From: a virus
DNA length: 47,782 bases
IMG/VR virus record: IMGVR_UViG_3300007363_000029
Location: 1-47,782 of that record
Strand: one strand, 5' to 3'
Positions 1 to 47,782 of this stretch are shown here, in pieces; the first letter of the stretch is position 1; each line of letters starts with the position of its first letter. Position numbers and translations under genes: made by a program. A model generated the notes under the pieces. It searched no databases and was not told where the DNA came from. It was given only the letters and a program-made list of their open reading frames with translations.

Positions 1-516
1 AAAGGAGAGCCTGGTACGTCCTTAGAATCGGTTCTACCGCCATATTTACAGAAGCCTGGATGGGCTTTATACCAAAATTCAAACATTAGAGACTTCACTT
101 TGGGAGCAACCAGAGGAGAAGACGGTTGGGTAACAATATTTGTAGATCCAAGCAAAAAAACAACATTAGAAGATTTTCTTCCAGAAGACAAGATCAGCCT
201 GTATAGCGGAGAAACACATAGAATTAATTTAAAACACTTAAAACTGGGTACTCAGATAAGAGTCACGTATACTTTTGATGTAATAACACTAACAAATAAT
301 ACAGAATTATGGTGTAGGTCATACTTTCCAGATACTGAAAATGAAGTTACTACGTTTGTTTCATTATTGAAATATCAATACGAATACCCGATTTCTGAAA
401 CCCATACTTTTGCACTTACCAATGAAATCGATAAGGTTAGCGGTATCGTACCTCAGTTACGAGCAGACATGGATTGTATAGTTAGAGTCAAATCTATTAC
501 AATATCAGTCTGCTAA
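1..516 (+). CDS. Tail fibre / receptor-binding protein, C-terminal part (5' end outside window)
   Basis: The reading frame is open from the first base, so this is the last 171 codons of a longer gene. A Met or TTG start further in (position 100) is not needed. The visible part begins with a collagen-like KGEPG motif and continues as a beta-rich, charged domain that ends in Cys-stop. Collagen-like Gly-X-Y segments ahead of a globular tip are typical of trimeric phage fibres. The neighbours downstream are also fibre genes, which supports a virion adhesion role. I recognise no specific family for the tip domain, so the functional call rests on context and the collagen-like motif. Confidence 0.55.
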   Translation, partial: KGEPGTSLESVLPPYLQKPGWALYQNSNIRDFTLGATRGEDGWVTIFVDPSKKTTLEDFLPEDKISLYSGETHRINLKHLKLGTQIRVTYTFDVITLTNNTELWCRSYFPDTENEVTTFVSLLKYQYEYPISETHTFALTNEIDKVSGIVPQLRADMDCIVRVKSITISVC

Positions 517-518
517 CA

Positions 519-527
519 TGGTATAAT
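519..527 (+). promoter_or_regulatory. Extended -10 promoter (TGGTATAAT)
   Basis: TGG followed by a perfect TATAAT lies between the previous stop and the gene at 543. No convincing -35 is visible. An AGGAGG ribosome site follows before the ATG, so this transcript would have a short leader. Confidence 0.6.
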
Positions 528-542
528 AAATCAGGAGGAACT

Positions 543-899
543 ATGGCATTTCCAGCAACGTACAACATTAACTACTACAAGGGTGACACCTATTCATTTG
601 AGATTTCACCAAAAGATGCTGCTGGCGCAGTTTTTCCTTTAACTGGATATACACCAAGCATGATGATTGCTTCTGCCAGAGATCATGCACCAGATTTCTC
701 TATTACAGCAACAGCAGATTTTAATGATCCTACACAGAGAACTACTATTATTTGCACTATTACACCAACAATAGGAAGACAATTAACAGCAGGAACACAA
801 TATGTTTACGATGTTCAAATTGCAAAAACAGATGATTCTGAAGTATATACACTGCTTACTGGCACCATTTCTGTAACTGCAGATGTAACGGGAGCATAA
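543..899 (+). CDS. LtfC-like / BppU N-terminal-like tail adhesion protein
   Basis: This 118-residue, beta-rich protein has the N-terminal pattern 'Y-KGD-x-x-SF-x-I-x-x-x-D-x-x-G', followed by alternating short strands and a late 'LTAGTQYVYDVQI' motif. The pattern is typical of the small LtfC/baseplate-upper-protein-like domain that precedes or sits beside fibres in phages of Gram-positive bacteria. A clear relative of similar size (134 aa) is encoded at 6822. AGGAGG lies 5 nt before the ATG, making the start secure. The gene probably encodes a structural adaptor joining fibres to the baseplate. Family assignment is from pattern recognition, not a profile search. Confidence 0.6.
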   Translation: MAFPATYNINYYKGDTYSFEISPKDAAGAVFPLTGYTPSMMIASARDHAPDFSITATADFNDPTQRTTIICTITPTIGRQLTAGTQYVYDVQIAKTDDSEVYTLLTGTISVTADVTGA

Positions 900-900
900 A

Positions 901-1452
901 GTGGCAATTGAAACTACAATATCCGTAGATACTGTCGAGGTCATAGGTGGACCAGCAACAATTAATTTAGATTTAGAAGTTGGTACTGCAGGAGAAAGAG
1001 GCGGAAAGTTTTTTGCTGGTTATGGAAATCCTAATGACAATCCTCCAGTAGGTGCTTTAGCAAAAGATCTTTATATAAATGCTCAGTCAACATCAGATGA
1101 ATATTCTTTTTTATATCAGTATGTAAATAGTAATTGGGTTCAACTTTTAAAATTACAGCCAACTATTTTAGCAAAAATTGATGATGCAACTTTTGATAAC
1201 GGACTAGCAAATATTATGATTGCAGCAAATCAAATTCCAACCTCTCTTTCTTTGACTGCATCAAACTTTAATATACAGTGTAATGTTATTAATTCAAATC
1301 CTACAGTTGCGTCTATTTCTTCAATAGTTTATGCACTAGAAAACGGTATTCTTAAATTAACATTTGATGTGAATGCAGTAGAGTTTATAGATGGAGAGTG
1401 GTCAAAGATAGGCACCAATAAGGCTGTCCATATCCTGATTACTGTGGTATAA
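901..1452 (+). CDS. Tail fibre-like protein (GTG start)
   Basis: This 183-aa product starts at a GTG with GGGAG six nucleotides upstream, one base after the previous stop. The N-terminal half carries a short collagen-like GTAGERGG element, then a segment ending in 'FLYQYVNSNWVQLLKLQP' that resembles the short WxY/WV segments common in phage fibre proteins. The C-terminal half is beta-rich with no known motif. It sits between an LtfC-like protein and a fibre, so a minor fibre or fibre-base role is likely. The stop codon lies inside the -10 box of the next promoter. Confidence 0.5.
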   Translation: MAIETTISVDTVEVIGGPATINLDLEVGTAGERGGKFFAGYGNPNDNPPVGALAKDLYINAQSTSDEYSFLYQYVNSNWVQLLKLQPTILAKIDDATFDNGLANIMIAANQIPTSLSLTASNFNIQCNVINSNPTVASISSIVYALENGILKLTFDVNAVEFIDGEWSKIGTNKAVHILITVV

Positions 1453-1453
1453 T
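1445..1453 (+). promoter_or_regulatory. Extended -10 promoter overlapping a stop codon
   Basis: TGGTATAAT ends 18 nt before the ATG at 1472, and the TAA at 1450-1452 inside it is the stop of the upstream gene. The predicted transcript would begin about 12 nt before the ATG, just keeping the GGATGGTG ribosome site. Confidence 0.55.
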
Positions 1454-1471
1454 TTAGGATGGTGATGAAAA

Positions 1472-2659
1472 ATGGCTTCTGAAGATATAGGTGCTTTATT
1501 TAATACAAAGATTCCAGGGTACGATGACCCAGCCGACATTCAGGATGCCCTAAAACTTTTTCTATATGGATCTACAACATATGATGAAACAAACACTGAT
1601 CCAAATAATCTGCTAACACCATCTTTGGCAAAACACCTACAAACAATTAAAGACAGGGCAGAACTTGGAACTGGATCAGATTATTTAACTGAAACAGAAG
1701 TAGAAAATCTTACGCCAACAGATGGATATATTTGGGTAGATGTAAATTCAACTGGTAATGGTCATCCAATTTACGCCACTGCAGTTTATACCAATGAAGC
1801 ACCTACTACTGGTTTGGCTGACGGTATTATTTGGGTAGATAAAGATGCATCTCCACAAAGAGCATATATTTATGATGCAGGATCATCCTCTTGGGTACTT
1901 ATCAATGAACTTTTAAATATTATTGATGCAAGTGGAGACCTTGTTTATGGTATAGGAGCAGACACAGTAGCACGACTGCCAATCGGTTCAGTCGGAAAAG
2001 TTCTAAAGGTTTCTTCTTCTAATTTACCAGCATGGGAAGATGATAGTTCTTACTCTCTTCCATCGCAATCTGGGAATGCTGGAAAATTCTTAACAACAAA
2101 TGGTTCAACTGAAAGTTGGGGAACACCATCAGGAGGTGGAACAACATTAATTACAGATGTTCAACTAAGTTCGTCTACTGGGTATGACTTTTCATCAATT
2201 CCTGGAACGTATAAGAATTTAGTTTTAACATTCAGTGGTTTGAATATTGCTGCACTTAGCACAAACTTTGGATTAAGATTTAATAATAATGCAAATGCTG
2301 TTTATGAAAATTATACTCAATATCAAGAGTCGCCAGCATCTGCACCAACATCTTATTCTTCTTTAGATACAGTAGTTAATGATACATTCTTTGGAAATCA
2401 GACAACTTCTGGAAATCAGTATCAAAGTGCTAGAGGATCAATTACTATCTATGATTACGCAAGCACAAATAGAACTAAGTTTTATAGTGCACAGGTTGCT
2501 CATTACAGCAATAACAACGGTAGAACAAATTTCATCAATATTATAGGTAACTTCAATAGCACAACACCAATCACTTCCTTGAACATAGTAAGATTCACAG
2601 GAACGTCGACTATTACTAATGCAGCAAATACGTCAATTAGATTATATGGGGTGTCATAA
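1472..2659 (+). CDS. Tail fibre protein with C-terminal receptor-binding-type domain
   Basis: This 395-aa protein has two 'IWVD' repeats (about residues 86 and 119, 'GYIWVDVNST' and 'GIIWVDKDAS'), a pattern repeated in many phage fibre proteins. A Gly/Ser-rich hinge ('SGGGTT', about residue 220) follows, then a roughly 170-residue beta-rich C-terminal domain. The hinge-plus-beta-tip arrangement is typical of receptor-binding fibres. It has its own extended -10 promoter. The stop overlaps the next start (TAATG), so the 65-aa downstream protein is translationally coupled to it. The fibre role is well supported; the ligand is unknown. Confidence 0.65.
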   Translation: MASEDIGALFNTKIPGYDDPADIQDALKLFLYGSTTYDETNTDPNNLLTPSLAKHLQTIKDRAELGTGSDYLTETEVENLTPTDGYIWVDVNSTGNGHPIYATAVYTNEAPTTGLADGIIWVDKDASPQRAYIYDAGSSSWVLINELLNIIDASGDLVYGIGADTVARLPIGSVGKVLKVSSSNLPAWEDDSSYSLPSQSGNAGKFLTTNGSTESWGTPSGGGTTLITDVQLSSSTGYDFSSIPGTYKNLVLTFSGLNIAALSTNFGLRFNNNANAVYENYTQYQESPASAPTSYSSLDTVVNDTFFGNQTTSGNQYQSARGSITIYDYASTNRTKFYSAQVAHYSNNNGRTNFINIIGNFNSTTPITSLNIVRFTGTSTITNAANTSIRLYGVS

Positions 2660-2856
2660 TGAAAACAATTCATAATGTTGAAACTGGAGAGATTACCAAT
2701 AGAGAATTAAACTCCAAAGAAGTAAAACAACAGATTACTGATGAAGCAGCATGGAATACAAAGCAAGCAGAATTTGAAGCAAAGGCTAATGCTAGGAATG
2801 AAGTATTGGCAAAACTTGGAATTACAGAAGACGAATTAAGGTTGTTAGGATTATAA
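2659..2856 (+). CDS. Small fibre-associated protein (possible fibre assembly factor)
   Basis: This 65-residue, charged, helical protein begins 'MKTIHNVETGEI', a start often seen in short phage proteins encoded directly after a fibre gene. The rest is a predicted amphipathic helix rich in Lys/Glu ('EVKQQITDEAAWNTKQAEFEA') and ends in LLGL. The start codon overlaps the fibre stop (TAATG), which points to coupled translation and partnership with that fibre. A chaperone or assembly role is inferred from position and size; no catalytic motif is visible. Confidence 0.5.
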   Translation: MKTIHNVETGEITNRELNSKEVKQQITDEAAWNTKQAEFEAKANARNEVLAKLGITEDELRLLGL

Positions 2857-2857
2857 A

Positions 2858-3493
2858 ATGGCACTTACAAACAAAGAAACATCTGGAAAAGTAGCATACA
2901 TGTATGATCAGGAAACTGACAAGTGGTATGCAATAACTGGTGCAGTAAATACTAATGCTGCATATAATTGGACTGCTACACAAACCTTTGATGCCACATC
3001 AATTTTTAATACAGTTGTAAATTTTAATGATGTTGTTTTTTCAAAGGCTGGCATTAATAATTTTGCAACTACCGCAGCAAGAGATGCTGCAATAACATCT
3101 CCTGTTGAGGGCCTTACCTGTTATATTAAAGAAACAGACGAAATTCAATTTCATGACGGATTAAGATGGAGAAACTATTCTGATAATACAATTACTTCAT
3201 CTAAAACAACATCTTTTACATTAGATTTTGCAGATGCAGGTAGAAGTCTTAAGTGTGATTCATCACTAGATATTGTAATTACAATTCCTGTAGCATCTAC
3301 TGTAAATTTTGCAATTAACTCAAGATTAGATATATTGCGTTTAGGCTCTGGCAATGTTTCTGTTACCCCAGATTCTGGAGTTACACTTTTAAGTAAAAAT
3401 AATAATAGAAAGATTGCTGCACGTTATTCTGGTGCTACCTGTATAAAAATTGATACAAACACCTGGATTTTAATTGGTGATTTGACGGCTTAG
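2858..3493 (+). CDS. Tail fibre with C-terminal 'TNTWI-GDLTA' domain, cassette A
   Basis: This is a 211-aa fibre protein. Residues about 117-211 form a beta-rich domain ending in 'DTNTWILIGDLTA'. The same domain, ending 'DTNTWIVSGDLTA', closes the fibre encoded by 10765-12225, and the two align end to end. In phage fibres this domain usually caps a trimeric shaft. The middle contains a 'YIKETDEIQFHDGLRWRNY' strand pair like those in other fibre proteins. It begins 1 nt after the previous stop and ends 8 nt before a Hint-domain gene, the same gene order as in the second cassette. Confidence 0.65.
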   Translation: MALTNKETSGKVAYMYDQETDKWYAITGAVNTNAAYNWTATQTFDATSIFNTVVNFNDVVFSKAGINNFATTAARDAAITSPVEGLTCYIKETDEIQFHDGLRWRNYSDNTITSSKTTSFTLDFADAGRSLKCDSSLDIVITIPVASTVNFAINSRLDILRLGSGNVSVTPDSGVTLLSKNNNRKIAARYSGATCIKIDTNTWILIGDLTA

Positions 3494-3501
3494 GTGATCT
3501 G

Positions 3502-4965
3502 ATGCTCGGATTTTTAGGTAAATGGGCTGGATCAAAGGGAATGGGAAAAATTCCTAACCTTGTCGGACTTACAAGAGAACAGGCAAAGGCAGCAATTTCT
3601 GCTGCTGGATTTAATTTTAGAAACGAAGTTTCAAGAACAGATTCTGAAGGCGCAAACTCATCTAATGATGGCAAGGTAAAATCTCAGTCCAAGAATGCCG
3701 ATGACCTAGAGGACTACGAATCCGAAATTGATTTTGATTATTACACATATGTTCAAAATACTCAAAACACTCAGAATACTCAAAATACAATTCAAAATAC
3801 TCAAGCAACACAGAATACTCAAAACACCCAAGCAACACAAAACACTCAGGCAACACAGAATACTCAAAACACCCAAGCAACACAAAATACACAAAACACT
3901 GCATGTCCTACTCACTGGGGAGATTGGTTAGACCTAGGAGTTGAAACTACATATGGCTGTGATGGACTTTATTTTGTTGAAAGAAGTGTACTTAGTCAAG
4001 CACGTTTTGAATATGATTGTAATAATAACTGGACATGGGGAGTCGAAACTAGAGAAGTTGGAACACCAACAACTACTAAAACATTAGTTAATGGTCAATG
4101 TGGATATGATTCTCAAAACACACAGAATACTCAGAATACTCAGGATACACAAAACACACAAAATACTGTATGTCTGGAGGACTTCATACCATCTGGAACA
4201 GTTTATCGCTCAGAGTGTTGTGGAAATGCTGTTAAATTAAGATATGTTGATTGTAATGGTCAGGTAACAAATACATATGTGTATGAATGTATAAGTTCAT
4301 GCTATACACAAGACACTCAAAATACCCAAAATACCCAGGCTACCCAGGCTACCCAGAATACTCAGAATACTCAGGCTACCCAGAATACTCAGAATACCCA
4401 GAATACTCAAAATACTCAGGCTACCCAGGCTACCCAGAATACTCAAAATACTCAGAATACACAAAATAGCGGTGGCGGTGGCTATGGAGGATGCTTTGTT
4501 TATGGTACAGAGGTATTACTAGCAAACGGTACATGGAAAAAAATAGAAGACTTAATAATTGGCGATGAACTTAAATCATTATCAATTCCAGACTTACCGC
4601 TAGATGAGTCTTCAAATTATCTAAATACTTGGTCTACCAATAGTATTAATGATGTATCGTACTCAACAACCTTTGTTACAAATACAAAGCATGATGGATA
4701 TACTCAATACTATAAAATTAATGACAGTATTAATATAACATTTGAACACTTTGTGTTTGCTAAAAAAGACGGTATTTGGGCATTTAGACAGGTACAGTCA
4801 CTAAATATTGGAGATAGCATATTAAATGAAGATTGCGACATAATTGATATCACATCTATTGATATTATTAATAGCGTAGTCCAAACAGTAAATATCGATA
4901 CAGAACTTACCGATGTTTATTTTGTTAGAGGCATGCTTGCCCACAACTTTATGATAGCCAAGTAA
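3502..4965 (+). CDS. PASTA - NTQ-repeat stalk - Hint domain protein, cassette A
   Basis: This 487-aa protein has four parts. Residues about 17-84 match a PASTA domain ('IPNLVGLTREQAKAAISAAGF', then KV-SQS), a fold that binds peptidoglycan stems in Gram-positive kinases and penicillin-binding proteins. Three Asn-Thr-Gln/Ala-Thr-Gln repeat blocks follow (residues 85-133, 205-222, 269-322), separated by two Cys-rich modules that could form disulfides. After a Gly-rich linker, residues 331-482 form a Hint (hedgehog/intein) domain with nucleophile Cys331 after GG, block B Thr413/His416, and His481-Asn482 near the end. The residue after Asn is Phe, not Cys/Ser/Thr, so this is a bacterial-intein-like processing domain, not a splicing intein. 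Self-cleavage is inferred. RBS is AGGTGAT. Confidence 0.75.
   Translation: MLGFLGKWAGSKGMGKIPNLVGLTREQAKAAISAAGFNFRNEVSRTDSEGANSSNDGKVKSQSKNADDLEDYESEIDFDYYTYVQNTQNTQNTQNTIQNTQATQNTQNTQATQNTQATQNTQNTQATQNTQNTACPTHWGDWLDLGVETTYGCDGLYFVERSVLSQARFEYDCNNNWTWGVETREVGTPTTTKTLVNGQCGYDSQNTQNTQNTQDTQNTQNTVCLEDFIPSGTVYRSECCGNAVKLRYVDCNGQVTNTYVYECISSCYTQDTQNTQNTQATQATQNTQNTQATQNTQNTQNTQNTQATQATQNTQNTQNTQNSGGGGYGGCFVYGTEVLLANGTWKKIEDLIIGDELKSLSIPDLPLDESSNYLNTWSTNSINDVSYSTTFVTNTKHDGYTQYYKINDSINITFEHFVFAKKDGIWAFRQVQSLNIGDSILNEDCDIIDITSIDIINSVVQTVNIDTELTDVYFVRGMLAHNFMIAK
3754..4467 (+). repeat. Three blocks of Asn-Thr-Gln tripeptide-coding repeats
   Basis: Nine-nucleotide units coding NTQ (with some ATQ and single DTQ or IQ variants) occur at 3754-3900, 4114-4167 and 4306-4467. 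Codon choice varies within blocks (CAA/CAG, ACT/ACC/ACA, AAT/AAC), so the repeat is kept at protein level and is not a fresh DNA slippage product, although block 3 is more uniform in its ACCCAG/ACTCAG use. Confidence 0.9.
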
Positions 4966-4977
4966 CGGAGATATAAA

Positions 4978-5565
4978 ATGAAAAAAGAAATTCTAGACAA
5001 CAGGATAGTTGCTTATACAGATTTTTTAGAAGATCCAATGTCTTTGGTAAACGATGTTGAAAATCTTCAAAAAAAATATAATTTAGACTATGTTGCAAGT
5101 ACAATAAATAATTATGAGGAAGATAGACATAAAGTTACATCTACCGCTTTTTGGTTGCACACACATCCAAACGATTATACTGTTGGACCAGAGTTTGTTC
5201 AAGATAAACAATTGTTGAATGCAAAAATTGATAAAATAATTTTTGAACCTTTTATGGATTATATTAAATCTTTTTCTCCAGGAATCTCTGAACGTGAACG
5301 TTGGGGGCTAGTCAGATATGAAGATACAGAATTTTTAACATGGCATACAGATGGAGATGCAAAAAATAAAAGAAAAGTATCTTTTGTATTTTATATAAAT
5401 GATGATTATGAAGGTGGAGAGGTTGAGTTTAAAAACTTCATTGGATCGCCCTATAAACCCAAAAAAGGTACCCTGTTGATGTTTCCATCTTTTCCAGAGT
5501 ACCTTCATAGGGTTGTACCAATAACAAATGGTACAAAGTACGTTTTTATATCGTTTGCTGTTTAA
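4978..5565 (+). CDS. 2OG-Fe(II) oxygenase, prolyl-4-hydroxylase type
   Basis: This 195-aa protein has the double-stranded beta-helix signature of prolyl 4-hydroxylase-like dioxygenases. His123 and Asp125 ('WHTDGD') give the HxD metal motif, followed by 'FVFYINDDYEGGEVEF', a 'KKGTLLMFPS' strand, distal His177 ('YLHRV') and Lys187 ten residues later for 2-oxoglutarate. All key positions are present, so it should be active. The substrate is unknown. It sits 12 nt after the Hint-domain gene with a GGAG ribosome site, so a role in hydroxylating virion adhesins is a reasonable guess. It meets the minus-strand lysozyme gene tail to tail with overlapping stops. Confidence 0.85.
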   Translation: MKKEILDNRIVAYTDFLEDPMSLVNDVENLQKKYNLDYVASTINNYEEDRHKVTSTAFWLHTHPNDYTVGPEFVQDKQLLNAKIDKIIFEPFMDYIKSFSPGISERERWGLVRYEDTEFLTWHTDGDAKNKRKVSFVFYINDDYEGGEVEFKNFIGSPYKPKKGTLLMFPSFPEYLHRVVPITNGTKYVFISFAV

Positions 5566-6149
5566 TTTGGGAACTGCTTCATGAGTTCTTTTGTTTTTGG
5601 TGTTAGTCCATGCCAAGAAGACCAATCATCCCCACCATGTGACATATAAAATGCAATATCGGCATTTAATACTGGGTTGAATAATTCAGCATTGGCGGTT
5701 AGATTAAACTTTTCTCTACGATCTGGACCAAGGTCGCCAATCATATTAATTTGAAATAGTCCAAATGAACTATCTCCAGTTCTATGGCTTTGGTTTAAAG
5801 CCAAAGGTCTTCCATTAGATTCTTTTTTAGCAACAGCCCAGGCCTCTACAAGGTGCTTTCCTCTAAAACCAACTGCCCATAACAAATCCTTTAATTCAAG
5901 GTCTGTAAGTTTTGTATAGTTTCGATATTTTGCTAATTTATCTTCTGCCCTAGAAACAACTAAAGCCTCTTCCGAGGCCGAAGATGCTGCCGAAGGTTGA
6001 TCTGTACTTATATTATTATTCACAAGCACGTCTGTATTATTATTCACAAGCACGTCTGTTGCGTTTGCAGAGTTTGACCATACAGCAAACATCAAAAGAA
6101 TGCTGAGTACGCCAATGATTTGCTTCTTATCATTCATAAAGTTAATCAT
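5562..6149 (-). CDS. Secreted lysozyme-like / lytic transglycosylase-fold cell-wall hydrolase
   Basis: This is the only minus-strand gene in the window. The start at 6149 is chosen because AAGGAGG lies 5-6 nt upstream; a start at 6176 would place that site inside the gene. The 195-aa product has a signal peptide (basic 'MNDKK', hydrophobic 'IIGVLSILLMFAVW', cleavage near ANA30). A linker with the eight-residue repeat 'DVLVNNNT/DVLVNNNI' follows, then a lysozyme-like domain with probable catalytic Glu110 ('AKKESNGRPLALN'), 'SSFGLFQINM' (127-136) and 'DIAFYMSHGGDDWSSW'. These are hallmarks of the goose-type/SLT lysozyme superfamily. It probably cuts peptidoglycan outside the membrane, either as a lysis enzyme or during infection. 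Confidence 0.75.
   Translation of the reverse strand: MINFMNDKKQIIGVLSILLMFAVWSNSANATDVLVNNNTDVLVNNNISTDQPSAASSASEEALVVSRAEDKLAKYRNYTKLTDLELKDLLWAVGFRGKHLVEAWAVAKKESNGRPLALNQSHRTGDSSFGLFQINMIGDLGPDRREKFNLTANAELFNPVLNADIAFYMSHGGDDWSSWHGLTPKTKELMKQFPN
6012..6059. repeat. 24-nt tandem duplication in the lysozyme linker
   Basis: Two perfect 24-nt copies (6012-6035 and 6036-6059) encode the repeated octapeptide DVLVNNNx directly after the signal peptide. Identity at the DNA level suggests a recent duplication. Each copy incidentally contains TTATTCACA. Confidence 0.9.
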
Positions 6150-6172
6150 AGTTTCCTCCTTAGAAACAAACA

Positions 6173-6190
6173 GCACCTTTTAAGGGGTGC
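6173..6190 (-). promoter_or_regulatory. Hairpin in the lysozyme mRNA leader
   Basis: A 5-bp GC-rich stem (GCACC 6173-6177 with GGTGC 6186-6190) lies between the predicted transcription start near 6197 and the AAGGAGG site at 6155-6161. It could stabilise the mRNA 5' end. There is no U-tract, so it is not a terminator. Confidence 0.4.
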
Positions 6191-6203
6191 CATATTACTT
6201 CTT

Positions 6204-6233
6204 AGTATAACATCCTTTGATTTTGTTTGTCAA
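6204..6233 (-). promoter_or_regulatory. Strong sigma-70-type promoter for the lysozyme gene
   Basis: Read on the minus strand, a perfect TTGACA (6233-6228) is followed after 18 nt by TATACT (6209-6204), with a TG extension one base before the -10. This is the only promoter seen here with a perfect -35 hexamer. It drives the lone minus-strand gene. Confidence 0.75.
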
Positions 6234-6249
6234 GTCCTAAAATCAATTG

Positions 6250-6258
6250 TGGTATAAT
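6250..6258 (+). promoter_or_regulatory. Extended -10 promoter, probable leaderless transcript
   Basis: TGGTATAAT is followed nine nucleotides later by the ATG at 6268, with no Shine-Dalgarno sequence. Transcription should start within a few bases of the A of the ATG. Confidence 0.65.
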
Positions 6259-6267
6259 AAAAACACT

Positions 6268-6798
6268 ATGGCTGGTCAATCTTCTAATTTTTCATTACCA
6301 TATCCTACCGCCGATGACGCTGTAAATGTGCATGGGGATATTAAAAAACTAGTAGATCAACTGAATATTATACTTCCCCCACTTGGTATTTCTGCATTTC
6401 AACTTGAAGCAACTAATGTGACAGACATCACAATACCAGCAGGGTATCCAGTATATATAACAGGATATTCTAACCTATCTAGCAAACCAACAATTGAACC
6501 ATCATTACCAACAACAACTAAACCAGTTTTGGGAATTACTAAAGAATCTATTGCAAAAGATCATAGCGGTGTAGTTGTTGTTGCTGGAGTATTAGAAAAT
6601 GTAGATACCCATTCATTTCAGGATGGAGATGTACTATATGTTAAATCTGGTGGGGGCTTAACAAATATTAGGCCAACAAATGGTGCTGCTGCCGTTGGGG
6701 TTGTGGCTCACGCAGCATATGCAGTTGATAATGGTATTATAATTGTAGAGGCAAAGGGGAACGGTACTTGGGGTGCATTGAAAAATGGACTTTCATAA
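6268..6798 (+). CDS. Virion fibre/base protein at the head of cassette B (leaderless)
   Basis: This 176-aa protein starts at the ATG at 6268. An upstream in-frame TTG at 6247 overlaps the promoter and is unlikely to be used. The N-terminus ('SNFSLPYPTADDAVNVHGDIKKLVDQLN') is helical and could be a virion-docking segment. The remainder is a beta-rich domain ('PVYITGYSNLSSKPTI', 'GVLENVDTHSFQDGDVLYV', 'AVGVVAHA') of the kind found in phage fibre and decoration proteins. The final 'NGTWGALKNGLS' resembles fibre ends. No enzymatic motif is visible. It opens the second fibre cassette and is probably a fibre-network subunit. Confidence 0.5.
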   Translation: MAGQSSNFSLPYPTADDAVNVHGDIKKLVDQLNIILPPLGISAFQLEATNVTDITIPAGYPVYITGYSNLSSKPTIEPSLPTTTKPVLGITKESIAKDHSGVVVVAGVLENVDTHSFQDGDVLYVKSGGGLTNIRPTNGAAAVGVVAHAAYAVDNGIIIVEAKGNGTWGALKNGLS

Positions 6799-6806
6799 AT
6801 CGTTAA

Positions 6807-6815
6807 TGGTATAAT
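6807..6815 (+). promoter_or_regulatory. Extended -10 promoter, leaderless spacing
   Basis: TGGTATAAT ends exactly 6 nt before the ATG at 6822, with no ribosome site. The A of the ATG falls at the expected +1. Confidence 0.65.
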
Positions 6816-6821
6816 TAAATT

Positions 6822-7226
6822 ATGGCGGTATTAAGAACAACTACTATTACATCTACGCAAGCAACAAATGCTGCAGGTGAAATTCCTGTTGGTGCAATTC
6901 CACCAAAAGTAAGATGGACAGTTGTTAAAGGCGATAGCGCATCTTTTAGAATTTATGTAGAAGATGATAATGCAAATGCAATTAACCCAGAAGATTATAC
7001 AATCAAAGCAGATTTCCGCAGAGGTACAGCATTATTGTTTTCAACAAATCCATCAAAAACTGAATTTGATAGCAATGGAGAATTTACAGTATATCTTACT
7101 CCAGCACACTGCAAGCAATTAGCAACAGGAGATATTTTTGACGTTCAACTATCAGATTCTGTAGTTGTTTGGACTGTTTGTAGAGGAGTAATGACAGTTA
7201 TTGATGAAGTAACTGATCGTGAATAA
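6822..7226 (+). CDS. LtfC-like / BppU N-terminal-like protein, cassette B (leaderless)
   Basis: This 134-aa protein carries 'VKGDSASFRIYVEDDNANAI', the same KGD-x-x-SF-x-I pattern as the 118-aa protein at 543. A similar strand order and a late 'LATGDIFDVQL' match that protein's 'LTAGTQYVYDVQI'. The two are probably paralogues, one per fibre cassette, and both lie near the start of a run of fibre genes. A baseplate-to-fibre adaptor role is inferred from the family. It has no Shine-Dalgarno sequence and its own -10 box at leaderless spacing. Its stop overlaps the next ATG (TAATG). Confidence 0.6.
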   Translation: MAVLRTTTITSTQATNAAGEIPVGAIPPKVRWTVVKGDSASFRIYVEDDNANAINPEDYTIKADFRRGTALLFSTNPSKTEFDSNGEFTVYLTPAHCKQLATGDIFDVQLSDSVVVWTVCRGVMTVIDEVTDRE

Positions 7227-7483
7227 TGGCAAAGCAGGTTGTAACCACAATAACGAGTGCAGCCTTAGTAGGATTAGCAACACTTAATCCAATAGGCGAA
7301 ATTACTAACCTAGATAGTCGATATGTCGAGGTTGAACTAACACAAGCACCCAAAAAGGTATTAGTAAATGAATACTTACCTTTTAAACTTAGAATTTCCA
7401 ATGTAGTTTTAGATGGCTACACTAGGAAAAATCCAGCAGGGATCGGAGTGGCTATTATTGGACACAGCAATTACATTCTGTGA
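7226..7483 (+). CDS. Small hypothetical fibre-cassette protein
   Basis: This 85-residue protein overlaps the end of the preceding gene by one base (TAATG). It looks like a compact beta-sandwich or beta-barrel ('RYVEVELTQAPKKVLVNEYLPFKLRISNVVLDGYTR') with a hydrophobic C-terminus. I do not recognise the family. Its place between an LtfC-like protein and fibre proteins, with no independent promoter, suggests a structural partner in the same assembly. Confidence 0.5.
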   Translation: MAKQVVTTITSAALVGLATLNPIGEITNLDSRYVEVELTQAPKKVLVNEYLPFKLRISNVVLDGYTRKNPAGIGVAIIGHSNYIL

Positions 7484-7490
7484 AAAATAA

Positions 7491-7499
7491 TGCTATAAT
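7491..7499 (+). promoter_or_regulatory. Extended -10 promoter, leaderless spacing
   Basis: TGCTATAAT ends 6 nt before the ATG at 7506 and no ribosome-binding sequence is present, the same geometry as at 6807. Confidence 0.65.
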
Positions 7500-7505
7500 T
7501 CATAC

Positions 7506-7952
7506 ATGGCAAAGTTATCATTATCATTAGTCAAGAATAAATTTCAAACTGGAGATCGTCCTACACAGGAAGATTATGAGCATTTAATTGACTCAGTATC
7601 TGCTCAAGCAACAGATCTTGGCACATCAGGCAATAACGAAAATACAATCAACGGAATAGAGAACGCTACAGTCATCGATAACTTTAGTGCATCCGACTGG
7701 CGTATGGTTAAGTACCTTGTTTCTCTATCTATGACAGCATCAGGAAACAATAAATTCTATGCTACAGAAATTACAGTTTTAGTTGACGGTAATAACATTA
7801 ACGTCAGCGAATATGGCACAATAGACAATGATGGGAATATTGGCACCATTAGCGTCTCAAGGACTGGAAATACCGTCGCTTTAACAGTGACTCCAGATCC
7901 TGCAATTACGCCAGTCACAGCACGTTTTGCACGTATTGGACTTAAGGCATAA
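7506..7952 (+). CDS. Short fibre protein sharing the C-terminal beta domain of the next gene (leaderless)
   Basis: This 148-aa protein has a short helical start ('RPTQEDYEHLIDSVSAQ') followed by a roughly 90-residue beta domain. That domain's pattern ('ATEITVLVDGNNINVSEYGTI', 'DGNIGTISVS', 'ALTVTPDP') matches the C-terminus of the 753-aa fibre at 7967 ('SEVLVTKDDNGNVAITEYAIV', 'NGILGDISAEF', 'SLTVNAVN'). Such domains terminate many phage tail proteins. The shared ending suggests domain shuffling between neighbouring fibre genes. It has a leaderless-type promoter. Confidence 0.6.
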   Translation: MAKLSLSLVKNKFQTGDRPTQEDYEHLIDSVSAQATDLGTSGNNENTINGIENATVIDNFSASDWRMVKYLVSLSMTASGNNKFYATEITVLVDGNNINVSEYGTIDNDGNIGTISVSRTGNTVALTVTPDPAITPVTARFARIGLKA

Positions 7953-7966
7953 ATAAGGAGATAAAA

Positions 7967-10228
7967 ATGGCAACAGTAAATAAAAACTTTAAAATCAAAC
8001 AAGGACTCATTGTCGAAGGTAGCGAGGCTACCGTAGCAGGTAATGATATCCTTACAAAGAAGCAAGCAGACCAAGATTACATTGTTAATCTTGCTGGTGG
8101 CGGTGCTTCAACTTCTAACGAACCTAATAAGGTTGTAAAGCGTGACGCAAATGGTAATTTTGCAGCAGGAACAATCAATGCAGATCTTGTTGGTGATGTA
8201 ACTGGTGATTTAACTGGTAATGCAGATACAGCAACTGCTCTTGAGACTGCTCGTACAATTGAATTGACTGGAGACATAACAGGTTCTGCATCATTCGACG
8301 GTACATCAAATATTCAAATTCAAGCATCACTAGATGCAGACTTTGCAACAGATGCAGAAGTTGCAACAGCAAAGTCAGAAGCAATCAGCGATGCAGGAAC
8401 ATATACAAATGCACAAATTTCTACAGAGGTTACAAATCGTAACTCTGCAATCGCAACTGCTAAGTCAGAAGCAATTTCAGCAGCATCAACAGATGCTACA
8501 AATAAGGCTAACGCTGCAGAATCAAGTGCAAACTCACACACAAATGATGAAATTACTGCACTAGATCTTTCTCTTAAGTCATATGCAGATCAAGCAGAAT
8601 CCGACGCAATTAGTGCAGCAGCAACTGATGCAACATCAAAGGCTAATGCAGCACAGGCTGCAGCAATTGCAACCGCTTCAACAGATGCTACTACTAAGGC
8701 TAATGCAGCACAGGCTGCAGCAATTGCAACCGCCTCAACAGATGCTACTACTAAGGCTAATGCTGCTCAAGCAGCAGCAGAAGCAACTGCCTCAGCAGAT
8801 GCTACTACTAAGGCTAATGCAGCACAGGCTGCAGCAGAGGCGACTGCAAATGCAGCAAATGTAGCACTTTATTCAACAGTAACAACAGATATTGCAACTG
8901 CTAAGGCTGCAGCAATCTCTGATGCAAATGCTCATGCAGATGCAGCAGTCGCTGCACTTGTTGATTCAGCACCTGCAATGCTAGACACACTTAATGAATT
9001 AGCAGCAGCAATTGCTGATAATCCAAATTATGCTACAGACGTAACAAATCTTGTTGCAACTAAGGCTGATAAAACATATGTAGATTCAGAAATCTCTGAT
9101 CTTGATACAGCAGCACAGGGCTATGCTTCAGATGCACAATCTGCAGCAGAAACATTTGCTACAAATGCAGATTCAGCACTTTATATCACAGTAACTGATG
9201 ACATTGCAACAGCAAAGTCCCAAGCAGAAGAAACAGCACAAGGATATGCTGACACAGCAGAAGATAATGCAATCGCTGCAGCAGCACTAGACGCTACAGC
9301 AAAGGCTAACGCTGCTCAATCTGCAGCAGAGGCTACCGCAGCATTGGATGCAACCTCAAAGGCTAACGCAGCAGAAGCAGCAGCAAACTCATATACAAAT
9401 ACAGAAATTACACAAGAAGTTGCAGATAGAAACTCTGCAATTTCATCAGCAATTTCTAGCGAGGTAACTAATAGAAACTCTGCAATTTCTGCAGCAGTTC
9501 AACAAGAAGTTACAGATAGAGATTCTGCAATTACCATTGCAATTAGTAATCTAAATACATCAGTTGGTGGAGATTTAGATGCTGCAATTGCTCAAGAAGT
9601 TTCAGATAGAAACTCTGCAATTGAATCAGCAGTAAATGCAATTGACACAGATGCTATTGAAGAAGGTCTAAATAATCTTTACTTCACAGAATCTCGTGCA
9701 CAGGCTGCAGTTGCTGGTAATATTCAAACAGCAGTAACAGACGCAGTTGATGCAATTAATACTGACGCTATTGAAGAAGGTTTAAATAATCTTTACTTCA
9801 CAAACCAAAGAGCACTTGATGCTGTAGGTGGAGACATTAATAATGCAATCGCTGCAGGTAACTCAAGCGCATCACCTACATACCAAGAGATTAACTTTAC
9901 TTGGGCAACTAAGCAAATTGGTACATATACATGGGTTCCAAACTCAGGTATTACAACAGTTTATGAATGGAATGGTAACTCATTCCCAGCAGCGAAGTTC
10001 CTAGTAAGAGTTCGTGAAGGACAGCATTCACAGGTTTCCGAAGTTCTTGTAACTAAGGATGATAATGGAAATGTTGCTATCACAGAATATGCTATCGTTC
10101 ATACAAATGGAATTCTTGGAGATATCTCTGCAGAATTTGCCAACGGTACATACTCATTAACAGTAAATGCAGTAAATAATTCAACAGAGGTTATCGTATC
10201 AGGCATGTTGCTTGCATACGGCGACTAA
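7967..10228 (+). CDS. Long Ala-rich tail fibre shaft protein
   Basis: This 753-aa protein begins 'MATVNKNFKIKQGLIVEG', a docking-type N-terminus nearly repeated in the next gene. A 'GNADTATALETARTIELTGDITGSASFDGTSNI' type fibre repeat follows, then several hundred Ala/Asp/Ser/Glu-rich residues, including 19-residue repeats. Tail-fibre repeats ('SAPAMLDTLNELAAAI') and two copies of 'DAIEEGLNNLYFT' come next. The last 100 residues or so are the beta domain shared with the protein at 7506. The Ala-rich part probably forms a trimeric coiled or helical rod. RBS is AAGGAG seven nucleotides before the ATG. Confidence 0.8.
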   Translation: MATVNKNFKIKQGLIVEGSEATVAGNDILTKKQADQDYIVNLAGGGASTSNEPNKVVKRDANGNFAAGTINADLVGDVTGDLTGNADTATALETARTIELTGDITGSASFDGTSNIQIQASLDADFATDAEVATAKSEAISDAGTYTNAQISTEVTNRNSAIATAKSEAISAASTDATNKANAAESSANSHTNDEITALDLSLKSYADQAESDAISAAATDATSKANAAQAAAIATASTDATTKANAAQAAAIATASTDATTKANAAQAAAEATASADATTKANAAQAAAEATANAANVALYSTVTTDIATAKAAAISDANAHADAAVAALVDSAPAMLDTLNELAAAIADNPNYATDVTNLVATKADKTYVDSEISDLDTAAQGYASDAQSAAETFATNADSALYITVTDDIATAKSQAEETAQGYADTAEDNAIAAAALDATAKANAAQSAAEATAALDATSKANAAEAAANSYTNTEITQEVADRNSAISSAISSEVTNRNSAISAAVQQEVTDRDSAITIAISNLNTSVGGDLDAAIAQEVSDRNSAIESAVNAIDTDAIEEGLNNLYFTESRAQAAVAGNIQTAVTDAVDAINTDAIEEGLNNLYFTNQRALDAVGGDINNAIAAGNSSASPTYQEINFTWATKQIGTYTWVPNSGITTVYEWNGNSFPAAKFLVRVREGQHSQVSEVLVTKDDNGNVAITEYAIVHTNGILGDISAEFANGTYSLTVNAVNNSTEVIVSGMLLAYGD
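8642..8848 (+). repeat. 57-nt tandem repeats in the fibre shaft
   Basis: Units start at 8642, 8699, 8756 and 8813, exactly 57 nt (19 codons) apart, coding ANAAQAAA-x-ATAS-x-DATTK. The first two are nearly identical at DNA level and the later ones drift. Unit gain or loss here would change fibre length in frame. Confidence 0.9.
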
Positions 10229-10248
10229 TTTTTGATAAGGGGTAGATA

Positions 10249-10704
10249 ATGGCTACAGTAAATAAAGACTTCAGAGTAAAAAATGGCCTACAGGTCAATG
10301 GCACTGGTAGTTTCGGAGGTGCTGTCGTAGTTGGTACGCCAACTATTTCAACACACGCTGCTACTAAAGAATACGTAGATTCTAATTCAGGTGCAGTTGT
10401 AGCAGGATCTACCCCTCCATCAGAACCAACAAATGGAAAGATGTGGCTAGATACATTAACAAAAAGAGTTAATGTTTATTATGATGGTGTTTGGTATACC
10501 CAAGCAACTATTGATGATACTCAAAATCTTCCACAACACATTCACGATACAGCAATCGATGGAACAGGATTTATTGTTACTACCTTCCGTGAGGGTGGAA
10601 GTTTCAATAGCCCACTGGGTCAGGGATTTGATGGTGGTGGACCAGATACACAATCTTGGGACGTTACCGCAGATGGTGGCTCACCAATTGATAACTTCAA
10701 CTAA
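10249..10704 (+). CDS. Short tail fibre with shared N-terminal docking segment
   Basis: This 151-aa protein opens 'MATVNKDFRVKNGLQVNG', almost the same as the 753-aa fibre ahead of it, so both probably attach to the same virion site. It carries 'ATKEYVDSN', a common fibre repeat, and the WLDT/VNVYYDGVWY motif seen in many phage fibres. The C-terminus is Gly/Asp-rich ('GQGFDGGGPDTQSWDV'). It looks like a short version of the longer fibre, with a different tip. The ribosome site is AAGGGG. Confidence 0.65.
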   Translation: MATVNKDFRVKNGLQVNGTGSFGGAVVVGTPTISTHAATKEYVDSNSGAVVAGSTPPSEPTNGKMWLDTLTKRVNVYYDGVWYTQATIDDTQNLPQHIHDTAIDGTGFIVTTFREGGSFNSPLGQGFDGGGPDTQSWDVTADGGSPIDNFN

Positions 10705-10711
10705 AAATTGA

Positions 10712-10720
10712 TGTTATAAT
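10712..10720 (+). promoter_or_regulatory. Extended -10 promoter
   Basis: TGTTATAAT lies 44 nt before the ATG at 10765. The leader keeps an AAGGAG ribosome site at 10750-10755. Confidence 0.55.
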
Positions 10721-10764
10721 AAGAAAAGTAAAAGATGGGTAGCACCCATAAGGAGATAAAGAAT

Positions 10765-12225
10765 ATGGCAACAAGAATGCAGCAACGCAGAGGTACTGCT
10801 CAGCAATGGACTGATGCAGACCCAATTTTGGCAGCAGGAGAAATTGGATTTGAAACAGATACCAGCCAATTTAAGATTGGTGACGGCGTTAACGCATGGT
10901 CAGACCTCTCCTACTTCAAGAATTTAGAAGACCTAGGTGGAACACTCGATGATTATGTTCCGCTTACAGAAAAGGGTGTGCCAAATGGTGTGGCAACACT
11001 TAACTCAGTCGGAAGAATCCCACTTGGTCAATTAGCAGACCTTGTAGATTCAGCACCAGAAGCATTAGATACTCTTAAGGAAATTGCAGATGCAGTTCAG
11101 GCTGCACAAACAGCCCTTACCAATACTGAAGGAGCATTATCAGTACACAATGCTCTTACAGAAAGTGTTCACGGTATTGCAGATACAGCAGAGTTAGTAA
11201 CAAATGCTAATCTTACAACTGCACTTGAGACAACAATTCAATCTGCAGTAGATTTATCTGCAGACTCACTATCAGCACACAATGCAAGCCACAATGTTCA
11301 CGGTATTGCAGACACAACAGTTCTTGTTACAACAACTGCTATGAACGATGCAATTGATGATGCAGTAGCAATTGGAGTAAACGATGCAGTTAGTCAAGCA
11401 ACAGCAACCGCAGCAGCAGATGCACAATCAAAAGCAACTGCAGCACTTACTGCAGCAGGTGTAGCAACATCAGCAGCAATTTCAGATCATAATGCAGATA
11501 AGACAAATGTTCATGGTATCTCTAATACAGATGACCTTGTTTATACAAATGACTCACGTCTATCAGATACACGTACACCATCTGATGAATCTGTAACAGA
11601 TGCTAAGATCAGTGGAACACTATCACAAAATAAGATTACAAGTCTTACATCAGATCTTGCAGCAAAAGCAGCACTGGCTTCACCAACATTTACTGGTACA
11701 CCAGCAGCACCAACTGCAACAGCAGGAACAAATACTACACAAATTGCAACAACAGCATTCGTAACTGGTGCAGTTTCAGATTTAGTAGCATCTGCTCCAT
11801 CAACCCTTAATACACTTAATGAGTTGGCTGCAGCACTTGGTAATGACGCAAACTATGCAACAACAATTACAAATGCACTTGCAGCAAAGGCAAGTAAGAC
11901 AGAACTTGATGCAGCAACATTATCATCATTCAATGCACAAGCATCAAGTTATACACTTGCACTTTCAGATGCAACAAATATGGTAGAAATGACAGGATCA
12001 AGTGCTAATACAGTAACTATTCCTACAAATGCCTCAGTGGCATTCCCAGTCGGAACTGCTATCGATATTTTCCAACGTGGAACAGGACAGACAACAATTG
12101 CTGCAGCAGCAGGAGTTACAGTTCTTTACACACCAGGTTTGAAATTACGTGCTCAGTACTCTGCAGCAACAGCAATCAAGCGTGATACAAACACTTGGAT
12201 CGTTTCAGGCGACTTAACAGCATAA
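10765..12225 (+). CDS. Tail fibre with Mtd-like N-terminus and 'GDLTA' C-terminal domain, cassette B
   Basis: The start at 10765 is supported by AAGGAG nine nucleotides upstream; an in-frame ATG at 10735 has no such site. The 486-aa protein begins 'MATRMQQRRGTAQQW', with 'LAAGEIGFETDTSQFKIGDG', the N-terminal domain first known from the Bordetella phage tropism determinant and widespread in fibres. The shaft has repeats such as 'VHGIADT' and 'SAPSTLNTLNELAAALGND'. Residues 393-486 match the C-terminal domain of the fibre at 2858, ending 'TNTWIVSGDLTA'. It is followed by a Hint-domain gene, as is that other fibre. Confidence 0.8.
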   Translation: MATRMQQRRGTAQQWTDADPILAAGEIGFETDTSQFKIGDGVNAWSDLSYFKNLEDLGGTLDDYVPLTEKGVPNGVATLNSVGRIPLGQLADLVDSAPEALDTLKEIADAVQAAQTALTNTEGALSVHNALTESVHGIADTAELVTNANLTTALETTIQSAVDLSADSLSAHNASHNVHGIADTTVLVTTTAMNDAIDDAVAIGVNDAVSQATATAAADAQSKATAALTAAGVATSAAISDHNADKTNVHGISNTDDLVYTNDSRLSDTRTPSDESVTDAKISGTLSQNKITSLTSDLAAKAALASPTFTGTPAAPTATAGTNTTQIATTAFVTGAVSDLVASAPSTLNTLNELAAALGNDANYATTITNALAAKASKTELDAATLSSFNAQASSYTLALSDATNMVEMTGSSANTVTIPTNASVAFPVGTAIDIFQRGTGQTTIAAAAGVTVLYTPGLKLRAQYSAATAIKRDTNTWIVSGDLTA

Positions 12226-12252
12226 TTTAAATACGAAAAGGGGAAGATATAA

Positions 12253-13632
12253 ATGGGAATTATTAGAAGAGGCGGTAAAGCATCTAAGGCTGCTAAGCAG
12301 ACTATTAGATACTGGGGTATTCAACCAGCAGACCCAGTTATTACATCAGTAGTACGTGTTGGAGTATCCTACCTTAGTGGTGATTATGATGTATATTTCA
12401 TGCCAGGAGGCGGTGTCGGTGCTACAGCATCATCATACACAATCACTGCTTCTAATGCAACATATGGAGATAGAACTTTTACAGCAACAACTTCTCCTTA
12501 TAGAGTTACAGGGCTACGTTCTGGAGCATCCTGGACATTTAAGATTAAGGCCAATGCAACAATTGGACAATCAAATACATCAGTAACTTCAACAGAAGTT
12601 TCTGGTGGATCACAAGACGTTACTGGTCTTCCAGGAAAGCCTGCAGCACCATCAGCATCTTCTCCATCGAACGTATCATACGATACAGTTTCATGGTCTG
12701 CACCTGAAAATGGTGGATCTGCAATTACAGGATATCAATGGGAATCTAACGACGGTAAGTCTGGAACAACCTCATCAACATCTGTAAACGTAAACCAAGA
12801 AGGTGGAACAGCACAAGCATATCGTGTACGTGCACAGAACTCTGATGGTTATGGAGAATGGTCTGACTATTCATCAAGCACTACAACATTTTCATTCGTA
12901 CCTTTCTCAGTATTTGGATTCTCACCATTCGGTGTATTCGGATTCTCACCATTTGGTGTGTTTGGATTCTCTCCATTTGGATTCTCACCATTTGGCGTGT
13001 TTGGATTCTCACCATTTGGCGTGTTCGGTTTCTCACCATTCGGATTCTCTCCGTTCGGTGTATTCGGCTTCTCACCATTTGGTTTTTCACCATTCGGTGT
13101 ATTCGGTTTCTCACCATTCTCATTCGGAGGATGCGTTGATGAAAATACATTAATCTCAGTTGTTACTGAAACTGGTGGATATGGAACAAAGCCAGCAAGT
13201 GAAGTTCAGCCTGGAGATGAAGTATGGGGTGTTGTATGGGCTGAGTACCTAGATGAAGGATTTGATTCTTCACTAGAATGGTCTTCCCCAACAATTACAA
13301 ATCTAGAACTACGTAAAACAAAGGTTATTTCTAAGACACCACAACCAAAAACTGTAACAATGACAATTAATGGAGAGGCTTCTAAGAAGTTCTCACTTAA
13401 TCAGCCAATTCTTACAAAGCGCAATGGTGCTTATATGTACGTTCTATCAGGTTCATTAGAACCAGGAGATCACGTAATTGAATATTCATATGAGCATGAT
13501 GCCTTCTCTGAAGTACTAATTCAAACAGTACAACAGATTGAAGGAGATGCAAATACATTTAGATTTGACTGTGAAGATGCTGATACATTCATTGCAGCAA
13601 ATCTAGTTATGCACAATCTGAAGTACTATTAA
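12253..13632 (+). CDS. Fn3-Fn3 - Phe-rich FSPFG repeat - Hint domain protein, cassette B
   Basis: This 459-aa protein has a basic N-terminus, two fibronectin type III-like domains (about residues 28-114 and 127-210, the second with 'GSAITGYQWESNDG' and 'YRVRAQNSDGYGEWS'), then 81 residues (213-293) of FSPFGVFG and FSPFG units. It ends in a Hint domain: Cys294 after GG, 'VQPGDEVWG' in block A, and His454-Asn455 four residues from the end. The usual block B T-x-x-H is replaced by Ser381-Leu-Asn-Gln384. The terminal Asn is followed by Leu, so protein splicing is not expected. Autocleavage is inferred and may be partial given the missing His. RBS is AAGGGG. Confidence 0.75.
   Translation: MGIIRRGGKASKAAKQTIRYWGIQPADPVITSVVRVGVSYLSGDYDVYFMPGGGVGATASSYTITASNATYGDRTFTATTSPYRVTGLRSGASWTFKIKANATIGQSNTSVTSTEVSGGSQDVTGLPGKPAAPSASSPSNVSYDTVSWSAPENGGSAITGYQWESNDGKSGTTSSTSVNVNQEGGTAQAYRVRAQNSDGYGEWSDYSSSTTTFSFVPFSVFGFSPFGVFGFSPFGVFGFSPFGFSPFGVFGFSPFGVFGFSPFGFSPFGVFGFSPFGFSPFGVFGFSPFSFGGCVDENTLISVVTETGGYGTKPASEVQPGDEVWGVVWAEYLDEGFDSSLEWSSPTITNLELRKTKVISKTPQPKTVTMTINGEASKKFSLNQPILTKRNGAYMYVLSGSLEPGDHVIEYSYEHDAFSEVLIQTVQQIEGDANTFRFDCEDADTFIAANLVMHNLKYY
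12889..13131 (+). repeat. FSPFGVFG-coding repeat tract
   Basis: Six octapeptide units (FSPFGVFG) and three pentapeptide units (FSPFG) fill 81 codons, 31 of them Phe. Synonymous codons vary (TTC/TTT, CCA/CCG, TCA/TCT), which argues for selection on the peptide. The same DNA read in other frames gives long spurious ORFs on both strands. Confidence 0.9.
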
Positions 13633-13662
13633 AATTTAATAAATAGTCGGGGGATATTGAGA

Positions 13663-14382
13663 GTGATTTATCATCATAATCATATCCCCCGAACTGCAGG
13701 CACATTTATTCATTCCCCTATTACTTCCTTATTAAATAGTAGGGGAATTAATTATTCTCTTGTATTTCAAAAAAATAAAATTGATGATGATAAAATAAAA
13801 AAATCAAAATATATTTTTGGGCATATTGGTTGTTATCCAGAAACTATTTTAGAAGATGTTTGTTCATTTTCGGTGGTACGTGACCCTTTTCAAAGATTCA
13901 TAAGTACTTTTAACTTCTTCTCTGAGCATGTATTTTATACTAAGCCAACAATGGAATTGCTTGAAAAATGGGTTTATGATCCAGTATTTTCAGAAAACCA
14001 TAGAAATATTCAGTCTAAGTTTTTGACTGGTTCATCTAATAAAGATCGCTGGAATGCTGCTACAAGACCAGAAATTGTTGCTAACGGCTGGATGATTGAA
14101 AACTATGAGTCTGATATCAAAAAAATAACAGACAAAATAGACATGATGAAAGTCGTATCTTTGGAAAATATTGATTCATTATTAGATTGGCTTTCAGATA
14201 TTAGTAGGAGGGACTATGGGTTTCCTCTATTTAATCAAAGACATCCTATAAACGAGTCTTCAGGACTGGATTTTGAAATTCCTGAAAGCATTAAATCACG
14301 AATTGAAGAGTTAAATAGTATTGATTATCATCTATATGATTATGTCAAAACCAATGAGCACAAGTCTTTAAATGGTGTATAA
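13663..14382 (+). CDS. PAPS-dependent sulfotransferase family protein
   Basis: This 239-aa protein carries both cofactor signatures of the sulfotransferase family. The N-terminal 5'-phosphosulfate loop is 'HIPRTAGT' (residues 7-14). The 3'-phosphate motif is 'VVRDPFQRFIST' (residues 71-82, with Arg73 and Ser81). Enzymes of this type move sulfate from PAPS to hydroxyl groups of sugars or proteins. The start is uncertain: GTG at 13663 is better spaced from the GGGGGA upstream than TTG at 13657. It follows the Hint-domain adhesin and precedes two oxygenase-like genes, so modification of virion proteins or host surface glycans is a plausible job. The substrate is not known. Confidence 0.8.
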   Translation: MIYHHNHIPRTAGTFIHSPITSLLNSRGINYSLVFQKNKIDDDKIKKSKYIFGHIGCYPETILEDVCSFSVVRDPFQRFISTFNFFSEHVFYTKPTMELLEKWVYDPVFSENHRNIQSKFLTGSSNKDRWNAATRPEIVANGWMIENYESDIKKITDKIDMMKVVSLENIDSLLDWLSDISRRDYGFPLFNQRHPINESSGLDFEIPESIKSRIEELNSIDYHLYDYVKTNEHKSLNGV

Positions 14383-14383
14383 T
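14376..14383 (+). promoter_or_regulatory. -10 box (TGTATAAT) overlapping the sulfotransferase stop
   Basis: A perfect TATAAT, with TG directly before it, contains the TAA stop of the upstream gene (14380-14382). The next ATG with a GGAG site is at 14407. Confidence 0.5.
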
Positions 14384-14406
14384 AGTAAAGTCGAATGGAG
14401 ACAAAA

Positions 14407-15072
14407 ATGATGGAAGATTTTCCAACAGAAGGACTACAAAGCGTAAGTAAGTCCACACAACCACACAGATTTTTTGAAAGATATCTTAATAATGATTTAG
14501 TTCGTCTAGCAGGAGAACTACAAGACAGATACCAAAAAATTGAACAAGCACAGGTAACTGGTGTAACACCCGTTACAGATAATGAAATTTGGAAATCATC
14601 CAATAGCGTTTCAACCATGAAATGGAGACAGTACAACGTATTCCAGTTTCATATCGAAGAAATTTATCATTTATACCTTGCCGTGTCTGACATGGTTAAA
14701 GAAGCATGTGAATATTACGATATTGATTTTGACGAACAAAAATATATGCTACAGGGTTGGTTTAATATTAATCATACTAAAAAAGGCAAGTTGGATTGGC
14801 ACGATCATGGTCCACTTGGAGCACCAAACTTTCACGGGTACTACTGTGTAAATGCAGAACCATCAATAACACACTATAAGGCATTTGATAAGTATGTAGA
14901 AAACTATAATACTAATAACCGTGCAATTTTGTCAGAAATGGGACATCCACATGCAATGGCTGATTGGGATTGGGATGGTCCTAGAATTACAGTTGCATAT
15001 GATGTAATTCCACTTAGAGATATTATGCGTTTTGGGTCTTCACAAGAGCAACACTGGATTCCTTTGGCATGA
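14407..15072 (+). CDS. Putative 2OG-Fe(II) oxygenase-like protein, first tandem copy
   Basis: The start at 14407 is chosen because GGAG sits six nucleotides upstream; an in-frame ATG at 14395 overlaps that site. The 221-aa product has 'GWFNI', then 'DWHDHG' (His132, His134), 'FHGYYCVNAEPS', 'GHPH' (His180/His182) and 'PRITVAYDV' (Arg193). This order resembles the 2OG-Fe(II) oxygenase family with W-x-H-x-H, GxYY and distal His...R-I-s-x-a-x motifs. The exact metal triad is uncertain since the second ligand is not the usual Asp. The next gene is a clear paralogue. The substrate is unknown; nearby genes are adhesins and a sulfotransferase. Confidence 0.6.
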   Translation: MMEDFPTEGLQSVSKSTQPHRFFERYLNNDLVRLAGELQDRYQKIEQAQVTGVTPVTDNEIWKSSNSVSTMKWRQYNVFQFHIEEIYHLYLAVSDMVKEACEYYDIDFDEQKYMLQGWFNINHTKKGKLDWHDHGPLGAPNFHGYYCVNAEPSITHYKAFDKYVENYNTNNRAILSEMGHPHAMADWDWDGPRITVAYDVIPLRDIMRFGSSQEQHWIPLA

Positions 15073-15707
15073 TAGCAATGAAACCACCACATAAGTTCTT
15101 TGACAGATTTCTAGATAATAACCTAGATGAAATGTACACCTACCTTGAAATGAAGCAGGACGAACTTCTTGCAGGAACCCTTACAGAAATTCCTAGAGAA
15201 GAGTTATCAAAATACAATAAAGATAATGGTGCTGCTACGCAACTTGGTAAATATTATAATATCTTTAATTTTACGCACCCATCAGTTCAAGCACTGAAGT
15301 CTGCACTGAGGGATATTATGATTGAGGCATCAGAATATTATGGTCTTGATTTTGAAGCAAATAAGTTTGCAATTAAAGGTTGGTTCAATTATGATCCAAA
15401 AACAATTGGAACTAGTGGAGTTAACCCATTAAAGAATGAAAGATTCTTTCATGACCACATGGGCGGAGAAGGTGCTCCAGTATTTCATGGATATTACTGC
15501 GTAAATGCTGAGCCATCATCTACTTTTTATAAGATTAATGGCGTTGATGCATTTGAAAACATTAATAAAAACAATAGAGCAATCGTTTCTGAAACTGGAC
15601 ATCCACACGGTAGAGATGACTGGTATCAAGACAAGCCAAGAATTACAATCGCCTATGACATAGCACCAGCAGTCGATGGCCTTGGTAATGGATGGATAGA
15701 ACTGTGA
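15069..15707 (+). CDS. Putative 2OG-Fe(II) oxygenase-like protein, second tandem copy
   Basis: This 212-aa paralogue of the preceding gene overlaps it by four bases (ATGA), implying coupled translation. Shared landmarks are 'PPHKFFDRFLDNNL' at the start, 'GWFNYD', 'FFHDHMGG' (His128, His130), 'FHGYYCVNAEPSS', 'GHPHG' (His178/His180) and 'PRITIAYDI' (Arg191). Conservation of the His clusters and the Arg in both copies suggests a retained metal site. A second in-frame ATG (15078) is possible, but the ATGA overlap favours 15069. Reaction and substrate are unknown. Confidence 0.6.
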   Translation: MIAMKPPHKFFDRFLDNNLDEMYTYLEMKQDELLAGTLTEIPREELSKYNKDNGAATQLGKYYNIFNFTHPSVQALKSALRDIMIEASEYYGLDFEANKFAIKGWFNYDPKTIGTSGVNPLKNERFFHDHMGGEGAPVFHGYYCVNAEPSSTFYKINGVDAFENINKNNRAIVSETGHPHGRDDWYQDKPRITIAYDIAPAVDGLGNGWIEL

Positions 15708-15832
15708 AAAAGTTAATCTGTTTTTTATTTGGTCATGATTTAGATGTTGCTACATGTCCAGTAACTGGAATTAAACTCACACAATGCAAAAGGTGTGAGC
15801 CTAAACATCCAAGAAGTTTTAATTTTAGTTAA
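15704..15832 (+). CDS. 42-aa zinc-ribbon-type small protein (DUF1660-like)
   Basis: A GTG start at 15704 overlaps the previous stop (GTGA) and gives 42 residues: 'KKLICFLFGHD', then a Cys at 18, and Cys28-x-x-Cys31 near 'CKRCEPKH'. The opening 'K-L-I-C-x-L-F-G-H' followed by a C-x-x-C matches the layout of very short prophage proteins of the DUF1660 type, which probably bind zinc. It could come from coupled translation with the oxygenase-like gene. Function is unknown. Confidence 0.55.
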   Translation: MKKLICFLFGHDLDVATCPVTGIKLTQCKRCEPKHPRSFNFS

Positions 15833-15877
15833 CCCTCAACTATCACTTTAGGTAGAGTTTTACTTTTTAGAAAACTC

Positions 15878-15886
15878 TGCTATACT
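15878..15886 (+). promoter_or_regulatory. Extended -10 promoter for the ribonucleotide reductase gene
   Basis: TGCTATACT lies 33 nt before the ATG at 15920, inside an 87-nt gap. A strong AAAAGGAG ribosome site follows at 15906-15913. No cobalamin-riboswitch-sized leader is present. Confidence 0.6.
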
Positions 15887-15919
15887 TGCTTTATTACAGT
15901 TTTTTAAAAGGAGAAACAC

Positions 15920-17950
15920 ATGTCAGATTTTTTTAGTTTTCGTTTACCAGATGAGTTCATCAATGAGTATAAAATCAAGGAGTCGCCTTTTGGTTTTGTA
16001 GACGCTGGTAATAATTCTTTGGGAGAGATTACGTTTATTCGTACCTACTCCCGTATGAAGGATGATGGAACTAAGGAAAGATGGCATGAGGTTTGCCGTC
16101 GTGTGATTGAGGGTATGTACTCAGTTCAAAAGAACCATGCCAAAGAAAATCGTCTACCATGGAATGACTATAAGGCTCAGTCATCTGCCAAGGAAGCATT
16201 TGATAGAATGTTTAATCTTAAGTGGACACCCCCAGGACGTGGTATGTGGACATTTGGTACAGCCATGACAATGGAAAAGCGCAACTCTGCTGCTCTTCAA
16301 AATTGTGCAATGGTATCAACAAAAGATTTAGATAAGAATGATCCAGGAGCACTATTTGCTTGGGTTATGGATGCTCTCATGCTTGGTATTGGTGTAGGGT
16401 TTGATACCGTTGGTCAGGAAAAGAATTTTACAATCTATGAGCCAACTGAGCCAGTACAGATTTATGAAATTCCAGACACTCGTGAAGGATGGGTAGAATC
16501 TATTAGACTTCTTCTTAATTCATTCCTGAGAGCAAATCAAAATATACAAGAATTTAACTATGACCTCATCCGTCCACTAGGAACACCAATTAAGGGCTTT
16601 GGAGGGGTTGCCAGCGGTCCAGAACCATTGATTCGTCTACATAACTCTATCCGCAATGTAATTGGCTCTAGGGCTGGACAGATACTAGATTCAAGAGCAA
16701 TTGTTGATATTGTTAATCTAATTGGAACATGCGTAGTTGCAGGAAATGTTCGTAGATCGGCAACCCTTGCTTTGGGTGCATCTGGAGATGAAGATTTTAT
16801 TAATCTTAAGAATGCTGAAGTTTTCCCAGAACGCAATTCATTTGATTCAGAAAATCCAGGTTGGGCCTGGATGTCTAATAATTCAATTTCAGCAACAGTT
16901 GGAATGGATTATGATAAATACACAGATTTAATTGTTAATAATGGAGAGCCAGGTTTTATCTGGTTAGATGTTGCTCGTAATTATGGTCGTTTGGCAGATC
17001 CAGCAGATGGAAAAGATTATCGTGTTATGGGCTTTAATCCATGTGCTGAGCAACCGCTAGAATCATATGAACTTTGTACATTAGTAGAGGTTCATTTAAA
17101 TAGACATGAATCTAAAGAAGATTTCTTGAGAACATTAAAATTTGCCTATCTTTATGGCAAGACAGTAACGCTTCTTCCAACACACTGGCAACAGACAAAT
17201 GGAATTATGCAACGCAACCGCCGTATTGGAACATCCCTAACTGGTATTGCATCATTTGCAGATCAGAAAGGTTTGCCAGCAGTTCGTGAATGGATGGATG
17301 AGGGATATCAAACAATTCGTAAATATGACCGTCAATATTCAGAGTGGCTATGTGTTCGTGAATCGATTCGTGTAACAACTGTTAAGCCATCTGGTTCTGT
17401 ATCTATTCTTTCTGGTGCAACACCTGGAGTTCACTGGGGTCCTGGAGGTAACCACTTCCTTCGTGCAATTAGATTTGGAAATACAGATCCAATGATTCAC
17501 TTGTTCAGCGCAGCAGGATATAAAATTGAAAAAGATGTTGTTTCAGCAAATACATCTGTAGTATATTTCCCAGTTAAATCTGGACACCCACGTTCCGAAA
17601 AAGACGTGACGCTATTTGAAAAGATTGCACTTGCAGCAACTGCACAAAAGTATTGGTCAGACAATGGTGTTTCTGTAACTCTTTCCTTTGATAAGGAAAC
17701 GGAAGCAAAGCATGTTGCCCCAGCACTACATATGTATGAGGGACAACTAAAGGCTGTATCATTCCTTCCAATGGGAAATACAGTATATCCACAACAACCA
17801 TATACTCAGATTTCTGAAGAAGAGTATAACAGTTATATTGGACAGATCAAAAAGATTGATTTTTCTGCTATTTATGAAGGTGTGGATAACTTGGAAGCAA
17901 TGGGTGAGGCATACTGCACAACCGATGCATGCGAGATTAAGATAGGATAA
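15920..17950 (+). CDS. nrdJ: Adenosylcobalamin-dependent ribonucleoside-triphosphate reductase (class II)
   Basis: This 676-aa protein matches the monomeric class II reductases (Lactobacillus RTPR type). It has 'TPPGRGMWTFGT' near residue 103, Cys129 in 'NCAMVSTKD', 'FNPCAEQPL' with radical-bearing Cys375 and Glu377, Cys386 in 'ELCTLVE', and a C-terminal 'YCTTDACEIK' redox pair (Cys666, Cys671). It converts ribonucleoside triphosphates to deoxy forms in one chain using vitamin B12, without oxygen or a second subunit. Phages use it to supply dNTPs. No intein or truncation is seen. It is embedded among structural genes, with its own promoter and a strong ribosome site. Confidence 0.95.
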   Translation: MSDFFSFRLPDEFINEYKIKESPFGFVDAGNNSLGEITFIRTYSRMKDDGTKERWHEVCRRVIEGMYSVQKNHAKENRLPWNDYKAQSSAKEAFDRMFNLKWTPPGRGMWTFGTAMTMEKRNSAALQNCAMVSTKDLDKNDPGALFAWVMDALMLGIGVGFDTVGQEKNFTIYEPTEPVQIYEIPDTREGWVESIRLLLNSFLRANQNIQEFNYDLIRPLGTPIKGFGGVASGPEPLIRLHNSIRNVIGSRAGQILDSRAIVDIVNLIGTCVVAGNVRRSATLALGASGDEDFINLKNAEVFPERNSFDSENPGWAWMSNNSISATVGMDYDKYTDLIVNNGEPGFIWLDVARNYGRLADPADGKDYRVMGFNPCAEQPLESYELCTLVEVHLNRHESKEDFLRTLKFAYLYGKTVTLLPTHWQQTNGIMQRNRRIGTSLTGIASFADQKGLPAVREWMDEGYQTIRKYDRQYSEWLCVRESIRVTTVKPSGSVSILSGATPGVHWGPGGNHFLRAIRFGNTDPMIHLFSAAGYKIEKDVVSANTSVVYFPVKSGHPRSEKDVTLFEKIALAATAQKYWSDNGVSVTLSFDKETEAKHVAPALHMYEGQLKAVSFLPMGNTVYPQQPYTQISEEEYNSYIGQIKKIDFSAIYEGVDNLEAMGEAYCTTDACEIKIG

Positions 17951-17952
17951 CC

Positions 17953-18558
17953 ATGAAACTTATTGGAAATTTTATAAGCCAAGAAGATTTAAAAACAGTA
18001 CAAGAATATATTGCTACAATCAAATTCAACACAAGAGAAGATCACGATCCGCTACACGATGCGCTATTTGATAACGAGGGTACAAAGTTTGACATTCATA
18101 CACGTGGAGAGATGCCAGATCATATTCTACAAATATTTTCAAAGTATTCAAGAGGTTTTTATGAGGCAGTTCAATCAGAATCAGAACTAGACTATCACCC
18201 ACCAATGTTTTCAAAACACTATATTGCACGTTATAGAAATGGTGGAGAATCAGAGCCACATTTTAATATGGAAAAACCAGCACACACATTTGGTTCTTAT
18301 ATTGTTTGGCAAAATGCAAAGTCTGGTGGACATATTATGTTTCCAAATCGCAATCTTGAAATTGCTGCCACCCCAGGCGACTTATTTATTTTTGAAGAGT
18401 CTGAACAGGATAAACATGGCATTAGCCCAATTCTCGAAGGAGAGATGTTTGTATCTGAAGCATGGATGGGAACAAAAGGTCAGTTGTGGATGCCTAACAG
18501 AACTCCATACGAACAGGTTCAATGGGACGACTGGGAAATAAAAGGCTTTCATGATTGA
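17953..18558 (+). CDS. 2OG-Fe(II) oxygenase fold with lost ligands (possible pseudoenzyme)
   Basis: This 201-aa protein follows the reductase by 2 nt. It aligns with the oxygenase encoded next: 'IARYRNGGESEPHFNMEKP', 'GSYIVWQNAKSGGHIMFPNRNLEIAATPGDLFIFEES', 'KHGISPILEGEMFVSEAWM'. The HxD motif is His103-Phe-Asn105, and the position of the 2OG-binding Arg, ten residues after distal His155, is Met165. With the Asp ligand and the Arg both changed, normal dioxygenase activity is doubtful. It could be a binding partner of the active neighbour or an enzyme with different chemistry. Confidence 0.65.
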   Translation: MKLIGNFISQEDLKTVQEYIATIKFNTREDHDPLHDALFDNEGTKFDIHTRGEMPDHILQIFSKYSRGFYEAVQSESELDYHPPMFSKHYIARYRNGGESEPHFNMEKPAHTFGSYIVWQNAKSGGHIMFPNRNLEIAATPGDLFIFEESEQDKHGISPILEGEMFVSEAWMGTKGQLWMPNRTPYEQVQWDDWEIKGFHD

Positions 18559-19060
18559 TCAAATTAAACACAATTCTAGATTTATGGATCCAGAAGATGC
18601 AAGGCTAATTGCTGAATATGCAGCAGCCATTGATGCTAACTTTACAGAGTATGGCAATGGGGAAAAAGAGTTTACCTTTTTTGCTTCATTTAACAATCCA
18701 GAGGTACTGAGGCTTTTAAACTTTTATGGAAATTTAGCAATGTCATTTGTTAAAAATAATTATGAAGGTCCTTTTGAACCGTATGATGAATCAAAAACAC
18801 ACGTTGCTAGGTTTATAGAAGGGTTTGGTATGCATGAACATTATGATGTAAATAGACCAAACGATATTGCAACTCTTATTTATCTTAATGACAACTATGA
18901 GGGTGGAGAGATCTATTTTCCAGCATACGATGTGTGCATAAAGCCTCAAGCAGGAGATTTAGTTTGTTTTCCAGACAATGAAAAATTTGTCCATGGCGTT
19001 AAACCAATCTTAAGTGGTACTAGATATACCTCTCCAAGATGGTTCACACGCATTGTATGA
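18551..19060 (+). CDS. 2OG-Fe(II) oxygenase, prolyl-4-hydroxylase type
   Basis: This 169-aa protein overlaps the preceding gene by 8 nt. It carries an intact site: His97-Tyr-Asp99 ('MHEHYDVNRP'), 'TLIYLNDNYEGGEIYFPAYD', 'KPQAGDLVCFPDN', distal His148 ('FVHGV') and Arg158 ('GTRYTSPRWF'). It is shorter than the oxygenase at 4978 but has the same NDxYEGGE strand. Together with the ligand-depleted neighbour it may form a pair. The substrate is unknown. The TGA stop forms the TG of the next promoter. Confidence 0.85.
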   Translation: MIDQIKHNSRFMDPEDARLIAEYAAAIDANFTEYGNGEKEFTFFASFNNPEVLRLLNFYGNLAMSFVKNNYEGPFEPYDESKTHVARFIEGFGMHEHYDVNRPNDIATLIYLNDNYEGGEIYFPAYDVCIKPQAGDLVCFPDNEKFVHGVKPILSGTRYTSPRWFTRIV

Positions 19061-19066
19061 TAAAAT
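19058..19066 (+). promoter_or_regulatory. Extended -10-like box (TGATAAAAT), near-leaderless spacing
   Basis: The TGA of the upstream gene supplies the TG, and TAAAAT follows. The ATG at 19075 is 8 nt beyond the box, with no ribosome-binding sequence. Confidence 0.5.
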
Positions 19067-19074
19067 AGACTATT

Positions 19075-22000
19075 ATGGCAAGTCCTTCTAACCTGTATGC
19101 TGAAAAAATATTTGCAGAGCACCCAAGCGTGTTTTGGGCACTCGATGATCAGGCTGATTACATTTCTTTATTAAATGATAGAACTTATACAGACTGGACT
19201 TTCGGCGGTACCTCATCAGAGGAACTTCTAACAAATAAAGGGGATGCCCCATTTCCATCTAGTGAACTACTACTTATCAAAGGAAATATACCAACTGGAT
19301 CTAGTTCAGCAATAACTATAATCAGCAAAGACATTAACAATTTTACTGAATTAAACCAATCACTTGCTACATTTGCTACTGGTTCATACATCAAATCTCT
19401 TAGTGCCTTTATGACAAACGTTGAGATTGGTTATGAATATTTTGATCATACTACTGGGTCTATGGTTCAGCAATTAACATCTCTCGACGTTGCAGTTGTT
19501 AATAAGTGGTTTTTTGTTTCAGACACATTCAATATTCCATCTGAGGATGCAGTATTTAGAATTGTTATTAAAATTCATTATCTTGCTGGTGGACAGACAC
19601 CAAATGATTATCAATTTTTAATTAATGGTGTTTCAATTGGTCAATGGTGTGAAGAATTTAATTCTACATCGTTAGGCGTACAGATTTCATCAATTCCATC
19701 AAATATTGCAGTTAATTCAACAAATGGAATTGTAGCAAATGCATATGGATTATTCGATAAGGCAGGATATTATCTAGCAAAAAATAACTCCTTAGTTGCA
19801 AAAAATTCTGGTATTCCACTTGTATTTGGATCACAAAATACCACAGTACTATATTCAAATTCAAACGACCCATCTGTAATCATTCCAGGTCAAGGATTTT
19901 TGAATGACCTTGGAAGATTTAAAGAATACACAATAGAAATGTGGGTAAACATTACAACGGATGCAGTAAATAAAACCAGAATTTTTGGACCAATTGCTTC
20001 GACTGATGGTTTATACGTTCATGGTCCCTTTATCACATTCAAGGTCGGAAATGACTTTGGATCTCATTATATTGGTGAATGGTCAAAGCCAATGTTGCTT
20101 CATGTCCGTGTTTCCAATAATAACGCATCGCTCTTAATTAATGGAGAACAGGTTATTTCTTTTGCTATTTCACCACTCACACTCAATCTGCCACTTGAAT
20201 ATAATGCCGAGACTGGCAAGCATCAAGACTGGCTAGGCTTCTACGCATATGATAATGTATCGCCATATATGATTGACTGTGTTGCTATTTATCCATATCA
20301 GGTTTCGACAATAGTGGCTAAGCGTAGATTTGTTTATGGGCAGGGAGTAGAGTTTCCAGAAGTAATTAATCATGCATATGGTGGAACATCAGTATATATA
20401 GATTACCCATTTTCCAAGTATGCAAACAATTATATGTATCCAGATACTGGAGAATGGAATCAAGCAGCGGTAGATAATCTTGAAACGAACAACGGCATAC
20501 TATCTACTCCATCCTTTAATTTGCCAGATTTTATATTTTCAAATAAAACACAATCAAATCTATTTACAGATTGCGATAGTATACAATCAGAAGAATATAA
20601 GTTTATTACATTTAGACCAAATTCTTCTTGGGATAATACTAATGCATATATTTATTATAATAAACTAAATATGATCTCTGAAGAGACAAAAGCATTTTAT
20701 GGTATTTTTAAAATTAAAGAGGCAATCACTGGTATACCGCAGGTATTGATTAGGGTAGAAGATTCGACCAATAATAACTATTTTTCCATTGAGGCACAAG
20801 ATCATAGAATTGATTATATATTAAAATATTCTGGAACCACAAAAGTTATCTATTCATCTCCAGGGGTTGAAGTTGGAACAATATTTGCAGCAGGTATAAA
20901 CATTGATGATTTTGCTAACTATTATGGAAAAAATCTATTATCGTTTTTTGGAAACAAAAATCAATTAAACGTTTATATTGGTGGTACAAAAGAACTATCA
21001 AATACTTTTACTGGTAATATCTACAAAGTTGGTTTTACAACTGCTAGAAATATTAGCAATGTTGATTTAGGACTTAACTTTAAGGGTGTTCCTTATGACT
21101 ATGAAGATGTCTTTGAATACTTTGATGGCGTAACACCAATAGATTCTGGTGATTCATATTTTGGAGACAATGTAACATTTTGGCAATATTTATTAAGTGG
21201 CGGTACGCCATCAGATTTTTCAGTACAGCGTCTAGTTGATCATATAGCAAGCCACACACTAATTTTTGAAAAGATATTTGACAAACTAATTCCAGACATT
21301 GCTACAACTGGATATTGGGAAGATAATCTTCCGCTTACATATTTTGGTAAAAATATAGTAGCAGATGATGGGTCGACGGTATACGGTCTGGATTTTATTC
21401 AATTTAATATTGACTATCCTGCACCATCTAAATATACAGAATCAGAAACCACGGGCACTTGGAAATATGCAGAACTAAAATCTGAGTATGAAAAACCAAC
21501 TCAAAAGACATATGCTTTATTAGATAATCACCTATATACTAATTATGATAATTATGATGATTTAGCACAAAGATCTATAAAGAATTACCTATACGATACC
21601 TCTAATTCTTTGGTAAGATCCTATATCACTTTCCAATATACTAAAACTGGTGCAAATGCTCAGCCTGGTTATTTTACTCGTATTGAAAATGCCACAAAGA
21701 ATGGAGTAGTAATTCCTGGCTCTGATTGGCAACACACTAAATATGAAGTGGTAGATAATATGGTTATCTATCCACCAACACTAGTAGACTTTAATGACCT
21801 ATCTATTGTCTTACACTTAGAGTTTGTAGTTAATGGAGTTAGATTTAATCCAGTTAAGGTGAGATCATTGCAGTTGGCATCACAAGCACTAAACGCAAAC
21901 CAGTTGACTCCAATTGGTACAAGGTTTGGTACTGATGTTTATCCATATACCAAAGATGGATTTTATTATAATTATAAGCATACAAATCCATACACCATTT

Positions 22001-22770
22001 ATAAAAAGAGCATGCCATACTTATATCTAAGTAGAAATAGTGGCTTTGAGATTAAGGGCACATATAATCCACAAATTGATAGAGGTCTTTCTATTAAGAT
22101 TAATTCAAGTAAGGCATCTGACTATCAGGTTATGGCTATGCAGGTATTCCTTAAATATGATAAAGACTTTTTCCCATATGCCCCAACTCCAATATTTAAT
22201 ATATATGGACGCAATAGTTCTTTGAATTTTTATATGGTTGCAGATAGTCCAGACGGTAGACGTGCAAAAATTTATGCAATTAACTCAGACACTGGAAGAC
22301 TGGAAAACGGTATAGCATTTTATATAAATGGAAAATTGGTTAAGAACCCCGTTATAACTGTAAAAGAATGGTCTGTTTTGGGAATATCGTTTGCCAACAT
22401 CATTGATTATACAAACTACACTGGTGAGTTAAACCTAGTTGGACCACTTGTATTTAGTAATATATCGTATTATCAGTCTACAACCCTTCAGGAAGTAAAG
22501 ACTGTCGTCAAGCGTCAATGGTTCCAGGTTCTCAACAGTGGATCCTCAGTTCAGGATTGGGAGTATTGGGTTGACGCTGGTAACTGGAATAACGTACTAA
22601 TCCTATCTACCACAAGTTATTATGGCGTAAATCCAAAAAATATTTACGATGCCTTTGCTGGTACTAATAAGATAATTATTGATGATGAAAGGCTTTTAAT
22701 GTTTGACAACTATGAATATAACTTCAATACAGATGTAACATGGCAGTCTAAAGTCATCAACGCAGTATAG
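19075..22770 (+). CDS. Large minor tail protein with LamG/concanavalin-like domain
   Basis: This 1231-aa protein begins 'MASPSNLYAEKIFAEHPSVFWALDD', an opening seen in large minor tail proteins of actinophages. Around residues 280-370 there is a LamG-like segment ('YTIEMWVNITTD', then a fold that includes 'LLINGEQVISF'), a carbohydrate-binding jelly-roll. The remainder is beta-rich with further Asn/Tyr-dense strands and no catalytic motif. It probably forms part of the tail tip or a side fibre that contacts host glycans. The start is leaderless-like. It lies between the oxygenases and the portal-side genes, unusually far from the other tail-tip genes. Confidence 0.7.
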   Translation: MASPSNLYAEKIFAEHPSVFWALDDQADYISLLNDRTYTDWTFGGTSSEELLTNKGDAPFPSSELLLIKGNIPTGSSSAITIISKDINNFTELNQSLATFATGSYIKSLSAFMTNVEIGYEYFDHTTGSMVQQLTSLDVAVVNKWFFVSDTFNIPSEDAVFRIVIKIHYLAGGQTPNDYQFLINGVSIGQWCEEFNSTSLGVQISSIPSNIAVNSTNGIVANAYGLFDKAGYYLAKNNSLVAKNSGIPLVFGSQNTTVLYSNSNDPSVIIPGQGFLNDLGRFKEYTIEMWVNITTDAVNKTRIFGPIASTDGLYVHGPFITFKVGNDFGSHYIGEWSKPMLLHVRVSNNNASLLINGEQVISFAISPLTLNLPLEYNAETGKHQDWLGFYAYDNVSPYMIDCVAIYPYQVSTIVAKRRFVYGQGVEFPEVINHAYGGTSVYIDYPFSKYANNYMYPDTGEWNQAAVDNLETNNGILSTPSFNLPDFIFSNKTQSNLFTDCDSIQSEEYKFITFRPNSSWDNTNAYIYYNKLNMISEETKAFYGIFKIKEAITGIPQVLIRVEDSTNNNYFSIEAQDHRIDYILKYSGTTKVIYSSPGVEVGTIFAAGINIDDFANYYGKNLLSFFGNKNQLNVYIGGTKELSNTFTGNIYKVGFTTARNISNVDLGLNFKGVPYDYEDVFEYFDGVTPIDSGDSYFGDNVTFWQYLLSGGTPSDFSVQRLVDHIASHTLIFEKIFDKLIPDIATTGYWEDNLPLTYFGKNIVADDGSTVYGLDFIQFNIDYPAPSKYTESETTGTWKYAELKSEYEKPTQKTYALLDNHLYTNYDNYDDLAQRSIKNYLYDTSNSLVRSYITFQYTKTGANAQPGYFTRIENATKNGVVIPGSDWQHTKYEVVDNMVIYPPTLVDFNDLSIVLHLEFVVNGVRFNPVKVRSLQLASQALNANQLTPIGTRFGTDVYPYTKDGFYYNYKHTNPYTIYKKSMPYLYLSRNSGFEIKGTYNPQIDRGLSIKINSSKASDYQVMAMQVFLKYDKDFFPYAPTPIFNIYGRNSSLNFYMVADSPDGRRAKIYAINSDTGRLENGIAFYINGKLVKNPVITVKEWSVLGISFANIIDYTNYTGELNLVGPLVFSNISYYQSTTLQEVKTVVKRQWFQVLNSGSSVQDWEYWVDAGNWNNVLILSTTSYYGVNPKNIYDAFAGTNKIIIDDERLLMFDNYEYNFNTDVTWQSKVINAV

Positions 22771-22772
22771 TA

Positions 22773-22781
22773 TGGTATACT
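22773..22781 (+). promoter_or_regulatory. Extended -10 promoter, leaderless spacing
   Basis: TGGTATACT ends 7 nt before the ATG at 22789. It also argues against the in-frame GTG at 22783, which lies only 1 nt after the box and could not be on this transcript. Confidence 0.6.
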
Positions 22782-22788
22782 GGTGGTT

Positions 22789-23193
22789 ATGAAAAACAAA
22801 AACAATGCCCCTTTTGGTAAAGACGGAAAACCAAGAATGCCTGGTCAAATTGGTGATACCAAGGTTACTTTAATTGAAAAGAACTATGACTGGGGTCTTT
22901 ATGTTTGGAAGAGGGCAAACGGCAAATGGTTTACTGATGGAGAGGGTAACATCCTAAACATTCCATCTATGAAGGGTGATGTTGCTCAGATCGCTAAATT
23001 AAAGCAGGCAGCAGCACACTACGGTGAGCCAGATGGAGAACCATACTTCTTTGCTGGATTGGGAAGGGTAACCGATGAAGAATACTCTGAACAAAAACAA
23101 AGAATGGCAGAAGGACTAATTCCTAACCTTAACGATTTAGGTGCTGTTCAAGCAGCAAAAGACACAATTGCAAAATATGGAGCAACAGACTAA
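22789..23193 (+). CDS. Hypothetical protein ahead of the portal gene (leaderless)
   Basis: The start at 22789 gives 134 residues: a basic start ('MKNKNNAPFGKDGKPRMP'), a Trp-rich centre ('DWGLYVWKRANGKWFTDGEG') and an acidic helical C-terminus. I do not recognise a family. Its stop overlaps the portal start by one base (TAATG), so the two are co-expressed. That position suggests a head-assembly or packaging-related role, but nothing in the sequence proves it. Confidence 0.55.
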   Translation: MKNKNNAPFGKDGKPRMPGQIGDTKVTLIEKNYDWGLYVWKRANGKWFTDGEGNILNIPSMKGDVAQIAKLKQAAAHYGEPDGEPYFFAGLGRVTDEEYSEQKQRMAEGLIPNLNDLGAVQAAKDTIAKYGATD

Positions 23194-24782
23194 TGTCAAA
23201 CGAAGATCAGATTTTTATTAATGCGAATATAGACACACCATCTAGTTTCTTGGATCAGTTTAAACAAGAAGATCCATTCAACAAGGTTTGGTCTGAACTA
23301 AAAACATATTCTGGTTTGGGAAATAATTTTAAGCGTCGCACAAACAGAATTGCAGAAAAGTCTTTAGCACCAGATAATATGCAAGGTTACATGGATAGTG
23401 CAAGAGCAAATCAAAGCGGTATTGATGGTGCACGTTCAAAAGAAATTAATCCTGGAACAGTATACAGAAATGCATATGGACTTTTTGATGTTATTACTCC
23501 ACCATGGAATGTTTATGAATTAGCAAATTTCTACGATACTTCATTTGCCAACCATGCTGCTATTGATGCAAAGGTAGAAAATGTTGTTGGTCTTGGATAT
23601 GATTTTGAACTATCTCCAAGCACAATGCTTAAACTAGAATCAAACTCAGACTCTGGACAGGTTGATAGGGCAAGAAATAGAATTGAAAGAGCAAAGATTG
23701 AAATGCATGCTTGGATTGAATCATTAAATGATGATGATTCTTTTACAACTACAATGACCAAGGTATATACAGATATGCAGGCAATCGGAAATGGTTATCT
23801 TGAAGTAGGTAGAACAACATCTGGACAAATTGGTTATGTAGGCCACATTCCAGCAACCACAATGCGTGTTCGCAGACTACGTGATGGTTATGTTCAAATT
23901 ATTGGACAGAAGGTTGTTTACTTTAGAAACTTTGGCGCAAACAATCCAAATCCAATTACAGATGATCCAAGACCAAATGAGATTATTCATTTTAAACAGT
24001 ATTCACCACTAAATACATTTTATGGTGTTCCAGATATTATGTCAGCAATTAATTCACTTTATGGTGATCAATTAGCCTCACAATATAATATTGATTATTT
24101 CAGTAACAAGGCTGTACCACGTTATGTTATTACACTTAAGGGTGCAAGACTATCATCTGATGCTGAAGATAAAATGTTTAGATTTTTACAAACCAATCTT
24201 AAAGGACAATCACATAGAACACTTTATATTCCACTTCCAGGAGATACGGATCAAAATAAAGTTGAGTTTAAGATGGAGCCAATTGAAAACGGTGTACAAG
24301 AAGGTTCATTTGAAAGATATCGTAAACAAAATCGTGATGATATTTTAATTGCTCACCAAGTTCCACTTTCTAAAATTGGTGGAGGAGAAGCAGGCGGACT
24401 TGCTGCAGCACTTGCACAAGATAGAACCTTTAAAGAACAGGTTGCAAGACCAGCACAAAAGGAATTAGAAAAAACTCTAAATAAGATTATCAAAGAAAAG
24501 ACAGATATCCTATTGCTGAAGTTTAAGGAATTAACTCTGACTGATGAAATTGCTCAGTCACAGATCATTGAAAGATATATAAAGACTCAAGTTATGCTTC
24601 CAAATGAGGCAAGACAGACACTTGGACTTCCTCAACGGGAAGGAGGAGATGAGCCTTTCCAGCCAAAGCCAGCAGATAATGTGCAAAGAGCAAGGGATGG
24701 GGAGCGACTAAACAACCAATCTGATGGTCCAGCCACAATTAGTGGACGGAATCCAAAAGGCGAGGGTAGATCTTCTCAATAG
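23193..24782 (+). CDS. Portal protein
   Basis: This 529-aa protein has the hallmarks of the HK97/PBSX portal family. They are 'VITPPWNVYELANFYDTSFANHAAIDAKVENVVGLG' type N-terminal features, a wing region, 'IIHFKQYSPLNTFYGVPDIMSAI' near residue 265, then 'SLYGDQLASQYNIDYFSNKAVPRY', and a C-terminal crown region ending in the 'MLPNEARQTLGLPQREGGD' element common to portals. The portal forms the dodecameric DNA gate at one capsid vertex and binds terminase and the connectors. The start overlaps the previous stop. The last 60 residues are polar and probably flexible. Confidence 0.9.
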   Translation: MSNEDQIFINANIDTPSSFLDQFKQEDPFNKVWSELKTYSGLGNNFKRRTNRIAEKSLAPDNMQGYMDSARANQSGIDGARSKEINPGTVYRNAYGLFDVITPPWNVYELANFYDTSFANHAAIDAKVENVVGLGYDFELSPSTMLKLESNSDSGQVDRARNRIERAKIEMHAWIESLNDDDSFTTTMTKVYTDMQAIGNGYLEVGRTTSGQIGYVGHIPATTMRVRRLRDGYVQIIGQKVVYFRNFGANNPNPITDDPRPNEIIHFKQYSPLNTFYGVPDIMSAINSLYGDQLASQYNIDYFSNKAVPRYVITLKGARLSSDAEDKMFRFLQTNLKGQSHRTLYIPLPGDTDQNKVEFKMEPIENGVQEGSFERYRKQNRDDILIAHQVPLSKIGGGEAGGLAAALAQDRTFKEQVARPAQKELEKTLNKIIKEKTDILLLKFKELTLTDEIAQSQIIERYIKTQVMLPNEARQTLGLPQREGGDEPFQPKPADNVQRARDGERLNNQSDGPATISGRNPKGEGRSSQ

Positions 24783-24783
24783 G

Positions 24784-24804
24784 TTATCCACAGGTTTATT
24801 CACA
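24784..24804 (+). other. Two adjacent DnaA-box-like sequences
   Basis: TTATCCACA (24784-24792) and TTATTCACA (24796-24804) both match the TTATNCACA DnaA-box consensus, in the same orientation and 12 nt apart. A third, one-mismatch inverted copy lies at 24809-24817. They fill most of the 56-nt gap before the protease gene and sit just upstream of its -10 box. Single matches also occur inside genes (6016, 6040, 17881, 18933), so the pairing is the notable point. Confidence 0.55.
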
Positions 24805-24823
24805 AGTATGTGAAAAAAGGCTC

Positions 24824-24829
24824 TATAAT
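24824..24829 (+). promoter_or_regulatory. -10 box (TATAAT), near-leaderless spacing
   Basis: A perfect TATAAT ends 9 nt before the ATG at 24839. No TG extension and no ribosome site are visible. The DnaA-like boxes lie where activator or -35 contacts would be. Confidence 0.55.
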
Positions 24830-24838
24830 ATATTTAAC

Positions 24839-26191
24839 ATGACTATATCCAAAGCCCATTGGAATACTGATGGCGACTCGTTAAGGCTTTCCTTACCACT
24901 TTCTAAGGTGGACAAGGAAAGACGCATTGTTTCTGGCTTTGCTTCACTAGATAATTTAGATAAGCAAGGTGATATTGTTACATCAGAAGCATCAATGAAA
25001 GCATTTAGTAATTTCCGTGGAAACATTCGTGAAATGCATCAACCTCTTGCAGTAGGTAAGATGGTTAATTTTAAAGCAGATAAATATTTTGATCCAAATA
25101 CAAAAAAGTTTTATTCTGGTGTTTTTGTATCTGCATATGTTTCTAAGGGTGCACAAGATACATGGGAAAAAGTTTTGGACGGTACACTAACAGGATTTTC
25201 AATTGGTGGACGTATGAATAAATGGGATGATGGTTATGATGAGAAATCAGATTCTACAATTAGAATTATTAAGGATTATGATCTTGTTGAGTTGAGTCTT
25301 GTAGATTCCCCAGCAAATCAATTTGCAAACATTGTATCTGTTGAAAAGGTAGATGGAGTAGATGTTGTAAAGGGTGCAGACGTTGAATTAGAAAATGTTT
25401 TTTATGATAAAGAATCTGGATTAGTTATGATTTCAGATCAAGAATCTGTTGTAAGTCCAGTTAGTGGCGATCAGATGGAAAATATAGGTTTCGTTGAAAA
25501 AGAAGACAACGAAAAAATGAATATAGTTAAATTCTTAGTAGATAGTGCTAAAGGCATTGATACTAAGACCATAGAGGAGGTAAATCCTATGACCAAAAAA
25601 GCAAAGGCTGTTGAAGAAACAGTCGAAGTTACAAAGTCAGAAGAGATTGCTCCAGAGGCTGTTGCCGAAGAAACTCCTGTGGTCGAAACAGAAAAAGCAG
25701 CATCAATGGAATCAGAAAATACTGAAAAGCCAAAAGATGATGAAGAAACTGAAAAGGCTGCACATCCAGATAAGGAAACCGAAGAAGAAGATTCTAAGGA
25801 AGGTCCTAATGCTGAAATGGACGAGGAGAATAAGGCAAAGAAGTCAGACGAGGCAATTGTTGATGCAATTGCAGATGTTAAAAATACACTTACATCAGCC
25901 TTTAGCGATCTTGTTACAACTGTAAAGGCTTTGCAGGCAGAAGTAGAAATGCTTAAGTCTACAAAGGTCGATACAGATGCAGTAAAATCTTCACTTGAAG
26001 CAGTCGCCAAAGACATCGCTGCAACATCTGAAGTAATTAATAGATTTGGAAAGCGTGTGGACGCAGTAGAAGCAGATACGGCATTCCGAAAGTCTGGCGA
26101 TCTAGGCGAGATCGTGCAGGATCAACCAGAAATGGTTGAAAAATCCTTATGGGGCGGACGTTTCCTCAAAACAGCCGACTTATTTAAATAG
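24839..26191 (+). CDS. Prohead protease fused to scaffold domain
   Basis: This 450-aa protein has two halves. Residues about 1-170 resemble the phage prohead serine protease family (S78/XkdF type): 'RRIVSGFASLDNLDKQGDIV', His67 in 'REMHQPLAVGK', Ser121 in 'LTGFSIGGR', and 'DYDLVELSLVDSPANQFA', which is diagnostic. Residues about 250-450 are acidic (Glu/Lys-rich) then coiled-coil-like ('AIADVKNTLTSAFSDLVTTVKALQAEVEML'), as in internal scaffolds. The protease matures the head and removes the scaffold. A strong internal ribosome site allows the scaffold half to be made alone. The start is leaderless-like, with no Shine-Dalgarno. Confidence 0.85.
   Translation: MTISKAHWNTDGDSLRLSLPLSKVDKERRIVSGFASLDNLDKQGDIVTSEASMKAFSNFRGNIREMHQPLAVGKMVNFKADKYFDPNTKKFYSGVFVSAYVSKGAQDTWEKVLDGTLTGFSIGGRMNKWDDGYDEKSDSTIRIIKDYDLVELSLVDSPANQFANIVSVEKVDGVDVVKGADVELENVFYDKESGLVMISDQESVVSPVSGDQMENIGFVEKEDNEKMNIVKFLVDSAKGIDTKTIEEVNPMTKKAKAVEETVEVTKSEEIAPEAVAEETPVVETEKAASMESENTEKPKDDEETEKAAHPDKETEEEDSKEGPNAEMDEENKAKKSDEAIVDAIADVKNTLTSAFSDLVTTVKALQAEVEMLKSTKVDTDAVKSSLEAVAKDIAATSEVINRFGKRVDAVEADTAFRKSGDLGEIVQDQPEMVEKSLWGGRFLKTADLFK
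25589..26191 (+). CDS. Nested in-frame scaffold protein (internal start)
   Basis: At 25575-25580 a perfect AGGAGG sits 8 nt before an ATG at 25589 that is in frame with the protease gene (Met251). The product would be the 200-residue acidic and coiled-coil part alone, ending at the same stop. Nested scaffold genes within protease genes are known in lambda (C/Nu3) and similar phages. The internal ribosome site is stronger than anything at the leaderless upstream start, so scaffold would be made in excess, as head assembly requires. This is inferred from sequence; no protein evidence is available here. Confidence 0.7.
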   Translation: MTKKAKAVEETVEVTKSEEIAPEAVAEETPVVETEKAASMESENTEKPKDDEETEKAAHPDKETEEEDSKEGPNAEMDEENKAKKSDEAIVDAIADVKNTLTSAFSDLVTTVKALQAEVEMLKSTKVDTDAVKSSLEAVAKDIAATSEVINRFGKRVDAVEADTAFRKSGDLGEIVQDQPEMVEKSLWGGRFLKTADLFK

Positions 26192-26218
26192 GTAAAAAGA
26201 AAACTTGGAGGTGACAAT

Positions 26219-27361
26219 ATGTCGGAAGAGTTAATTAAAAATCAACCAGGAGAGTCTGGAGAACTAGGTGGGACAACACCAGGTCTTTACCAGTCACAAG
26301 GTGGATTTGCTTCAGGATCTGAAGCAGGTTCCAATATTCCTGGTAACTATGCTACAGGCGGTGTCCTTGGTAATATTCCAAATGCAAATTTGGGTTTGAC
26401 CACAGGTCCTAACGCAGTAAATCCTTCGGGTGAGGCTGGAAGCGGAATTCTCCGCCCTGAACAAGCACAGCGTTTCATCGATTATGTATGGGATGCTACT
26501 GTTCTCGCCCAAGACGGTCGTCGTGTCACAATGAGAGCAAACACCATGGAACTTGAAAAAGTTAACGTTGGTGAGCGTGTTATTCGTGCTGCTGCTCAAG
26601 GTGTTGGCGATTACACAAATACTGGTGCAACATTCAGCAAGGTAGAACTTACTACAAAGAAGATTCGTCTCGATTGGGAAGTTTCTGCTGAAGCACTCGA
26701 AGATAATATTGAGGGGGCTGCACTTGAAGACCATCTCGTTCGTCTTATGACAAACGCATTTGCTAACGATATCGAAGATCTCGCTATCAATGGTGATGGT
26801 TCAACAGGTAACTTCCTTTCTATTATGAAGGGCTTTGTTAAGAAGCATCAAGACAACGGAGATTCACACGAATCAGTTGTTACAGTTTCTGACAACGCAT
26901 GGACACCAGAGGTAATGCAAAACATTATCCTTGCTATGCCACGTAAGTATCGTGCACTTAAGAATAATCTTAAGTTCTATGCAGGTACAGACGTGTTCGC
27001 AGGTATCGTCAAGCATAACGGAACTCTCGCTGATGCAATTGCTGAAGCAATGGGTAACCGTGTTGCTGGTACATCTGCAAATCGTCAAGCATACCTTGAT
27101 GGTTCTGCACAGACATTCGGTGGAGCACGTACAACTCGTGTTCTAGGTATCGATGTTCAAGAAGTTCCTTACTATCCTGCAGGTTATGTCGATTTGACAT
27201 TCCCTCAGAACCGTGTTTGGGGCTTCCAACGTGATATCGTCGTTAACCGTGAATACAAGGCGAAGAAGGACACAATTGAATACACAGTATTCGTCCGCTT
27301 CGGTATTCAATGGGAAGAAGAAGACGCTATTGCATGGGCAGACGCTGCTGCAGATGCATAA
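26219..27361 (+). CDS. Major capsid protein (HK97 fold)
   Basis: This 380-aa protein has a Gly-rich N-terminus (about 75 residues) and then the HK97-type core: 'RFIDYVWDATVLAQDGRRVTM' (N-arm/E-loop region), 'LDWEVSAEALEDNIEG', 'DIEDLAINGDGS', 'YRALKNNLKFYAGTDVF' and 'VLGIDVQEVPYYPAG', with a C-terminal 'VWGFQRDIVVNREYKAKKDTIEYTVFVRFGIQW'. It follows the protease-scaffold gene and has a strong GGAGG site, fitting high expression. Codon use is richer in C-ending codons than in the neighbouring genes, as expected of a highly expressed gene. An intrinsic terminator follows. Confidence 0.92.
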   Translation: MSEELIKNQPGESGELGGTTPGLYQSQGGFASGSEAGSNIPGNYATGGVLGNIPNANLGLTTGPNAVNPSGEAGSGILRPEQAQRFIDYVWDATVLAQDGRRVTMRANTMELEKVNVGERVIRAAAQGVGDYTNTGATFSKVELTTKKIRLDWEVSAEALEDNIEGAALEDHLVRLMTNAFANDIEDLAINGDGSTGNFLSIMKGFVKKHQDNGDSHESVVTVSDNAWTPEVMQNIILAMPRKYRALKNNLKFYAGTDVFAGIVKHNGTLADAIAEAMGNRVAGTSANRQAYLDGSAQTFGGARTTRVLGIDVQEVPYYPAGYVDLTFPQNRVWGFQRDIVVNREYKAKKDTIEYTVFVRFGIQWEEEDAIAWADAAADA

Positions 27362-27381
27362 TCTGTAAACAGTAACCTTTG

Positions 27382-27423
27382 AGAGGGGGTAGGGGTTGAA
27401 TCTCCTCCCCCTCTTAATTTTTT
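27382..27423 (+). terminator. Intrinsic terminator after the capsid gene
   Basis: An 8-bp GC-rich stem (AGAGGGGG at 27382-27389 with CCCCCTCT at 27407-27414), plus partial pairing inside the loop, is followed by a T-rich tract. A new -10 box begins 7 nt after this tract. Confidence 0.85.
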
Positions 27424-27430
27424 AGTAATC

Positions 27431-27439
27431 TGTTATAAT
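27431..27439 (+). promoter_or_regulatory. Extended -10 promoter after the capsid terminator
   Basis: TGTTATAAT lies just beyond the terminator and 20 nt before the ATG at 27460. A GGAGG site at 27448-27452 serves that start. Confidence 0.65.
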
Positions 27440-27459
27440 ATAACATTGGAGGTAATAAT

Positions 27460-27909
27460 ATGTCAGAAAATTTTAATGATGATGCTGAACTCGATGCGAT
27501 TTTAGATCAACTAGTTAAAGATGAACCAGAGGCACAAGAAGAGCCAAAGGTTGAGGAACCAGTTGTAGAAGAGACAAAGGCAGAAGAACCAAAGCCAGAA
27601 CCTTCTTTCATATCTGCTGTATCCACTCCTGCACCAGATGCAGAAGGAAAAGATGCTTTAGGGTATGTTGCAAATGGTGTAATTGGTGTTGCAAAAGCAG
27701 AACCAAAGGCACCTGCAAAGAAGAAGGCTCCAGCAGCCAAAAAGGAAGTTTCTTATGTAGTTGCAGAACGCAGCGTATTTTGGAGCGGTGTTGGAAATCT
27801 AAATAAAGGATTCAACGTTATTTCAAAAGAGCACGAGGATAAGTGGTTATCTAGAGATGGCGTTCGCAAAGCCACACAAGACGAAATTGATAAAGAGCAC
27901 GGTAACTAA
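27460..27909 (+). CDS. Capsid-adjacent protein with acidic/Pro-rich N-terminus
   Basis: This 149-aa protein has an acidic first third (EEP/KVEEP-type repeats), a basic Ala/Lys/Pro stretch ('KAPAKKKAPAAKK'), and a compact C-terminal domain ('VAERSVFWSGVGNLNKGFNVISKEHEDKWLSRDGVRKATQDEI'). Similar C-terminal domains occur in small proteins next to actinophage capsid genes. A role as a head-associated or head-tail interface protein is inferred from position. The charged N-terminus could be a flexible linker. The fold and function are not firmly known. Confidence 0.5.
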   Translation: MSENFNDDAELDAILDQLVKDEPEAQEEPKVEEPVVEETKAEEPKPEPSFISAVSTPAPDAEGKDALGYVANGVIGVAKAEPKAPAKKKAPAAKKEVSYVVAERSVFWSGVGNLNKGFNVISKEHEDKWLSRDGVRKATQDEIDKEHGN

Positions 27910-27911
27910 AG

Positions 27912-28832
27912 ATGGAAGTATTGAGAGTTCCGCCTTATCCTTTAACAACCACATGGATACTACCCATAGCAAACTATGAGTACATTGTGTATGTTGAGGA
28001 TTTGGTGGATCACTCAATTGAAGAAACCAACATTATGTCAGATGAAAATGGCAGGTTGGTATATGAATTACCACTTACAAAGGTGCAGTTCGATAGAAAC
28101 TTTTTAATTAGATTTTATGATACAGAGCATGAACATGTTTTGCATGAAGATAATTTATCTATTATTAGGCCATATGTAAATCCAAGTGAATTTGGAGATA
28201 CCGCTTCAGATATTCAAGAATACAAGAATTTGGAATTAGTAGCAAGATCTATTATTGATACATGTGTCGGAGATGGTTTTTATAACCATAAATTAGTTTT
28301 AAATGTTGTTGGTCAGGGTACAGACTACCTACCACTATGGCACGATAGTAATCGTGTATTGAAAGTTTATGAAAATAATATTTTAGTTTATGATGTAGAA
28401 GATGCAAGCAATTATGCTTACTCCTATGATATCTTATTAGATAATTCTGGAATTTATAGAACAGAAAACGCAACTTCAACAGATGAAAGAAATAGAATGG
28501 AATATAATCCAACTAAGATTATTGGATCATCTGGAGATTTGGGATTTGTTGGATATAGAATAGGCGATTTTCCTAAAGGATTTGATTATACTGTTGTTAT
28601 GGATGTTGGATATAAGGTTGTTCCACCAGATGTTGTTGCAGCAACCAAAATGTTAATTGAAGATATCAAGTGCGGTAAACTAGATTACTATAAGAGATAT
28701 GTTCAGTCTTATATAACTGATCAATATAGAATACAGTTTGATAAAAAAATGTTCGAGGGAACGGGAAATACTGTTGTAGACAAGATACTTGAAAAGTATG
28801 ATAAGTCTATTCAAAAAATTGGGGTATTGTAA
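27912..28832 (+). CDS. Head-tail adaptor (connector) protein
   Basis: This 306-aa protein has a beta-rich first half, then 'FGDTASDIQEYKNLELVARSIIDTCVGDGFY', and a helical C-terminus ('DVVAATKMLIEDIKCGKLDYYKRYVQSY'). That last part has the layout of head-tail adaptors that bind under the portal. It begins 2 nt after the previous stop and ends overlapping the next start by one base. Its place after the capsid gene and before the closure and neck proteins matches the standard siphovirus order. The adaptor call rests on order and general layout. Confidence 0.65.
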   Translation: MEVLRVPPYPLTTTWILPIANYEYIVYVEDLVDHSIEETNIMSDENGRLVYELPLTKVQFDRNFLIRFYDTEHEHVLHEDNLSIIRPYVNPSEFGDTASDIQEYKNLELVARSIIDTCVGDGFYNHKLVLNVVGQGTDYLPLWHDSNRVLKVYENNILVYDVEDASNYAYSYDILLDNSGIYRTENATSTDERNRMEYNPTKIIGSSGDLGFVGYRIGDFPKGFDYTVVMDVGYKVVPPDVVAATKMLIEDIKCGKLDYYKRYVQSYITDQYRIQFDKKMFEGTGNTVVDKILEKYDKSIQKIGVL

Positions 28833-29278
28833 TGATCTGCGAAGAGCCAGATTTTGTATTTCCATTACAAGCAGATGTGTTCTATCCAACAGTAGAGCAA
28901 GGTGCATATGGAAACGTAAAGAAACAATGGATGCACGATAAGACAATTGCTTGTAGTTTTGCTTCACCAGGTGGTGCAGCACAAGAAGATATTAAGCCAA
29001 ATGTAAATATCACACAGACACTTATTTTGTCTGGACGAGTTAAAAGTGATATCAGAATATCAACCAGAGATGCTAAGACATCGCTGACAAATATTGTAAT
29101 TAGTAATATTCGTGATAGAAATTGTGAAAACATCTATTTAGAAACAGCAGGTGTGAGAGCAGGCAAATCTACAATTTTTGAAATAGCATCACAAGAACCA
29201 ATCGTAGGTCCTTTTGGTGGCGTAGAGTATTATAAGGTTGTATTACGTAGGTCAGAAAATCAAGGAGTAGATTTATGA
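28832..29278 (+). CDS. Putative head-closure (stopper) protein
   Basis: This 148-aa beta-rich protein has no enzymatic motif. It lies second in the connector series, where siphoviruses encode the head-closure protein that seals the DNA channel. The pattern 'LILSGRVKSDIRISTRDAKTSLTNIVISNIRD' and the terminal 'YYKVVLRRS' fit a small beta-barrel. It overlaps the adaptor gene by one base and the next gene by four (ATGA). The call is positional. Confidence 0.55.
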   Translation: MICEEPDFVFPLQADVFYPTVEQGAYGNVKKQWMHDKTIACSFASPGGAAQEDIKPNVNITQTLILSGRVKSDIRISTRDAKTSLTNIVISNIRDRNCENIYLETAGVRAGKSTIFEIASQEPIVGPFGGVEYYKVVLRRSENQGVDL

Positions 29279-29949
29279 TAAATGTAAAACTTGATGATAA
29301 GTTATTTATGTCTGAAATGAAAAATATAGTTGAATACTCTATTGGATTTCTGGATGGCGTAAAAAAGGGCAAAAATATATTTTTAAATAAACTAGGTAAT
29401 GAAGTAGTTTCACTATTAAAAGAGTATGTTGACTCTAGCGCAAGAGTTAACCCAGCATCTTTGCACCACGTATATGAGTGGTATGAAACTGGAAGTCCAC
29501 AGGCTAGACTATTTGATATTCAATATACTGTAAGTAATCTCGGTCTGTCTTTTAAATCTACATTTAGTCAATCACGAAGCATTCAAAATGGATCTAGAGA
29601 ACCATTTTATAATAAAGCAAATATTATGGAAACTGGAATGTCTGTAACTATTGCACCTAAAAATGCACAGGCACTTAGGTTTAAAGTTGGCAAAGATGAA
29701 GTATTTACTAAAAGTCCAGTAACTGTAAATAATCCTGGTGGAAATACTGAAGGACAATTTGAAAAAACATTTGACTCTTTTTTCTCTAGATATTTTACAC
29801 AAGCATTTTTAAGATCAAGCGGTATCTTGTCAGAACTAGGTACACCAACTGCATATAAGAACAACATTAGATCAGGTTCTAAGATGGGTCGTAACAAGGG
29901 ACTAGAAACTGGATATCGTTGGATTGCTAATATAAAGGTTGGTGCATAA
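29275..29949 (+). CDS. Putative neck protein (HK97 gp10-like)
   Basis: This 224-aa protein occupies the third connector slot. It has a helical N-terminus ('YSIGFLDGVKKGKNIFLNKLGNEVVSLLKEYVDSSARV'), a pattern seen in neck proteins of the gp10 type, then beta strands. 'SLHHVYEWYETGSPQARLFDI' is the kind of central segment found in that family. AAGGAG precedes the ATG, which overlaps the previous stop (ATGA). It probably connects head and tail. Assignment is based on order and helical-start pattern. Confidence 0.6.
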   Translation: MINVKLDDKLFMSEMKNIVEYSIGFLDGVKKGKNIFLNKLGNEVVSLLKEYVDSSARVNPASLHHVYEWYETGSPQARLFDIQYTVSNLGLSFKSTFSQSRSIQNGSREPFYNKANIMETGMSVTIAPKNAQALRFKVGKDEVFTKSPVTVNNPGGNTEGQFEKTFDSFFSRYFTQAFLRSSGILSELGTPTAYKNNIRSGSKMGRNKGLETGYRWIANIKVGA

Positions 29950-30584
29950 TGGCTATTTATCATCCACCAACATTTATTAATGCATACCTAAAAGATAATA
30001 CTCCTCCATATGCAGAAAATGAAACAATTCCATTTTTTCCAACAAGCCCTACAACTATTGATGACTTAACACAAACATTTATACAAAATGGTAATTCAAC
30101 TAGTGGAATTTTTGCAGTATATGATCGTATGTTAAGAATGAGAAGAAGTCCATTTCCTCATATTAAATCAGAACAACTTATGTATTATTTTTATGCAGTT
30201 GGAGAAGAGGCTGTAGATCGTGTTATTGAAACTGCCCAACATATGCAAGACCTACTAGATAGCGAAGATGAATCTGCACAAAGAGTTAACAAGTGGGTCT
30301 CGCAGTATGTAGAGGATAATCCTGGAACACCGATTCAAAAAACTACTGATGATGGACAATTGATGTATGAAAAATATAATGATGGTGGTATTTTAAAGGA
30401 TGATCTTACCAAACCTATAATGCTTAAAACAGCAAAATTTAAAGGGCAAGACTTTTTGGTGCCATTTTTCCATAGGCTCAGGGTCTACCAACTACAGGAA
30501 ACCAGGGATATTATTGACTTTGGAACCGCCAGAACTTACGCTGGTAACAAAATGATAGTAGAATATGACTGGCATAAATCTTAA
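29949..30584 (+). CDS. Putative tail terminator/completion protein
   Basis: This 211-aa protein follows the neck gene with a one-base overlap and is the last gene before the tail tube, the usual place of the tail terminator. It contains 'MLRMRRSPFPHIKSEQLMYYFYAVGEEAVDRVIETAQHMQDLLD', a helical region typical of these caps, and ends 'IIDFGTARTYAGNKMIVEYDWHKS'. Such proteins form a hexameric ring that stops tube growth and joins the head. The call is positional with supporting pattern. Confidence 0.6.
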   Translation: MAIYHPPTFINAYLKDNTPPYAENETIPFFPTSPTTIDDLTQTFIQNGNSTSGIFAVYDRMLRMRRSPFPHIKSEQLMYYFYAVGEEAVDRVIETAQHMQDLLDSEDESAQRVNKWVSQYVEDNPGTPIQKTTDDGQLMYEKYNDGGILKDDLTKPIMLKTAKFKGQDFLVPFFHRLRVYQLQETRDIIDFGTARTYAGNKMIVEYDWHKS

Positions 30585-30590
30585 AAAGGC

Positions 30591-30599
30591 TGTTATACT
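30591..30599 (+). promoter_or_regulatory. Extended -10 promoter of the tail-tube gene
   Basis: TGTTATACT lies 50 nt before the ATG at 30650. The leader keeps an AGAGGTG ribosome site. A dedicated promoter suits a very abundant protein. Confidence 0.6.
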
Positions 30600-30649
30600 T
30601 ATGAATGAGGAAACACGCCTACTTTCATTAAAACAGAAGAGGTGAAAAT

Positions 30650-31279
30650 ATGGCTTATCAAGCAGGTGATTCGAAACAAATCATCGTTGGTGCTGCTGCG
30701 TTATTCGTTGCAGATACAACTTTGACTAGCGACGATCTTCCAGCATTCGCAAGCGGTACTTCGTACAAGGAAACCTTGTCCGCAGATGCTGACTGGAGAA
30801 ATGTTGGTTATACAAACAATGGTTTGGAACTTCAATTCCAACCAGATTTCGGTGAAGTAAAAGTAGATCAGGTTCTTGACGTTGCTAAACTTTACAAGCA
30901 AGGAATGCAAGTGTCCCTAAAGACATCTTTCGCAGAAGCAACACTTGAAAACCTACTTCTTGCAACAGCAGGTGCTTCAGCCGATCTCGGTTCTGAAGCA
31001 GGCAAGTCTACAAGCGCAGGACAAACTTTGACACTTTCAGCAGGTCGACTAGGCGAATGCCCAGTTGAGCGTGGATTGGTTGCAGTGGGTCCAGGAACTG
31101 GAGATTGCGACACAACTAGCGTAGAACGTGTTTATGCAGCATATCGTGCACTTTCAATTGAAAATGTTACAGTATCTGCAAAGCGTGATACAGCAACTGA
31201 ATTCGAAGTTACATTCCGTCTACTTCCAGAAGATACATCAGGATCTTATGGAAAGATTGTGGATCGTACTTTCGCATAA
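30650..31279 (+). CDS. Major tail (tube) protein
   Basis: This 209-aa protein has the compact beta-rich composition of tail-tube proteins: 'WRNVGYTNNGLELQFQPDFGEVKVDQVLDVAKLYKQGMQVSLKTSFAEATLENLLLATAG' in the first half, where 'GEVKVDQ' followed by 'SLKTSFAEATLENL' is diagnostic of the actinophage tube family. It lies between the terminator-type connector and the tail chaperones, as expected. Codons are biased toward C-ending forms, as in the capsid gene, fitting high expression. It has its own promoter, a GAGGTG ribosome site and its own terminator. Confidence 0.85.
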   Translation: MAYQAGDSKQIIVGAAALFVADTTLTSDDLPAFASGTSYKETLSADADWRNVGYTNNGLELQFQPDFGEVKVDQVLDVAKLYKQGMQVSLKTSFAEATLENLLLATAGASADLGSEAGKSTSAGQTLTLSAGRLGECPVERGLVAVGPGTGDCDTTSVERVYAAYRALSIENVTVSAKRDTATEFEVTFRLLPEDTSGSYGKIVDRTFA

Positions 31280-31302
31280 CAGAAATACAATTTAATAGAC
31301 AG

Positions 31303-31325
31303 ACCCACCAGCAATGGTGGGTTTT
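31303..31325 (+). terminator. Intrinsic terminator after the tail-tube gene
   Basis: A perfect 7-bp stem (ACCCACC 31303-31309 with GGTGGGT 31316-31322), a six-base loop and a short T-run. The next promoter begins seven bases later. Confidence 0.8.
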
Positions 31326-31331
31326 GTCATT

Positions 31332-31340
31332 TGGTACAAT
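31332..31340 (+). promoter_or_regulatory. Extended -10 promoter, leaderless spacing
   Basis: TGGTACAAT ends exactly 6 nt before the ATG at 31347, with no ribosome site. It restarts transcription after the tail-tube terminator. Confidence 0.6.
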
Positions 31341-31346
31341 ATATAG

Positions 31347-32030
31347 ATGGCAATCAAAATCTATGACATTAATAGTGTACATGATATTCAGGGTAATGAA
31401 TATTTAATTACCCCATTAAAAATACGATACATGCATGATTTCATGGAAAAGTTTGAAACGGTGCATACAGCAAAAAATAATGAGGCATCAATAGATATCC
31501 TATTAGAATGTGCACTTATTTCTATGTCACAGTTTGCACCAGGGGTATTCAATGATATAGAAGAATTATCTTTGGCATTTGACATTAAAACACTTTATAA
31601 AATAATTGAATATTCGGCAGACATTAAAGTTGCCAAAAATGATGAAAAACAGAGTTCCATAAAAAGTGCTGAAGGTAGTACTTGGGCAACCATGGATATT
31701 GCTAGACTAGAATCAGAGGTATTTTTGACGGGTATATGGAAAAACTTTGAAGAACTAGAAAACTCTATATCTATGCCAGAACTGTTAGCAATCCTTTCTA
31801 CAAAAAGGGAATTGGACTATGAAGCAAAGAAGTTTAATGCAGCCCTACAGGGTGTAGATTTAGATGAGCAGACTGGCAAGAGTAATGCTTGGGAAGATCT
31901 TAAGGCCAGAGTATTTAGTAAAGGACAAACTAAGGATTCTAATGATATTTTATCTTTGCAAGGTCAAAATGCACAAACAGCAGGATTTGGAATAGGTTTG
32001 GGCTTAGATTACGAAAAGATAGATTCGTAA
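31347..32030 (+). CDS. Tail assembly chaperone, long form (G-T-like)
   Basis: This 227-aa protein has two parts. Residues about 10-95 align without gaps to the 109-aa protein encoded next (shared 'PL-I', 'FM-F', 'LECx...', 'DI', 'YKI', 'IK' positions). The rest adds a C-terminal domain ('LESEVFLTGIWKNFEELENSISMPELLAILSTKRELDYEAKKFNAALQGVDLDE'), the kind of extension that the frameshifted T part supplies in lambda-like phages. It should help the tape measure enter the tube. Translation appears leaderless. Confidence 0.7.
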   Translation: MAIKIYDINSVHDIQGNEYLITPLKIRYMHDFMEKFETVHTAKNNEASIDILLECALISMSQFAPGVFNDIEELSLAFDIKTLYKIIEYSADIKVAKNDEKQSSIKSAEGSTWATMDIARLESEVFLTGIWKNFEELENSISMPELLAILSTKRELDYEAKKFNAALQGVDLDEQTGKSNAWEDLKARVFSKGQTKDSNDILSLQGQNAQTAGFGIGLGLDYEKIDS

Positions 32031-32042
32031 TTTGGCTCTTTG

Positions 32043-32051
32043 TGATATAAT
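32043..32051 (+). promoter_or_regulatory. Extended -10 promoter of the short chaperone gene
   Basis: TGATATAAT lies 26 nt before the ATG at 32078. Unlike the long-form gene, this one also has a GGAGGA ribosome site at 32069-32074. Confidence 0.55.
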
Positions 32052-32077
32052 TAGTTAAGTCAATAACGGAGGAATAA

Positions 32078-32407
32078 ATGACAACTACAGTACATGAAAA
32101 AGAAATAGTGACATTAGTTGATGGGACAGAAATTGAATTGCGTCCATTAAGCATCGCACTACTTCGTAAATTTATGAAAACATTTGATAAAATCGCCAAG
32201 GTTGCGGATGATAATGATAAGTCAATGAGCGTTTTAATGGAATGTGTACAAATTGCACTTCAGCAATACAAGCCAGAATTGGCGGAAGATCTGGCAAAAC
32301 TAGAATCTAACATCGACCTTCCAACGGTCTATAAGATTGTAGATGTTGCTTCAGGTATCAAGTTAAATGAAAGCCCATTGGGTATTTCAATTAATGCAGA
32401 TGTCTAA
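32078..32407 (+). CDS. Tail assembly chaperone, short form (G-like)
   Basis: This 109-aa protein corresponds to the first domain of the preceding gene ('LVDGTEIELRPLSIALLRKFMKTFD', 'LMECVQIALQQYKPEL', 'IDLPTVYKIVDVASGIKL'). It lies directly before the tape measure gene, the standard place of the short chaperone. It has its own promoter and a good ribosome site, so it should be made in excess over the long form. No slippery heptamer is needed, since long and short forms come from separate genes. Confidence 0.7.
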   Translation: MTTTVHEKEIVTLVDGTEIELRPLSIALLRKFMKTFDKIAKVADDNDKSMSVLMECVQIALQQYKPELAEDLAKLESNIDLPTVYKIVDVASGIKLNESPLGISINADV

Positions 32408-32433
32408 TTTATAAAATAAAGAGGTGGAAATGA

Positions 32434-35400
32434 ATGAGTGATGTTAATGCTAATATTAGCGTTAATATCGACACGTCTGCTGCTCTTGCTGAACTAAAGA
32501 GTTTACAGCGTCAGATATCTCTTTTCCACTCTTCAATTGCAAAGTCTAGTGCTTCTGCTTCTATTGCCCAGCGTCAATTACAACAAGATTTTCTTAATTC
32601 TGTAAATGCGACTGGGCAATTTGCTGCACAAATAAGAACAATCAAAACTGCTGCAGAATCTTTTAGCACCTCCCTTGAAAAAAACAAATTCTCAATGCGA
32701 GAATATTTTAGATATGGTATAGCATCATCTAAGTCATTCGGTAAACTTTTTAGAACTGAATTTGATACCATCAATAGAGTCGCAGAAGAGCGTGTTCGCA
32801 AATTACAGACACAATATATAAAACTTGGCCGAGATGCCTCTGGCGCAATGAAGGCAATTTCTATTACGCCTTTGTCTATGAATATGAACGATTATTCAGT
32901 AAAGACAATGATGGCAGCGCAAAGACAGCAACTCTTCAATCAGTTGCTTGCTCAGGGTACAACCAATCTAATTAACTTTGGTAAGAACACTCAGTGGGCT
33001 GGTCGTCAGTTGATGGTTGGTTTTACAGTACCACTATCTATTTTTGGATCAACGGCATCTAAGGTATTTATGGATATTGAACAACAGGCATTAAGATTTA
33101 AGCGTGTGTATGGTGACTTAATGACAAGTAAAACAGAAACAGATACAAATCTTCAAATGATTAGAGATCTTGCTTCTGAATTTACTAAGTATGGGGTTGC
33201 TATTCAAGACACAATGGCAATTGCTGCGGATGCAGCAGCAGCAGGTTTTCAAGGTGAAAAATTACAAGAAACAGTTCGACAAGCCACTAAACTTAGTGTT
33301 CTTGGTGAAATAGATAAACAACAAGCATTTCAAGCAACCATCACACTTCAAAATGCATTTAAGATGAGCAATAATCAACTTGCTGAGTCTGTTGACTTTC
33401 TTAACGCAGTAGAAAACCAAACAGTTGTTTCGCTAGATGATATTACACAGGCAATTCCACGTACCGCACCTATTATTCGTGGTCTTGGTGGAGACATAAA
33501 GGACCTTTCAGTATTTATGGCTGCAATGCAAGAGGGTGGCGTTGACGCTGCTTCAGCAGCAAACGGTTTAAAGTCAGCACTTGGTTCTTTAATTAACCCA
33601 ACAAAAGCAGCAAAAGAAATGCTTGCTGGTGTTGGAATAAATCTTAAAGAAATGACTGAAAGAAATCAAGGCAATATAATGCGTACCGTTCTTGAACTTG
33701 GTAATGCATTAAAGGAATTAACTCCACTAGCACGTCAAAGAGTTTTAGAACAATTATTTGGTAAATTCCAGTATGCACGTGTTGGTGCTTTGTTTGATAA
33801 TATCGCCAAGTCTGGATCTCAGGCACAAAGAGTAATGGAACTTGTTGGTATGTCTGCACAAGACCTTTCACGTATTTCACAACAAGAATTAGCGTCAATT
33901 GAAGAAAATAGCATGACCAAGTTTAAGGCTGCAGCAGAAGCCATGAAAAATTCTATTGCGCCTGTTGGTGAAATATTTGTTAAAGTTGTTACTCCTATTC
34001 TTACTTTCATTACAAATTTAGCAGATAAGTTTAATGGACTATCTGATCATACTAAGAAGGTTATTGCTGTAATTGTTACAATCTTTGCAGGAATCGGACC
34101 TGTCGTTTTGATGCTTATAGGTTTGTTTGCCAACTTTGCTGGTCAGTTTATGAAGATGTTAGGAATGATTCGTAACGGATATCTTAGACTTACTGGTGGA
34201 TCAAAGATATTAGGTGAGCAAACTCAATATTTAACGGATGAACAATTACAGGCAGAAGCCGTAGCCCACTCGTTGGATCAAGTACATGCCAAATTAACAC
34301 AAAGATTTGTTGTAGAAGCAGATGCCGTACTTAATTTAAAGAATGCATATTTGCAAGCGATAGCAGCATCAGAGCGATTTGCTATAAACAATCCAGGTAT
34401 GATGCTTCCTCAATCAAGACGTGGACCAAAGGGATATGCTAGTGGTGGTGTTATTTCTGGTCCTGGTACTGGAACATCAGATTCAATTATTGCAAGGGTT
34501 TCAAATGGAGAAGCAATCATTCCTGCTGCATCTGTTGCAAGAAATCCAGATCTTGTAAATGCTCTGGTTTCAAATAGTATTCCAGGATTTGCCACAGGAC
34601 TTGGAACATCATTACAAACAATCGGTACAGTTCTTGGTGGAACATTTGCATCACGTAGATATTCACCAGTAGCAATGATGGCACCAGGTAATACTCCTGG
34701 TGGCTTTGGTATGGATAGAGAATGGTTACAAACATCAGAGCAAGCCAAGGCTTCTTTTGCTGCCTCACTAAATACAATGATGATGTTTGAAAGCGATGTA
34801 AAAGCAACACAATCTAACTATCATAAGTTCTCAACACAATTTAGAGGAATTAATGATCAACTATTTGATTTATTCAAGGGTGGCATAACAGACGATATTA
34901 CGAACATCTCTCAAGTTGGAGAGCGTCAATTCCCAATAATGGCAGACCACATTACTTCTATGGCACAACAAGGAAAACTTTCTGCACAAGAAGCAGAAAG
35001 ACTTACCAATGCATTACGTAAGTTAGTTGCACCATTGGAAAGTGATTTAACACAACAAAATATTCAGAGAGTTGAACTTGCTATAAATGAGGCAGGACAA
35101 ACAGTTGTTAAGAGAGCAAGTACAGAAAGATCTGGCCAAACACTTAAGCCAAGAGTACGTGCCAACTTCTTAAGAGAACTAGCATCTCGTGGAATGGATG
35201 CCCCAACTGGATATCCACAAGATTATCAATTTGCACACATTCCTTTTTCAAGGGCTGTAAGTCGTTTTGTTCCACCATTCTTACGTAAGAAAGCAGGTGC
35301 AGGATCTGCTGCAGAACAACGTGTAATGCAGATGATGAATGAGGGACAAACATTTAAAGAAGGCCAAGTTATTCTTGATAGAAATGGTCAAGCACTTGGC

Positions 35401-38400
35401 GAGGCTGCAATTCACGGTACAGCAGTAGGTGCTGCTACAAACTCACCATCTGAAAAATCAAAGCAAATTGGTAGAGATATTTCTGAAGGTTTGATTATTG
35501 GAATGGAAGAAAGACTTCCAGCAGTGAAAGCAGCAGCACAAAGAGTAACTGCTACAGCAATGGGCGATATGGTTCAAACACCATCTGGATTGCTTGTTCC
35601 AAAGGGTGCATCACTTGGTGGAACAACAAAACCAGAACCAGTATTTTTAGGCATGCCAGGAATGGTTGCAAGACAATCAAGATTTGGTGCTTTCCGTGAT
35701 AATGTTTCAGCACGATATGCTGCTTTCCAAGAACGTAATGCAGCAAGACAAGAAAGATTTAGAGCATTCTCACAAAGAACATCTGGTGTTGCAATGGGTC
35801 TTTCTGCAGCAACATTTGCAGCATCATTTGCTCCAGGACCTATAGGTGATATGGCACAAAAGGTTGCTCCAGTAGTTGCTGGATTCCAAACCCTATCCAT
35901 GATTCTTCCTATGCTATCTAATCCATTTGTTGCACTTGGTGCAGCAGTTGTTGCATTAGGTGTGGGTTTCTGGGCATTTAATAGATCAGCGCAAAAGGCA
36001 GCAAAAGAATTAGCAGATGCTGCTAAAAAAGAAGCAGAAGCAAGAGTTGGAAGTGCTAGAGCAATTCTTGAGTATGGTAAATTTATTGGAGATAAGGCTC
36101 TTCCATCATCTGCACAGTTTAGTAGAGATAATAAGAGACTTATTACAGCAGATGAAGCAAAGGTAAGAACATTTACTGACTTCTATAGTCAAAAGAATTC
36201 TGCTGCAACTGCTGCAATTAATGCTGGTGCTGAACAAGGACAAACGGGTGGTATCAATGCTATTGCATTTGACGTTGCAAATAGAGCAGCCATATTTGGG
36301 TTGGGACCTAAAGATATTGCAGCAAACATTAAGGCAGCAGCAGACCTTATTGGTGCAGATGAAATTAAAGTTAAGGCTGCTGTACAACAACTTCTTGCTC
36401 CAAATGGCAAGGATATTCTAAAGGAACCATTAACAATTCAAGCAAGAATTGACTTCCTTAATGCAGCAAGTATGCAAAGTATTAAGAGAGTCGGAACTGC
36501 AATTCAAGATGTATCAAAGATTAAAATTCCTAAGTCTTCTGGCATTGATGTTAATTATCAACAATTAAAAAACGCTGCTGGTGCACAAGAATCTATTAAT
36601 AAGTCATATTCTGGTGGTTTCTGGAGTGAAGTTTTAGGTGCTGGAAAACAGTTAATGCGTGGTCTAAATTTCAATATTCCACTTGAAATTGATTCACTTA
36701 AAATATATAAAGATTTACAATCTAAGGTGCAATTAGCATCAATGCAATTAGATTTAGCATTTCAACAACAAACACAAAGTTTGGCTGTATTAAATCAGCA
36801 GTATGCAGATGGCGCAATTAAACAAGAAGATTATAATAAACAATTTGATGCTATTTGGAATAATTTTGCAGGTATTGGATCATCTACAGTCGAATTAGTT
36901 AAGGCATTAGATAAAATTGATAGTAGTGGTGAATTAGCCAAGGATTCTTTGGCAGATCTTGCTACACAGGTATTTTCTACATTAGAAAAATCAAATCCAA
37001 AATTTGCAAAAAGAATTAAAGATGATTTGGCCAAGTTACCAAAAAATACACAAATTTCCCTGATGATGGGATTTGCTAATGGAAGTTTGACAATGATGGA
37101 TCTTGTTCTTATTCCAAAAATATTAGAACAGATTTCTGGCAAAGAATATTCAGTTGCTATTAAGATTATTCAAACATCAGATTTGAGTAAGGGTGCTATT
37201 GCTCAAATGACAATACAGGAAGCACAAAAAGCACTTGACAAAGTTCAAAAGGCATTGGCAGGAGATAGAGCAAATAGTGCTTTAATTTTAGAAGAAGCAA
37301 GACTTAAGAAAACTATTGCTGATGCTAAAAAAGCACAAGAAGAGGCTGCAAAGGTATTACAAAATCCAAAAGAACCTCCAGGCACAAAAACTATTACAGA
37401 TACTACTGGCAACACTCGTAAGACATTATTTACAGATGAGTTGATGAAAAAATTAAAGATGTTTAAATTAGAATCAATCAACGCCCTTGGTTCATATAAT
37501 GATTTTGTTAAAGCATTAAGCAAGGACATGTCTGGCTTCAAGGGCATGGACAACCTAATGCGTAGTGCTGGTGCAACACAAGAAGCAATTGACATTATTA
37601 ATAATATTGATTCTGAAACATTGAAAAAACTTGGCGATAGAATTTATAGACTTAAAGATGGAAAGGTTATTTTTGGAGATTTGGGTAATGCAATTCTTCA
37701 ATTTACTAAAGAAAATTCTTTAATGACATTTGTTGATCAACAACAACAAATTGTTATAAATACACAAGAGCAAGTTACTGCATTTGGTAAATTACAAAAG
37801 GCTGGCCTATCTGCAAGTCAGATTTTAGCAGTATTGGAAAATGCTGCATTGACTGCTAACATAGCAGCAGAAGATATTAACTCTAATGACTTTAAGAATT
37901 TTATTGCTGGTGCCAAGGCTGGAGCAGAAGCAACAAAACAACTTGCTAAAGAATTAAAGGCTGCTAAGTTTGCTGCACAACAAGAACAGGAAACTGAAGC
38001 AGACAAAGTTGATCAATATTTCAAATATCAGGAAGTTGTTATTAAACAGCAACAGAGAAAGAACTTTATTGAACAACAGGGCATGTCCCCAGAAAAATAT
38101 CAACAGGCAATTTCAGCACAAGAAGAAGTCGTTAAAGCAAAACAAAAAGAAGTTGATGCAATTAATGAAGCAATTGATAAAAAGCAAGAAGAAATTGCTC
38201 TTTGGAATAGAGGCCTTGATTTAATTGGTAGAGAAGAAGATAAAATCAATGATGCCTACAAGAAGAGAACCGATGCTATTGATTCACAAATTGAAGCATT
38301 AAATAAAGTTAAGGATATTAATTCTAAACTTGCTGAGCAGGAAAAACAAAAAACAAGCCTTGCCGATGCTTTGTCTCAAGGTGACATTTCTGCTGCTGCA

Positions 38401-39609
38401 CAAATTGCACAAGATATGCAGGCCAAGGCTGCAGAAAACTCCACACAGGCATCTATTGACGCTTTGCAAGAACGCAAGAAGCAACTAGAGATTCAACAAC
38501 AAAAAGAAATTGAAAAGATTCAGGTTGATATTAATGGCGTTCTCTATACAAGAACACAGTTGCAAGAAATGGTTAGAACTAAAGAAGATGAGATTTATAC
38601 CATTCAACAAACCACTTTGAAAAAAGCACAAGATTTGGTTAAGGCTGAGCAAGATAAACTTGATAAGATGAATGAAGTTATTAATAAATATAACACTGAT
38701 ATGCAAAAGGCAATCGATGCTATTATTGATAAACAAGGAAGATCTAAGGCTGAGTGGGAGTTAATTAAAGAAGCAGTTAATGCAACAAATGATTATCTAG
38801 ACACAATGGCTATTGATCTGGACGCTGTTGCATCAGGTGTTATATCTGTTGAGCAGGCATGGAATGCCGTTATAGCAGCCATCAATGGTGCCATCGCAGC
38901 ACAAGCAGCATTTAAGGCAGGAACTGGTGCCACTGGCGGTGGCGGTGGTGGCGGAGGCGGAGGCAATGGTACAACCACAAACCCAGGAAATATTGATAAG
39001 ACAAATGCAACGGTAAAAACCGAAACAGATAAACTACTTACATCAATAAAGAATGGAACAACCACAGATACTTCTGCAAGCAAGATTGCTAATGATATGG
39101 CAGCAAGCCTATTATCTGATAAAGCGGCTACTGCTGCATTAGGTGGCGTATCAGGAGTAATGTCCTCAGCACGTTATACTGGACAAGCAATTGCATATGC
39201 AGCACAGCAAGCAGCAGCAGAAAAACAAGCAGCAGCATTACAAAAACTTAAAGAAGCAGAGGCTGCAACAAAAGCAACAAAAATCATGATGTATGAAGAT
39301 TCATATTATAGATCTGCTGGTGGAATTATTCCAAAATATTTTGTTGCTGGTGGCTATGCAAAGGGAACAGATACTGTTCCAGCAATGCTAACACCTGGAG
39401 AATTTGTTATGAGTCGTTATGCCGTAAGTAATTTTGGTTTGGATAGAATGAAAGCAATTAATAGCGGAAAATCTATTGGTGATAGCATGTATAATTATAA
39501 CTTGACAGTAAATGCTCAATCCGATGCTTCACCAGAAGAGATTGCACAAACTGTAATGGCACAATTGCGAAGAATTGATTCTCAAAAACTTAGGGGGCAA
39601 AGAGTATAA
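32434..39609 (+). CDS. Tape measure protein
   Basis: This 2391-aa protein is the longest in the window. The first 450 residues include a TP901-type tape-measure core ('IQDTMAIAADAAAAGFQGEKLQE', 'GEIDKQQAFQATITLQNAFKMS', 'GVDAASAANGLKSALGSLINP'). Hydrophobic segments lie near residues 542-572 and 1146-1181 and could enter the host membrane during DNA delivery. 'SGPGTGTSDSIIARVSNGEAIIPA' (about 675-698) and 'GTDTVPAMLTPGEFV' (about 2311) are repeated tape-measure motifs. Long coiled-coil regions and a Gly run (about 2168-2178) follow. By the usual 0.15 nm per residue it predicts a tail of about 360 nm. RBS is GAGGTGG. Confidence 0.92.
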   Translation: MSDVNANISVNIDTSAALAELKSLQRQISLFHSSIAKSSASASIAQRQLQQDFLNSVNATGQFAAQIRTIKTAAESFSTSLEKNKFSMREYFRYGIASSKSFGKLFRTEFDTINRVAEERVRKLQTQYIKLGRDASGAMKAISITPLSMNMNDYSVKTMMAAQRQQLFNQLLAQGTTNLINFGKNTQWAGRQLMVGFTVPLSIFGSTASKVFMDIEQQALRFKRVYGDLMTSKTETDTNLQMIRDLASEFTKYGVAIQDTMAIAADAAAAGFQGEKLQETVRQATKLSVLGEIDKQQAFQATITLQNAFKMSNNQLAESVDFLNAVENQTVVSLDDITQAIPRTAPIIRGLGGDIKDLSVFMAAMQEGGVDAASAANGLKSALGSLINPTKAAKEMLAGVGINLKEMTERNQGNIMRTVLELGNALKELTPLARQRVLEQLFGKFQYARVGALFDNIAKSGSQAQRVMELVGMSAQDLSRISQQELASIEENSMTKFKAAAEAMKNSIAPVGEIFVKVVTPILTFITNLADKFNGLSDHTKKVIAVIVTIFAGIGPVVLMLIGLFANFAGQFMKMLGMIRNGYLRLTGGSKILGEQTQYLTDEQLQAEAVAHSLDQVHAKLTQRFVVEADAVLNLKNAYLQAIAASERFAINNPGMMLPQSRRGPKGYASGGVISGPGTGTSDSIIARVSNGEAIIPAASVARNPDLVNALVSNSIPGFATGLGTSLQTIGTVLGGTFASRRYSPVAMMAPGNTPGGFGMDREWLQTSEQAKASFAASLNTMMMFESDVKATQSNYHKFSTQFRGINDQLFDLFKGGITDDITNISQVGERQFPIMADHITSMAQQGKLSAQEAERLTNALRKLVAPLESDLTQQNIQRVELAINEAGQTVVKRASTERSGQTLKPRVRANFLRELASRGMDAPTGYPQDYQFAHIPFSRAVSRFVPPFLRKKAGAGSAAEQRVMQMMNEGQTFKEGQVILDRNGQALGEAAIHGTAVGAATNSPSEKSKQIGRDISEGLIIGMEERLPAVKAAAQRVTATAMGDMVQTPSGLLVPKGASLGGTTKPEPVFLGMPGMVARQSRFGAFRDNVSARYAAFQERNAARQERFRAFSQRTSGVAMGLSAATFAASFAPGPIGDMAQKVAPVVAGFQTLSMILPMLSNPFVALGAAVVALGVGFWAFNRSAQKAAKELADAAKKEAEARVGSARAILEYGKFIGDKALPSSAQFSRDNKRLITADEAKVRTFTDFYSQKNSAATAAINAGAEQGQTGGINAIAFDVANRAAIFGLGPKDIAANIKAAADLIGADEIKVKAAVQQLLAPNGKDILKEPLTIQARIDFLNAASMQSIKRVGTAIQDVSKIKIPKSSGIDVNYQQLKNAAGAQESINKSYSGGFWSEVLGAGKQLMRGLNFNIPLEIDSLKIYKDLQSKVQLASMQLDLAFQQQTQSLAVLNQQYADGAIKQEDYNKQFDAIWNNFAGIGSSTVELVKALDKIDSSGELAKDSLADLATQVFSTLEKSNPKFAKRIKDDLAKLPKNTQISLMMGFANGSLTMMDLVLIPKILEQISGKEYSVAIKIIQTSDLSKGAIAQMTIQEAQKALDKVQKALAGDRANSALILEEARLKKTIADAKKAQEEAAKVLQNPKEPPGTKTITDTTGNTRKTLFTDELMKKLKMFKLESINALGSYNDFVKALSKDMSGFKGMDNLMRSAGATQEAIDIINNIDSETLKKLGDRIYRLKDGKVIFGDLGNAILQFTKENSLMTFVDQQQQIVINTQEQVTAFGKLQKAGLSASQILAVLENAALTANIAAEDINSNDFKNFIAGAKAGAEATKQLAKELKAAKFAAQQEQETEADKVDQYFKYQEVVIKQQQRKNFIEQQGMSPEKYQQAISAQEEVVKAKQKEVDAINEAIDKKQEEIALWNRGLDLIGREEDKINDAYKKRTDAIDSQIEALNKVKDINSKLAEQEKQKTSLADALSQGDISAAAQIAQDMQAKAAENSTQASIDALQERKKQLEIQQQKEIEKIQVDINGVLYTRTQLQEMVRTKEDEIYTIQQTTLKKAQDLVKAEQDKLDKMNEVINKYNTDMQKAIDAIIDKQGRSKAEWELIKEAVNATNDYLDTMAIDLDAVASGVISVEQAWNAVIAAINGAIAAQAAFKAGTGATGGGGGGGGGGNGTTTNPGNIDKTNATVKTETDKLLTSIKNGTTTDTSASKIANDMAASLLSDKAATAALGGVSGVMSSARYTGQAIAYAAQQAAAEKQAAALQKLKEAEAATKATKIMMYEDSYYRSAGGIIPKYFVAGGYAKGTDTVPAMLTPGEFVMSRYAVSNFGLDRMKAINSGKSIGDSMYNYNLTVNAQSDASPEEIAQTVMAQLRRIDSQKLRGQRV

Positions 39610-40268
39610 TGAGTACCACGGCCTATATGAATGGTAGACAAAGATATCAAAGACCACAGGCAGTTTTATGGTCAGAGAATTCTGGAACGCTTGTTAATGG
39701 ACTGTATGTTCCAAATGGGCTAGAGGTTGGTCAGTATACTGGCGGTACATCAGATACAACACTATATAACCAATTCCTTATTTTATCAGATCACAATAGA
39801 TCTCCATTAGATTTTTCACCAACCAGAATAGAAACACGTGAGAGAATGATTAATGGTAGGATGAGGTCTTACCATACAGCAGACAAGATGACAGTTTCAA
39901 TGTCTTGGGATATGCTTCCATCTAGAGCATATAACATGAATGCTGAATTTAATTCTCAAGGAAAGTCTCCATACCATAAGAGCGAATACGAATATACTGC
40001 TGATGGTGGAGCAGGTGGAGTAGAGTTATTAGATTGGTACAATAATCATACTGGTCCATTCTGGATGTTTCTTGCATATGATAACTATAAGAACTTTAAA
40101 AATGCTGAAGAACCATTTGGACACATTAACCAATATAACGAATTGATTGAAGTTTATATATCAAACTTTTCATATAATGTTGCTAAGAGGGGTACTGGAA
40201 CATCGTCAGAAGGTGGCATTGTTGGTCATGACATGTGGAATATCAATGTAACCCTGGAAGAGGTATAA
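39609..40268 (+). CDS. Distal tail-type protein
   Basis: This 219-aa protein follows the tape measure by a one-base overlap, the position of the distal tail protein (Dit). It has 'PLDFSPTRIETRERMINGRMRSYHTADKMTVSMSWDMLPS' and 'GPFWMFLAYDNYKNF', beta-rich motifs typical of proteins that cap the tube and hold the hub. The stop overlaps the next start. The family is inferred mainly from gene order and general pattern. Confidence 0.65.
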   Translation: MSTTAYMNGRQRYQRPQAVLWSENSGTLVNGLYVPNGLEVGQYTGGTSDTTLYNQFLILSDHNRSPLDFSPTRIETRERMINGRMRSYHTADKMTVSMSWDMLPSRAYNMNAEFNSQGKSPYHKSEYEYTADGGAGGVELLDWYNNHTGPFWMFLAYDNYKNFKNAEEPFGHINQYNELIEVYISNFSYNVAKRGTGTSSEGGIVGHDMWNINVTLEEV

Positions 40269-43200
40269 TGTTTCAAGATACAGATCTACAAAATCATCTA
40301 GAGACTTCTTCTACAATTAAAACACAGTCAGCAATTGTGGCTGAGTGGAACATGAATATTCCAACAAATATTTTACAAATTGGAAATTATAGATATAGAC
40401 CAACAGACCCTGAATCTCTGTATAAAAATATCAATCCGTCATTTGATGAAAATGATATTAACGGACATTATACAGATGCAACTGATTCAGATATTACAGT
40501 TGATGGTGGAATTGATGAGGATGATCAGCCACAAGTATTTAAATCAGTAAAAGATAAGATGAAACTGTTATACTCTCTAGAAGATTGCTTCGGTGTGATT
40601 AGACCTAGATCTGGTATTAATAAGGCAGTTTATTTAAATGGCAAATATGTCCATCATTCTAATTTGAATATGTCAACAAGACCAAGATATTACATGGCAG
40701 ACAAAAACGATACTTTTAAATACTGGACATCTTTTCGTACAGAGAATAACGTAGAGCGTGGTATTGCTAATAACAATATTAATGGAAATTTCTATATTGA
40801 TGATACTGCTCCATATGTAGTTTATAAAGATCAGGTACCATCAAATAGAGTAGTAATCAAAATGCAAACAAATGTTGGCTCAACAGATCTTGGACCTTTC
40901 TCAACAAATGCAGGAACATTCTCAGATCCACTATATGGAGATGCTAACCAAACAACTCCACAAAAATGGAAGGTACAGTTTTTAAAAAATAATAATTGGG
41001 TCGATGCAATATCTTTTAATAAAGCATCTGTTAGAAAAGATGGAACTAAGATTATTAAGTCTGACGGCTATGTTGAACTTGCATATGGATTAATTGTTCC
41101 AGATAAATATAGGGACATCTTTATTTATGCAGAAGACTATAATACAATCACCTTTTTACCAGAAAAGTCTATTGTTGGATATGCTTACTTAATTAAAAAT
41201 AGCCAGCATGATATTGGAACATTTCATATTTGGACTGGAGAAGCCTATGAAACCTTTGTACCAACATATGGATGGTATCTACAAGAAGAAACGGTAGATA
41301 GACTCACCAACTTTGTAACAGACTTATCAAATCCAGATTATTTTAATGATCCTATGACAGCATCTAATAAGTATAGACAGTTTGAATATATTCAGGGTAT
41401 CAGAATAGTGGTAGAAACTATGAACAAGGCCAACTCTACATTTGACCTTATTGAACTTTCGCCAAGACTATCAGCCAATATTTCTGATTTGACAACAAAC
41501 TATTCAATAACAAAGTCGGCATCCGATCTATCTGGCTCAGCACTACCTGTTGGTCAACTATTAGCATCAACTGGTATGCTACAACTATTTGACTATAACA
41601 ATTCTTTTAATATTAATAATCCAAATAGCATTATTGCAAAGTATACATCGAGACATCTTCAAATTAAGTTTTATGAGATTATTGTAAATGTTGATGGATA
41701 TGATTATTATATTCCAATCAAGACAATGTACTCCGAAGGTTTTCCTGCCATCAATGCAAATACAAGACAGGTTGACATAACATTAAGAGATTTATATTTT
41801 TATTTTGAATCAATTACTGCCCCTCAGATGTTGATCCAAGATGCGTCACTAACATATGCTGTTTCTTTGTTGTTGGACTCAGTTGGATTTTCTAACTATG
41901 TCTTTAAGTTTATTAATAATGAAGCAAATTCTATTATTCCATTTTTCTATATTCCACCAGATAAAACTGTGGCAGAAATTTTAAACGATTTAGCAGTATC
42001 AACACAGACAGCAATGTTTTTTGATGAATATAATAATTTTGTAATGATGTCAAAAAATTATATTATGCCTTCTGAAACACAAAGAGGCATTGACATGACA
42101 CTATATGGTACACAAGATTTTGAAAAAACTGGTGTCTACAAAAATAAACCAACATCAACAAAATTGGCTAACATTATTGAAGTTGCCTCTCAAGACAATG
42201 CAATTATCAATGATGGAAGAATTACATATAATACAAAGCATATACAAAGACAGTATGGCTCAATCAAGCAGGCAAGCATGGTTGATCAAGACAAGACCTG
42301 GATTTATCAACCTGCTCTATTGTGGGAAGCCACGGGTACAGAAGCAATCAAGTCTGTTAATCAAAACGTTACAAATATGTCCAACTTTGCCCTTGCTGCT
42401 ATTCCATTAAATACAGATCTTTCAAGTGCTGTACCGACAGTAGTAAATAGAATGGTTGTAAACAATACCATGGACTTTGGTGAAGGCATTTCCTGGTTAA
42501 CCAGATACAATGGATACTTCTATGCCAATGGTGAAATTATCAAATTTGATGCTGCACAATTTAACATTTCTGGATTTGGAAATGTTTGGATTACAAGCAC
42601 ACAAGAGTATCAGAACTATTTTTCTAAACTACCTTTTAATGGAAAAATCTATCCAACTGGATTGATCAGAATTTATAGCGAACCAAACTATGAAGAGGTT
42701 GGCGGAGTCCTTATGCTCAAAAATGGTGCAGTTGCAAAACACGGTAGAGGACAATTTGGAACACCTATAGTTTCACATAACGCAGGACTAGCATCTAACT
42801 GGTCAGACAATGCGTATGTTCGTGCATGTCAAATGAATGCAGACTATTTATTTACAGATAAGGTATTGCCTGCAACAGTTGAAGGTGTCGCAGGTATGAG
42901 ACAAACACTTGCTAATAACACTACAAGAAATGGAATTATTAGAAACTTTTTGTCAAGTAGATATTTAACAGAAACAGAAGTTAATAGCAAAAAGAGTACA
43001 GATACTGGTACCGTTCAGTCATCTGCTCTGGTAATGAATGGCCCTTCTTTTGCAACAGCAGATAGACCATTAGATTATATTTCTTATGTTTATAAACCAT
43101 TGAATGATAGATTTAAGCATTTTGGTACACGTATGCGTATTATTGGTAAAATTGAAAATAGTGAGAGTCGTGGTCAAACACCAATTGGAACTGGTATATA

Positions 43201-44548
43201 TTATACTGTTACAGGAACCACCCCACAAAATAGTTTACAGATTGGTGGATCTTCTGGTGGTTTAGCAGTTATGGTTAATCCAAATACAAACAATGGATAT
43301 TACTTTGAGTTGGCAGCACTTACAGCAAACAATATAGAGGCGTATAGTGATCAGGATTCTGGAGTACGTAATGTTATTTTTTATAAAATTAAAAAAGACG
43401 CATCTGGTGAATTAGCAGTTCCAATTAAACTATGGTCTGGACTTGCTGAGGTTTTAGTAGACTCTGGAACGCTTGTTGGCCAATATAGAATTTCTGGACA
43501 AGATAAGCAAACGGTATATGACCTTGGAGTAGAATATTTGGACATAGGAAATATAAGAAGGTTTTTCTTGTATATTAATAACAGACTTGTTGCTACAGTA
43601 GATGATACAGATCCTCTACCAAAATATAATAATATGGCATTATTTTTGCGTGGATCTTCCAGGGTAATGTTTGAAAATGTTTATGCATTAACAAATAACT
43701 ATAGTCAGAATACCGCATATGCCCTAGACCTACCTATAAACAATATATATTCTGATAGTGAAATTAATACCAATGAGGCTTTTAGAAAGTATGCAATGAG
43801 TGGTGTAATTCAGGGCACATACCTATCTGGAATCAATCCAGCAGAACCACCTGCATATAAGATATACTTTGACGAATTTGGCACAATCATGAGAGAGGCA
43901 CATTACTTTAATGTAAAATATGATAAAGCCTTTCCTGCACTTTATGCAAAATTGTCACCAACATTTAATAACATTAAGGGATATACTGTCTCTGGCTTTA
44001 GGGCAGGATCGTATGCAGCAGAATTTATGGTATTTAATGCAACAGACAAAGCATTAAGTTTGGACAGCGGTAGTGGAAATTATTTAAGAATTCAAGGCGT
44101 AACATTTACGCAGCAGTCTCAGAATGATTATACTGTGGATGAGTATTTTACTAAAAATTCTAATTTTTCTAATCCACAATTTAAGGGAACCAATTTAATA
44201 TCTTCTCCATTTAAGGTTAATAAACTGTATGAGGATATTAAAATAAGTAGATTAACTCATGGTAAAAAAGATTTTTCATTAAATGCACCATACATACAAT
44301 CATATGACGATGCACAAAATATGATGGAATGGATTATTTCAAAAATCTCTAAGCCAAGAAAATCTATTGGTCTTAAAATATTTGCAATGCCAACATTACA
44401 ACTTGGAGATATTGTTAATATTAAATTTAAACAAGAAGATGTAGATATTTTGGTTTCAGATACAGACCGTTTTGTAGTATATAATATTGAATATAGCAAA
44501 GATGGTCATGGCCCTAACATGACGGTATTTTTAAGTGAGGTAAAATAA
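40268..44548 (+). CDS. Tail hub / tail-associated protein
   Basis: The start at 40268 is chosen because it overlaps the previous stop (TAATG) after a GAAGAGG sequence; an upstream in-frame Met at 40235 lies inside the preceding gene. The 1426-aa product has a hub-like segment near residues 480-600 ('GFPAINANTRQVDITLRDLYFYFESITAPQML', 'SLLLDSVGFSNYVF', 'PPDKTVAEILNDLAVSTQTAMFFDEYNNFVMMSK'), a LamG-like region near 960-1130, and a terminal 'LQLGDIVNIKFKQEDVDI' barrel strand set. These suggest the central hub with glycan-binding insertions. It is encoded directly after the distal tail-type protein, as in siphoviruses. Confidence 0.75.
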   Translation: MFQDTDLQNHLETSSTIKTQSAIVAEWNMNIPTNILQIGNYRYRPTDPESLYKNINPSFDENDINGHYTDATDSDITVDGGIDEDDQPQVFKSVKDKMKLLYSLEDCFGVIRPRSGINKAVYLNGKYVHHSNLNMSTRPRYYMADKNDTFKYWTSFRTENNVERGIANNNINGNFYIDDTAPYVVYKDQVPSNRVVIKMQTNVGSTDLGPFSTNAGTFSDPLYGDANQTTPQKWKVQFLKNNNWVDAISFNKASVRKDGTKIIKSDGYVELAYGLIVPDKYRDIFIYAEDYNTITFLPEKSIVGYAYLIKNSQHDIGTFHIWTGEAYETFVPTYGWYLQEETVDRLTNFVTDLSNPDYFNDPMTASNKYRQFEYIQGIRIVVETMNKANSTFDLIELSPRLSANISDLTTNYSITKSASDLSGSALPVGQLLASTGMLQLFDYNNSFNINNPNSIIAKYTSRHLQIKFYEIIVNVDGYDYYIPIKTMYSEGFPAINANTRQVDITLRDLYFYFESITAPQMLIQDASLTYAVSLLLDSVGFSNYVFKFINNEANSIIPFFYIPPDKTVAEILNDLAVSTQTAMFFDEYNNFVMMSKNYIMPSETQRGIDMTLYGTQDFEKTGVYKNKPTSTKLANIIEVASQDNAIINDGRITYNTKHIQRQYGSIKQASMVDQDKTWIYQPALLWEATGTEAIKSVNQNVTNMSNFALAAIPLNTDLSSAVPTVVNRMVVNNTMDFGEGISWLTRYNGYFYANGEIIKFDAAQFNISGFGNVWITSTQEYQNYFSKLPFNGKIYPTGLIRIYSEPNYEEVGGVLMLKNGAVAKHGRGQFGTPIVSHNAGLASNWSDNAYVRACQMNADYLFTDKVLPATVEGVAGMRQTLANNTTRNGIIRNFLSSRYLTETEVNSKKSTDTGTVQSSALVMNGPSFATADRPLDYISYVYKPLNDRFKHFGTRMRIIGKIENSESRGQTPIGTGIYYTVTGTTPQNSLQIGGSSGGLAVMVNPNTNNGYYFELAALTANNIEAYSDQDSGVRNVIFYKIKKDASGELAVPIKLWSGLAEVLVDSGTLVGQYRISGQDKQTVYDLGVEYLDIGNIRRFFLYINNRLVATVDDTDPLPKYNNMALFLRGSSRVMFENVYALTNNYSQNTAYALDLPINNIYSDSEINTNEAFRKYAMSGVIQGTYLSGINPAEPPAYKIYFDEFGTIMREAHYFNVKYDKAFPALYAKLSPTFNNIKGYTVSGFRAGSYAAEFMVFNATDKALSLDSGSGNYLRIQGVTFTQQSQNDYTVDEYFTKNSNFSNPQFKGTNLISSPFKVNKLYEDIKISRLTHGKKDFSLNAPYIQSYDDAQNMMEWIISKISKPRKSIGLKIFAMPTLQLGDIVNIKFKQEDVDILVSDTDRFVVYNIEYSKDGHGPNMTVFLSEVK

Positions 44549-45039
44549 TGGTAGAGGCAACACCCAACTTACCAACAATTGTTCCATCAACATCAACGTC
44601 AGGAATCAAAGTAGCGACACCTGATCTAATTATTACAACCGAAGAGGTCGTACCAGTAGAGGTAATGACAGACCTTCTATTTGAGGATATAGGTGCTGAG
44701 GAAATTATTAATATAGCAAGAAACGATATTGTTGCAGGTCAACTAGTATCCTACCAACCAATCAAAAACCTAACAAGCATTTATTTGCAATATAATCCAC
44801 AAAATGTTTTATCATTACAAAATACTGCAAATACATTTTTTAAGAATTTCCCAATCAAGTTTGAAAACAAGGTGCCAGATGTTGGTACTGGACCCAATGG
44901 GGAAATTGTCTATATCGATTCAGAAACTGGGGACATCATTATTAATGTTATTAACCTAGAAGAAGACGAGCAGGTAGAGGTTCAAATGCTAAACGCTGGG
45001 GACCTACTTAATGATACAATATATGAGGTGAATAATTAA
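44548..45039 (+). CDS. Conserved tail-tip protein (unknown fold)
   Basis: This 163-aa protein begins with a Pro/Thr/Ser-rich stretch ('TPNLPTIVPSTSTSG'), has an acidic middle, and a helical/strand C-terminus ending 'DLLNDTIYEVNN'. It overlaps the hub gene and the next gene by one base each, so all are co-translated. I do not recognise the family. Position inside the tail-tip operon supports a baseplate or fibre-attachment role. Confidence 0.5.
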   Translation: MVEATPNLPTIVPSTSTSGIKVATPDLIITTEEVVPVEVMTDLLFEDIGAEEIINIARNDIVAGQLVSYQPIKNLTSIYLQYNPQNVLSLQNTANTFFKNFPIKFENKVPDVGTGPNGEIVYIDSETGDIIINVINLEEDEQVEVQMLNAGDLLNDTIYEVNN

Positions 45040-46196
45040 TGATTACTAATACTGGGAAAAGAATTTTAGCCAAATACCTTATTGGCCAGGCTCCAGCCTA
45101 CGCCTCTTACATTGCTATTGGATGTGGACCAACCCCTCTAGATACTGGGGACAACTTTGCAGATTATTCAAATAAGACAAACCTAGATTTTGAGATGTTT
45201 CGTGTTCCAATTGCTTCTCGTGGTTTTGTAACTGAGAACGGTATTTCTAAGATTGTATTTACTGCTGAACTACCTAGTGAAGAAAGATATGAGTTATCTG
45301 AAGTAGGAATTTATTCTGCAGGATCCAATAATACAGCAGGTGCTTATGACAGTAAAACTTTGTTTGCTTATTCTCCAGAGGAAAACTGGGAAGAGCACCT
45401 TTCTGGAGAAGAGCAGGCAACGTCAATTCCATCAATATACACACCACTAAATGGTTCAGAAGATAGTAATAATATTGTTACAGATCTCAATGTTTTACAA
45501 ACAAACGCTAACAATAGAGTATTTAATGATGCAAACAGAGTTGCAAGATATGAGCGTTGCCGATTTTTAAATAATATTGTTGCTGTTAGAGGTAATCATT
45601 GCAATATTCAAAAACAAACAGTTAATGGTATTTCTAGACTTTCCGTTGTTGGAGATGAGAACCATATTCATCAATCTGGATTAGTAGCAGACTTTAGCAA
45701 GAATGCACCAACAGATGAGTTACGATTTGCTTTCAGTGTGGTAAATACTATTGCAGATTCAAATGAAGTTCCAGATGCTGTTCGTATTATTGTTGAATTT
45801 TCTTCAGATGATGGTGGATCTAATTTATCATCTAGCCAAACAGCAAAATTAGAAATCGATGTACCAAATGGCACAGGATCAGGACAGTATGACTTTAGCA
45901 CTAACCGATATGTTGTTGTCAAAAAGCAATTACAAGAACTATTTAAAACAAACCCATTTGCCTGGAGTGCTATTAATGTTGTAAAGATTTATTCATGTGT
46001 TATTAAAAATGGTGAGCCATCAGAAAATTTCTTTGTGTGTATTGATGCAATGAGACTTGAAAATGTTTCAACAGAAAATGCTTTGTACGGATTAACTGGA
46101 TATTCTGTTATTAAAAATACAAATGCAGAAACAATTGTAAAATTACAAAATACAACTAATTACCTAGAATTTAGATTTGCCCTGGATGTGCAATAA
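45039..46196 (+). CDS. Tail-tip fibre/baseplate protein
   Basis: This 385-aa protein starts 'MITNTGKRILAKYLIGQAPAYASYIAIGCG', then 'FEMFRVPIASRGFVTENG' and 'YELSEVGIYSAG', a domain common at the N-terminus of phage tail-tip fibres. The remaining 250 residues are beta-rich, including 'ARYERCRFLNNIVAVRGNHCNIQ', and show no catalytic motif. It overlaps both neighbours by one base. A fibre that projects from the tail tip is the most likely role. Confidence 0.6.
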   Translation: MITNTGKRILAKYLIGQAPAYASYIAIGCGPTPLDTGDNFADYSNKTNLDFEMFRVPIASRGFVTENGISKIVFTAELPSEERYELSEVGIYSAGSNNTAGAYDSKTLFAYSPEENWEEHLSGEEQATSIPSIYTPLNGSEDSNNIVTDLNVLQTNANNRVFNDANRVARYERCRFLNNIVAVRGNHCNIQKQTVNGISRLSVVGDENHIHQSGLVADFSKNAPTDELRFAFSVVNTIADSNEVPDAVRIIVEFSSDDGGSNLSSSQTAKLEIDVPNGTGSGQYDFSTNRYVVVKKQLQELFKTNPFAWSAINVVKIYSCVIKNGEPSENFFVCIDAMRLENVSTENALYGLTGYSVIKNTNAETIVKLQNTTNYLEFRFALDVQ

Positions 46197-46624
46197 TGTC
46201 AGATGCAGGAATAAAGAAGGTTGTTATAAAGTCTTCTGATTTACCACCACTTGGTAAAGATAATAATGTTATTTTAAGATACAGGATTATTTCTGAAGAT
46301 AGAAACAGAATGTCACATTGGTCTCCACAATATAACCTAGTTGAAAAAACCCCAACTACTGTTACTGGTGTTATTGAGGTTGGATCTAAAACTATAAATG
46401 TTGTATGGAGTGATTCAGATAACAATGTAAATAAAGATACCTATGATGTTTTTGTTAAGTTTGATAATGGTCAGTATAAATATGCTGGTACATCATACGT
46501 ACATAGTTTCTCATTTTTAAAAGAAACAGCAAATAGCGTAAGTGTAGCAATTCAATTCGAAGGAATTACAAAAGAAAGAAATACAAAATTAACAATATAC
46601 GAAGGTACCGAACCTTTGGTATAA
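46196..46624 (+). CDS. Small tail-tip protein with Fn3-like domain
   Basis: This 142-aa protein has 'NNVILRYRIISEDRNRMSHWSPQYNL' near the N-terminus and 'YDVFVKFDNGQYKYAGTSYVHSFSFL' further on, a strand pattern compatible with a fibronectin type III-like sandwich. It is encoded in the overlapping tail-tip run (one-base overlap with the previous gene). Its stop lies within the -10 box of the next promoter. A spacer or decoration domain of the tail tip is likely. Confidence 0.5.
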   Translation: MSDAGIKKVVIKSSDLPPLGKDNNVILRYRIISEDRNRMSHWSPQYNLVEKTPTTVTGVIEVGSKTINVVWSDSDNNVNKDTYDVFVKFDNGQYKYAGTSYVHSFSFLKETANSVSVAIQFEGITKERNTKLTIYEGTEPLV

Positions 46625-46625
46625 T
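46617..46625 (+). promoter_or_regulatory. Extended -10 promoter overlapping a stop codon
   Basis: TGGTATAAT contains the TAA stop (46622-46624) of the upstream gene. AAGGAG follows at 46631-46636 for the ATG at 46642. Confidence 0.6.
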
Positions 46626-46641
46626 TAGATAAGGAGATACT

Positions 46642-47085
46642 ATGTCAAAAATACCACTACCAGAACGAGGTCAGCCAATGGATGTGACCTACATCTATCA
46701 GATTGCTAATGCAGTCAATGATCTTGCCAGCCAAATTTCACCATCTACTTATAAGTATGTAACCGTTGATACTGTTAATGCAGGCAAGCAAAGTGTCAAA
46801 GCATCTGAAGCCAGAATCATCGGTGGATATGTAAATATTTATTCAGATACTACTGTAAACAGCGGAAACGAAAAATCATTTTCATATGACTTTCCAGCAG
46901 ACTTCAAGTATGCACCAATTTGTACAGCAACACCAATAAATGTTGGCGGTACACCAGCAGGTGGAAATGTATCTGTGGTATTAAAAACAGTTAATACTTC
47001 TAGGGTAGAGGGTGTAGTTCGTTTTAACACTAGCGGAAACTTAACTGTTGGGGTCAATCTAATAGTTATTGGTATTCCGAACTAA
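46642..47085 (+). CDS. Short tail fibre-like protein
   Basis: This 147-aa protein has a helical N-terminus ('PMDVTYIYQIANAVNDLASQI'), likely a trimerising stalk, followed by a beta domain with 'SFSYDFPADFKYAPICTATPIN' and 'RVEGVVRFNTSGNLTVGVNLIVIGIPN'. This stalk-plus-sandwich pattern is typical of short fibres, and the sandwich resembles H-type-lectin-like tips. It has its own promoter and AAGGAG site. The stop overlaps the next start (TAATG). Confidence 0.6.
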   Translation: MSKIPLPERGQPMDVTYIYQIANAVNDLASQISPSTYKYVTVDTVNAGKQSVKASEARIIGGYVNIYSDTTVNSGNEKSFSYDFPADFKYAPICTATPINVGGTPAGGNVSVVLKTVNTSRVEGVVRFNTSGNLTVGVNLIVIGIPN

Positions 47086-47276
47086 TGTTAAAATGTGATA
47101 AGTGTCACAAAAGAATGTTTCTAGATAGACAATATACTAAAGCCGATCACTTAGAAACTTTTTGTTTGACATGTGGATCACGCAAATTTTTTCACCCACC
47201 AACTGATTCAAATGAGGGACAATGGCTATTAAAAAAGGAAGCATTGAGAGCGAAGGTTACAATAACGCCTCTGTAA
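47085..47276 (+). CDS. Zinc-ribbon small protein
   Basis: This 63-aa protein has two CxxC knuckles (Cys4/Cys7 in 'CDKC' and Cys27/Cys30 in 'CLTC'), the signature of a zinc ribbon. The tail is basic ('LLKKEALRAK'). It starts by a one-base overlap with the fibre gene and runs 55 nt into the next gene in a different frame. It may bind nucleic acid or a protein partner. No more specific role can be read. Confidence 0.6.
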   Translation: MLKCDKCHKRMFLDRQYTKADHLETFCLTCGSRKFFHPPTDSNEGQWLLKKEALRAKVTITPL

Positions 47277-47764
47277 TTCCTGGAAACAAAAAGGTTTGGT
47301 TTCTAAATGGTGATCTTGTTCGAGTTCATCATTTAAATCGTTCTAATGGAATAATGTCTGTTTATAATATTACAAAAGATAGAATTGAAAGTTGTCTTAT
47401 TAGTGATTTTAAAAATAATAGAGAACGTGCCTATACAGTTGGAGAAACTGCAGAACTTGTAAATAGACACAAAAAGTATATGCCATCACTTATGAAGCGT
47501 GGGGTTATTCCATTTCCAATGGGATCTCAAAAGGGTGGGGCTAGGGGTTGGCAAGTTAGATCATATTATTCTGAATCGCAGGTAAAGGAAATTCGTGATA
47601 TATTGGCTACATACCATATTGGCAGGCCAAGAAAAGATAAATTAATTACAAATGATATAACACCCTCACGCCAAGAGTTGACAAGGCGAATGGGGGACGG
47701 TATACTTACATATGTAAAGACTGAAGATGGTAGATATATACCAGTTTGGAGTGAAACGCTTTAA
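47222..47764 (+). CDS. HTH DNA-binding protein, possible small terminase
   Basis: This 180-aa protein has a small N-terminal barrel-like part ('KVWFLNGDLVRVHHLNRSNGIMSVYNI') and a MerR/excisionase-like helix-turn-helix region ('AYTVGETAELVNRHKKYMPSLMKRGVIPFPMG', 'YYSESQVKEIRDILA'). A basic 'GRPRKDK' linker follows. GAGGGA precedes the ATG, supporting the start despite a 55-nt overlap with the zinc-ribbon gene. Position after the tail genes, just before another gene, would suit a small terminase or a regulator; sequence alone does not decide. Confidence 0.5.
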   Translation: MAIKKGSIESEGYNNASVIPGNKKVWFLNGDLVRVHHLNRSNGIMSVYNITKDRIESCLISDFKNNRERAYTVGETAELVNRHKKYMPSLMKRGVIPFPMGSQKGGARGWQVRSYYSESQVKEIRDILATYHIGRPRKDKLITNDITPSRQELTRRMGDGILTYVKTEDGRYIPVWSETL

Positions 47765-47782
47765 TGGGTCATAAACCAGCCT
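47764..47782 (+). CDS. Start of a gene truncated by the window end
   Basis: An ATG overlaps the preceding stop (TAATG) and opens 'MGHKPA' before the window ends. Six codons are too few to assign a function. If the preceding gene is a small terminase, this could be the large subunit. Confidence 0.4.

Follow-up and report, generated by a model that had tools for sequence, protein, structure and literature searches.

Two fibre-adhesin gene pairs in a stretch of viral DNA appear to encode a two-part receptor-binding unit, in which an exchangeable, lysine-accepting Hint tip of the BIL type processes the end of the adhesin stalk; this whole reading is tentative, and we give it almost as much credence as doubt. 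It builds on direct observations of gene order, modularity, Hint fold and a Cys/Ser - Asn - Lys pattern. The source DNA is the IMG/VR record IMGVR_UViG_3300007363_000029, positions 1 to 47,782, and all of these 47,782 nucleotides are referred to as the window. Features are listed in Table 1.

The ORFs of both pairs lie where a preliminary description of this DNA had placed them, with gaps of 8 nt between P0001 and P0002 and 27 nt between P0003 and P0004. The same description had assigned an LtfC-like gene and terminal tailoring enzymes to each cassette, and this was confirmed in part: the first LtfC-like gene matches both phrog_3304 and phrog_1084, but the second matches phrog_1084 only, and the oxygenase and sulfotransferase genes exceed the Pfam cutoffs, but no Pfam family reaches its cutoff for the genes at 14395 and 15069. 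LtfC-like genes and oxygenases are found near Hint-less adhesins, too.

Table 1. Positions of the features of the two cassettes in the window.
Feature	Position	Strand	Evidence or remark
LtfC-like gene (fibre assembly), first cassette	543..899	+	phrog_1084 3.5e-17; phrog_3304 "L-shaped tail fiber protein assembly" 1.2e-5
P0001, short GDLTA-ending fibre	2858..3493	+	GDLTA profile E 4e-37
P0001 GDLTA domain, residues 117-211	3206..3490	+	Profile range; AlphaFold block means 88-97 over residues 111-211
P0002 adhesin: PASTA, NTQ stalk with two Cys-rich domains, Hint	3502..4965	+	
P0002 Hint, Cys331 to Asn482	4492..4947	+	Block-B His416 at 4747-4749
P0002 post-Asn tail FMIAK	4948..4962	+	Lys487 at 4960-4962
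2OG-Fe(II) oxygenase gene, after P0002	4978..5565	+	PF13640 1.4e-14
LtfC-like gene, second cassette	6822..7226	+	phrog_1084 8.7e-11
P0003 fibre: Mtd_N start, GDLTA end	10765..12225 (ORF also opens at 10735)	+	PF18454 1.4e-13; GDLTA profile 1e-38
P0004 adhesin: basic N-terminal segment, two Fn3, FSPFG stalk, Hint	12253..13632	+	
P0004 Hint, Cys294 to Asn455	13132..13617	+	Block-B position is Gln384 (13402-13404)
P0004 post-Asn tail LKYY	13618..13629	+	Lys457 at 13621-13623
Sulfotransferase-like gene, after P0004	13657..14382	+	PF03567 1.5e-7

The fibres P0001 and P0003 end, as had been described, in the same domain (40% identity), and the GDLTA profile built from them and their relatives matches only these two ORFs in the window. 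Searching the PDB by sequence with this GDLTA alignment brought no useful match. The monomer model of the P0001 domain, a beta fold of about 95 residues as in the gp9/XD1 module, gave Z scores of 15.3 with the Pa223 capsid spike (9ny6), 8.7 with 7rfo and 8.2 with T4 gp9 (1qex). Judged from this model, the domain resembles the T4 gp9 / CBA120 TSP4-XD1 module, the likeness being one of fold only. The role of XD1 is described as not fully understood in the part of the literature available to us.

The binding domains named for the two adhesins were recovered as PASTA in P0002 (28 bits; Pfam cutoff 23.2) and fn3 in P0004 (25.7 bits; cutoff 25), and residues 22-214 of the P0004 model align to tandem FnIII pairs with Z 14-14.6. 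The low-complexity repeats, likewise present, comprise 36 NTQ/ATQ/DTQ triplets in P0002 and 10 FSPF units in P0004. The proposal of a modular adhesin system is supported by mixed-module relatives: L112 combines a PASTA start with a P0004-type Hint (38% identity to P0004 versus 20-27% for the other Hint-only rows of the alignment), and one contig carries two Hint-less adhesins, L018 with an Fn3-like start (by eye) and L141 with PASTA. The Hint and other tips, such as Cys-rich ones, exchange at the same position of the adhesin gene. When genomes were scanned with the PASTA start, a single weak match came up (E 3e-5, 25% identity), and Hint matches occur in 9 of 398 genomes from the phylum of that match.

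Counted without dereplication over loci that overlap among scans, a GDLTA fibre lies 5-31 nt upstream of all 42 PASTA adhesins with upstream sequence (thus without L109, L123 and L128), whereas a Hint is present in just 10 of 45 (without L151, for which no ORF was read; L110/L111, where the Hint has its own gene, and L140, with a piece of Hint in a different ORF, are counted as Hint-less). In a similarly redundant set of ORFs that end in GDLTA and have 400 nt or more of sequence after them, an ORF of at least 100 aa starts at -35 to +70 nt after 171 of 178, the seven without such a follower being L047, L049-L052, L057 and L062. The nine regions of cultured phages, obtained from 107 matching records, all have the next gene at -4 to +54 nt, one of these encoding only 75 aa. 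When the scan was made by the Hint, 41 C-terminal Hint ORFs had context, and a GDLTA fibre lay upstream of 7. Among the 33 C-terminal Hint clusters, it was upstream in 13/13 with a PASTA or Fn3 start versus 1/19 others with context (p 4e-8), where the start classes were defined post hoc and some clusters had been found via GDLTA.

Judged from these gene neighbourhoods, the GDLTA fibre is associated with the adhesin N-terminus, irrespective of the tip. The fibre precedes the adhesin whatever its tip, and searching by Hint yielded it in only 7/41; both Hint and GDLTA thus go with the adhesin gene rather than with each other. The earlier view of GDLTA fibre plus Hint as a conserved unit is given up, and the co-occurrence check that had been proposed for it rejects a functional link. 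Two things merged by gene order are now separated, namely the fibre-adhesin pair, set by the adhesin N-terminus, and the exchangeable tip. A candidate N-terminal docking motif, found post hoc in 26 of 48 IMG/VR adhesin groups versus 21 of 1071 other ORFs, failed an independent test with its expression fixed beforehand (1/9 cultured-phage proteins versus 1/74 controls, p 0.21).

Neither Hint of the window scores above the Pfam cutoff, so that profile and fold results are needed. By hhalign, the P0004-type alignment matches the P0002 Hint with E 3e-9, P0002 and P0004 being the only Hint ORFs of the window, and the joint profile matches CthBIL4 (2lwy) with E 7e-12; the P0004-type profile alone is weak (0.0011 to RadA intein). 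The P0004 Hint model gave Z 18.1 with BIL2, 17.5 with Hedgehog, 16.6 with 2lwy and 18 with mini-inteins. The joint profile and these Z scores of 16-18 place the domain in the Hint/intein fold superfamily. The ends of both Hints agree with the preliminary description, and both share the fold, the Cys and the HN end. The catalytic sets differ: P0002 has the block-B His and P0004 a Gln. Both domains have Cys1 and a terminal Asn; the Cys/Ser/Thr that class 1 inteins have at +1 is absent, this residue being Phe in P0002 and Leu in P0004, and only 4 of 38 Cys1+HN clusters have C/S/T there. The P0002/P0004 Hint is BIL-like, without a +1 splicing nucleophile.

Self-processing by the Hint is plausible on sequence grounds: read by alignment column, every fused cluster, 31 in the discovery and 13 in the validation set, has Cys or Ser at position 1, a residue absent from the two stand-alone Hints. 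L056, L078, L134 and L144 had been candidates for Cys-less Hints, L056 and L078 also for degenerate ones, and all four have Ser at position 1. The HN end is kept in 26/26 Cys1 clusters with a readable end versus 2/6 others (p 4e-4). The block-B His is missing in seven discovery Cys1 clusters including P0004, all with Gln or Glu there, and in the validation clusters L276 (Gln there) and L336. Some inteins splice without this His, according to the available part of PMC7664689; lacking it, the P0004 Hint may be slower or inactive.

All 32 clusters (118/118 ORFs) have a lysine no more than 10 residues past the end of the Hint, compared with about 10.4 ± 2.6 clusters expected, and arginine is not enriched there. 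This discovery set comprised 119 of 148 Hint ORFs, those that matched over at least 100 residues and continued for no more than 30 past the profile match, and omission of the truncated L221 gave 32 of 33 clusters for the tail counts. In clusters found afterwards, with a limit of 60 residues behind the match (68 of 87 Hint ORFs terminal, 22 of these in old clusters), the lysine was present in 13/13 clusters and 46/46 ORFs (4.5 clusters expected; product of background chances 5e-7), and six further jumbo-phage proteins, relatives of AD1, all have it. Its place varies from +1 to +10, in tails of 1-26 residues behind a terminal Hint. This agrees with a lysine in the C-terminal flank as in BIL2 of Tetrahymena, which makes an isopeptide bond to lysine according to the available part of PMC8616854.

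Confinement of the lysine to terminal Hints is ruled out by non-terminal Hints (>60 residues behind), where it occurs in 12 of 18 distinct tails (4/9 from validation loci and 8/9 further ones from earlier loci, five of these eight being one family). The count for cellular Hints took in the four loci with HN and a long part behind, and one of these has the lysine; among the other cellular loci, L351 is terminal and has it, L348 ends in HS, and L345-L347 and L350 match in the N-terminal part only. Because the lysine also persists where a stand-alone Hint has no nucleophile at position 1, and in clusters ending in KD, YD or WE, it may have another role.

The mechanism that we propose for the two-part unit would proceed as follows. 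One part would be the fibre, capped by a GDLTA domain of the T4 gp9 / TSP4-XD1 type, and the other the adhesin encoded directly behind it, probably seated on the cap via its N-terminal segment. The adhesin's C-terminal tip would be an exchangeable module, in P0002 and P0004 a BIL-type Hint whose most likely task is to process the end of the stalk. Cys1 would take over the Gly-Cys bond to form a thioester, the tail lysine behind the Asn, of the same or a neighbouring chain, would attack it to give an isopeptide-capped or cross-linked stalk, and Asn cyclisation could free the Hint. We infer the docking, the trimers, every bond made or cut and all the chemistry from the patterns described above.

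An unlikely alternative is that the Hint only cleaves, being a C-terminal folding or trimerisation aid that removes itself by hydrolysis, while the lysine serves Asn cyclisation or stability. Some tailspikes have chaperone tails that remove themselves. Stand-alone Hint genes adjoining adhesin or tail genes (L110/L111, phage NCTB) suggest such a helper role, Gly at -1 in 24 of 27 Cys1 clusters is consistent with it, and BIL domains without a +1 nucleophile give mainly cleaved products according to the available part of PMC7664689. The invariance of lysine rather than arginine is, however, left unexplained, and in the comparison of P0004 with L015 the Hint is the most changed part (49% versus 80-99% elsewhere), which is odd for a discarded helper, although not so against L008 (Hint 95%, other parts 88-100%). 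That divergence, seen also against L019, would suit a non-catalytic tip, i.e., a Hint fold co-opted to bind a receptor or to serve as a structural cap, in the manner of the Cys-rich and other tips with which it swaps, and so would the lack of the block-B His in all five Fn3-type clusters and of HN in L056, L078 and L144. Against this explanation, which we consider less probable again, stand the Cys/Ser at position 1 in 44/44 fused clusters, the association of HN with Cys1, and the pair P0002 and L004, in which the first Cys-rich domain varies (39%) rather than the Hint (81%).

The preliminary description had suggested, as one possibility, that the Hint links the stalk to the GDLTA fibre next to it, and the genes are indeed adjacent in both cassettes; because GDLTA fibres also precede Hint-less adhesins, and because 34 of the 41 terminal Hint ORFs that have context in the scan by Hint lack such a fibre upstream, we regard this as highly improbable. 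The least probable of all is a true or decayed splicing intein: the fold is common to both, as the Z score with mini-inteins indicates, but the Hint is C-terminal with a tail of 1-26 residues, and 34 of 38 Cys1+HN clusters have no +1 nucleophile.

As to the lysine-accepting tip, a tail lysine recurs in all the groups of relatives that were analysed, a hint that these phages may be welding their own adhesin tips. It is possible, if doubtful, that these proteins represent a large class among phage structural proteins, little described so far, in which the Hint links the C-terminal glycine of the stalk to a lysine behind the Hint by an isopeptide bond in cis or between trimer chains, so that phages could cap or covalently lock fibre tips with no need for energy or a partner enzyme and swap the tip among adhesins docking on a gp9-like cap. 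A search of open-licence PMC full texts, covering titles and the starts of abstracts, found none that dealt with Hints at the C-terminus of phage adhesins or with the tail lysine. A vague annotation as "intein-like tail protein" can give way to a rule open to testing (Cys/Ser as first residue, Asn end, tail lysine), and, if the lysine is the acceptor, virions would be a further natural setting of Hint isopeptide formation and a source of small ligation domains.

Among known systems, CthBIL4 (PDB 2lwy) and bacterial BIL domains have Cys1, an HN end and no +1 nucleophile, as in P0002 and P0004. Bacterial BILs are said, in the part of the literature available to us, to sit in hypervariable regions of non-conserved proteins; unlike them, the phage Hint closes a structural protein at its extreme C-terminus, only a very short, lysine-bearing tail following it, and in P0004 the block-B His is missing. 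BIL2 of the Tetrahymena BUBL1 locus (PDB 6y75, 6tmm) has the same Hint fold and, according to the accessible part of its description, a lysine in its C-terminal flank as acceptor; it lies between ubiquitin-like domains and its reaction has been reported, whereas the phage lysine, 1-10 residues behind the Hint, is a putative acceptor. The Hedgehog autoprocessing domain (PDB 1at0) is likewise a C-terminal Hint behind another protein part, but P0002 and P0004 have no sterol-recognition region, for which there is no room because 4-5 residues follow the Asn. The GDLTA domain shares its fold with the T4 gp9 / CBA120 TSP4-XD1 module and the C-terminal domain of the Pa223 capsid spike (Z 8-15) and differs from these in being a C-terminal cap with an adhesin gene directly 3' of its own. 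The intein-domain tail proteins of the jumbo phages NCTB, AD1, Y3 and Alexandra have a C-terminal Hint with HN and a Lys tail, and those of NCTB and AD1 differ in their collagen-like N-termini (by eye) and in having no GDLTA fibre directly upstream. The proteins gp37 and gp38 form a fibre-adhesin pair. In such pairs and in the branched tailspike complexes of CBA120, attachment and adhesin proteins are separate, as they are here.

The window, a viral record of 47,782 nt, has a structural module of tailed-phage type with a portal, a head protease, and a tape measure of 2391 aa, and two fibre and adhesin gene pairs are present where the preliminary description had placed them, at 2858-4965 and 10765-13632. 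As it had also stated, the fibres share an end domain, here called GDLTA (40% identity between the two), and both adhesins have a Hint domain at the C-terminal end (hhalign E 3e-9), while binding domains and repeats differ completely, being PASTA with NTQ in P0002 and two Fn3 with FSPFG in P0004. Both Hints score below the Pfam cutoff. In the AlphaFold model of P0004, the Hint is confident (block means 77-95, residues 291-459) and the FSPFG stalk has pLDDT <50.

Features of the window and stand-alone Hint genes of other phage loci
Feature	Location	Positions	Strand	Description
P0001	window	2858-3493		fibre ending in GDLTA domain
P0002	window	3502-4965		adhesin: PASTA domain / NTQ stalk containing two Cys-rich inserts / GGGGYGG-Cys331 / His416 / Asn482 / FMIAK
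First Cys-rich domain	window	3901-4116		P0002 residues 134-205, within NTQ stalk; most variable part vs L004
SLT_3 lysozyme-like protein	window	5562-6176	minus	between the cassettes, opposite orientation; match 9e-16
P0003	window	10765-12225		fibre ending in GDLTA domain
P0004	window	12253-13632		adhesin: basic start / two Fn3 / FSPFG stalk / FGG-Cys294 / Gln384 / Asn455 / LKYY
B12-dependent ribonucleotide reductase	window	15920-17950		
Second 2OG-Fe(II) oxygenase	window	18551-19060		
Stand-alone Hint	L110/L111	5695-6222		tail lysine kept, position-1 nucleophile absent; Hint-less adhesin nearby (L110)
Stand-alone Hint	L009 (phage NCTB)	6480-6941		tail lysine kept, position-1 nucleophile absent; Hint tail protein adjoining

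IMG/VR contigs were sampled by five queries: the GDLTA domain (80 loci), the PASTA start (46 loci; readable ORF in 45, upstream sequence in 42), the Fn3 start (14 loci), the P0004-type Hint (16 loci), and the P0002-type Hint (80 loci, 44 of which gave 45 C-terminal Hint ORFs). Across all loci, counted redundantly, an ORF no shorter than 100 aa starts at -35 to +70 nt behind 171 of the 178 GDLTA-ending ORFs that have at least 400 nt behind them; among 48 distinct groups of these followers, the commonest start is -1 and a Hint is present in nine. A GDLTA fibre precedes all 42 PASTA adhesins having upstream sequence, but only 7 of the 41 C-terminal Hint ORFs with context from the P0002-type Hint sampling, and all seven have a PASTA start. 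A linkage of fibre and Hint, as had been proposed, is therefore not borne out. Hints are found in 10/45 PASTA adhesins, and many of the rest have Cys-rich ends. Among 33 clusters of terminal Hints, GDLTA lies upstream of 13/13 with PASTA or Fn3 starts vs 1/19 that have context and a different start (p 4e-8); because these start classes were defined post hoc and some clusters were recruited via GDLTA, the PASTA and P0002-type Hint samplings are the fairer tests. From these three sets of counts, the fibre tracks the N-terminus of the adhesin, not the Hint.

The adhesins are modular, as the preliminary description had suggested: in L112 a PASTA start is combined with a Hint nearest the P0004 type, and Fn3-like and PASTA adhesins lie side by side on one contig (L018 and L141), both without Hint, so that the two-cassette layout is independent of Hint tips. 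2OG oxygenases and LtfC-like genes accompany adhesins with and without Hint. Since few pairs were compared, part-by-part divergence is suggestive only: the Hint of P0004 changes fastest against L015 (49% vs 80-99% in other parts) and L019 (41% vs 50-99%) and not against L008 (95% vs 88-100%), while in P0002 the first Cys-rich domain is most variable against L004 (39% identity; Hint 81%) and all parts are at 92-100% against L003. This variable Cys-rich domain is a candidate receptor-binding site. Large structural proteins at L176-L191 have long INT/VNT/IDT triplet stalks, the same triplet idea as NTQ, with GGG to GGGGG ahead of the Hint Cys and mostly no GDLTA neighbour.

The GDLTA domain itself is well resolved in its model (block means 88-97, residues 111-211). 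Among solved structures, the Pa223 capsid spike matches best, through its C-terminal domain (Z 15.3 over 99 residues, rmsd 1.9), followed by a Klebsiella phage baseplate protein (Z 10.4), and CBA120 TSP4 (Z 8.3-8.8) and T4 gp9 (Z 8.2) are also similar. The matched TSP4 range (80-184, 7rfo) begins after the Gly76-79 linker, which has been placed ahead of the gp9-like domain XD1; partner tailspikes are bound by XD2 and XD3, and the role of XD1 is described as not fully understood. We infer that the GDLTA domain may be a junction, in keeping with its gene neighbour. Among cultured phages, 107 records have a match, and in all nine regions retrieved the next gene begins at -4 to +54 nt, its product being annotated as lectin-like (Brevundimonas phage Domovoi), RCC1 (Marinobacter phage PS6), or photosynthesis system II assembly factor (DSL-LC01), or having only 75 aa (RcDurkin). 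In four Gordonia phages (L251, L252, L254, L255), the adhesins that follow GDLTA fibres have a common 'xxRFRxxR'-type start, unlike the 'LGIIASS' start frequent in IMG/VR contigs.

Hints are C-terminal in 119 of 148 Hint ORFs, and grouping these 119 at 70% identity gives the 33 clusters. Read by alignment column, 27 clusters have Cys at position 1 and 4 have Ser; the two left over represent the stand-alone Hint proteins of L110 and phage NCTB, which lack a stalk that could be released and are possibly helpers in trans. HN is retained in all 26 Cys1 clusters whose end could be read vs 2/6 others (p 4e-4). L056 and L078 have Ser1 and a final Asp, and need not be dead since inteins with Ser at position 1 or Asp at the end are known (PMC7664689); L144 ends in Glu. 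Block-B His is present in 20/27 Cys1 clusters, and all seven without it, the P0004 type included, are GDLTA-linked. In L282, L316, and L328, a second, Cys-type Hint begins directly after the HN of the first.

A lysine lies within 10 residues behind the last Hint residue in all 32 discovery clusters (118/118 ORFs). Against length-matched C-termini from 400 other ORFs, mechanically read, 10.4 ± 2.6 clusters are expected and 0/20,000 draws exceeded 21, these probabilities being guides only because the clusters are related by ancestry, although the tails vary in length and in lysine place. Arg is no substitute (5 observed vs 7.3 expected). Six further jumbo-phage proteins (AD1 relatives) also carry the lysine; Lys+6 is replaced by Gln in two, and all six have one at +9. 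For validation, another alignment was made from the discovery Hints and only clusters sharing no more than 70% identity with those of the discovery set were kept; the lysine is present in 13/13 new clusters (46/46 ORFs; 4.5 expected), and block-B His in 11/13, except L276 (Gln) and L336. Non-terminal Hints, with >60 residues behind the match, have it in 4/9 distinct tails from validation loci, 8/9 further distinct tails from earlier loci (five of the eight being one family), and 1/4 cellular cases. The lysine is therefore not exclusive to terminal Hints, although it occurs in every one examined, and it is frequent in internal ones.

The simplest reading is that a thioester would form at Cys1 and be attacked by a tail lysine, either that of its own chain or that of a neighbouring one, with Asn cyclisation as an optional further step giving release. 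Usual splicing is not expected, because +1 is C, S, or T in just 4/38 Cys1+HN clusters of both sets. The main rival is cleavage alone, the lysine having another job; next comes a Hint serving as a non-catalytic tip, above all in P0004, and the absence of block-B His there favours this.

Some phage tail proteins that end in a Hint already carry the annotation 'contains intein domain' (NCTB, Y3), and among the open-licence papers searched nothing was found on the function of such Hints or on the tail lysine. The model of the P0004 Hint resembles mini-inteins, BIL2, Hedgehog, and CthBIL4 (Z 16-18). Tetrahymena BIL2, for which an isopeptide bond to a lysine in the C-terminal flank has been reported (PMC8616854), is among the top matches of the phage Hint both by profile and by fold.
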